Shown: positions 1 to 40,642 of the stretch, piece after piece
Numbering within the stretch: the stretch's first letter is position 1
How the letters are laid out: the number at the start of each line of letters is the position of its first letter
NCBI GenBank assembly: GCA_022072455.1
Contig: JAJVHY010000006.1
Location: 1 to 40,642, forward strand
Source of the DNA: Verrucomicrobiia bacterium
Lineage (GTDB): Bacteria; Verrucomicrobiota; Verrucomicrobiia; Palsa-1439
DNA: 40,642 nt
Reading direction: 5' to 3'
Notes under the pieces: model-generated
What the model was told of the DNA's origin: nothing
The model's database searches: none
What the model saw: only the letters and a program-made list of their open reading frames with translations
Program-made: the position numbers and the translations under genes

Positions 1-51
1 ACGCGAACAACGAAAGGTACAAATGGCACTAGCTGCCTGACCGACGAAAAA

Positions 52-79
52 TTTGCCCCTCCCCTCGGGGAGGGGCAAA
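52..79 (-). terminator. Perfect 13-bp GC-rich hairpin, possible terminator
   Basis: The arm TTTGCCCCTCCCC (52-64) pairs perfectly with GGGGAGGGGCAAA (67-79). Read on the minus strand, the hairpin runs into TTTTT, as an intrinsic terminator would; on the plus strand no T-run follows. No minus-strand gene end is visible nearby, so it may instead end transcription of a gene beyond the left edge or act as a bidirectional stem. Confidence 0.45.
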
Positions 80-128
80 CGGGAGAACTACCAACTCAAT
101 TACTGAACTTGACGGACACAACTAAATC

Positions 129-297
129 GTTCCCGGCGTGCCGGCCGTTCATTCGCCGGCGTACCGGGACCGTCCCGGCGTGCCGCAGAATCGTCCCGTG
201 ACGCGCCGGGAGGACTTTGCGACGCCGCAGAATCATCCCGGCGTACCGAATTATCGTTCTGCGGCACCGAATCATCATTCTGACGCACCGGATTTCC
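129..297. repeat. Degenerate 21-bp tandem repeat, about eight units
   Basis: Seven consecutive 21-bp units start at 151, 172, 193, 214, 235, 256 and 277, preceded by a related 22-bp unit at 129. A representative unit is GTCCCGGCGTGCCGCAGAAT plus C. The units share a CCGGCGTNCCG-like core and an AATC end but diverge from one another. There are no spacers, so this is not a CRISPR array. It lies directly upstream of the gene at 336. Function is unknown. Confidence 0.8.
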
Positions 298-335
298 ACC
301 CCAAAACACAACCCAAACCCTAGGAGACAACGAAA

Positions 336-1028
336 ATGGCCAAGTCTAACTACCTCAGTGCTAACGATCTAGCGTTCGTCGCCCAGTTGCAGAAGTATAA
401 ACTCAACATCCCAAGTTATGCCGGTACCTTGGAGGTTGGCGCGCCGCAAATGACCAGTCAGGCGGCGGACGCCGACTACTTGGGGTACGTGGTGACATGC
501 CAGCAGATCATGCAAGCGGGTGCCCAGCAATGGACCGCGTGGAAGAATTACACGCGCACCGGCGGCCCCATCCCGGCCACCGGCGCCCCCATCCCGCCGG
601 TATTCCCGGCGTCGGTGCCAGCGGTCGAACCCGGCATCGAAGGTCGATTCCGCGCCTTGGTCAAACAGAACAAAGCCCACCCGAACTGGAATACCGCCAT
701 CGGCGAAGCCCTCGGCGTCGAAGGTGCGGAACAGACCGGGCCCGATCTCACGACGATTCAACCCGACATCACCGCCACCATCGTCGGCAACCACGTCGAA
801 ATCGGCTGGGGCTGGCAGGGCTTCAGCGCGTCGCTCGACCAGTGCGAAATCCAAGTCGACCGCGGCCAGGGCCGCATCCTCTTGGCCATCGACACCACGC
901 CCGGCTACAACGACACGTTCCCATTCCCAGCCACGCCTGCCAAGTGGACGTACTGGGCGATCTACCGGGTCGGCGACCAACAAGTCGGTCTCTGGAGCAA
1001 GCCGGTCACCATCACCGTCAGCCTCTGA
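336..1028 (+). CDS. Unknown protein with FN3-like C-terminal domain
   Basis: This 230-residue protein is not a family I can name. The ATG follows a good ribosome binding site (AGGAG, 9-base spacing), so the start is well supported. The N-terminal third (about 1-75) is Gln-rich and probably helical. A Pro/Ala-rich linker follows (about 76-98). The C-terminus (about 140-230) looks like a fibronectin-III or similar beta-sandwich domain, with alternating hydrophobic strands and a closing VTITVSL. No signal peptide or membrane segment is seen. The next gene starts 15 bases downstream, so the two probably form an operon. A phage-like structural or surface-associated role is conceivable, but nothing here proves it. 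Confidence 0.7.
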   Translation: MAKSNYLSANDLAFVAQLQKYKLNIPSYAGTLEVGAPQMTSQAADADYLGYVVTCQQIMQAGAQQWTAWKNYTRTGGPIPATGAPIPPVFPASVPAVEPGIEGRFRALVKQNKAHPNWNTAIGEALGVEGAEQTGPDLTTIQPDITATIVGNHVEIGWGWQGFSASLDQCEIQVDRGQGRILLAIDTTPGYNDTFPFPATPAKWTYWAIYRVGDQQVGLWSKPVTITVSL

Positions 1029-1043
1029 GGGAATGGCCCGGGC

Positions 1044-1673
1044 TTGGGAAAAACCCGGCGTCATTCCACCCGTCGCAAGAAGCCCGTGGCCGGTATCCCC
1101 TGGATACCGGCCACCGCGCCGTTACCCGCCGGCCCGACTGCCGACGCGTACCGGATCGTCAACTACCACCCGGATCTGATCGGCACCGCCAATCCCGAGT
1201 GCCTCGCCATCATGCCCCGGTACGACTCCGGCCTCAAATGGCCCGACCCGGCGAATCCCCTGCCAGATGACCCACTCTGGGGCGGCGGCATCCGCGCCGG
1301 CATTCCGTGGGACGGCACGTTTTACCGGGACTTGTCCCGGTACAACCTCAGCGGCTCGCTGTTTTGGAGTCCGTACCTAAAACCCGGCAGCGCACCCGGC
1401 AACCAGAACGGCTATTGGTACAACTTCGGTCGCGGCTGGTGTCATTTACACAACGACAATTTCGCCCAAATGCTCACCGGCGCCGCGCCGCGATTGTGGT
1501 GGGACAGCGTCACTGGCACCTGGCGACTGATCATCGAAGCCACTCAATACGTCACCTACGCCGTGGTCCCGGTGTGGATCGGCACCAAGCCCGCCAGCAA
1601 CGATCCCGTCGGCACGTACACCAAGATTGCCGGTTGCGATCCGCTGACGACGTTGACCGTCGCGGCCAACTAA
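1044..1673 (+). CDS. Unknown protein, second gene of the left-end pair
   Basis: A 209-residue protein of unknown function. The likely start is TTG at 1044, giving a very basic N-terminus (KTRRHSTRRKK); GAGG at 1027-1030 could serve as ribosome binding site. An ATG at 1033 is in another frame. The body is rich in Trp, Tyr, Pro and Gly, typical of a compact beta-rich domain, and has no signal peptide or transmembrane segment. Position and spacing suggest cotranscription with the FN3-like gene upstream. It ends three bases before the stop of the convergent nuclease gene, leaving no room for a terminator. The exact start is uncertain. Confidence 0.6.
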   Translation: MGKTRRHSTRRKKPVAGIPWIPATAPLPAGPTADAYRIVNYHPDLIGTANPECLAIMPRYDSGLKWPDPANPLPDDPLWGGGIRAGIPWDGTFYRDLSRYNLSGSLFWSPYLKPGSAPGNQNGYWYNFGRGWCHLHNDNFAQMLTGAAPRLWWDSVTGTWRLIIEATQYVTYAVVPVWIGTKPASNDPVGTYTKIAGCDPLTTLTVAAN

Positions 1674-1675
1674 CC

Positions 1676-2395
1676 TTAATCACGACGTAGCCAGAGATGT
1701 CTCAATCTGATTTGCGGAGCGGGTTTACCCGTTTCGATGTAGTTAAATTCTCTCGCGTGCTCGGTGGTGCAGACAGGGTTGCCGAACAAAGTTCGCTCAG
1801 TACGCCGACAAGGAGTAGGGGCCTCGGTAACACTGAACTCTCCGAGACCTTTCTTCAGCACTAGCTCGAGTTCACGCAGCAATTCGTGGTCGGCAGTTGT
1901 GTAACCAATCATCAATGCTTCTGTCATTGTCCATGCGTATTCACCGCGGATAAACCTTGCGATACCCTTACGACAATAATGTCCTTCCACGCCGTGTTTT
2001 GACCCTACTGGTTTGCACTCAATGAAAAGCCAATCTTGTGTCGGCACTCTGACTAAGGGACGATCGACGAAGCCAATCAGCAAATCGGGTTTCATGTCAC
2101 GGCGGCTGCCGTCAAAGTTCTGTACCTCCGCGCCACGCGTGCCGACAGTAAATACCTGACGGTTGAAGCCCTCGACCATTTTGTTCCGCATTACCCGATC
2201 AAAAAGAGCGGTCTGAAGTTTGAGGGTTATGTCGTTTTCTTCTGCTGTCTTCAGATCAAAACCTGACGGCGGGTCATCCCGGAGCAGTGTCCAAGCAGCA
2301 CCGACGGCCTCCTCAATTTTTACCAGCAATGGCCACGCAATCGGCGGATGGGGTAACGGTAAGTCAGAGTCATCGGTGAAGAAGCCGTAACCCAT
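1676..2395 (-). CDS. PD-(D/E)XK restriction nuclease-like protein
   Basis: A 239-residue protein with a recognisable PD-(D/E)XK nuclease core: KPDLLIGFVD carries the first acidic residue (D104) and WLFIECKPVG carries the E126-x-K128 pair, with beta-strand-like sequence between. Asp, Glu and Lys at these spacings are the metal-binding and catalytic set of restriction endonucleases. A basic segment follows (about 133-150). It lies three bases after the stop of the N6-methyltransferase gene on the same strand. Its ribosome binding site (AAGGA) sits inside the last codons of that gene, which implies translational coupling. The likely role is DNA cleavage partner of the methyltransferase. Recognition sequence and activity cannot be told from sequence. 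Confidence 0.75.
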   Translation of the reverse strand: MGYGFFTDDSDLPLPHPPIAWPLLVKIEEAVGAAWTLLRDDPPSGFDLKTAEENDITLKLQTALFDRVMRNKMVEGFNRQVFTVGTRGAEVQNFDGSRRDMKPDLLIGFVDRPLVRVPTQDWLFIECKPVGSKHGVEGHYCRKGIARFIRGEYAWTMTEALMIGYTTADHELLRELELVLKKGLGEFSVTEAPTPCRRTERTLFGNPVCTTEHAREFNYIETGKPAPQIRLRHLWLRRD

Positions 2396-2398
2396 TCT

Positions 2399-5300
2399 TT
2401 ATCCTTCGAAAACCTTCAGGTGTTCCCGCAATATTGCGGAGGCAAGAAGCCGGGTGCGACTGGGAGTCCAATAGCGATATTGGTTAAGCATGCCGATTAG
2501 CAGCGCGTCGTCAAGCTCCTGTATGATGCGAGTCGCGCCCGTTTCGTTGGCGAGCGGCAACACGGCTTCGCGGAACAACTTCTCCGGCACTTCGACTTTT
2601 GCTCCCCTATCGCGCAGCAACATGATGAGGAACGGAGAGTCCATCGCAACCGAAGGTCGCCAAAGCTCCAATTCCGGCTGTTTGCCCAGAATTTTGAAAA
2701 AGGGGCGCAAGATGAATTCAACGCGGCGCAAGAACCGGTCACGCTCTGGCTTTGTTGGTACCTTGCTGGCACGAATGCCCAACTCGTCATTGGGATTGCG
2801 AACTTCGAGTGTATCGCGAATGACTTCTAAATCGAGTTCGTCGAGACCGTAGAGCCTCGCGAAGAAAGCATCGATGTCTTTGAACACGCTAGTATCTTCG
2901 TTGATTAGCCGGTGCGAAAACTTGTGAATTTCCAGCCGGTCGGATGCGGTCAGCTTCTCAATAGGCATAACAAGGCAATCATCGAAGTCGAGCTTCTGGA
3001 ACTTTGGCCTCTCAGCGCCAATTTCGGCGCTGGTCAGAAGCGTGTAGTGCAGCATCAAGCCGGAATGCGCGAATAGTTGGAGATACCGTGCCAGCAGTTC
3101 AGCGTCTGAATGTCCCGCTGCCGAGTAGCCATAAAAGCTCTCATTGTAGGCAATATCGTCCAGACTCAGCAGCGCTACACCACCTTCACGTTCATTACCA
3201 AGCGACGCCTTCACCAACGCAAGTGGACCACGATAAACGCGAAGTTTGTCTGGCCCCCGGTTACGAAGTCGGGGCCAGCATACCTTGTCGTGCGGGAATT
3301 TTTTTAACCGCCGCGTATCGACTAGGAATCTGAACAAGTCGGTTGAGTTGAGGTCGGGAAGTTCCTTGAGCGGCCTTGCGTCTCTTTGCTTTTGCTTCGG
3401 CTTGATTTGATACCCATTGCTGCACGCGAGTCCCAAGCTCTTCCAATACTCCTGAAGCGGCTGGCCACCGGAGGCCTTGATTTTTCTAACCACATCAGTA
3501 TCCAGTGATGTACCAACCGCTAGCGCCTTCCACAGCCACGGCTCGCTTATTGTTGCCTCAACTTCTATCGGCAGCGCGGACTTGATGTCTATACGCATCT
3601 CGCCGCCGCGGTTTAACGGCTGGTCAGTGTGCGGGGAGATGAAGTGAATCCGGTGATTTGCCTTGGGTTTCCGGTTTCTCGCGAATAGCAGCATGAAAGG
3701 CTGATCCATGTCCGGCCAGACATTCGTCTTGCGCAAGTTCGAGCAGTTTATAATACCGGTAACTTCGATGAGGCGAAAAATAGCCTTGCGTGCAAGGCGC
3801 GAGTTATCGCGTTGTTTGAACAAAGTGCGCGCGGGCAGTGCCATGGCGATGCGCCCATCCGGCTTGCACCATTCAGTGGCCTTCCAGAGAAAAGGCAAAT
3901 CGGGAACGCTATCGGGGTTCTCGTATTTCTCGCCGAGCGCGGCGTCTTTCTTCGCGACAATGGCGCGGCTGACATTCTCCAGTTCCTTAGCGAGTTTTTT
4001 GTCCTTCTTCTCAAGGCTTGTCCACGGCGGGTTGCTCAACACGATGTCAAAGCAACCGTCAAAGCGGTTGCCGGTGTGCAGTCCCAAGCTCCCAATCACC
4101 GGCCCTTCGGCTTTGTCCTCCTCGCGGCGCCAGTTGAAGAGGATGGCATGCCGTCCAGAAAGCAGTTTCTTAAAGGCAAGCTTCTCGGGAGGTACCGGCT
4201 CCGGATCGAGTTCGATGGCGGTAAGGTAAAGGCTTAACGCTGACAACTTGAGCGCGGCATCACTGATGTCGAAACCGACCAGTTGCTGCTCTAGGATTTC
4301 GCGAATGGCCTTCGTGTCCGGTCGAATACCAGTCGCTTCCCATCGTTCGCGGTAAAGACGGTGAAGCGTCAAAACAAGAAACACGGAAGCGCCGCATGCG
4401 GGATCAAGGACGCGAGCCTTGTGCGCATTGGGCAGATTATCGAAAACCTCGCCCACCAGTGTCGCAGCGATATGGCGTGGCGTGTAATGAACGCTGGTGC
4501 TTCCAGAGTTGGCAGGATCCCACTTCCACGATAGCCGCTCGTACACCTGACTCAAAAGACCAACTGGGATGTGCGCAAAATTCAGATCGCCCCAGTGGAT
4601 GGGCAAACGAAGCTGAAAGCCATCGTCACCAACAGGCTCCCGGCCACGTGCGATGCCACCGAGGTGGTGGAAAACCCGGCTGCCAATGTTTTCGAAGAAT
4701 TTGCGAGAGCCATCTTCCGTCAATGGCAGAAAGTCGCCATTGAAAGTTTTGTCCAACCACTGGGAGGTGGCCCATGCATTGTCGGCATTGTCGAAACATT
4801 CCAGCAACGATTTAGCACCTGGAACGATCTTGTGACGATGTTCTTCGTCAATGACGGCCCGGTCGCGTAAAAAACGAAAGAACAAGGCGCGACCGATCAA
4901 AGACAGAACATCAGCTCGCTTCAAATGGAGCTGGCTCAAACGCGTTGCAGTTCGATCTACCAGCAAGAACATTTCTTGAAAGAGGAAGTCGCGCTGGTCA
5001 CCTTCATCGAGCGGCTCGCACCTTCCGAGCGCCAATCGAGAAAAGAACGTTAGGGCCTGATTTGAACCGGGTTGGTATTGTGACCACTCCAATGTCCGTT
5101 CCGTGAGGCTCACTGGAGTCACATCCAAACTGCCAGCGCGCACCACCGCGAGATAAGCGCGGTCACCGCGACAAGCGAGGTCGCGTCGGAGTTTCTTCAA
5201 TTGTGCCTCTTGTTCGTGCACCGGCTGCGCCAACCGGTTGGCATTGATAAAAAAAAGGAGGGGACGCCCTTGGTTTTCCGCAACGCCGTCGGGCAAGAGC

Positions 5301-5458
5301 TTGTCAGGACCTTGTGGCTCGCGAGGTTCCACAAGGTCCAGGTAATCCAGCGCATCGGGCGTGGCCACCTTGCCGAACCAACGCACTCCCGCGCCACGCG
5401 TGTTGACGCCGTAGTTCAGAAGCTCAGCTTGTAAATTGATTTTTGCCCTGCCCGGCAT
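2399..5458 (-). CDS. Large N6-adenine DNA methyltransferase (restriction-modification)
   Basis: A 1019-residue class I N6-adenine DNA methyltransferase. A HYTPRH segment (324-329) begins the catalytic domain, as in type I and Eco57I-like enzymes. Motif I, LDPACG (351-356), continues as ASVFL rather than the usual SGTFL. LVGFDISDAAL (about 393-403) is the acidic strand of the SAM pocket, and catalytic motif IV is NPPW (476-479). The first 290 residues are unassigned; the region after about 560 is long enough for target recognition. The downstream nuclease is translationally coupled. No HsdS, helicase or phospholipase gene is nearby, so this is not a complete type I, BREX or DISARM locus. A two-gene type II-like system is the best reading. 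Confidence 0.85.
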   Translation of the reverse strand: MPGRAKINLQAELLNYGVNTRGAGVRWFGKVATPDALDYLDLVEPREPQGPDKLLPDGVAENQGRPLLFFINANRLAQPVHEQEAQLKKLRRDLACRGDRAYLAVVRAGSLDVTPVSLTERTLEWSQYQPGSNQALTFFSRLALGRCEPLDEGDQRDFLFQEMFLLVDRTATRLSQLHLKRADVLSLIGRALFFRFLRDRAVIDEEHRHKIVPGAKSLLECFDNADNAWATSQWLDKTFNGDFLPLTEDGSRKFFENIGSRVFHHLGGIARGREPVGDDGFQLRLPIHWGDLNFAHIPVGLLSQVYERLSWKWDPANSGSTSVHYTPRHIAATLVGEVFDNLPNAHKARVLDPACGASVFLVLTLHRLYRERWEATGIRPDTKAIREILEQQLVGFDISDAALKLSALSLYLTAIELDPEPVPPEKLAFKKLLSGRHAILFNWRREEDKAEGPVIGSLGLHTGNRFDGCFDIVLSNPPWTSLEKKDKKLAKELENVSRAIVAKKDAALGEKYENPDSVPDLPFLWKATEWCKPDGRIAMALPARTLFKQRDNSRLARKAIFRLIEVTGIINCSNLRKTNVWPDMDQPFMLLFARNRKPKANHRIHFISPHTDQPLNRGGEMRIDIKSALPIEVEATISEPWLWKALAVGTSLDTDVVRKIKASGGQPLQEYWKSLGLACSNGYQIKPKQKQRDARPLKELPDLNSTDLFRFLVDTRRLKKFPHDKVCWPRLRNRGPDKLRVYRGPLALVKASLGNEREGGVALLSLDDIAYNESFYGYSAAGHSDAELLARYLQLFAHSGLMLHYTLLTSAEIGAERPKFQKLDFDDCLVMPIEKLTASDRLEIHKFSHRLINEDTSVFKDIDAFFARLYGLDELDLEVIRDTLEVRNPNDELGIRASKVPTKPERDRFLRRVEFILRPFFKILGKQPELELWRPSVAMDSPFLIMLLRDRGAKVEVPEKLFREAVLPLANETGATRIIQELDDALLIGMLNQYRYWTPSRTRLLASAILREHLKVFEG

Positions 5459-5522
5459 TGGTCCCGCACCGTTTATAATCCAAGGTCAAACTGTTTGCAC
5501 GTTGTTCCTATAAACCGACCAT

Positions 5523-5551
5523 ACTCAAGTTCGTGGTGTAGATTCTGTCAA
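5523..5551 (-). promoter_or_regulatory. Candidate promoter of the restriction-modification operon
   Basis: On the minus strand a perfect -35 box TTGACA (5546-5551) is followed after 17 bases by TTGAGT (5523-5528), a weak -10 box with three of six consensus matches. It would give a leader of roughly 55-60 bases before the methyltransferase ATG. An AT-rich TATAAA nearer the gene is an alternative. Assigned by eye only. Confidence 0.35.
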
Positions 5552-5578
5552 TAGAATCGCAAAGATTTTGCCAACCAG

Positions 5579-5779
5579 TCAGACCGCCTTCAGCCAGGCA
5601 ATCGCCGCGGTCTGCATGGGCAAATCTAACTTGTGCGACCCCGGGTAGAACTGACCGGTATGCGCACTCTCATTCCCGGCCAGCCCGTAAAGTATTTTCA
5701 AGCGCGCGTCCGCGGCGCGCATTCCTTCGACCGTGAACAAGTCACCGTCGAGATCGTATTGCACGTGTAATGGCGCCGG
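5579..5779 (-). pseudogene. Truncated C-terminal remnant of an alpha/beta-hydrolase gene
   Basis: The last 65 residues of this minus-strand frame align without gaps to the C-terminus of the hydrolase at 6523-7641; by hand count 51 of 65 are identical. Shared blocks include DLFTVEGMRAADARLK, LAGNESA and TGQFYPG. The His-containing segment is kept (GSHKLD against GPHKFD), but the fold's core and the nucleophile Ser are absent. Similarity stops abruptly near 5779. It is therefore a gene fragment left by a duplication or insertion, not a working enzyme. It and the intact copy flank the toxin-antitoxin pair. Confidence 0.85.
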
Positions 5780-5881
5780 GTGGTGGAGATTGCTGAAGAC
5801 TGAATGCGGGTTTGTCGCAACGACATTGCCGCGGCGAAAACAGGCTGGCAGGAACATTGGCCAACTGCTATGTTCTCCCGC

Positions 5882-6094
5882 ATGAGCATCACCGCCGTCA
5901 TCGAAAAGGGAATCATCAAACTTCCCGAGGGTGTTCCGTGGGCGTCGGGGACGATTGTACGCATTGAGCCGGTGGACGAACAGGCCCCGACGTTGTTGGA
6001 AACACTTCAGGACTTTGACGGGATGGCTGGCGATTTACCCGCCGATCTCGCGGCCAATCTCGACCACTACGTTCACGGCCATTCCCGGCCATGA
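5882..6094 (+). CDS. VapB-like / DUF104-like antitoxin
   Basis: A 70-residue protein beginning MSITAVIEKGIIKLPEGV, the short beta-hairpin DNA-binding pattern of SpoVT/AbrB- or DUF104-like antitoxins. The acidic C-terminal half (DFDGMAGDLPADLAANLD) fits the toxin-wrapping tail of such proteins. The start could also be the in-frame ATG at 5870, four codons upstream; 5882 was chosen because family members usually begin right at the strand. Its stop overlaps the toxin start in an ATGA, so the two are translationally coupled. The protein probably neutralises the toxin and represses the operon. Confidence 0.75.
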   Translation: MSITAVIEKGIIKLPEGVPWASGTIVRIEPVDEQAPTLLETLQDFDGMAGDLPADLAANLDHYVHGHSRP

Positions 6095-6492
6095 AGGTTG
6101 TTTTCGCCGATGCCTTTTACTTTGTGGCGCGGCTGAACCGGCGCGACCAGCACCATGAACGCGTCCTGAATTTCTCCCGTGACTTTCGGGCCCGGCTGCT
6201 CACAACCGATTGGGTGCTCATGGAAGTGGCCGATGCACTGGCGGAGTCGGAATGTCGTGGACGCGTGCGTGATTTCATGCTCCACCTCCGCGAATCACCC
6301 GCCTGCGAAATCGTGCCGGCCTCCCGCGAGTTGCTGGATCGGGCGCTTGGTCTGTATCACCAGCACACTGATAAACGGTGGACGCTGACGGATTGCGTCT
6401 CGTTTGTCATCATGCGCGATCGCAGCGTGACGGATGCGCTGACCGGCGATAAGCATTTCGAGCAAGCAGGCTTTGTTGCCTTGCTCAAGTAA
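6091..6492 (+). CDS. vapC: PIN-domain ribonuclease toxin, VapC-like
   Basis: A 133-residue PIN-domain protein of normal length for VapC. The acidic metal-binding set is visible: D7 (FADAFYF), E45 (LMEVADAL), D101 (LTDCVSF) and D120 (TGDKHF). Known members of the family cut RNA, often tRNA or rRNA, when released from their antitoxin. The gene overlaps the antitoxin gene by four bases. The pair sits between a hydrolase gene remnant and an intact relative, which suggests it came in with, or survived, a rearrangement. Active-site residues look intact, so it is probably functional. Confidence 0.85.
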   Translation: MKVVFADAFYFVARLNRRDQHHERVLNFSRDFRARLLTTDWVLMEVADALAESECRGRVRDFMLHLRESPACEIVPASRELLDRALGLYHQHTDKRWTLTDCVSFVIMRDRSVTDALTGDKHFEQAGFVALLK

Positions 6493-6522
6493 GGTGCTGA
6501 ACAGCCCAGACGGAAAGGTCAG

Positions 6523-7641
6523 TCAGACTTTCGTCAACCACTCGAACGCCGCCGCCTGCATCTCCAAGTCAAACTTGTGCGGGCCGGGATAGAATTGACC
6601 AGTGTAGGCGCTTTCGTTGCCGGCGAGCTTGTAGAGTTGCTTCAGCCGGGCGTCCGCCGCGCGCATTCCTTCCACCGTGAACAAATCATCCTCAAGATCG
6701 TACTGCACCAATAACGGGGCCGGGGCCTGACAAGCCACCAAATCCGGCCAGTCGCCATAGCGGGCCCAATTGAACGGGAAAAACATCCACGTGTGCGTCG
6801 CCACATGCCGGCCGAGCAATCCCGGGTACGTGCTCATCAAACCAACAACGACCGCGGCCTTCAATCCTTCCGCCGTCGCGCGCAACATTCCGGCACGATT
6901 CCCGCCACCGGATAATCCCATGCAGGAAACCGAGTCCACTTCTGGCCGGGAACGCAAGTAGTTCAACGCGATCCGGTCTTCGTGCGCCACGATACCGGGC
7001 AGACTCGCGCCGAGGATGTTGCCGTATTTGGAGACGATATGTTCGTGGGTATCGGCCATCGCGTTGTAGCGCGCAACCTCGGCCGGGATGTTCGCGACTG
7101 CGTCTGAAGCCGCGCGGCGCTCGCCGCCGGATTCGACGGTTTGTTGCATGTCTTCCAAGTGAAACTTGCGGCTCCCCCACAGAAACGTGTCATGAACGAG
7201 CACGACGAAACCGGTGCGTGCCAACGCGTTCGCCCAGGCGCGGCCGCCGTAGGATTTCTTCCACCACTCGCGGATGACCGGCGCGGGTGTGGCGGGGCCG
7301 TCCGCGATTTTTTCTTTGCCGTAGTACTTGAATCCGCCGTGGTCATGCAACGCCAGCACCGCCGGTAACTTGCCAGTCGCATTGACCGGTTTGAGCAACC
7401 ACGCTGCGGTGCGGGGGCCGTATCCGACGCTCCAGGTAATTTCCTCGCCGGCCACGCCGTCTTTTTGCCACGTCCGTTCGACGCGAACATCGTGCGCTTG
7501 TTCGGGGCGGTCGCACCAGCCGAGGACTTCCCGGACTTTGCGTTGCGTCGCCGCGCCGGGAAGGGCGAGTGGATAAATGGTATGTTGCCGGTGTGCTTCG
7601 GCAACGAGATCACTGTACACACCGAGGTGTTGATAGTTCAT
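6523..7641 (-). CDS. Alpha/beta-hydrolase, dienelactone hydrolase / acetyl-esterase type
   Basis: A 372-residue cytoplasmic alpha/beta-hydrolase. The frame is open further upstream, but MNYQHLGVYSD at 7641 looks like the natural N-terminus. The nucleophile elbow GLSGGG places Ser near residue 244; the acid is probably one of the Asp residues of YDLEDDLF (about 318-319), and His lies in GPHKFD (about 355). LALHDHGG is a typical oxyanion-side strand. No signal peptide is seen. Related enzymes of polysaccharide-degrading bacteria remove acyl groups from sugars. It is divergent from the heparinase-like lyase gene with a 103-base gap between them, consistent with a shared regulatory region. A truncated relative lies at 5579-5779. 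Confidence 0.8.
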   Translation of the reverse strand: MNYQHLGVYSDLVAEAHRQHTIYPLALPGAATQRKVREVLGWCDRPEQAHDVRVERTWQKDGVAGEEITWSVGYGPRTAAWLLKPVNATGKLPAVLALHDHGGFKYYGKEKIADGPATPAPVIREWWKKSYGGRAWANALARTGFVVLVHDTFLWGSRKFHLEDMQQTVESGGERRAASDAVANIPAEVARYNAMADTHEHIVSKYGNILGASLPGIVAHEDRIALNYLRSRPEVDSVSCMGLSGGGNRAGMLRATAEGLKAAVVVGLMSTYPGLLGRHVATHTWMFFPFNWARYGDWPDLVACQAPAPLLVQYDLEDDLFTVEGMRAADARLKQLYKLAGNESAYTGQFYPGPHKFDLEMQAAAFEWLTKV

Positions 7642-7744
7642 AAGTTGATGGTAGGCGCGAGGCCACCACGTTGATACCGCAACGGTGGGCGAAAGGAAAT
7701 ATTGAAAGCGGGACGGGTTGCCACCACTATGGCCGCCCAATTTT

Positions 7745-10700
7745 ATGCCATCGACTTTCCTCACCGCGAGCCTGCTGACGCGGCTGCAGCGCAACCTTCA
7801 AACTGACCCGTGGTGCGCGGCGGGGGCGCGGGAGTTGATTGTGCGGGCCGCGCCATGGCATGCGCGAAGTGACGCGGAGTTGTGGGAGTTGATGTTCGGG
7901 CCGACGATCACCCGCTCGTGGATGGTTATTAACAACGGCTTCTGCCCGACGTGCCGGGGGTTGACGCCGGGCACGAATTGGATCGCCGACCCGCAGCGCG
8001 TGCCGTGGAAAGTGGCGTGTCCGCACTGTGGCGATCTTTTCCCGAAGAACGATTTCCATGCGTATTACCGGTCGGGGTTGGACCGGCAGGGGGTGTTCGA
8101 TCCGCAGTTGGCGGACCGGAGCTTGTTGGGGACCGGGTTTGGCGTGGATGATGGGGAAGGCTATTGCGAGGGCGAACGACGGTGGCGGTTCATCGGCACC
8201 TATCTGCTCCAGGGAATCTGGAAAAAGGAAATTCTGGCCGGCATTGAAGTGCTGTCGACGGCTTATGTTTTGACCGGTGACGGTTCGTATGCGCGGCAGG
8301 CGGCGGTCTTGCTCGACCGGGTGGCGGACTTGCATCCGTTGTTTGATTTTGCGACGCAAGGCGTCATCTACGGGGCCGGCCAGCGCAGCAATGGCGCGGT
8401 GGATAACTGGCACGCAGCGAACGTGGACGTGCTCGGAATGGCGTTCGCGTACGACCGGATTCGGCCGGCGTTGCCGGGGGATGCGGTGTTGGTTGAATTT
8501 CTGTCGCGCCAAGCGCGCCGGTACGAACTCGCGAATCCGAAAACTTCCTGGGCCGACATTCAGCGGAACATCGAGACGCGGATTTTTCGCGAGGCGCTGC
8601 ACGTCCACCCCGAGCGATTCGTCTCCAATGCGCCGCGGGGCGAGATTCTGCGGGCGGTACTCACCGAGATTCTCGGCGAACCGGGCGCGGAGGAAATGCT
8701 GGATGTGATGGTGGCGAACGCCGTGCGTGTGGATGGGGTTACCGGCGAGAAAGGGTTGGCGAGTTACTGTTTCTACGTCATTGCGGCGTTGGCGGAATAT
8801 CTCGCGCTGTTGAGCCGGCGCGATCCGGGCCTGTTGCCGGCGTTGTTGAAACGACATCCACGGTTGCGCGAGACGTACCGGTTTCATGTGGAGACGCGGT
8901 GCCTCAACCGGTATTACCCGAACATCGGCGATGCCGGCGGGTTTGCGATGCCGGTGACGACGTTCGGGGTGTTTTTCAGCGAAGAACCATCCTTGCGGCC
9001 CTCGGCGTATTCGTTCATGGCGGATCTGTATCGGGTGACAGGCGAGCCGGTTTACTTGCAGATGTTGAATGTCGCCGCGCGGGAGAAACTGGTGCCGGCG
9101 TGGCCACACACTGAAGCGTTAGCGCGATTGCCGGTGGAGTCCGCCGGTCTGCCGTTCGATCTTTTTGCCGAAGACCCGGCAGCGTTTCGCCGGGAACTGG
9201 CCGAGCGGTTGGCGGAAGTCGGGACGGAGTTGCCGGTCAAGAGCGTGGACAAAAAAGAATGGTGCGTGGCGATTTTGCAGAGTGGGAAAGGCGAGCACGC
9301 CCGCGCGGTGTGGCTCGATTACGACATCGGTGGCAGTCATTCGCACGCGGACGGGATGAATCTCGGGTTGTTCGCGCACGGCCTCGATCTCTTGCCGGAT
9401 GCCGGCTATCCGCAGAACCAATTCACGGTCAGCGACCCGGCCAAGACGCGCTGGTTTATCACTACCGCCGCGCACAATACCGTCGTCGTGGATGGCCGGG
9501 ATCAGGGGCATTACTACCAATCACCGGCGCGGGGCCGGACGACATTGTGGGCGGACGGGCCGGTTTTGCAGGCGGTGCGTGCGGAGTTCGGCGCGTGGCC
9601 GGAACCGTTGCCGGCGGTGCGGGAGGAGCCGGTGGCGCTGTACGCGTATACGACCGGGCGATTCCGCGCGGTGCGGATTTGGACGGACGACGGGACACTC
9701 GCGTTGGCGGATGACTTTCAACGGGAGGCGCTCGGACCGGATTGGGCGATTGCCGAAGGCGAGTGGCGGGTGGAATCGGGGTGGGCGGTGGGACGAGGCA
9801 AACTTGTTTGCACGCGGCAGTTCCGTGGGCCGCTCCGGCTGGATTACGAAGCGCAAGCGGCCAGCGAGCAACCGTGCGACCTCAGCGCGTACGTGAACGG
9901 CATCTTTTTCGGTTTCGGTTCGGAGAACAATCAAGGCTCGAAGTTGATTGTCCGCGCCAACATCCCGGTCGCCGCGCGCAGTGACCGGCGAATCCTGCCG
10001 GGACAGACGCACCAAGTCTCTTGCCGGTGCGCGCCGCAACACCTGCAGATGAGGGTGGACGGAATGCTGGCACTCGATTGTCCGCACCTGACAAATCTCA
10101 CGACGCGGCTGGTTTTCGGCGACGACGAAGCGCCAAAACAGTTTGAGCGCACCGTCGCGTTGATTGATGTGTCGCCGACGGCGGCGTACGTCGTGGATGT
10201 TTTTCGGGTCGTGGGTGGCCGGGAACATGTGCGGTTTTTTCACGGCACATTTGGGTCGGTGCAAACCACTGGATTGACGTTGCGGCCAGGCGCGGGTTTT
10301 GGCGCGGAGGTGTTGTTGCGGAACATTCAGACCGATCCGCGCGCGCCGGTGGGCTGGCAGGCGACATGGCAGGTGCGGGATCATTACCGGCTTTTGCCGG
10401 CGGGGCGCGTGGTGCAGATGCGGCAGACTGATTTGACGCGGGACGCGGAAGCCACTGTCGCCGAGATGTGGGTGAACGCCGGTAATCTGATCACGATGGA
10501 TGAACAATGGATCCCGGCACTCGTCACGCGCCGCCGGGGGCCGGCCCCGTTGGCGACGACGTTTGTGGCGGTGATTGAGCCGTTTGCGACCGCGCCGGCG
10601 ATTGCGTCCATTCGCCGGCTGGAGGCGGTGGAGCCGGCAGTTCTCCTCGAAATCACCTTGGCAGATGGAAGCCGGGATGTCGTGAGTTGCGGGCCGTCAG

Positions 10701-10759
10701 AAGTGACGTTGACGCGGGGGCCGACGGTTTACCGCGCGCAAAACATTCACCGGACGTAA
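7745..10759 (+). CDS. Heparinase II/III-like polysaccharide lyase with inserted domain
   Basis: About 1004 residues from the ATG at 7745; a TTG at 7718 is in frame but gives an unlikely N-terminus. A Cys4 site near the N-terminus (CPTC about 67-70, CPHC about 92-95, then GDLFPKNDF) could bind zinc. The middle is an alpha/alpha toroid. SHSHADGMNLG (about 531-541) and AHNTVVVDG (about 576-584) are hallmarks of the heparinase II/III family, whose members cleave uronic-acid-containing polysaccharides by beta-elimination. Around 651-799 the beta-sandwich is interrupted by a lectin-like (LamG / DUF1080-like) domain. No signal peptide, so it probably acts on imported oligosaccharides. The SGNH esterase follows after 16 bases. 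Confidence 0.85.
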   Translation: MPSTFLTASLLTRLQRNLQTDPWCAAGARELIVRAAPWHARSDAELWELMFGPTITRSWMVINNGFCPTCRGLTPGTNWIADPQRVPWKVACPHCGDLFPKNDFHAYYRSGLDRQGVFDPQLADRSLLGTGFGVDDGEGYCEGERRWRFIGTYLLQGIWKKEILAGIEVLSTAYVLTGDGSYARQAAVLLDRVADLHPLFDFATQGVIYGAGQRSNGAVDNWHAANVDVLGMAFAYDRIRPALPGDAVLVEFLSRQARRYELANPKTSWADIQRNIETRIFREALHVHPERFVSNAPRGEILRAVLTEILGEPGAEEMLDVMVANAVRVDGVTGEKGLASYCFYVIAALAEYLALLSRRDPGLLPALLKRHPRLRETYRFHVETRCLNRYYPNIGDAGGFAMPVTTFGVFFSEEPSLRPSAYSFMADLYRVTGEPVYLQMLNVAAREKLVPAWPHTEALARLPVESAGLPFDLFAEDPAAFRRELAERLAEVGTELPVKSVDKKEWCVAILQSGKGEHARAVWLDYDIGGSHSHADGMNLGLFAHGLDLLPDAGYPQNQFTVSDPAKTRWFITTAAHNTVVVDGRDQGHYYQSPARGRTTLWADGPVLQAVRAEFGAWPEPLPAVREEPVALYAYTTGRFRAVRIWTDDGTLALADDFQREALGPDWAIAEGEWRVESGWAVGRGKLVCTRQFRGPLRLDYEAQAASEQPCDLSAYVNGIFFGFGSENNQGSKLIVRANIPVAARSDRRILPGQTHQVSCRCAPQHLQMRVDGMLALDCPHLTNLTTRLVFGDDEAPKQFERTVALIDVSPTAAYVVDVFRVVGGREHVRFFHGTFGSVQTTGLTLRPGAGFGAEVLLRNIQTDPRAPVGWQATWQVRDHYRLLPAGRVVQMRQTDLTRDAEATVAEMWVNAGNLITMDEQWIPALVTRRRGPAPLATTFVAVIEPFATAPAIASIRRLEAVEPAVLLEITLADGSRDVVSCGPSEVTLTRGPTVYRAQNIHRT

Positions 10760-10775
10760 TGAGAAAGAAACCACG

Positions 10776-11378
10776 ATGAAGAAAATCTATGTTGTCGGTG
10801 ACAGTATTTCCATCCACTACGGCCCGTTCTTGGAGCGGTACCTGCGCGGGAAGGTGGCGTATGCGCGGAAGGAGGGGGCGGAGGAGGCGTTGTTGAATCT
10901 TGACCGGCCGCAAGGCGCGAACGGCGGGGATTCGTCCATGGTGCTCGCGTTTTTGAAAGCCAAGGGCGACCTCGCGGTTGATCGGGTGTTGGTGAACTGC
11001 GGTCTGCACGACATCAAGACCACGCCGGCTACTGGGGCGAAGCAGGTGCCGCTTGATCAGTACCAGGCCAATCTGCGGGCCATCGTCGCGCACGTGGGCG
11101 CAAAATTGATTTGGATTCGCAGCACGCCCTGTGATGAGCGCATCCACAATGCGCGGCCCGGCATGGAATTCTTCCGGTATGCCGCCGATCTCGCAGCGTA
11201 CAACGCAGCTGCCGATGCGATCATGGCGGCCGCGGGAGTGCCGGTGATTGATCTGTACACGTTCACGGTCAATCTTGGCCCCGATTTGTATTGTGACCAC
11301 GTTCACTTCCCGGAGCCGATTCGCGAGAAACAAGCGGCGTTCATTGCCGGGTGGCTGGATGGCTATTTCCGGCGCTGA
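10776..11378 (+). CDS. SGNH/GDSL-family hydrolase
   Basis: A 200-residue SGNH hydrolase. Block I is VVGDSIS (Ser10), a Gly occurs in NGGDSS (about 49-54), the Asn block is VNCGLHD (Asn74), and the last block is CDHVHF with Asp174 and His177 three apart, as the Ser-Asp-His triad requires. Such enzymes hydrolyse carbohydrate or other esters. No signal peptide, so it is cytoplasmic. It lies 16 bases after the lyase gene and is probably cotranscribed with it, which suggests removal of ester decorations from the lyase products. Its 3' end overlaps the convergent AraC gene by 16 bases. Confidence 0.85.
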   Translation: MKKIYVVGDSISIHYGPFLERYLRGKVAYARKEGAEEALLNLDRPQGANGGDSSMVLAFLKAKGDLAVDRVLVNCGLHDIKTTPATGAKQVPLDQYQANLRAIVAHVGAKLIWIRSTPCDERIHNARPGMEFFRYAADLAAYNAAADAIMAAAGVPVIDLYTFTVNLGPDLYCDHVHFPEPIREKQAAFIAGWLDGYFRR

Positions 11379-12232
11379 TATTCGCGGGGACTGACGCCCA
11401 TCACCTTGCGGAACTGCCGCGTGAAATAATTGCTGTCGGCGAACCCGACAGCCTCACTGACTTCCTTGATGCGTATGGGCTCGCGCCGGAGCAGTTGGCC
11501 GGCTTTTTGGACGCGGAGGCGGATGAGATAATCCACCGGTGAGCGACCGAGGATTTGCCGGAACAGCCGAAACAACGAGGTCTCCGACAAGTGCGCCACG
11601 CGGGCCAGATTGGCGACGGTCAACGGTTCGGCGAAATGTTGTTCAATGTAGCCGAGCACCTTGCTGAGTTGGGTGACCGGGCGTTGTTCCTCGACCGGCA
11701 ATTTCGAGTAGGCGCGCGCCACAAACGCCATGATCCGCATGAAATGCGCGGTCGCCAGAAACCGCGCGCCGGGATGGTGGGACCGCAATTCGCCTTCCAA
11801 CTCGGCGATCAGTTTGGCGAGTTGCCCGAGTTGTTCCATGTCGAGCTTGAGCCGGTTTTGGAAGCGCTGGCGTTGCCGGAAGCGCGGTTCGACTTCAAAC
11901 AGCGCGTGATAACCCGGCACGGTGCCGAGGTCGGCGCGGGGGAGGCGGAGGTTGGCGGGATCGTACAGGATGTTGATGAGCAGGAGGTCCTTGGTGACCG
12001 GGTAGCAGTGGCTGGTGCTGCCTAACAACACAAATACATCGCCCGCGCTGATGTCATAGACTTCGCGGCCGACCTGGTGTTGGCCGTGCCCACCGAGGAT
12101 CACCACCAGTTCCGCAAAGTCGTGCGTGTGTTGCTGGTGGCTCACGCCGTGTTGTGGAACGCGCATCACCCGCAACCGGAAATGCGGATCGGTGAAGAAT
12201 TGGGTGCCTTTGAGGTGGCTGACCGCTGGCAT
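11363..12232 (-). CDS. AraC-family regulator with cupin sensor domain
   Basis: An AraC/XylS-type regulator of about 289 residues. The N-terminal half is a cupin-like sensor (HTHDFAELVVILGGHG, then GDVFVLLGS). The C-terminal half has two helix-turn-helix motifs, LTVANLARVAHLSETSLFR and IKEVSEAVGFADSNYFTRQF, ending in the usual GVSPREYQRR. The start is uncertain: ATG at 12232 leaves a 79-base intergenic region before the divergent oxidoreductase gene, whereas ATG at 12310 would leave one base. Neither has a strong ribosome binding site. It likely responds to a sugar and controls the divergent operon, the lyase genes, or both. Confidence 0.85.
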   Translation of the reverse strand: MPAVSHLKGTQFFTDPHFRLRVMRVPQHGVSHQQHTHDFAELVVILGGHGQHQVGREVYDISAGDVFVLLGSTSHCYPVTKDLLLINILYDPANLRLPRADLGTVPGYHALFEVEPRFRQRQRFQNRLKLDMEQLGQLAKLIAELEGELRSHHPGARFLATAHFMRIMAFVARAYSKLPVEEQRPVTQLSKVLGYIEQHFAEPLTVANLARVAHLSETSLFRLFRQILGRSPVDYLIRLRVQKAGQLLRREPIRIKEVSEAVGFADSNYFTRQFRKVMGVSPREYQRRK

Positions 12233-12311
12233 GGAGGTGGCGGGATAGTCCAGATATTTGGGGGGATTGTCAAGGACGCCAAAGCGGGAATGACCTAGTG
12301 TCGCCGGCATT

Positions 12312-13418
12312 ATGGCACTCAAAGTCGGCATCATCGGACTGCGCGGCATCGGCGAAACTCATGCCCGCGCGCACAGTCAGAACCCGTTGGCAAAATTGGT
12401 TGCGGTCTGCGACGTCGTCAAAGAACGCGCGGACAAGGCGGCGGCGCAGTATGGCGGCAAGGCCTACGCCAGTCCGGCCGAGATGTTGCGGAACGAAGAC
12501 CTCGATGTCGTGGATGTCTGCACCGGTGGTTATGAAAATGGCGGCTGGCATTTCGAGCCGGTGATGGCGGCGTTGGCAGCCGGCAAGAATGTGCTCGTGG
12601 AGAAACCGATCTCCAACGACATCCACGAGGCGCGCGAGATGGTGCGGTTCGCGGCGGAAAAGGATGTTTATCTCGGCTGCAACCTCAACCACTATTTCAC
12701 CGAACCCGCCCGCCAAGCCCGGCAACTCATGACCGACGGCAAGATCGGCGAGCCGGTCTACTGTTTGCATCGCATGGGATTCATCGGCGGCGAAGACATA
12801 TATAAACCCGGTGGCGGCCCGAATTTCGACGGTTTCCCGTACGCCCATCTCAAGGCGTTTCTCGCGCATCCGTTCAGTTTGATGCGGCATTTCGGCGGCG
12901 ACATCACGCACGTTCAAGCCTTCATGGATCGGCCGAGTGTGCGTCGGCATGCCGGCGATTTGATGATGTCCATCGCCAGCGTCCACGTGAAATTCCACAA
13001 TGGCGCGATTGGGTACCTGTTCAGTTCGCGCGGCGACGCGACGATGGGCTTGGGCGGTTGGTGGAGTTTTGAATTCGGCGGCAGTAAGGGCACGTTCTGC
13101 ATCGAAAACTGTGTCGAGAAATTGACCTATTATCCCGCGCCCGCGCCGACCGACAAACTCGGTCTCGGTGAGCAACCGACGCCCGTCGTCACGAATACCG
13201 GCGTTAAAGATTTCGGCGCGACCTTCCCGGCGCGCATTAACGCGTACCTCGAAGACGTCACGAACCAGGTGCCGAAGTCGAAACTCCGCGCGTCGGGTCG
13301 CGATGCGTTGGCGACGCTCGAATACACGTTTGCGGCGATTGAATCATACGAGCAAGGCGGCGCCTTGGTGCGCCCGCACGCGCTGCCGACCTTGAAACGC
13401 GACCTCAAGGATCAATGA
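12312..13418 (+). CDS. Gfo/Idh/MocA-family oxidoreductase (first of three)
   Basis: A 368-residue NAD(P)-dependent sugar dehydrogenase-type protein. The dinucleotide-binding turn is GLRGIG (residues 9-14) and the signature EKP lies at 97-99, inside VLVEKPISN; NLNHYFTEPAR follows. No signal peptide, so it is cytoplasmic, unlike many secreted verrucomicrobial relatives. It is clearly paralogous to the last gene of this operon: both share TGGYE, EKPISN and a NLNH segment. It opens a six-gene run in which most junctions overlap by four bases. The substrate is unknown. Members typically oxidise or epimerise cyclic sugars and inositols through keto intermediates. Confidence 0.9.
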   Translation: MALKVGIIGLRGIGETHARAHSQNPLAKLVAVCDVVKERADKAAAQYGGKAYASPAEMLRNEDLDVVDVCTGGYENGGWHFEPVMAALAAGKNVLVEKPISNDIHEAREMVRFAAEKDVYLGCNLNHYFTEPARQARQLMTDGKIGEPVYCLHRMGFIGGEDIYKPGGGPNFDGFPYAHLKAFLAHPFSLMRHFGGDITHVQAFMDRPSVRRHAGDLMMSIASVHVKFHNGAIGYLFSSRGDATMGLGGWWSFEFGGSKGTFCIENCVEKLTYYPAPAPTDKLGLGEQPTPVVTNTGVKDFGATFPARINAYLEDVTNQVPKSKLRASGRDALATLEYTFAAIESYEQGGALVRPHALPTLKRDLKDQ

Positions 13419-14194
13419 CCATGAAACTCGGAGCGAATTCAGTTTTATTTGGCGGCCACAGCGTCGAGACGGCGTTTCAATACCTGGCGTTATGCGGATA
13501 CGACGGCATTGAAATCTCCGCCATCGCCGGTATGAGCGATCACATGATTGGCGCGGCGACGTTGAAAGAGCTGGCCGCGAAGTACAACCTGCCGATTCTC
13601 GCGATGGAACAACCATCCCAAGATCCGGCCACGATGGAAGCCGCGTTTCAGGCGGCGGTGGAAATGGGTTGTCCGCTCGTCAACTGCGGCCCCGGCGGCA
13701 AGAGCAACGACGAAGCGACGTTCCAGCAATCCATCGAATCCCTCGGCAAGCTGACCGACCGGGCGGCGCATTACGGTTTGACCTTGTGCGTGAAGGCGCA
13801 CGTCGGCGCGGCGATCTACAACACGCCGACGACGTTGCGCGCATTGCAGGCGATTCCGAAGATCGGTCTCGACATGGACCCAAGTCACATTCATCGCGCG
13901 AACGAAATTCCGGTCGACGCGATCGCGGCGGTCGTCTCCCGTATCCGGCACGTCCACATCCGCGACTGCAAAGGCCGGCAACAAAACCCCGGCAAGCCGG
14001 AGATGCAGGCCAACGGGCGCGGCGACATTGATCTGCTCGGCTACATCCGCGTGCTCCACCAAAATGGCTATACCGGCCCCGTGGATTTGGAAGTCATCGG
14101 CGCAAAGGAATACGACATCCCCCGGTGTGTCGCGATTGCCGCCGAAGCCCGCGGCCACATGCAAGCCTGTCTCCAAGCCTGTGGCGCTCGATGA
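13415..14194 (+). CDS. Sugar phosphate isomerase/epimerase-type TIM barrel
   Basis: About 259 residues (257 if the second ATG at 13421 is used) of the xylose-isomerase-like / AP endonuclease 2 TIM-barrel superfamily. Recognisable parts are the first strand (KLGANSVLF), YDGIEISA, GLDMDPSHIHRANE with metal-binding Asp and His, RIRHVHIRDCKG, and DLEVIG near the C-terminus. Such proteins isomerise or epimerise sugars, keto-sugars or inosose, and are often found beside Gfo/Idh/MocA dehydrogenases. The start overlaps the previous stop and the end overlaps the next start (ATGA), so it is translationally coupled on both sides. The substrate cannot be deduced. Confidence 0.88.
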   Translation: MTMKLGANSVLFGGHSVETAFQYLALCGYDGIEISAIAGMSDHMIGAATLKELAAKYNLPILAMEQPSQDPATMEAAFQAAVEMGCPLVNCGPGGKSNDEATFQQSIESLGKLTDRAAHYGLTLCVKAHVGAAIYNTPTTLRALQAIPKIGLDMDPSHIHRANEIPVDAIAAVVSRIRHVHIRDCKGRQQNPGKPEMQANGRGDIDLLGYIRVLHQNGYTGPVDLEVIGAKEYDIPRCVAIAAEARGHMQACLQACGAR

Positions 14195-15189
14195 AACTTG
14201 GCATCCTTGGTTTTGCTCACAGCCACGTCGGAATGTACATCGCCGAGTGGCGGAAAACCGGCGCGATGGAATTGACGGCCGGTTGGGATCACGACGTGAA
14301 ACGCGCTGCGGAGTCCGGTCTTCCCGTCTGCCAAACAATTGCGGAGTTATTGGGGCAGGTGGAGGCGGTCGTCATCGCCGCCGAGACATCCCGGCATGCC
14401 GAGTTGGTGGAACAAGCCGCCGCCGCCGGTAAGGCGATCATTTTACAAAAGCCGCTGGCGCTGACGCTGGCCGACGCCGACCGGATTGTGGCGGCAGTGA
14501 GAAACGTGCCGTTCACGCTCGCATGGCAGATGCGCGTTGATCCCCATAATGTCCAGCTCAAGTCGCTGCTGGCGACCGGCGCCTTCGGCAAAGTTTGCAT
14601 GCTGCGCCGCCGGCATGGATTACCGACACAGACTTGGCCGGATTTTGCGAAGACCTGGCACGTGCAACCGGAATTGAATCGCGACGTGTTTGCGGATGAT
14701 GCGGCGCATCCGCTTGATTTTCTCTATTGGCTGCGGGGAATGCCGGTGAGCGTGAGCGCAGAGCTGGGCACGCTGGTCAATCCGGCCATTGTCAATGACA
14801 CCGGAATTGCGGTATTGCGATTTGCAGATGGCTCGCTTGGGGAAGTGTCATGCAGCTTCGTGGCGGTGGCCGGGGAGAATGTCACCGAGGTGATTTGTGA
14901 ACGCGGCGTGATCATCCAGAATTACGGTGACGTCCCGAGCTGTAACAGTCCGCGACCGCCCGGGGCGGGGCCGCAGTTGAAATGGTTTCTCGATGGGAAA
15001 TGGCACGCGAGCGAGTTGCCGGAAATCAAGAACCACGGCGAACGCATTGCCGGGTTGGCGGCGCCGCTCGCGGAGTTTTTGCACGGAAAACGCCCCCCCA
15101 TCGCCACAGCGGCGGAAGGGCGGGACGTGTTGCGACTGGTGCTGGCGTGTTATGAATCTGACCAGCAAGGGAAACGGATCAATTTATGA
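14191..15189 (+). CDS. Divergent Gfo/Idh/MocA-family oxidoreductase (second of three)
   Basis: A 332-residue protein starting at the ATGA overlap with the isomerase gene; the open frame continues upstream but MKLGILGFAHSHVG is the typical start. It belongs to a divergent subgroup: the nucleotide-binding turn reads GFAHSH in place of GxGxxG, and the usual EKP is QKP (residues 86-88). The Lys is kept, so catalysis by hydride transfer is still possible, though cofactor binding may differ. It is distinct from the other two oxidoreductases of the operon, which resemble each other. This suggests a different step or substrate. Cytoplasmic, with no signal peptide. Confidence 0.85.
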   Translation: MKLGILGFAHSHVGMYIAEWRKTGAMELTAGWDHDVKRAAESGLPVCQTIAELLGQVEAVVIAAETSRHAELVEQAAAAGKAIILQKPLALTLADADRIVAAVRNVPFTLAWQMRVDPHNVQLKSLLATGAFGKVCMLRRRHGLPTQTWPDFAKTWHVQPELNRDVFADDAAHPLDFLYWLRGMPVSVSAELGTLVNPAIVNDTGIAVLRFADGSLGEVSCSFVAVAGENVTEVICERGVIIQNYGDVPSCNSPRPPGAGPQLKWFLDGKWHASELPEIKNHGERIAGLAAPLAEFLHGKRPPIATAAEGRDVLRLVLACYESDQQGKRINL

Positions 15190-16604
15190 AAAAACCAAAT
15201 CTGATTTTGTTCGGCATTGATAGCCTGCGGCGGGACCACATGAGTTTGTACGGGTACCGCCGGCTGACGACACCCCACATTGACAAATTCGCGGCGGGCG
15301 GGACCGTGTTTGAGAGTCATTTCAGTCCGCACATCCCGACGACGCCCGGCTATTCCTCGATGTTTACCGGCATGGATTGTTTTGGGACGGATGTGGTGGC
15401 GCTCCGGCATCAAGGCGGCCTCGGCCCGCACGTGAAGACCATCGCCGAAATTCTCGGCGAGGCCGGGTATCAGACGACATGCGTTGGGTTCGGCAGCAAC
15501 CCGGCCTCGCGGGGATTTCAGAAATACATCGAGTTTCCCGGTTGGGGGCCCGGCACGCAAGGCGGCCGGAGCCCAAAAGCGGAGGAGTTGAATAAAGTTA
15601 CGATCCCGGAATTGACGCGGCTGGCCGGCGACGATAAGCCGTTCTTTCTGTTCCTGCGGCACATGGATCCGCATTCACCGTATCTGCCGCCGTTGCCGTT
15701 TGAGCGCGCTTTCTATCACGGCAATGAGTGCGACCCCGCGAATCGTTCGCTCGACGGGATGAAGGCGTTCAAACCGTTCTGCGATTACATCACGAGCTGG
15801 TTGCCGGAGGGTTGTACGGATGCCGAGTATGTGAACGCGCAGTATGACGGCGCGATTGCGTACATGGACGCGGCGATTGCCAATCTCTTCGCGCAGATCG
15901 CGGCGTTGGGGTTGACCGAGAACACATTGGTTGTCATCACCGCCGACCACGGCGAGACGCTCGATGAACATGACTGCTACTTCGACCACCACGGGTTGTA
16001 TGAGCCGACGTTGGTGTTGCCGCTGGCGTTTGTGTGGCCGGGCAAGGTGCCGGCGGGGAAACGGTTCGCCGACATCACCCAAGCCAAGGATACGACGCCG
16101 ACCATTCTCGATTTACTGGGCCTCAAGACCGGGATCAAATACGACGGCCGCAGTCTCGTGCCGGTCATGCGTGGCAAGGCGCGGGCGGTCGAGCCGGAGT
16201 TTTACATCACGGAATGCACATGGATGCGGAAACACGGTTGGCGCACGCCGCAGTGGAAGTATATCCGCGCGCTCGAACCGGATTTTCATTTCAAGCCGGA
16301 GATCGAACTCTACGATCTGGTGCGCGATCCGTTGGAGAACCACAACGTTGCGGACAAAGAACCGGAGATCGTGAAGCTGCTGGATGCGCGGATGAACGCT
16401 TGGATCGCCAAGCGCGAGAAGGCGACCGGCCGGCCGAATCCGATGTTCACCAACCTCAACTGGCACGGCAAAGGGGGCGGCCCGTTCAAGACGTCGCAAC
16501 AGGCGTACGACTCGATGTACATCGGTTCGATGGTTGCCGCGCAGAAGTTGCAAGCCAGCGAAGTCCGCAAGGAACACGAAACACAACGCGGATCAAAAAT
16601 CTGA
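15186..16604 (+). CDS. Sulfatase-like alkaline-phosphatase-superfamily hydrolase lacking the formylglycine Cys/Ser
   Basis: A 472-residue member of the sulfatase branch of the alkaline phosphatase superfamily. Metal-binding motifs are present: GIDSLRRDH (Asp12), HMDPHSPY (about 159-166) and TADHGE (Asp254, His255), followed by HHGLYEPT. At the position of the formylglycine signature (C/S-x-P-S-R) the sequence is TTPGYSSMFTG: Thr52 replaces Cys/Ser and Tyr56 replaces Arg. It should therefore not be matured to formylglycine. A Thr nucleophile, as in phosphodiesterases and phosphoethanolamine transferases of this superfamily, is likely. No signal peptide, so it is cytoplasmic. It overlaps the previous gene by four bases and is followed after one base by the sulfotransferase gene. 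Confidence 0.85.
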   Translation: MKKPNLILFGIDSLRRDHMSLYGYRRLTTPHIDKFAAGGTVFESHFSPHIPTTPGYSSMFTGMDCFGTDVVALRHQGGLGPHVKTIAEILGEAGYQTTCVGFGSNPASRGFQKYIEFPGWGPGTQGGRSPKAEELNKVTIPELTRLAGDDKPFFLFLRHMDPHSPYLPPLPFERAFYHGNECDPANRSLDGMKAFKPFCDYITSWLPEGCTDAEYVNAQYDGAIAYMDAAIANLFAQIAALGLTENTLVVITADHGETLDEHDCYFDHHGLYEPTLVLPLAFVWPGKVPAGKRFADITQAKDTTPTILDLLGLKTGIKYDGRSLVPVMRGKARAVEPEFYITECTWMRKHGWRTPQWKYIRALEPDFHFKPEIELYDLVRDPLENHNVADKEPEIVKLLDARMNAWIAKREKATGRPNPMFTNLNWHGKGGGPFKTSQQAYDSMYIGSMVAAQKLQASEVRKEHETQRGSKI

Positions 16605-16605
16605 A

Positions 16606-17319
16606 ATGTTAATCACCGTCATTGGCCGGGGCCACTCTGGCACACGGGCGATGTCGCACACGCTCAAGGCGAGCGGCGTGTACATGGGCGAACCCCTCAA
16701 TCCGTCCGGCGACCTCATTCCACCGGAAGACATGTACGCTGCGTGCCGGGTTCTCGCACCACACGTCAAATGGCTCGGCGACTTGAACTGGGATTTCAGC
16801 GCGCTGCACACGATGGCGATACCGGCGGAGTTCCAGCGGCTGCTGGCGTCGTTTCTGAAATCGGTGCATGCGAGCAAGGCGGCGCACCGCGGCTGGAAGA
16901 TACCGGAGACGACGCTGTGCTATCCGTGGGTGCAGCGGCTCTTCCCCGAGATCAAATACATTTTTTGGATTCGTGACCCACGCGATTGCATCATTGGCCA
17001 TCACGTTACCGATGACCTGCGGGATTTTGGGGTTCACTACCCGGTCACCGATGACGTTCGGCGCCGCCGTGCCATCTCCTGGAAATATCAATACGACCTC
17101 GTCCAAGCCACGCCGAAACCGAAACACTGGATTGAAGTCCGATTAGAGGATTTCGTCCTCCGGCAAGACGAGACTCTGAAACGACTGGAAAAATTCCTTG
17201 GCATCCCGTTGGCCAAGATTCCGGTCAAATCTGACGTGATTGGCCGGTGGAAGAAGGATGCCGGCGTTCACGATTTTGATTTCTTCGCCCCAGCATTGAA
17301 AACATACGGTTACAAATGA
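16606..17319 (+). CDS. PAPS-dependent sulfotransferase-like protein
   Basis: A 237-residue sulfotransferase-family protein. The 5'-phosphosulfate-binding loop is GRGHSGT (residues 7-13) and the 3'-phosphate site is WIRDPRDC (121-128); WLGDLNWDF and HRGWKIPET lie between. VRLEDFV and the following Leu-rich helix match the C-terminal part of bacterial sulfotransferases. The family moves a sulfuryl group from PAPS to a hydroxyl or amine acceptor. The ATG lies one base after the sulfatase-like stop, and the stop overlaps the next start. No PAPS-making genes are in the window. The acceptor is unknown; the surrounding genes suggest a sugar or polyol. Kinase-like P-loop proteins are a less likely alternative. 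Confidence 0.8.
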   Translation: MLITVIGRGHSGTRAMSHTLKASGVYMGEPLNPSGDLIPPEDMYAACRVLAPHVKWLGDLNWDFSALHTMAIPAEFQRLLASFLKSVHASKAAHRGWKIPETTLCYPWVQRLFPEIKYIFWIRDPRDCIIGHHVTDDLRDFGVHYPVTDDVRRRRAISWKYQYDLVQATPKPKHWIEVRLEDFVLRQDETLKRLEKFLGIPLAKIPVKSDVIGRWKKDAGVHDFDFFAPALKTYGYK

Positions 17320-18305
17320 AAATCGGCGTCATCGGCCTCGGGCCAATCGGGAACCGGCACGCGAAACTCTATCGCGAGAATCCCGTGTGCGACTTGGTCG
17401 GTGTTTGCGACTTGCGCGCTGACCGGGCCGAAGCCGCCGGCAAGGCGTTTGGCGTTCCGTATTTTCTCGATGCGCGGGAGATGCTGGAGAAACTGCAGCC
17501 GGAAATTTGCAGTGTGGCGACCGGCGGTTATGAGTACGGCAGCGATCATTACTTGCCGACGATGCAGGCGCTCGAAGCCGGGTGTCATGTGCTTTGCGAA
17601 AAACCGATCAGCAACGAGATCAAGCCGGCCGAAGAGATGGTCGCGTTGGCGCGGGCGAAAGGACTTTGTCTCGGCGTGAATTTGAATCATCGGTTCACGC
17701 CGGCGGCGTTGCTCGCGAAGAAATGGGTGACGGACGGGCGCTTGGGACATTTGCTGTTCATCAACATGGGCATGTGGATCCTGAATCCCGCCGAGAGTTC
17801 CCCGTACTTTCATCTCAAGGCGTTGCATCCGCACACGGTGGACATTATGCGCTACTTTTGCGGCGACATCGAAGCGGTGCAATGTTTCGCGACGAAAGCA
17901 CCGGGCCGGAAGATTTGGTCAACGGCGCAATTCAATCTGCGGTTCAAGAATGGCGTGGTCGGGTCGCTGACCGGCAGCTACGACATCGGGCGCGGGCATC
18001 CGATGGAACGCTGTGAAGTGGCCGGCACGGGCGGGCGGTTTGTGCTCGACGATATGTTCCGGGAAGTCACGTTATACCCGGCGGAGACGTTGGAGAAAAC
18101 AGTCTACACGAATCCGATCTTCGGCGGGATGCGCGATTTTGAGGACACGTTTCGAAATCGAATCAACAAGTTCGTCGAGGAAATTTCCCAGGCGGTTCCA
18201 CCAGCTCAGATTGATGGCTCGGGTGCCGATGCTTTGGCGGCGCAAAAGGTTTTGGCGGCGGCAATCGAATCGCTGGAGACGGAAAAAGTAGTGGCAGTTC
18301 GTTAG
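17316..18305 (+). CDS. Gfo/Idh/MocA-family oxidoreductase (third of three)
   Basis: A 329-residue cytoplasmic oxidoreductase. It has the canonical Rossmann turn GLGPIG (7-12) and EKP (95-97). It keeps the TGGYE, CEKPISNEI and GVNLNHRFTP blocks shared with the first gene of the operon, so the two are products of a duplication. ALHPHTVDIMRYF is a likely catalytic His-containing helix. It overlaps the sulfotransferase gene by four bases and ends the operon; a gap of 77 bases precedes the next gene. Two similar dehydrogenases in one operon may carry out opposite redox steps, as in Gfo/Idh/MocA pathways that epimerise or cleave through 3-keto sugars. That is inference. Confidence 0.9.
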   Translation: MKIGVIGLGPIGNRHAKLYRENPVCDLVGVCDLRADRAEAAGKAFGVPYFLDAREMLEKLQPEICSVATGGYEYGSDHYLPTMQALEAGCHVLCEKPISNEIKPAEEMVALARAKGLCLGVNLNHRFTPAALLAKKWVTDGRLGHLLFINMGMWILNPAESSPYFHLKALHPHTVDIMRYFCGDIEAVQCFATKAPGRKIWSTAQFNLRFKNGVVGSLTGSYDIGRGHPMERCEVAGTGGRFVLDDMFREVTLYPAETLEKTVYTNPIFGGMRDFEDTFRNRINKFVEEISQAVPPAQIDGSGADALAAQKVLAAAIESLETEKVVAVR

Positions 18306-18382
18306 TCGCGGCGGCGAATATCCCGTGGCGCAGGCGGGTAAACTGTGGTTTACTTTGCGCGGATAACAAACGGAGACTCCCG

Positions 18383-18574
18383 ATGAAAAAAGCACTGACT
18401 CTGTTCCTGACGGTTGGCGTGGCGTGTGGCGTGTTGGCGTGTGTGGGTTGCAAAGAAAAGGGCCCGCTGGAAAAAGCCGGCGCGAAGATGGATGAAGCCG
18501 CGAAGAAGACGGCCGATGCCGCCAAGGATGCCGCTGAGAAAGCCAAAGACAAAGTTGACGAAGCCACCAAGTAG
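18383..18574 (+). CDS. Small lipoprotein with amphipathic Ala/Lys-rich tail
   Basis: A 63-residue exported protein. The N-terminus is a signal peptide (MKKALTLFLTVGVACGVLA) with two possible lipid-attachment cysteines in LACVGCKE. The rest is an Ala/Lys/Asp repeat resembling entericidin-like or LEA-like helices (AAKKTADAAKDAAEKAKDKV). GGAG about nine bases upstream supports the ATG. A small palindrome, GTAAAC-TGTG-GTTTAC (18338-18353), lies between the operon and this gene. It could end the operon or regulate this gene. The likely role is a small envelope stress or outer-membrane-associated lipoprotein. Confidence 0.8.
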   Translation: MKKALTLFLTVGVACGVLACVGCKEKGPLEKAGAKMDEAAKKTADAAKDAAEKAKDKVDEATK

Positions 18575-18614
18575 TTGGGCGCGGTGGTCGCGCGCGAAGG
18601 GACGCTGACGGCGG

Positions 18615-19103
18615 ATGCCATTGATCGCGTGTCCTGATTGCGGCAAGCCGGTTTCCACCGCGGCGGTTGCGTGCCCGGTCTGCGGGTACCCGGTCGCGGA
18701 GCGGGTGGCCGCCGCGGCGGCAACTCCGCCGGTGGATCTGCAAGCGGTGCTGCTGGAAGTGCGCCCATCGTGGTGGACGTTTGGGTGGCATCTGCTGTTC
18801 GCCTGGCTGGTGATTCCACTGCTCGTTGCGCTTTACCGGCGCCATTCGTTTGTCTGCCGGATTTATGCGGACCGGGTTTCGATCGAGGATGGCTTTTTTT
18901 CCAAAGAGACGAGCGAGTTTTTCATCAAAGATATACGCGCTGTTGACGTTCGTCAGGGGTTGTGGGGGCGGATGGTGGGAATCGGCGACGTCACGATCTC
19001 CACGGCGGCGGCGGTCGAAGCTGCTGAAGTGTTGCGCGGTGTCCCGCAGCCGAATCGGATCAAAGATTTGCTCATTACCCAACGTCAGCAGACGCCCCGG
19101 TAA
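18615..19103 (+). CDS. Zinc-ribbon membrane protein with PH-like domain
   Basis: A 162-residue protein. Residues 6-23 hold a zinc ribbon (CPDCG, then CPVCG; Cys6, 9, 20 and 23). A Trp-rich transmembrane segment follows (about 52-74). The C-terminal part (SFVCRIYADRVSIEDGFFSKETSEFFIKDI and onward, with VGIGDVTI) is a bacterial PH domain of the YdbS/bPH_2 type. The topology suggests a membrane-anchored cytoplasmic or peripheral domain. It lies 40 bases after the lipoprotein gene. Its end overlaps the convergent glycosyltransferase gene by 29 bases. Specific function is unknown. Confidence 0.8.
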   Translation: MPLIACPDCGKPVSTAAVACPVCGYPVAERVAAAAATPPVDLQAVLLEVRPSWWTFGWHLLFAWLVIPLLVALYRRHSFVCRIYADRVSIEDGFFSKETSEFFIKDIRAVDVRQGLWGRMVGIGDVTISTAAAVEAAEVLRGVPQPNRIKDLLITQRQQTPR

Positions 19104-20355
19104 GCTCGGCGAGAATGCTGTGCAGGTGCCGCTCAAGTATGGTGAACGAGTAGTGCCGGCGCCCCAACTCAAAATTGTGCTCGGTCATCGCCGTGGCAAG
19201 TGAACGGTCGCTCAAGACTTGCCGGGTTTGCGCGACGGTGGCGGGGGTGATGAAGCCGTCGAATTCGATCACGCGAAAGCCCTTGGGTTTGATGTCCAGC
19301 GCGTAGATCGAATAATTGTTCACAAAGACCGGCCGCCGGTAATAAATCGCTTCGAGAAACGCATTGCCGAAACCCTCCCAGGTGGATGGATAAGTGACGA
19401 GGTCGGCCTGTTGAAACACGTCCGCCAATGAATACACCTTGCGTCCGTCGGTCGTCGTGCCGTGCGAGTTGCGGATCACGTTGGCCACGAATCGCACGGA
19501 GACGCCGAGACGCGCTGCAAAGTTGCGCACGCGCTGCTCGTACAGATTGCCTTCATCGCCGGTCGCATGCGAGATGACCAAGCGAGTGGCCGGCCCCAAC
19601 TGATCGGCCAATTCGAGGGCATGCTCGATACCCTTGCGCTGCACCACGCGCGTCGGCTGCAACAACAGAAACCCGTCTGCCGGCACGCCGAACGCGGTCC
19701 GCACGTCGCGCGCGTACTCGTCGGGCGGCGCGGGCGGTTGATCAAAGTCCATCACATTCGGGATCAATCGCCCCACCAGGCCGGTGCGCAGGCTGAGTTG
19801 TTGGCCGGCCGAGGAATTGATCACGACATGCTGGAGGTTGGGCAGATTCGGCGGGAACGCGGCGTGGATGTAATCCATGGCGCAGTTCACCAAAAACCGT
19901 TCACGCTCCCAGTAGAAGTCATGGTGATGCGCGATGGTCGGGAGCCCGCTCTCCGCGATGAACTCGGTCAACGCCAATCCCAACGGAATGTTCAGCGGGA
20001 TCGCGAGGGCATTCTCGACAATCAACACCTCGATTCCAAAATCCGCGACGAACGCGCGCAAATCGTCCTTGAACTTGTTCTTCAACGACTCCACCAGTCG
20101 TGAAATCTCCGGCGCGCGCCGGGAATTGTTGAAAACGGCGTTGTGAATCCGGCCGATTTCCGGATGCAGAAAGAATGCCTCCGGGACCACCCGACTGCAT
20201 TCGGCCGGTCGCTCACAAATGCCGGCAAAATAAAAACAAGTGTGTCCCAACCGAGCCAACACCGTCGCCCATTTCTCGGCCTCCAGCGACACGCCATCGG
20301 TGCCCTCGAACCGTGTCGAGACAAACCCGATCCGCAGGTTTATTCGGCCAGCCAT
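19075..20355 (-). CDS. Glycosyltransferase family 4 (GT-B fold)
   Basis: A 426-residue GT-B retaining glycosyltransferase. The N-terminal acceptor domain begins RIGFVSTRFEGTDGVSLE and includes HHHDFYWERERF. The donor domain has QPTRVVQRKGIE (Arg236, Lys241 for the nucleotide phosphates) and the E-x7-E motif in STWEGFGNAFLEA (Glu327, Glu335). It overlaps the GH13-like phosphorylase gene by 16 bases and is the downstream gene of the pair. Enzymes of this kind with a GH13_18 partner act on glucosides such as glucosylglycerate or sucrose-like compounds; the donor and acceptor here are unknown. No signal peptide or membrane segment is seen. Confidence 0.88.
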   Translation of the reverse strand: MAGRINLRIGFVSTRFEGTDGVSLEAEKWATVLARLGHTCFYFAGICERPAECSRVVPEAFFLHPEIGRIHNAVFNNSRRAPEISRLVESLKNKFKDDLRAFVADFGIEVLIVENALAIPLNIPLGLALTEFIAESGLPTIAHHHDFYWERERFLVNCAMDYIHAAFPPNLPNLQHVVINSSAGQQLSLRTGLVGRLIPNVMDFDQPPAPPDEYARDVRTAFGVPADGFLLLQPTRVVQRKGIEHALELADQLGPATRLVISHATGDEGNLYEQRVRNFAARLGVSVRFVANVIRNSHGTTTDGRKVYSLADVFQQADLVTYPSTWEGFGNAFLEAIYYRRPVFVNNYSIYALDIKPKGFRVIEFDGFITPATVAQTRQVLSDRSLATAMTEHNFELGRRHYSFTILERHLHSILAELTGASADVG

Positions 20356-21971
20356 CGGACCTCATACGGTTGTAGGGGCGCGGCAGTTGCCGGTTGCCCC
20401 GTGAGCAAGTCCCGGCCAGCCGTCGCCACGCGGATGGGCTGCAGCGTGCCGGCGAGGTTGTGCAAACAGAGCACTTGGTGCCGGCCGGTCACCGCGGTTC
20501 GTTCGACGGCAAACACAGCCGGCCCGGCGTCCACGATGCGTTGTGGGGCCGCGGGGTCAAAGGCTGGCGACGCGGCGCGTGCGCGTAACAACGCGCGGTA
20601 CCCTTGAAAAATCCGGTACCGTTCCGAGGCTGGGTCAGCCAGTTCGCGTTCCAGTTCGGCGCGCGTGAATTTTTGGCGGTTGACGGTGCGGTTGTGGCCG
20701 GTGGCGGTCGCGCCGGCCGGCCAGCCGCGCGAACCGAACAGACTGTGAAAGTAAATTCCCGGCACACCGCGCAGCGCCAGCATGATGGCTTGGGCGCCGA
20801 GAAAAGCGGCGGGATGGCCACCGATGGCATCGAGATAATTCGCATTCAACTCATAGGGACTGCGGGTGCCGTCAGGGTTGTTTTTGTAGGAAACCAGATG
20901 GCCGGGCAGCAACGCTTCGATTTCCGTCTCCGGCAACAGGCCGCGCGCCGGGTTCAAGCCGATGCCGTCGTGCGAGGCGAGAAAGTTGAAGTATGTGACG
21001 TGCGGTGTGGGCCAGGTGAGGCCGGCTGCCCAACGCGTCAACTGCGTGGCATTGCCGGTGCGGAAGGCGTGCAAGGTCAGCGGCGGCAGGGGAAAATTGT
21101 AGACCAGATGCGCTTCGTTGGTGCCGTCGCCGAAGTAGGCGATGTTATCCGTGTGCGGGACGTTGGTTTCCGTGATGAGCCGCACGCCCGGGGCGACTTC
21201 GTCCAGAACAGCGCGGATGAGTTGGACGATCCGGTGTGTCTGGGGACGGTGAATGCAGTTGGTGCCGATTTCTTTCCAGAGATACGCGATGGCGTCCAGC
21301 CGGAGGAATTGCGCGCCGTTGGCGACGTAGAACAGGAGGATGTTGAGAATCTCCAGCAGTACGGCCGGGTTGCGAAAGTTGAGGTCAATCTGGTCGGCGC
21401 TGAAGGTTGTCCACACGTGCCGCAGACCGCGCGTGGTTGCGACGGGTGTCAGCAGCGGGAGCGCGCGCGGCCGGACCACGGCGGACAAATCCGCGTCGGG
21501 ATCGGCCTCGACAAAGTAAGCGGTGAACGGCGCCTCCCCGCGCCGGTACGCTTGAAACCATGCGCTCTGAGCGGAGATGTGGTTGATGACGGCATCGAGC
21601 ATCAGCCGGCGGCGTTCGCCGAGTCGTTGCACGTCGGGCCACGTGCCGAGCGCGGGATCGACCCGCCGGTAGTCAATGACCGAGAACCCATCGTCAGAGG
21701 AGAAGGGGAAGTGCGGGAGCAAGTGAACGCCAGTCAGCAGGTCGGCGGTGTGTTGATCCAGAAACTCCGCCAAGGTTTGCAGGGGAACGGCGCCCGGCGT
21801 TGTGACTTGATCGCCATACGTGATGAGGAGATTGTCGCGCTCGGTCAGACCCGGGCCGGCTGGGCGGCGGGGCCGGTCGAGGAGTGACGCGAGTTTGTCC
21901 CAAGTGGTTGCGCCGGCCGCGGGGCCGTACAGGCAACGCAAATGCTCCGGAATCGCGGCGCGATTATTCAT
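20340..21971 (-). CDS. GH13_18-type glycoside phosphorylase (sucrose phosphorylase-like)
   Basis: A 543-residue GH13 (beta/alpha)8 enzyme of the sucrose-phosphorylase type. Region I is LDAVINHIS (125-133). The nucleophile is Asp226 in FLRLDAIAYLW, followed by KEIGTNCIHRPQTH, which is typical of GH13_18. The acid/base is Glu268 in ITETNVPH, and the stabiliser is Asp335 in LASHDGIGL. Family members phosphorolyse sucrose, glucosylglycerol or glucosylglycerate to glucose 1-phosphate; which one applies cannot be read from sequence alone. It is cytoplasmic. The following glycosyltransferase overlaps its 3' end, so both should be made together. Confidence 0.88.
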   Translation of the reverse strand: MNNRAAIPEHLRCLYGPAAGATTWDKLASLLDRPRRPAGPGLTERDNLLITYGDQVTTPGAVPLQTLAEFLDQHTADLLTGVHLLPHFPFSSDDGFSVIDYRRVDPALGTWPDVQRLGERRRLMLDAVINHISAQSAWFQAYRRGEAPFTAYFVEADPDADLSAVVRPRALPLLTPVATTRGLRHVWTTFSADQIDLNFRNPAVLLEILNILLFYVANGAQFLRLDAIAYLWKEIGTNCIHRPQTHRIVQLIRAVLDEVAPGVRLITETNVPHTDNIAYFGDGTNEAHLVYNFPLPPLTLHAFRTGNATQLTRWAAGLTWPTPHVTYFNFLASHDGIGLNPARGLLPETEIEALLPGHLVSYKNNPDGTRSPYELNANYLDAIGGHPAAFLGAQAIMLALRGVPGIYFHSLFGSRGWPAGATATGHNRTVNRQKFTRAELERELADPASERYRIFQGYRALLRARAASPAFDPAAPQRIVDAGPAVFAVERTAVTGRHQVLCLHNLAGTLQPIRVATAGRDLLTGQPATAAPLQPYEVRWLAE

Positions 21972-22030
21972 GACCGCAGGTTACGCCGGGCCCGCAGCCG
22001 TGGCCAATGGAAATTTTTTTCGACGGCACC

Positions 22031-22060
22031 TTGCGGTCGAGGTAGATTCGGGAGTAGAAT
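22031..22060 (+). promoter_or_regulatory. Candidate promoter for the YqjD/YqjE/YqjK-like genes
   Basis: TTGCGG (22031-22036) and TAGAAT (22055-22060, five of six consensus bases) are 18 bases apart. They lie 70 bases before the DUF883 gene, which has a strong ribosome binding site AAAGGAG (22117-22123). This is the most convincing sigma-70-like promoter seen in the window, though judged by eye. Confidence 0.5.
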
Positions 22061-22129
22061 CAATCAGGTAAAAACAGCAGCCCGCCTCCCGCGTTCGACA
22101 ACTGGGAGCGGACAACAAAGGAGAAAGTC

Positions 22130-22453
22130 ATGGATACCATCGTTCCTCAGATTCCGGATGCAGCCGCTGAAGTCACTCGTGAAAAGGTTGCCCAAGACTT
22201 GCGCATTTTGATTCGCGATGCGGAAGCGCTGCTCAAGGCCGGCGTGTCGGATGCCGGCAGCAAGATGGAGGAGTTGAAAGCCCGGCTGCAAACTTCGGTC
22301 GGCAAGATGAAAGAGACTTGCCATCAACTCGAAGAAAAAGTCGTGGCCGGCGCGAAGGCGACGGACAAAGTCATCCGCGCGCATCCCTACGAATCCATCG
22401 GCATCGCGTTTGGCGTCGGCTTGCTGATCGGCGTGCTCATCAACCGCAAGTGA
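22130..22453 (+). CDS. DUF883 family protein (YqjD/ElaB-like)
   Basis: A 107-residue protein with the DUF883 layout: a long charged amphipathic helix (about 15-80), then a C-terminal membrane anchor, SIGIAFGVGLLIGVLINRK, with conserved HPYES just before it. E. coli YqjD and ElaB are inner-membrane, ribosome-associated proteins of stationary phase; this is the family expectation. It heads a three-gene set matching the YqjD-YqjE-YqjK order, with the next gene only three bases away. The start is fixed by the AAAGGAG site. Confidence 0.88.
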   Translation: MDTIVPQIPDAAAEVTREKVAQDLRILIRDAEALLKAGVSDAGSKMEELKARLQTSVGKMKETCHQLEEKVVAGAKATDKVIRAHPYESIGIAFGVGLLIGVLINRK

Positions 22454-22456
22454 GCC

Positions 22457-22846
22457 ATGGACCCGTCCTCGGAAACGCCGGGCGGCATCGTTGATTCGGT
22501 GCGGCGGTTGCTTCGCACCACGTTGGGACTGGTGCAAAACCGGTTCCAACTGTTCACCGTCGAGTTGCAGGAAGAAAAAATCCGTCTCGTGGATGTGCTC
22601 CTGCGCGTTGCGGCGGTGGTGGTGCTCGGTTTCCTGTCGTTGATCAGCGCCACGGCGTTGGTGGTCGTGTTGTTCTGGGAAACGGCGCCGGTGACTGTGC
22701 TGGTCATCGTCACCCTCGGTTACGCATTGGCCGCGGCGGGGATTGGGTTCAGTATCAAGACCCGGTTACACCGCGCCCCGCCGCCGTTCGCCGGCACGCT
22801 GGCGGAATTCAAGAAGGATCGCGAATGTTTGGGCAAGCCCGACTGA
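22457..22846 (+). CDS. Holin-superfamily-III / YqjE-like membrane protein
   Basis: A 129-residue protein of the phage-holin 3_6 / YqjE type. An N-terminal amphipathic helix (VRRLLRTTLGLVQNRFQLF, then ELQEEKIRLVD) is followed by two membrane segments (about 49-70 and 76-96) and a cytoplasmic tail with FKKDRECL. Such proteins occur with DUF883 proteins in many bacteria and are not phage-derived here. Its last 22 bases overlap the next gene. Role in the envelope is unknown. Confidence 0.85.
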   Translation: MDPSSETPGGIVDSVRRLLRTTLGLVQNRFQLFTVELQEEKIRLVDVLLRVAAVVVLGFLSLISATALVVVLFWETAPVTVLVIVTLGYALAAAGIGFSIKTRLHRAPPPFAGTLAEFKKDRECLGKPD

Positions 22847-23115
22847 ACGAGCTGCGCGCCCGCAAAGAGTTGCTGGTGATGCAGGCGGATGCTCAGCGCC
22901 AGTTAATCGCGCTGGACGCCGCGAGTGTCGCCCATGCGCTCCGCTGGGCTGATATCGCGGCGAGTTGGTGGCAGCGGATCAAACCGTTCGCGTGGGTGGC
23001 CGCGCCGGTGGCCGGCTACTGCGTGGTCCGCCATGGCCGGTCCGTGTGGAAATGGGGAACGCGGCTGCTCAAAGCCGGGCAGTGGTTGGCTCGCCTCCGG
23101 CGGATGGTTGGCTGA
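22825..23115 (+). CDS. YqjK-like small protein
   Basis: A 96-residue protein starting inside the previous gene (22-base overlap). The N-terminus is Arg/Glu-rich and helical (ARLNELRARKELLVMQADAQRQ), as in YqjK. One hydrophobic segment follows (FAWVAAPVAGYCVV), and the C-terminus is basic. It completes the YqjD-YqjE-YqjK-like set. Identification rests mainly on gene order and general pattern. Its 3' end overlaps a small ORF on the minus strand. Confidence 0.7.
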   Translation: MFGQARLNELRARKELLVMQADAQRQLIALDAASVAHALRWADIAASWWQRIKPFAWVAAPVAGYCVVRHGRSVWKWGTRLLKAGQWLARLRRMVG

Positions 23116-23239
23116 CAAGTTCGAGGTTGGTCATCCAGCGGACTTCAGGGGCGGCGGCAAGGCGCGCGAGTTTCTCTTCAAATTTCCGCCAGTGTGTTTC
23201 GGTCACGGCATCGTCGCAGCTTTGCGTCACCAGAACCAT
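23069..23239 (-). CDS. Small 56-codon ORF coupled to the secreted lyase gene
   Basis: This minus-strand ORF starts at an ATG overlapping the stop of the lyase gene by one base (TGATG), a classic coupling arrangement. It encodes 56 residues, with HWRKFEEKLARLAAAPEVRW as the most protein-like part. That segment recalls the C-terminal region of polysaccharide deacetylases, so it could be a remnant of a larger gene, but this is a guess. It overlaps the end of the convergent YqjK-like gene by 47 bases. Expression is uncertain. Confidence 0.35.
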   Translation of the reverse strand: MVLVTQSCDDAVTETHWRKFEEKLARLAAAPEVRWMTNLELVSQPSAGGEPTTARL

Positions 23240-25485
23240 CACCACTCCATTTCAAAATCAATCGTCGCGCTTTCGACCGGTGCGCTCGTCTCGAACCGCA
23301 CATGGTCGAATTTGTTGAACTTGCTGGAATACGAAAACACGACCGGCGACGGGGCGATCTGGCCGGTGACAGCAAACCCCGCCGGTTGTGGGATGATTCG
23401 CAACGGCCCGACGCGCGCCGCCCCGGTTTTTTCGATTTCCCCGCCGGTCTCTTTTTGGAATTGGAAGAGCCAGCTCAACCGACGCGGTTTGCTCAACACG
23501 ACGTAATCCCGGCAAATCACGCGCCGGGCGGGAGCGACGTGGAATTCCCGGGTGTAATGCGTCACGCCTAACGCCGCCGGATAGGCGCGTTTCAAGTCCA
23601 ACCGGATGACGCCTGTGTTTTTCCGCGGATCCCAGCGGACGGATTCGACCTGGGCGCCGGAATGCGGTTGCGAGGGAATGGACATCGGATAGCCGGCGTC
23701 GCCGATCTGGCCGTGGTCGTCCACGAGCAGAATCGAACTGGTCCGCGAATCGAGCCGGTAACCGAGGTCGGGGCTCATGAGGATTGGTTCGCCGTTGACG
23801 AACAACGCAAAATGTCCCATGCCGGGCCGGCATTCCATCATGTCGCACGGGCCGGTCGCGAGCAGTTGCGAGTGATAACCGAGCCACGGGCCGCAGCGCA
23901 ACGCGAGTGCCACGTCCTGTTCGTCATTCCGGTACTGCACGAAGCCGGCATCCTTGTACCAGATGAGTTGCCGGACGGGCTGGGATGGAGCGGGGGCTTC
24001 CGGCACGGTTGGATCGTAGGTGAGAAAGCCCCAGAAGGTGGCGATGTTCTCCTCGCCTTGATGATTGCCGTGCGCTTCGGGATCGAGGGCGGACTCAACC
24101 AGCAGCCGGTGCAAGCGCGCCGCGACCGGATCGCGGAATTTGGCGGCCACGGCGGCAAGCAAATGTTGGCTGCCGAAGACGCGAATCTTGTCGCCGTTTT
24201 CGACGACGTAGATCGCGCGCCGGTTTTCATCGTAGACCGCCGCCAGGAATGCCGGCAGGCGGCGGAGAGCCGGTTGCTCCAGAATGTCTTCGCCCGTGCG
24301 CGCCAGCAACGCATCGCGGTACCACATGACGTTTTGGCCGTAGAGCCAGATGGAGTAGTAGGAACTGCCGGGGATGTTACCTTCCGGCGGGGCTGCCGCC
24401 AAGGCGCGGCGCAAACGCGGGATGACATACGCCACCCACCGGTCCGCCTCGGGAATCACGCCCCAGAGGTGCATGGCCGCCGTGCCAAAATCGAAGAGCG
24501 CCCGCCAGCCATGATCTTGAAGCAACGAGCCGCCCCAATAATCACGCATCAACAGCGTTTGCGTCAAAAACGCGTCGCCTTGCAGCGCCAATTTTTTCAA
24601 GAGGAGGGCGCGGCGTTCGGCGCCCAGTTCGTCCCCGAGCATGTGGTACGCAAAAGCCATGTTGCGCAAGATGCTGCCGCCGCCGATGTCACCATTGTAA
24701 CCGTACGCGTCTTCCTGAAGGCGGCCCCACGCGGGCCGGGCAATTACGCCATCCACCGATGCGCGGAGGTGTTTGAGGGCATTGGTGTTGGTGGGATTCC
24801 AATGATAGCCGGCCACCTGTAACGGCCAGCCGTCCCAACCGCTGCCACGGAGTGGTCCCGTGAGGATGTGTTGGAGTGGTTTTTGGTAAAGGGTATGGGT
24901 TGTGTCGAGTTTCTGGCGTTGGGCTTTCCAAAAGGCCGGGTCCGCAAAGGCCGCCGCCGGCAAGCTGGTGGGAGGTCGCAGCGGCGTGAGGTTGGTCGCC
25001 AACTGATCTTCGGGGTCGGTTTCCAGTCGAGTGGAAAGCCAGGTGACTGTGAACGGCCGGTAGGGTTTGAATTCGAGAAGATGGTCGCCGGCTTGATTGA
25101 CGGCGAAGGCGAACCGGCCCCGGAAGCGTTTATTGGCGATGTCTTCGAGGGAGGGGCGCTGCGCGTACCATAGTCCGAGTTTCTGGCCGTCCAGCGTGAT
25201 CCAGTATGCCGGGACGAGCGGGGTGACTGTTTTCAAATCAAAATCCCACGGGCCAGTGCGCTGGTTGTTGTTGTTAAACTCGGTGAGATTGCGGTAGAGC
25301 GATTCCCAGTCGAATTGCGCCGCGTCGAAAAAGATGCTCATCTGGAACAAGCCGGTGTCCGACCGAAAACGCAACGCTTTGCTGCCGTCGGCCCGGTCTT
25401 CGAGCCGGGACACGGTCAAAGTTTCCGCGGCGGTGACGCTGAACGCCAGCAGGCTGGCGAGGCAATATAGTGGGCGCATGTTCAT
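23239..25485 (-). CDS. Secreted heparinase II/III-like polysaccharide lyase
   Basis: A 748-residue exported protein with a signal peptide of about 20 residues (RPLYCLASLLAFSVTAAETL). The first 170 residues are beta-rich. The middle is an alpha/alpha toroid (WGRLQEDAYGYNGDIGGG, HMLGDELGAERRALLLKK, GSSYYSIWLYGQNVMWYRD). The C-terminal third is a beta-sandwich of heparinase II/III type (WYKDAGFVQYRND, GHFALFVNGEPILMSPDLGYR, HYTREFHVAPARRVICRDYV). It probably depolymerises a uronate-containing polysaccharide outside the cytoplasm. It lies 12 bases after an AraC gene on the same strand, so the regulator and lyase are likely one transcript. It differs strongly from the cytoplasmic lyase at 7745. 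The exact lyase family is not determined. Confidence 0.75.
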   Translation of the reverse strand: MNMRPLYCLASLLAFSVTAAETLTVSRLEDRADGSKALRFRSDTGLFQMSIFFDAAQFDWESLYRNLTEFNNNNQRTGPWDFDLKTVTPLVPAYWITLDGQKLGLWYAQRPSLEDIANKRFRGRFAFAVNQAGDHLLEFKPYRPFTVTWLSTRLETDPEDQLATNLTPLRPPTSLPAAAFADPAFWKAQRQKLDTTHTLYQKPLQHILTGPLRGSGWDGWPLQVAGYHWNPTNTNALKHLRASVDGVIARPAWGRLQEDAYGYNGDIGGGSILRNMAFAYHMLGDELGAERRALLLKKLALQGDAFLTQTLLMRDYWGGSLLQDHGWRALFDFGTAAMHLWGVIPEADRWVAYVIPRLRRALAAAPPEGNIPGSSYYSIWLYGQNVMWYRDALLARTGEDILEQPALRRLPAFLAAVYDENRRAIYVVENGDKIRVFGSQHLLAAVAAKFRDPVAARLHRLLVESALDPEAHGNHQGEENIATFWGFLTYDPTVPEAPAPSQPVRQLIWYKDAGFVQYRNDEQDVALALRCGPWLGYHSQLLATGPCDMMECRPGMGHFALFVNGEPILMSPDLGYRLDSRTSSILLVDDHGQIGDAGYPMSIPSQPHSGAQVESVRWDPRKNTGVIRLDLKRAYPAALGVTHYTREFHVAPARRVICRDYVVLSKPRRLSWLFQFQKETGGEIEKTGAARVGPLRIIPQPAGFAVTGQIAPSPVVFSYSSKFNKFDHVRFETSAPVESATIDFEMEW

Positions 25486-25497
25486 TACAGTCCAGGG

Positions 25498-26334
25498 TCA
25501 GGGTAACATCGCGCGTTGCCGCTGCCGGTAGAGGCGTGGTGTTGTAGCGTAATAGTGGTGGAAGACCTGATAGAAGTGCCCGAGGTTTTGAAAACCGCAT
25601 TCGAGACAGATTTCGATGATTTTCTTTTGACTCATGGTCAATTCGGCGGCGGCATGTTCCATGCGCGCTTGGTTGACCACTTCGGTCGCGGTCAGATTGC
25701 AGTGTTGTTTGAGGGCGAAATTGACGTGCTGGGGGCTGCGGCCCGCCAGCGAAGCAAAAGTGCGGGTGCCGCCGCTGAGATGCCGGGGATCGCGGATGGC
25801 TTCCATGGCGTGTTGCAACCAGGCCGGGAGTGGTTTTTTGGCCGGCGCCGGCAATTGTAATTCGAGCAGCAGCTCCAGGAGAAACCCGTCAATGGCCAAT
25901 TGTGTGCGCGGGGAGCGAACCAGATGGCTCGCCCACGTTTGCAGCCAGCTCAACTGGGTTGGGTTGAGCTGCATGGAAAACGGGAGGTCGGTTTTGGCCC
26001 AGAAAAACGTGGCGGCATCGGCGAAATATCGTTTCCGCAAAAAATCGAGGGTGCTGGGGCGGAAGGCGACGTTGACCAAGGTGAACCCGTCTGTTCCCGG
26101 CATAACGGAGAAGCCGTGGCAATCGCCCAAGCGGATCGTCACGAGCGTGCCTGGCAGGAGCGGTTGACGGTGGCCGTTGATCAGGTGCGTGCCGCGGCCG
26201 TCCTCCACCCAGAACACTTCGACGAAATCGTGTCTGTGAATTTGACACGACTCGCGCATCCGCAGCCGGGAGATATGAAACGAGAAAGCGCCGGGACAGA
26301 AGAACGACAGCGTTAATTTGGGGACTTTCAACAT
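25498..26334 (-). CDS. AraC-family transcriptional regulator
   Basis: A 278-residue AraC-type regulator, counted from MLKVPKLTLSFFCPG at 26334; the open frame continues 48 codons upstream but with an unlikely sequence. The N-terminal cupin domain has IHRHDFVEVFWVEDGRGTH and PLLPGTLVTIRLGD. The C-terminal domain has an atypical first helix-turn-helix (FASLAGRSPQHVNFALKQH) and a clear second one (IIEICLECGFQNLGHFYQVF), ending TPRLYRQRQR. It precedes the secreted lyase by 12 bases, so it probably activates its own lyase operon in response to a sugar. Confidence 0.88.
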   Translation of the reverse strand: MLKVPKLTLSFFCPGAFSFHISRLRMRESCQIHRHDFVEVFWVEDGRGTHLINGHRQPLLPGTLVTIRLGDCHGFSVMPGTDGFTLVNVAFRPSTLDFLRKRYFADAATFFWAKTDLPFSMQLNPTQLSWLQTWASHLVRSPRTQLAIDGFLLELLLELQLPAPAKKPLPAWLQHAMEAIRDPRHLSGGTRTFASLAGRSPQHVNFALKQHCNLTATEVVNQARMEHAAAELTMSQKKIIEICLECGFQNLGHFYQVFHHYYATTPRLYRQRQRAMLP

Positions 26335-26444
26335 CTGTGTATAACATAAGTTTTTCCCGATTAACCAGAAGATTTTCCCAGCCGGTATGGTTATAGTCGA
26401 AACGGAATGGAACAGTGGTCGCGCGCGGCACTGCATCAGCCAGT

Positions 26445-27239
26445 ATGAGCATTTTGAATCCACACAGCGGCACCTCATCCCTCACCGGAACAAATCGTGG
26501 AAGCTCGGTTTTTCAATCACACGAGAGGTGCTGCTGTTGTTTTCCGCGGCGGTGCGACTACGCCTTTACGCTGATCGAGTTATTGGCGGTCGTCTTGGTT
26601 TTGTTGGTGGTGACGGGGATTACCTTGGGCGTGGTGGGTTATATCCAAAAACGGTTGGCCGTGCAGACGACGCGCGCCCAAATTGCGGCGATGGAAGCAG
26701 CGTTGGAGGCGTACAAAACGGATTGGGGCTACTATCCGCGCACGACAGAATATCGGGTGTCTGCCTTGGGCGACAAAGAGCGGGTGAATAATGCGCTCTT
26801 GTATCGCGCGCTCGCGGGGACGTGCAGCAATTGCAGCAAGAAGTATCTGGAGTTTGCGCCCAGCCAATTGCGTTCAGTCCGCGTGGGGGGGACCAATATC
26901 ACCGTGGTGGGTTCGGTCATCCAAGCCGCGAGCAGTTCGCTCACCAACATCGTTGACGCGTGGGGCACGCCGTTCAACTATTTCAATTTTTCCACGAACA
27001 CCTACGCTGTCACCACGACCAATAATCCCGGCTACACTATTGGCGGGCAGATCAACATCGCCACCTATGATCTGTGGTCGTATGGCGCGGACCGCTACAC
27101 GCATGTGCCGGGAGTGACGACATATTCGGGGTGGGATTATGGCCCGGTCGATCGCAACCCCAGCACCTCGTTTCTGGTCACCAACATCTGGATGAAGCGC
27201 TCCGCCGCGGCGGATGACATCGCGAATTTTGGCCCATGA
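26445..27239 (+). CDS. Type II secretion / type IV pilin-like pseudopilin (GspG-like)
   Basis: A 264-residue pseudopilin counted from the ATG at 26445; a GTG at 26415 is also in frame. [19 protein letters not shown] is the prepilin N-terminal helix, with Glu at mature position 5. The residue before the predicted cleavage site is Ala (CDYA/FTLIE) rather than Gly, and the leader is long and Cys-rich (four Cys in a row, then FPRRC). After the helix, [21 protein letters not shown] matches the GspG-type region. The body is Asn/Thr/Ser-rich, with two Cys (CSNC). The next pseudopilin gene overlaps it by four bases. Confidence 0.85.
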
Positions 27240-28408
27240 GATTTGCCGGGATCAATGGCCGGGCGCGCGACAATGGTTTTACCTTGGTCGAACTGCTGGT
27301 GGTCATTGCCATCATTGCGATTCTGGTGGCGTTGCTGTTGCCGATATTGAGCGTGGCGCGCGAGCGGGCGCAGACGGCGGCGTGTGCGAGTAATCAGCGC
27401 CAGTTGGCTGCCGGGTTTTCGGCGCGGCTCAATGATGCCAACGGTTTTTATCCGTATGGCTACGGCGAATGCATTCCACATGTCGATCCCGCGTATGCAC
27501 CCTGTTCCTGTGCCGCCGTTGTTCCGCCCGGCGCCAATGGTTGCCGGAACGGGGTGAACTGGGAACCGTCCTGTCCCGGCGGGCCGGGGAGTTGTTGGCC
27601 GAGTCCGGGGTATTCGGCGTGTTGCGCGTGGAACGGGACGTGGCAAGTCGCGGTGGGGCCGTACCTCGGTTACACCCATGGCGTGGCTTCCACCAATAAC
27701 GCGTACCTGAAAGTGCTCCGCTGTCCCGGCAATCCGTGGCCGTGGGGCGCGGCGGGCGTGGTCGCGAGCACTTACAAAATGAACGGGGAAATGTTCCCGG
27801 AAAATTTTCGCAGCGTGCCCGGGATCGGGTGCGGCCCCGGCCAATGCTTGCCGGATAATCCGTCGGGCTGGAACAAAATGATCAACAGCAGCGACATCGA
27901 CCATCCGAGCAATTTGGCGTTGTTGGGTGAAACGGTGTTTTGCGGAGATGCCAACAATCCGTGGGGCCGGACATTGCCGGAGGGGCGAGGGAATCCGACG
28001 TTTAGCGCGTGTTACGTCACCAACTACAACAGCTACGCGCCCGGCCGATTGTGCGCGACATCGCTCCCGTACTTGAAATTTGAAAAAATCGCGCCCCGCA
28101 AATCCAGCAACGCGCAGACGGCGTACTGGCACAATCACGGCATGAACGTGTTGTTTGTGGACGGCCACGTGCAGCGCATGGACAAGCGGACGCTGGAAAT
28201 TTACACGCTGCAAATGAAACGGGATCCGGTCTCGCTGGCTGACGGTTGGGTCTGGAATGGCTACCAGGATTTCCTCCATCCCGATGGGCCGAATCCCAGC
28301 CCCGGCGGATTGTTTTGGGGCGATGGCAAGGGAATGATTTCCGGCAGTGCGTGGTACTGGAACAAATTTCCCGGCGCGCCGTATCCGTACTACGCGGTGG
28401 CGCAGTAA
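27236..28408 (+). CDS. Pseudopilin with H-X9-DG domain (DUF1559-like)
   Basis: A 390-residue protein. The N-terminus has a canonical prepilin site, [19 protein letters not shown] (cleavage after Gly14, Glu19 at mature position 5). Near the C-terminus [13 protein letters not shown] gives the H-X9-DG motif (His299, Asp309-Gly310) that marks a large verrucomicrobial/planctomycetal family. The middle is Cys-rich ([27 protein letters not shown]), suggesting disulfides outside the cytoplasm. The start overlaps the upstream pseudopilin stop (ATGA). These proteins occur in many copies per genome. Their function is not settled. Confidence 0.9.
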
Positions 28409-28415
28409 GCACGGT

Positions 28416-29048
28416 ATGCAACGCCCCCTGAAAATTCTCAGCGTCGTGGTCGTCTTGCTGGTGGCATTGATTCTGATTGGCCGCAGCCTCCGGCCGGCAA
28501 TGCCGGCTTTGGATCGGTCTCGGTTTATCAGCCTCGGCCACCGGCTGGCGGAGGAAACCAGCCGGACGATTCAGGGGAAGGGGCAGGTCGTGGCGGTATT
28601 GGAGGGAGCAGCCTTCGGTGATGTCCACAGCCCGCTCCATGACCAGTGGAAAAGTTTCCAGCAGGAGTTGGCCCGGCAATCGGGAATCAGTTTGGCCCCG
28701 CCGGAAGTTCTCCCCCCCGACCCGAACGACATCATTCCCGGCGCGGGCTCTTCCCGGCACCAATTGAAAGAGACATTGGCTAAACACGCGGCGGCGGACG
28801 CCATTGTTTTCTTTTTCGCTTTACCGGATTGGAGTCTGGTGGCGCCGCAGTTGCCGGCGCACGTCACCGCGAAGATTCTCGTCGCCGACAATCAGGCGGG
28901 CGCGGCCAAACGCCGGTATGAAAACTATTTTGGCAACGGCTTTTTATCGGTGTTGATTCTTGCCTGGTCGGAGAAGGCAACGGGCGATGGCTTCGCGCAG
29001 AATTACACAGTGTTTACGTCTGAGAATTACCGGTCGCTGCCAGAGTGA
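28416..29048 (+). CDS. Membrane-anchored protein of unknown function
   Basis: A 210-residue protein counted from ATG at 28416, seven bases after the pseudopilin gene. An N-terminal hydrophobic segment (about residues 5-23, LKILSVVVVLLVALILIG) would anchor it in the inner membrane with the rest outside. The soluble part has a Rossmann-like alternation: VVAVLEGAA, ADAIVFFFALPDW and AKILVADNQA look like parallel strands. No named family was recognised. Position suggests cotranscription with the pseudopilins. Confidence 0.7.
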   Translation: MQRPLKILSVVVVLLVALILIGRSLRPAMPALDRSRFISLGHRLAEETSRTIQGKGQVVAVLEGAAFGDVHSPLHDQWKSFQQELARQSGISLAPPEVLPPDPNDIIPGAGSSRHQLKETLAKHAAADAIVFFFALPDWSLVAPQLPAHVTAKILVADNQAGAAKRRYENYFGNGFLSVLILAWSEKATGDGFAQNYTVFTSENYRSLPE

Positions 29049-29080
29049 CCGGGTAACCCCAACCCAACGGAAATTATCAA

Positions 29081-31276
29081 ATGAAATGGAAGAACCTCGC
29101 AGTGCTCGTGATCGGAGTGGTGGCCGTTTGCCGGACATCCTTGGCGGACACGAATGGAGTGTATTCATTGGACCAATTCGGCCCGGTGGCGACCGCGGAG
29201 GACGCCGAAATGACGTTCCAGAAAGCGGTCAAGGACATCATCACTGCCGGCGGTGGGGTGATCATGGTGCCGGCGCACACAGCCGCGAATTGGCGACCGA
29301 TCAACACCTCGCAGGAACAAGTCCGGCAACCCGCGGCACCAGCACCGGCAAAACGCTGGTTCACGGCACCGGGGGTGACGGTCATTGATGGGCGGGCCGG
29401 GACGGTGAAAGTGCACCCGCCGCAGGCGAGCGGGTTTGAGTTCAACCGGGTGCTGGATATCCCGGCGGGACAGAGTTTGCCGTTCTGGGGCTATTTCCCG
29501 GTGCTCTCAATCAAGAACACGATTCTGCACGGTTCGACCAGTTACCGGGATGGTTTGTTGGAGGATGTCGAGGCGGGGAAAGATCGGCGATTCTATGTGA
29601 AGACGATTCGCGGCATCTTCCCCGGCATGTTCGTGAGCGGGTCGTATGGCGACGTGCAGCGGCTCTACGTCAAATCCCTCGGGTACGACAAGGAGAAGCA
29701 CGCGTGGTATTTCGTGGCCGACACGGATGCGGAAGTCAGCAAGAACGATCTGTTGGGCAACAAGAATCACGTCAACGTGCTGAAGATGGATACGTATTCG
29801 CATAACGAAAACCAGACGTTCGATTTGATGCTCTGGCGGCATAACTATTCGCAGGGCGACAATTATCTGGTGGACGCGCGCTTCAAGTACATGGGCGACG
29901 TGCATTCGACCGGCGGCGATGAGAACGGGGTGATTTACGCAGCGTTCATCGAGTCGTTGCTCGGGATTTTTCGGGGTGAGGTCGAAAGTTGGAATCCAGC
30001 CACGCAGGAGTTGAAGTACAAGAACGCTCCGTCCGTCGGCAAGACACTCGGCAGTGGCCGGCCGATCATAAACTTGAATCCGAAGAAGTGGGTCACCGGC
30101 GGGAGCGTGCGGATTGTGCGGCCGGGGGCGTGGACGGAATATGGCGACCCGACCATCGTGAACCCGGTTTTTGAGGGGAAAACGTATCCGACGGAAGTGA
30201 GCCCCGGTGGGTTGCGAATGGGCGGTTTGATCCGGTTCTCGGCTGACGCGCCGGTGACGGACGAAGTGGTGGGCCGGTATTTTGCGGTGGATGAGGCGGA
30301 TGAACACGTCCCGGCCAGCGGCGGAATTCGCCGGTGGTACTTGATTCACAAGGTGACAAAGAACGCGGACGGGACCAAGGACATGGAGATCATCCGGCAT
30401 TGGTGGGGCGCGAAACCCGCGGGGGCGCCGACGCTTTATAAGGTGAGCAATTACACCATGGACGGCCACGACAAGCCCCTCAAGTACATCATTGCCCCCG
30501 GTGCCAATGCGTACGATGTGTCGGACGGCGTGAACAATCTCAAGGCACTCATCAAGCTGGTGCCGACGCCATTTACCGGCACGCCGCTGGATTTTGCGGC
30601 CAATGATCCCATCGAACAGGCGATTGGGCCGGATCCGTTCAAGCCAATTCCGTTCCGCGCGTGGATGTGGGACAAGATTCCCGGCGCCTTTCCTTCGCCG
30701 GTCTTCGACATCAATAACGGGGGGGTGATGCGCGACTCGGTGCTGCTCGTGCAAGGCGGCGGCAACAATATTGACCGGGCCCGGACGCTTCGCGGCGACC
30801 AGAATCCGCCGTGGAACAACTACCTGGCATTCAACGCGCCGAGCAACGATGGAATCAAGTTCGGCGCCGATACGGTGTCCTCAGCGATCCTGTTTACCCA
30901 GCCCAATAATCGCGTGCAGCCGATCAAGTGGTACTTCGGCGCGACCAATCAACCGCCGCAAGTGGCGACGTTAACGGTGTCGCGGGAGACCGGGGATTTC
31001 AACTTTTCCGGAGGGTTGATCACGGGGGCCGGGTTGTCGGGAGGCGACAAGCCCGCGCGCAATTTGCGTGGTAAGAATGTCGCTGTGCCGGCCGGTCAAG
31101 CTCAACACGAGATTACGTTTCCCGTCGCGGAGGCGGATGGCGACTACGCGGTCTTCATCGAGCAGACGTGGATCGGTCAACGCGCCATTGTGCAGAAGGG
31201 GGCGAAGGGGTTTACCGTCCAGTTTGAGAAGCCTGCGCCGGCTGGTGCCAAATTGGATTGGCTGATCGTACGCTGA
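29081..31276 (+). CDS. Large secreted protein with tail-spike-like C-terminal domain
   Basis: A 731-residue exported protein with a signal peptide (MKWKNLAVLVIGVVAVCRTSLA, then DTNGVYS). No catalytic family was recognised. Residues about 30-60 (AEDAEMTFQKAVKDIITAGGGVIMVP) resemble the start of pectate-lyase-3-type beta-helix proteins, in which an array of units begins after such a helix. The last 50 residues (GDYAVFIEQTWIGQRAIVQK, then FTVQFEKPAPAGAKLDWLIVR) look like the small C-terminal beta domain found in phage tail-spike and other trimeric proteins. The middle is rich in Gly and aromatics. A surface, polysaccharide-binding or lyase role is plausible but unproven. A strong stem-loop follows the stop codon. 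Confidence 0.75.
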   Translation: MKWKNLAVLVIGVVAVCRTSLADTNGVYSLDQFGPVATAEDAEMTFQKAVKDIITAGGGVIMVPAHTAANWRPINTSQEQVRQPAAPAPAKRWFTAPGVTVIDGRAGTVKVHPPQASGFEFNRVLDIPAGQSLPFWGYFPVLSIKNTILHGSTSYRDGLLEDVEAGKDRRFYVKTIRGIFPGMFVSGSYGDVQRLYVKSLGYDKEKHAWYFVADTDAEVSKNDLLGNKNHVNVLKMDTYSHNENQTFDLMLWRHNYSQGDNYLVDARFKYMGDVHSTGGDENGVIYAAFIESLLGIFRGEVESWNPATQELKYKNAPSVGKTLGSGRPIINLNPKKWVTGGSVRIVRPGAWTEYGDPTIVNPVFEGKTYPTEVSPGGLRMGGLIRFSADAPVTDEVVGRYFAVDEADEHVPASGGIRRWYLIHKVTKNADGTKDMEIIRHWWGAKPAGAPTLYKVSNYTMDGHDKPLKYIIAPGANAYDVSDGVNNLKALIKLVPTPFTGTPLDFAANDPIEQAIGPDPFKPIPFRAWMWDKIPGAFPSPVFDINNGGVMRDSVLLVQGGGNNIDRARTLRGDQNPPWNNYLAFNAPSNDGIKFGADTVSSAILFTQPNNRVQPIKWYFGATNQPPQVATLTVSRETGDFNFSGGLITGAGLSGGDKPARNLRGKNVAVPAGQAQHEITFPVAEADGDYAVFIEQTWIGQRAIVQKGAKGFTVQFEKPAPAGAKLDWLIVR

Positions 31277-31284
31277 GACGGTTC

Positions 31285-31318
31285 GGGCCGGCGAATCCCA
31301 GACGGGATTCGCCGGCCC
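31285..31318. terminator. 15-bp perfect stem-loop between convergent genes
   Basis: GGGCCGGCGAATCCC (31285-31299) and GGGATTCGCCGGCCC (31304-31318) are perfect inverted repeats around the loop AGAC. They lie between the stops of the secreted protein (31276) and the exported coiled-coil protein (31330), which converge. No T-run follows on either strand, so it is a bidirectional stem-loop that may end transcription or protect 3' ends. Confidence 0.75.
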
Positions 31319-31329
31319 GGCCGGAAAAA

Positions 31330-31914
31330 CTATTCCTTCAAAGCGCGTTCGCGTTCGCCGCAGCCTTTGAGATAATCGGCGAGCAAGGGCGTCGCTTGCG
31401 CCTTGATGTCATCCGTGGATTTGTCCATGGCTGTCAAAACGGTGATGTACAGCGCCGGATCGAGATTGGCGCGCAGCCAGTTTTGATCGTTGTTGCACAG
31501 CATTGAGAGCTGCTGGAGGGCTTGGTAGGCGGCATTCAGCGCGCCCATTTTGGTGTTGAACTCCTGCGCGGCTTTGGTTTGGTCCGCCCACAAGGTCGTC
31601 AGCTGTCCGATTTTGGCGCCCAACGCGTCCACCGTGGCTTGGTCGCGCGCTTCGCCGGTCTTGGCAGCTTCGGCTTGATACTTTTTTTGCAGGGACGTGT
31701 TGCTCGTTTGGTACTGTTGCAGCACCGCGTTGTTCGTGGCGATTACGCCACTGGTGGTGTAATCCACGATGGGCCACAGGGTGGGGATTTTAGCCAGCAC
31801 CCGGGCGCGCAACGCCCCCATTTTTTCAAACTGGGCTTCTTTGGCGTCCTCCGCGAAGAGGGTGCTGCCCGTTGCCAAGACTGCCGCGACTGTCACCAAC
31901 ACTAGTTTTTGCAT
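31330..31914 (-). CDS. Exported coiled-coil protein of unknown function
   Basis: A 194-residue protein starting at the second ATG; GGAGG lies five bases upstream of it, overlapping the first ATG, which decides the start. A signal peptide (MQKLVLVTVAAVLATGSTLFA, then EDAKE) leads into a largely helical mature part with long Gln/Ala/Lys-rich segments (AVLQQYQTSNTSLQKKYQAE, DALGAKIGQLTTLWADQTKAA) that suggest coiled coils. It is probably periplasmic. Cys residues are few (CNND, GCGE). The gene is monocistronic, convergent with the secreted protein and divergent from the giant gene. Confidence 0.8.
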   Translation of the reverse strand: MQKLVLVTVAAVLATGSTLFAEDAKEAQFEKMGALRARVLAKIPTLWPIVDYTTSGVIATNNAVLQQYQTSNTSLQKKYQAEAAKTGEARDQATVDALGAKIGQLTTLWADQTKAAQEFNTKMGALNAAYQALQQLSMLCNNDQNWLRANLDPALYITVLTAMDKSTDDIKAQATPLLADYLKGCGERERALKE

Positions 31915-31969
31915 GATTGCCTCCATTTTGTCTGATTATTACTTTGGATTAGGGTTGAATTAGTTTGGA

Positions 31970-31998
31970 AAAATATCCATATTAAACGATAGACGCAA
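31970..31998 (-). promoter_or_regulatory. Candidate promoter of the exported coiled-coil protein
   Basis: On the minus strand TTGCGT (31993-31998) and TATTTT (31970-31975) are separated by 17 bases, about 60 bases before the gene start. This lies in an AT-rich 300-base stretch that contrasts with the surrounding DNA. Assigned by eye. Confidence 0.35.
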
Positions 31999-32125
31999 GT
32001 TTATTTGTTCGTTTAACGCGATTGATAGTTTCATTGGTTATAAGATTTGCTGGAAATTTGTACTTAAAAATTACCAACTTTTTCTTGCATGCTCCTGAAT
32101 TTATGGCAGAATTACCACCGTTAGA

Positions 32126-32153
32126 TTGTTGGTGAGGAATAGATACGTACTGT
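32126..32153 (+). promoter_or_regulatory. Weak candidate promoter of the giant gene
   Basis: TTGTTG (32126-32131) and TACTGT (32148-32153) with a 16-base spacer lie 65 bases before the proposed TTG start, in the AT-rich intergenic region 31915-32217. Both boxes are poor matches, so another site in this AT-rich stretch may be used. Confidence 0.25.
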
Positions 32154-32217
32154 AAAAATACGGCAAATACCCGGTCGGTTGGCGAAGCTGGGATTTTGGT
32201 AAAAAAGTGAGAACCAA

Positions 32218-35200
32218 TTGAGCTATCAATACAAGAGTTATCGGTTCTTGGTTGCGATTATTGTTGGTTTTGCGTTGGGGAGCGCACCGCCGGCACGAGC
32301 TGCAACGGCGACTTGGACCAATTATGTGGTTGGCGGTAGTCTTTCTGACTACTGGACGAATAATCTGAGTTGGAACCCGACGACGAGTGTGCCCGGCGCG
32401 GCGGGGAGTGAGACGGCATTTCTGACGAACGACGTGGCAGTGGCTTACACCAACGTCATCAATTTCAAGCCCACCACGACGACGCTTGGCACGCTTGCCA
32501 TCTCCAACAATCTTGGCGAAGCGTGGTTGGTTGTCACCAACAACGCGGCCGCCACCGGTGTGAATCTGACGAACAGCACGTTTGCGTTAGGGAGTGGCGG
32601 CCGACTGCAAATTGACAGCGGTGGGGTGGTCACTGGTATTACCACCTTCACATGGCTCGGCACCAATGGCACGATCGTGCTGAACAACGGTGGGAAATTG
32701 TTCACTGCGGGGGCCACGACCATCGGCGCGGGTGGGAGCCTGACCGGGTTGGTTACCAGCACTAGCGGCGCCGGCAACGGCGGCGTCTGGAATCGCAACG
32801 CCGGCGCGCTCACGGTTGGCGGGGCCAGCGGGCACGATAACGTGATCACTATTTCGGACGGTGCGGTTCTCACCAATGTCGGCGCGCTGACCCTGACTGG
32901 CGATCGGAACAGCTTGGTTGTTAACGAAGGCGGTGCCTTGTTTGGGGCGGGAAACATTATTTTCAGCACGGCCAATTATGGCAACACGATCATCATGGGT
33001 TCAGGGGGGTGGAATCTGGCCGGTAATTCCCTGATTCTGGGCGGCGCCAACAATTCCAGTAACAATTCATTCATTAGTTATGGTGGCTCAGTAACTGGCG
33101 CTGCAGGGTTGATCGTCGGCGGAGTTGTCGATACCCCCACCAGTGGAAACAATTATAACAGTGTGATCTTCACCAATGGCGCTTTTGTCATGGGGAGTGC
33201 TGGAGCGATCGAAGTCGGCGGGGCGCGCAACCAAAACCCCGGCGGTAACAATAATACTGTGATCCTCTCCAACAGCGTCCTCAGGGCCAATACGCGCACG
33301 GTCATCGGGAGTGGCTCAACCAACAACCTTTTGATGCTCCTTCCTGACACGGTTTATGACGGCGGTGGAATACTAAACCATATCACCTTGGGAGGTTGGT
33401 CGACTTTTGTTGGCAGTAGTAATTCGTTCCTGGTCAGCGGCGGTCTCGTCACCAACTTTGGCGCTTTGCAACTCGGCATCACCGCGGCGACTGGTGGAAG
33501 CAGTAACTTAGTGGTCGTCAGCAATGGTGGGATTCTGAGTAACTTTGCCGGCATCACCGTCGGTGGCGTCACCGCCGGGAACAACTTCAACAGCTTGATA
33601 GCCACCAGCGACGCCAAGGTGTTCATGACCTCGGGAGCAATCGCGATCGGTTCGGTTGCCGGCGCTAACAACAATACGGTCATTCTCTCGAACAGCGTGC
33701 TTAAGAGCAGCACAGCTAACACTATTGGCTTGGGTTCGTCCAATAACACCTTGACCCTTCTGGACTCGACTTGGAATGTTGGCGGACTTGGGCTTCGGAT
33801 CGGCGAATTGAGCGGCACTGGTAACGTGGTTACTCTGGACGGCGGCCTCATGACCAATGTCGGTAAGTTGATAATTGGGGGCTATGATGCTGGGATTGCG
33901 ACACGATCGGTTAGCAACCGCCTTGAGGTGCTGAATGGCGGCGTCATCAGTAATGTCACCAGCTTGTATGTCGGTAGTGGACGCGGCACCACAGCCATCG
34001 GTTCGGACGGCAACAGCTTGATCGTCACCAGCAGTGGGAGCGGTTTCTTCATGACCGGCGCGGGCGGATTGGTCAGTATCGGTTCATCCTATAACCAGCA
34101 GCCTGGCGGGAACAATAATACCGTGATCCTATCCAACAGCGTTATTTTGGCTGCGAGCGAGAGCGTCACCACTTATTCCAATATTGGAAATCACTCGACC
34201 AATAACAACGTAACTTTGCTTGATAATTCGGTTTGGAATAATGGTGGGATCGGTTTGACGCTGGGCGGCTGGGCGGCGGCGGGTGGTTTTTCTGCGGGTG
34301 GGAGCAATAATACGCTGACTCTCCATGGAGCTGCGCTTACCAATGTCACGGCGCTGCATATCGGTACTGTTGCTGGCGCGTTCGGCAATCGAGTGATTCT
34401 TGAAGGCGACGGTAGCGTTACCGTCGGCTTGGGTACCGCGTTTGCTGGATTGGGCGTCGGTGGTGCCTCCGGGGCCGATAACAACAGCTTCATAATGACC
34501 AATGGCGGCGGACGCTTCTTCCTGAATAGCGGCAGCTTGTCAGTAGGCGCAGGCGTAACTGGTGGTGTCGGCGGTGGAGCTAACACCGTGATTATTTCCA
34601 ATGCGTTGATCATCGGCGGCGGCACTAGCTATAATGCGTGGATTGGCAGCGGCTCGTCGAACAATGTTCTGACAGTCCAGACCAACTCGACGTGGCGCTC
34701 TGTGGGGGTGGCCAGTATGACGATTGGCACAGGCGCGGCATATAACAATGTCGTGACCTTGGACGGCGCAGTCTATAGTAACGCACTCTACGTGAGCGTT
34801 GGCGCAACCAGCGGCTCGATCAGTAACCGGTTAGTCGTTCAGAACGGTGGCATCGTCAGCAATCTTTCCGGATTATTGGTCGGCAGTGCGGGTGGGGCGA
34901 ACTTCAACAGCGTTCAAGCCACGAACGGCGGTCAGCTGTTTGTCAACTCCGGTACGATCCTGGTCGGTAGCGGTTTGGGCGGCGTGGTCGGCGGCAGCTA
35001 TAACAGCGTCGCCCTGACCAACAGTTCTCTCCGTCTCAATCAATCCAGCTACATCGGCAGCGGTTCGACAAACAACAGCTTGGTTTTGCTCGGTGATTCT
35101 CTTTTGTTGAATACCGGCGCAAACATGAATTTTACGGTCGGCAACGGTGTCAACGCCGTCGGCAACAGCCTGCGAGTGGATGGTGGTCAGATCACTAATT

Positions 35201-38200
35201 TCTTCTATTTTTATGTCGGCAACGGGGTTGGCGCCTCGAGCAATACTGTGACTGTCAGCAACGGGAGTTTCACCACGGGCCAAGGCGTAGGGTTCGCTGG
35301 GCTAGTCGTCGGTGGAAACGTCGGCGCGAACTACAACAGCATGATCGCGACTGACAACGCCAGCGTGTTTCTGAATGGTGGGTTTCTGACTGTCGGCGCG
35401 ACTACAGGCGGTGGTATCGGAGGTGGCAACAACACCGTGATCTTGTCCAATGCAACCCTTAATGGCTGGTTTGCCTACAGTTCGTATATCGGCGTTGGTT
35501 CGTCCAACAACGCCGTGACCATTTTGCGCGATTCCTCCTGGAACTTGGTTGCCGCTGCCGGTATCACGATCGGTTCCGGCGCTGCACTCGGCAATATGCT
35601 CACTCTCAACGGTGCCATTGTCAGCAACTCTGGCGCATTGGTTGTCGGCGGTGCCGCGGGGTCTATCAGCAACCAGCTGTTGGTTACCGGCGGCGGTGTC
35701 ATTAGCAATGTGGTCGGGATCCGAGTTGGTGGTGGTAATGCCGCAGTGGCTCCGGGAGCGAGCGGTAATAGCGTGATCGTTACCAATGGCGGATTGTTCA
35801 TGGCGACCGGGGCGCTGGCCGTTGGCAATTCGGCTGGGAGCCACGCTGGTGGCGGCAACAACACGGTCATTCTCTCGAATAGTGCGGTGACGGTGAACGC
35901 CATCACCTACATTGGCACTGGTTCATCCAACAACACCGTGACCCTTCTCGGTGACACAGTGATGGATGGCGCCAACTTCGCATTGAACCTCGGCGGACTC
36001 AATACCGCCGGGGTGGGTAATATGTTTACCGTTGATGGGGCGATTGCGACCAATTTTGCCAGCTTGTCGGTCGGAAGCGGTGCGGGGACTGTCAATTATT
36101 CCAACACATTCCGGGTGCTCAATGGTGGCCAGCTCGGCGTTCGCGCGTTGGGTCTTATCATCGGTCAGAACGGTTCGAGTAATAATGCGTTCATTATTGA
36201 TGGCGGCTTGCAGCCATCGGCAAGCAGTACCGTCGTCAGTAACGGCGGCAATCTCACGATCGGCGGAACCAGTGGCAGCAGTTACAATCGGCTGACCATT
36301 ACCAATGCGACGCTCATGAGTCCTGGACAAATGGCGATCGGGTTTAGCGCCGGCGCAAACAGCAATCAGGTGATCATTAGCGGTGGCGGCATTATCACCA
36401 ACGTCAACAACTGGCTGATTGTTGGTGGCGGTGTCGGGAACGTCGCGACTCCCGCTCACTTTAATAGCTTGATTGTCAGCAATGGTGGCCAGTTCATCCT
36501 GACCGGCGGACGGGTCTTTGTTGGTGCGACAGTCGGGACTTCCAGCGTTGGCACCACCGGTGGTGGAAACAACGTGGTCATTCTCTCGAATAGCGTTGTC
36601 AACACCACATTTGTATCCGGCGGCGGCTACGCCACGACAGTTGGAATTGGGTCTTCAAATAATGTGCTGACTCTCCTCGCTGGTACGGTATGGGATAACG
36701 CCAACCATGAGGTCCGCCTCGGCAAGAATGGGCTGACATATAATAATGTCATCACGATTGACGGCGCTTTGTTTACTAACGCTGGTGTCCTGTACATCGG
36801 TGGCGATGTCGCCGGGCAGACGATTAGCAACCAACTGGTGGTTCAGAATGGCGGTGTCATCAGCAATGTTACGCGGCTGAGTGTTGGGACTGCCAGTGGG
36901 GCCAATTACAACAGTGTGATTGTCACCAATGGCGGTGGTCTGTTCATGACATCTGCGGGGATCTTCAGTGTGGGCAGCGCCGCCAATACGACCACCGGTG
37001 GTGGCAATAATACCGTCCTGCTCTCCAATAGCGTGATTTCGATCAACGGCACCCCTTGCGTCGGCTGTGGTTCGTCCAATAACATTGTGACATTTTTTGC
37101 CGATACCGCTGTCGATGGCGGGAATGTGGCGTTTGTCGTCGGCGGCAACGGCAACGCGGCCAGCAACGTGCTGACCGTCAACGGGGCAACGATGACCAAT
37201 GTCGGCGCGCTTTCCGTCGGAGTAAGCGCGGGGGCGAACTTCAATCGGCTTGTCATCACCAATGGCGGATTGGTTCAGGGGAATTCCAGCAGCACCATCG
37301 GCAATGTCGCCAACAGCAACAGCGTGACGGTCGCCGGTGGCACTGCCGATTCGACCTGGAATCTCGGCAACAACACCGTCACCATCGGCACGGGGGCCGC
37401 GCGCGGTAATGCAGTGAATGTCAACGAAGGCGGCAACGTTTTGGCCGGCGGGATGATCATCAGCGCCAGCACAACCTCCATTTCAAATGAACTCAATGTC
37501 GCCGGCGGATCTTTGTACGTGACCAATGCCGCCGGCAGCGCCGCCCTTCGCAGCGGTACCTCCGATGCGGCCGGCGGTTCAGCTCTCATCACTCTCACTA
37601 ACGGCACGATCACTGCGGATATTCTCACGGTCACCAATCTCAGCGGCGGATTGAGCAGCTTCAGTTTCAAATCTGGCACCACATCCGTCTTACAGGCGCG
37701 GATCAACTCGGCCTCACCGGGTGCGGCATCCTTCGTGGTGGGCGACGGTGCGGGTTCGGCGACGCTCCTCATTCGCAGTAATGCAACGCATACGTTTTTC
37801 AATGGCTTGGTGTTGACCAACAATTCCGTCCTCAAGGCAATCGGCACAATCAACGCCGGCAATACCGGTGTGATCGTCAAGGACGGCAGCGTCTTCTCGC
37901 CCGGCAACAGCCCCGGTACGCTAACGGAGAACGCAACCACGTGGGAAGGTGGCGGTACCTACCTGTTCGAAATCGCCAATTTCGCCGGCACCGCCGGCGT
38001 GGATTGGGATTTGCTGAATGTCACCGGCGCGCTCACGATCAACTCCAGCTTGGGCGATGAATTCATTGTCAAGCTCGACAGTTTGGGAGCGAATGCGCTC
38101 AATTTCGATCCGAGCAGCGATTACAGCGTGCTGTTCACTACGTTTGGCTCGCTACCGAACGGATTTGCAGCCAACAGATTCACGGTGGATGTCAGTTCGT

Positions 38201-40642
38201 TCTCGAACGCGCCGTCTAGCACGTGGGGAGTAATCCAAGGCGGCAACAATCTGTATCTGACCTACTCGTCCTATCTGGAGACGCCGGACTTCGTCTGGGG
38301 CTTCAGCAACGGGGCCTGGAACGTCGCCGGCAATTGGACCAACAACGCCGCCCCGCCGGGCGCTAAACCGGCTGATGAGTTGCGGCTGCAATTCGGCACC
38401 AACACACTGACGCAGTTTACGGCGACTAATGACACGGCTCGTTCGCTCAACGCGATCTTGTTGAGCAACGGCGGGAGTGGCACGAACACGCTGACCGGCA
38501 GCGCGATTACGTTTGTCGGCAGTAATGCGGTGATCGTCCAGAATGGCGGGTCATTTATCATCAGCAACAGCGTGGTGTTGGGGACGAACCTGACCTTCCG
38601 CGGCGTCGGGGCCGGCCAAGTGACGTTGGCCAGCAATATTACCGGGACCGCGCAGTTATCCAAGAAGGGCGCGTACAATTTGGAACTACTCGGCTCGAAT
38701 ACATTTGTTGGGCCGGTCTTGGTGGATGGCGCGAGTGGGACGCTGACCTTGGGTCACCGGGATGCGCTGGGCACGAATTCAATCACGGTCAGCAACGGTG
38801 CAGTATTTGCCCGCCTGCCGGGGGTTTCCTACATTGTCGGCAACAACTGGAGCAATCAGCAGGTGTTGGTGACCGGGACCGGTTCGGTCTGGACGAACGC
38901 GGCGGATCTGGTAATCGGCAACGGGGCCAACGCCGGCGCCAATGTCATGACCATCGAGGGCGGCGGGGCCTTGCGCGGGCCCACCATTTTGGTCGGGAGC
39001 AACAGCGCCGCCGGCAACAGCTTGGTCATCTCCAACGGCGGCCGACTCTTTGCCACCCAACTCATTGTCGGCCATGGCGCGACCACGGTGAGCAATTCTG
39101 TGGTCATTGATGGCGGCCCGCAAGTATCGGCAGCCAGCACTGTGGTGACCGGGGCGCTCGTCGTCGGATCGGCCTCGTCCCGCTTCAACACGTTGACGCT
39201 TACCAACGCCACGCTCTTGAGTAATACCGCGACGATTGGGAATTCTGCCGGTAACAACAGCCTGACCGTCTTGACCAATGGGATATGGAATCTCGGCAAT
39301 ACTAAGATCACCATCGGCGTCGGAACAGGGACGGGCAACAGTAACATCCTGACCGTCAATGGCGGCATGGTCACCAACGTCAATATTGTGGTCTTGGGTG
39401 GCGCTGGCAACGCGTTGAACCGGTCCGACTACAACACCCTGATCGTCACTAATGGCGGGCAGTTGTTCAACATTGGCGAAACCCGAATTGGCGACTCCCT
39501 CGGGGTGGGTAATCAGATGATTGTGGACAAGGGCACGTATTCAGGTGTGGGACACCTTTCCATAGGCCTCGGAATTTCCACTGGTGGCGGTGGCGGCTCC
39601 AATAGTCTGGCAATTCTTAATGGCGGATATATGAGTGTGACGGCGGTCGCCGTTGGCGGATGGGGTTTTCCATCATTCACCTACGGTAGTTCGAGCAATA
39701 GCCTCACAGTCGCAGGGTCGAGCGGCGGTCGCAAGGCGACGCTCATGATGGGTGGCGGTGCGAATGATTTGCGGATCGGCACGGAGAACAACGCCAGCAA
39801 CAATCTCGTCTTCATCGGTGGGGGCGGATTGATCACCAATGCGCGAGCCGTGCTCGTTGGTGGCGGGACAGGTCAACAGGGCAATAGTTTGATCATCACC
39901 AACGGCGGCCAGTTGTACAGCCTTGGCACTGCGATCAGCTATGTTGGCAATGCCGCCGGGAGTAATCTGGTCGTGATTGCCGGAAGCAATTCGCGGTGGG
40001 ATTTGAATGGCGGCACCCTCACCATCGGTAGCGGAAGTGCTGGTTCGAGTAATCAATTATGGATCACGACTGGCGGCTTGTTGACGAATGCGCACCTTCT
40101 CGTCGGTCAGAACGCCGGTGGGGCCAGCAGTAATCTGGTGCTTTTCAATGGCGGCAACTTCCATGCGCCGAACCGCAACCTGATCATTGGCGACACCAGT
40201 CCTTCGTTCAATTCTTCCTCCAACTTGGTGCTGATCACCGGCAACAGCACTGTGACGGTGTTGACTAATTACATTAGCGGGGCCGGTAACCGGCTGATGC
40301 TGGCGGGCGGGACGCTCAATGCGGAATTTCTCACTGTGACCAACCGTGGAGCGGGGGTTAACAGTCTGCTACTCAACAGCGGCACGCTGTCGGTCTCGAC
40401 CCGAACAGTGATCAGCAACGGGCAGGATTTTGTGATTGGCGACGGCAACAATGGGGCGACGTTCGACACGGTGACGGGGACGCATTACTTCCAGAACAGT
40501 TTCCTGGTGACCAACCAGGGGACGGTGACGGGGGCGGGTGACCTGCGGGTGGCGGGGGGCAACGGGACGGTGAATGTGTTGGCGGGTGGCACGCTGGCGC
40601 CGGGGAGTGGGATTGGGACATTGAGCATCAGCGGGACGAACC
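32218..40642 (+). CDS. Giant secreted repeat protein, 3' end outside the window (partial)
   Basis: One reading frame stays open from TTG at 32218 (in-frame TAA at 32200) to the window edge: 2808 codons and no stop. The start gives SYQYKSYRFLVAIIVGFALG, then SAPPARA/ATATW, a good signal peptide. Short beta-rung repeats built on N-S-L-I-V-T-N-G-G and I-G-S-G-S-S-N-N dominate. A cassette-ending domain lies at about 37880-38270 (VFSPGNSPGTL, VDWDLLNVTGALTI). A second cassette then opens with WNVAGNWTNNAAP and has a PATR-like repeat (LSKKGAYNLELLGSNTFVG, near 38650). This matches autotransporter-associated beta-strand passenger proteins of Verrucomicrobia, expected to be a long right-handed beta-helix at the cell surface. 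The C-terminal anchor (barrel, PEP-CTERM or other) is not visible. Confidence 0.88.
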   Translation, partial: MSYQYKSYRFLVAIIVGFALGSAPPARAATATWTNYVVGGSLSDYWTNNLSWNPTTSVPGAAGSETAFLTNDVAVAYTNVINFKPTTTTLGTLAISNNLGEAWLVVTNNAAATGVNLTNSTFALGSGGRLQIDSGGVVTGITTFTWLGTNGTIVLNNGGKLFTAGATTIGAGGSLTGLVTSTSGAGNGGVWNRNAGALTVGGASGHDNVITISDGAVLTNVGALTLTGDRNSLVVNEGGALFGAGNIIFSTANYGNTIIMGSGGWNLAGNSLILGGANNSSNNSFISYGGSVTGAAGLIVGGVVDTPTSGNNYNSVIFTNGAFVMGSAGAIEVGGARNQNPGGNNNTVILSNSVLRANTRTVIGSGSTNNLLMLLPDTVYDGGGILNHITLGGWSTFVGSSNSFLVSGGLVTNFGALQLGITAATGGSSNLVVVSNGGILSNFAGITVGGVTAGNNFNSLIATSDAKVFMTSGAIAIGSVAGANNNTVILSNSVLKSSTANTIGLGSSNNTLTLLDSTWNVGGLGLRIGELSGTGNVVTLDGGLMTNVGKLIIGGYDAGIATRSVSNRLEVLNGGVISNVTSLYVGSGRGTTAIGSDGNSLIVTSSGSGFFMTGAGGLVSIGSSYNQQPGGNNNTVILSNSVILAASESVTTYSNIGNHSTNNNVTLLDNSVWNNGGIGLTLGGWAAAGGFSAGGSNNTLTLHGAALTNVTALHIGTVAGAFGNRVILEGDGSVTVGLGTAFAGLGVGGASGADNNSFIMTNGGGRFFLNSGSLSVGAGVTGGVGGGANTVIISNALIIGGGTSYNAWIGSGSSNNVLTVQTNSTWRSVGVASMTIGTGAAYNNVVTLDGAVYSNALYVSVGATSGSISNRLVVQNGGIVSNLSGLLVGSAGGANFNSVQATNGGQLFVNSGTILVGSGLGGVVGGSYNSVALTNSSLRLNQSSYIGSGSTNNSLVLLGDSLLLNTGANMNFTVGNGVNAVGNSLRVDGGQITNFFYFYVGNGVGASSNTVTVSNGSFTTGQGVGFAGLVVGGNVGANYNSMIATDNASVFLNGGFLTVGATTGGGIGGGNNTVILSNATLNGWFAYSSYIGVGSSNNAVTILRDSSWNLVAAAGITIGSGAALGNMLTLNGAIVSNSGALVVGGAAGSISNQLLVTGGGVISNVVGIRVGGGNAAVAPGASGNSVIVTNGGLFMATGALAVGNSAGSHAGGGNNTVILSNSAVTVNAITYIGTGSSNNTVTLLGDTVMDGANFALNLGGLNTAGVGNMFTVDGAIATNFASLSVGSGAGTVNYSNTFRVLNGGQLGVRALGLIIGQNGSSNNAFIIDGGLQPSASSTVVSNGGNLTIGGTSGSSYNRLTITNATLMSPGQMAIGFSAGANSNQVIISGGGIITNVNNWLIVGGGVGNVATPAHFNSLIVSNGGQFILTGGRVFVGATVGTSSVGTTGGGNNVVILSNSVVNTTFVSGGGYATTVGIGSSNNVLTLLAGTVWDNANHEVRLGKNGLTYNNVITIDGALFTNAGVLYIGGDVAGQTISNQLVVQNGGVISNVTRLSVGTASGANYNSVIVTNGGGLFMTSAGIFSVGSAANTTTGGGNNTVLLSNSVISINGTPCVGCGSSNNIVTFFADTAVDGGNVAFVVGGNGNAASNVLTVNGATMTNVGALSVGVSAGANFNRLVITNGGLVQGNSSSTIGNVANSNSVTVAGGTADSTWNLGNNTVTIGTGAARGNAVNVNEGGNVLAGGMIISASTTSISNELNVAGGSLYVTNAAGSAALRSGTSDAAGGSALITLTNGTITADILTVTNLSGGLSSFSFKSGTTSVLQARINSASPGAASFVVGDGAGSATLLIRSNATHTFFNGLVLTNNSVLKAIGTINAGNTGVIVKDGSVFSPGNSPGTLTENATTWEGGGTYLFEIANFAGTAGVDWDLLNVTGALTINSSLGDEFIVKLDSLGANALNFDPSSDYSVLFTTFGSLPNGFAANRFTVDVSSFSNAPSSTWGVIQGGNNLYLTYSSYLETPDFVWGFSNGAWNVAGNWTNNAAPPGAKPADELRLQFGTNTLTQFTATNDTARSLNAILLSNGGSGTNTLTGSAITFVGSNAVIVQNGGSFIISNSVVLGTNLTFRGVGAGQVTLASNITGTAQLSKKGAYNLELLGSNTFVGPVLVDGASGTLTLGHRDALGTNSITVSNGAVFARLPGVSYIVGNNWSNQQVLVTGTGSVWTNAADLVIGNGANAGANVMTIEGGGALRGPTILVGSNSAAGNSLVISNGGRLFATQLIVGHGATTVSNSVVIDGGPQVSAASTVVTGALVVGSASSRFNTLTLTNATLLSNTATIGNSAGNNSLTVLTNGIWNLGNTKITIGVGTGTGNSNILTVNGGMVTNVNIVVLGGAGNALNRSDYNTLIVTNGGQLFNIGETRIGDSLGVGNQMIVDKGTYSGVGHLSIGLGISTGGGGGSNSLAILNGGYMSVTAVAVGGWGFPSFTYGSSSNSLTVAGSSGGRKATLMMGGGANDLRIGTENNASNNLVFIGGGGLITNARAVLVGGGTGQQGNSLIITNGGQLYSLGTAISYVGNAAGSNLVVIAGSNSRWDLNGGTLTIGSGSAGSSNQLWITTGGLLTNAHLLVGQNAGGASSNLVLFNGGNFHAPNRNLIIGDTSPSFNSSSNLVLITGNSTVTVLTNYISGAGNRLMLAGGTLNAEFLTVTNRGAGVNSLLLNSGTLSVSTRTVISNGQDFVIGDGNNGATFDTVTGTHYFQNSFLVTNQGTVTGAGDLRVAGGNGTVNVLAGGTLAPGSGIGTLSISGTN
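33253..37300 (+). repeat. Super-repeats of about 140-155 codons within the giant gene
   Basis: The marker segment NTVILSNS or a variant recurs at 33253, 33673, 34117, 34582, 35002, 35431, 35860, 36286 (NRLTITNA), 36571 and 37009. Intervals are 420, 444, 465, 420, 429, 429, 426, 285 and 438 bases, all multiples of three. Each unit runs, in order: NTVILSNS, IGSGSSNN, a line with LTLL and a D-S-x-W-N, a VTLDGA line, LVVQNGGVISN, NSVIVTNGG, FMTGA. Units differ in detail, so they are old or diversifying copies. Confidence 0.85.

Follow-up and report, generated by a model that had tools for sequence, protein, structure and literature searches.

A giant beta-helix protein of probable PEP-CTERM/exosortase type at a contig end in a Verrucomicrobiia genome

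Overall result

The gene that runs off the end of the window (the whole stretch of DNA analyzed, 40,642 nucleotides) most likely encodes a giant extracellular beta-helix protein of the PEP-CTERM/exosortase type, probably 4288 amino acids long, which would serve as a matrix or adhesion fibre. The window holds the front two thirds of this very large secreted protein, which is a lineage-specific further member of an already known class. A large frame that could not be annotated is placed within an expanded set of exosortase-dependent surface proteins, and the general picture of the PEP-CTERM system is unchanged.

Reading frame and domain organization

A TTG start codon at position 32218 of the forward strand is followed by 2808 codons without a stop (32218–40641). 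This 5' part of the gene, cut by the contig end, occupies 32218–40642. If bases of the same composition were ordered at random, a frame would stay free of stops over this length with a probability of about 1e-47. Codon usage trained on the neighbouring genes ranks the sense frame best of six in 27 of 27 scanning windows. Comparison with a paralogue yields 82, 67 and 147 mismatches at codon positions 1, 2 and 3, respectively, and this excess at the third position indicates a translated frame.

On the opposite strand, several open frames reach 167–221 amino acids and could be taken for the real genes, with the sense frame being incidental. They are accounted for by the base composition, which leaves few stops on the opposite strand (one antisense frame contains only 29), and the antisense frames won none of the 27 codon-usage windows. 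Since codon usage, the mismatch pattern and conservation of the protein in paralogues all favour the sense frame, antisense genes were rejected, their probability being negligible. A frameshifted pseudogene was likewise rejected, since repeat homology stays in frame up to the contig end. The preliminary description, which had reported a single TTG-started frame accompanied by misleading antisense open frames, was correct in both respects.

The predicted Sec signal peptide (32218–32301) comprises an n-region with Lys and Arg, a FLVAIIVGFALGSA core and the motif PARA in front of the putative cleavage site. This tripartite, signal-peptide-like pattern aligns with seven paralogues and residues 3–21 are helical in the model, in agreement with the signal peptide noted earlier. 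It is followed by a conserved N-terminal domain (32302–32838; TWTN...DYWTNNxSW...LGEAWLVVTN...), which is all-beta and is common to at least seven paralogues with 50–58% identity. Residues 23–62 of the N-terminal model are poorly predicted; from about residue 89 the model is beta-helix-like.

The first coil array, delineated by coil analysis, contains about 53 coils (32839–37401). A linker module, extending from FSPGNSPGTLTENATTWEGGGTYLFE to a PATR-like stretch (37402–38835), is 81% identical to the paralogue at the start of contig C12. It leads to one T5SS/PEP-CTERM-associated repeat (TIGR04393; 38836–38973) and to a second, more divergent coil array (38863–40290), again defined by coil analysis. 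Only the beginning of a second linker module is present (40291–40642), of which positions 40413–40630 match C12 and positions 40516–40642 match the end of contig C7. All features lie on the forward strand. The protein showed neither an enzymatic nor a pore domain.

Predicted fold

A model of two superrepeats of the first array, residues 816–1097 (34663–35508), was based on an alignment of 21 slices from the gene and its paralogues and reached a pLDDT of 94 and a pTM of 0.92. VIA-align comparison with parallel beta-helices resulted in Z-scores of 17–19, with a top value of 18.7 over 234 residues at 2.7 Å. The matched folds include alginate epimerase, Vag8, an SRRP adhesin, pertactin, UpaB, tailspikes and polygalacturonases, while Foldseek alone found no match at E ≤ 0.001. 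The model clearly predicts a right-handed parallel beta-helix, in which coils of three short strands are stacked as a solenoid. The beta-helix-type repeats that had been proposed from the letters are thereby borne out.

Polysaccharide lyases and epimerases adopt a beta-helix as well, and the predicted fold does not distinguish between fibre and enzyme. A carbohydrate-active enzyme resembling a polysaccharide lyase, epimerase or glycanase, instead of a structural fibre, could be read from the many top structural matches to alginate epimerases, polygalacturonases and tailspikes, and from a sulfatase and a heparinase-like gene in the same window. However, the protein has no convincing enzyme match in Pfam or NCBIfam, the coils are near-copies in which a unique catalytic cluster was not seen, and the beta-helix fold is also found in non-enzymes. 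An enzyme is therefore improbable.

Coils and five-coil superrepeat

The coils have a length of about 28 residues, mostly 23–34 in the first array, and fall into five types that follow each other in the fixed order E-A-B-C-D. Identity is 41% within a coil type versus 25% between types, a difference matched by none of 2000 label permutations. Adjacent coils are in order in 43 of 45 cases, a count that is partly circular because the type models were built from this gene alone. In held-out paralogues the order is kept by 10 of 10 and 13 of 13 adjacent coils on C13 and by 17 of 18 on C8; it is not clear in C12, C1, C11, C33, C34 or the five foreign loci tested. From position 33253 onwards, the coils of the first array form nine five-coil superrepeats of about 140 amino acids each, one of them with extra coils.

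The superrepeat array did not match any entry of the repeat-model library, its profile retrieved no solved structure by sequence, and no paper on this repeat was found in the literature. Apart from the superrepeat and the near-identical patches shared with paralogues, every feature could be assigned to a family already described. "Poorly characterised", as the protein had been called, holds for the central repeats but not for the protein class, which is well described. One rather speculative reading regards the superrepeat as a functional lattice in which a face that binds a ligand or calcium returns with each set of five coils, with the near-identical linker and tail patches as recombination joints through which this lineage would shuffle superrepeat cassettes among dozens of surface fibres; we consider this unlikely. 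As a clean structural unit, the five-coil superrepeat is suited to expression and to tests of polysaccharide and calcium binding.

Continuation beyond the contig end

The genome assembly comprises 4.82 Mb in 36 contigs and is about 96% complete. The window corresponds to the entire contig C28 of exactly 40642 bp, and the missing gene end is an assembly effect, a contig break, and not a biological feature. Terminal overlaps were sought between both ends of all 36 contigs. Four were found, three of them exactly 127 bp long, as expected from an assembly graph with a word length of 127. One of these links C28 to C7: the last 127 bp of C28 (40516–40642) recur without a difference at the end of C7, in reverse orientation. 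No stop interrupts the frame where the two contigs would be joined; C7 carries 1522 of its codons, up to a stop at C7:253389, and the total is 4288 amino acids. The product of this likely, but not proven, join ends in VIPEPNVLVLWLSGFLTFAAARRRSRRS, which combines VIPEP, a hydrophobic stretch and RRRSRR. Located at the extreme C-terminus and covering nearly the full models, the tail scores slightly below the cut-offs of PF07589 (19.7 versus 20.7 bits) and TIGR02595 (15.5 versus 16 bits).

The start of C12, which carries a paralogous frame of 2325 codons, also meets the end of C7, with 115 identical bp. Positions 40413–40630 of C28 are 97.7% identical to this paralogue over 218 bp, and the base immediately before the shared 127 bp is not the same in C12 and C28. 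As both C28 and C12 meet C7, the assembly graph has two entries and one exit. The C7 segment might consequently belong to the C12 paralogue, in which case the frame would be correct and the C28 gene would end elsewhere, still in a PEP-CTERM tail. Against this, only C28 possesses the full 127-bp overlap, whereas C12 lacks the last 12 bases. Judged from these overlaps, the C28 gene rather probably continues into C7, and assignment of C7 to C12 is the weaker, though by no means small, possibility. The functional reading is the same whichever of the two is joined to C7, and the type of protein would be judged alike without the join, since paralogues that can be read to their end carry PEP-CTERM-type tails.

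Continuation on C7 with closure of the frame in a PEP-CTERM tail is thus the probable course suggested by the overlap. The preliminary description had seen no visible end and had advised reading beyond 40642. The frame is indeed open up to this position, but the cause is a contig break, and reading on yields, through a join that is likely and not proven, a stop and a PEP-CTERM-like tail.

Profile matches and comparison with known protein classes

Scanned at its full length of 2808 amino acids, the protein matched none of the Pfam and NCBIfam families even at E ≤ 1, presumably because the composition filters of HMMER suppress long repetitive queries. TIGR04393 was detected in slices only: the repeat at 38836–38973 reaches 26.8–29.4 bits against a cut-off of 23, one of 66 matches genome-wide. 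In this one repeat the protein resembles TIGR04393 proteins, whereas its main five-coil superrepeat array matches no repeat model.

PATR repeats (PF12951/TIGR02601), which had been proposed as a search target together with PEP-CTERM and autotransporter barrel models, do not exceed the cut-off inside the window, the best score of 7.9 bits in the linker comparing with a cut-off of 27. None of the 51 PATR hits of the genome lies on C28, but the likely continuation on C7 contains five matches and shares this trait with PATR proteins. The PEP-CTERM models find their match in the same continuation, just below the cut-offs as given above.

The right-handed parallel beta-helix is also characteristic of autotransporter passengers, and Vag8, pertactin and UpaB are matched with Z-scores of 17–18. 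Together with the PATR repeats in the likely continuation, this would be compatible with a type V autotransporter, in which the missing C-terminus forms an outer-membrane barrel. In contrast, identity to the three passengers is only 13–17% in the structural alignments, and the barrel (PF03797) was found nowhere in the approximately 96% complete genome, although the controls E. coli and Caulobacter were positive. Moreover, a PEP motif followed by a hydrophobic and basic tail is present on the paralogues read to their end and on the C7 continuation. As no barrel was found and the paralogues have PEP-CTERM-type tails, the autotransporter was rejected as highly improbable, with a small probability left for a barrel gene in the part of the genome that the assembly lacks.

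With PEP-CTERM/exosortase proteins, on the other hand, the protein shares a signal-peptide-like N-terminus, a divergent and repeat-rich middle part, many paralogues per genome and the co-occurrence of exosortases, as well as a PEP-type tail, seen in paralogues and at the end of the likely C7 continuation. It differs in its great length, in that its own C-terminus lies outside the window, and in the C7 tail being slightly under the cut-offs.

Paralogues and relatives

Other open frames of this genome that resemble it in repeat or tail type comprise 2880, 3184, 3221 and 4725 amino acids, the longest with TIGR04393 matches. Relatives of the coils are recognizable in 27 of 188 genomes of a class sample, with open frames of up to 6732 amino acids. 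The protein is therefore among the larger ones of its genome, as had been supposed, but larger proteins of this kind occur both in the genome and in the class. In a scan of named genomes, only two distant relatives were found, both ending without a PEP-CTERM tail. These two, on Verrucomicrobia and lake metagenome contigs (L163 and L164), are the named sequences closest to the N-terminal domain. They end in IAVIVPSQGTLVSFY and SIEGTALLVF, which may reflect loss or replacement of the sorting signal.

Further giant repeat genes are cut at contig ends, namely at the end of C33 (3184 codons), the start of C34 (3221 codons), the start of C13 and the end of C32. The frames on C33 and C34 break off in the same protein sequence, NSLTIDGAALTNVNAMAIGVGAARTNQVTLNGGALSVNS, so there, too, the assembly breaks at segments shared by paralogues. 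Such genes are interrupted in the assembly where paralogues are nearly identical, which is why the frame in the window looked endless. At the end of C15 and the starts of C18 and C20, 125–133 bp encoding the PEP-CTERM tail QIHQLNSLTETLSVIPEPNVLVLWLSG are 98–100% identical to the C7 tail; gene conversion or module exchange among paralogues is a possible origin of these shared patches.

Exosortase system and proposed function

The PEP-CTERM/exosortase (EpsH) system was described by Haft et al. 2006 (PMC1569441); PEP-CTERM was first noticed in Verrucomicrobium spinosum, which has 65 members (PMC1569441). The present genome yields 46 TIGR02595 (PEP-CTERM) hits, and complete paralogues that could be read to their end close with a PEP motif together with a hydrophobic stretch and a cluster of basic residues. 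At least two complete exosortase genes are present, and they encode the Cys, Arg and His motifs: PF09721 is matched on C8 and C29 with 188 and 158 bits, and the motifs PCSG, NLAR and YHxxSG are found. After the exosortase gene on C29 come an EpsI-like protein and a glycan-polymer gene, both probable and named by sequence inspection, not from a model match.

Taken together, these analyses make it most likely that the protein belongs to the cell surface or the biofilm matrix, as one of dozens of the PEP-CTERM kind in this genome. Export by Sec would be followed by retention in the inner membrane through the C-terminal helix, cleavage or transfer by exosortase at the PEP motif, and delivery to the outer surface or to the exopolysaccharide matrix, where the long rod could act as a structural or adhesive fibre that binds matrix to cells. 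The steps of export and processing are inferred after PMC1569441, and the matrix role by analogy from two systems: PepA of Aquincola, a PEP-CTERM protein, keeps exopolysaccharide attached in flocs (PMC9850573), and loss of the exosortase CrtB in Nostoc abolishes biofilm formation (PMC12188702).

Remainder of the window

Upstream of the giant gene, the reverse strand encodes an N6-adenine methylase/Eco57I-type restriction-modification protein of 1019 amino acids (2399–5458). Genes at 7718–18305 encode a heparinase II/III-like protein, a GDSL lipase, an AraC regulator, three GFO/IDH/MocA oxidoreductases, a xylose-isomerase-like protein and a sulfatase, and likely constitute a polysaccharide or sugar utilization cluster.

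Positions 1–130 of the window belong to a dispersed repeat with the frame TRTTKGTNGTSCLTDEKFAPPLGEGQTGELPTQLLNLTDTT, which is also located at one or both ends of C5, C9, C15, C19, C25, C26 and C29. A second dispersed repeat, QFGHVNAMLLPGHGLVLLVFVVWLAGRTTM, terminates C1, C2, C6, C9, C10, C16, C18, C22, C27 and C34. Both have the appearance of mobile or repeated elements at which the assembly breaks.
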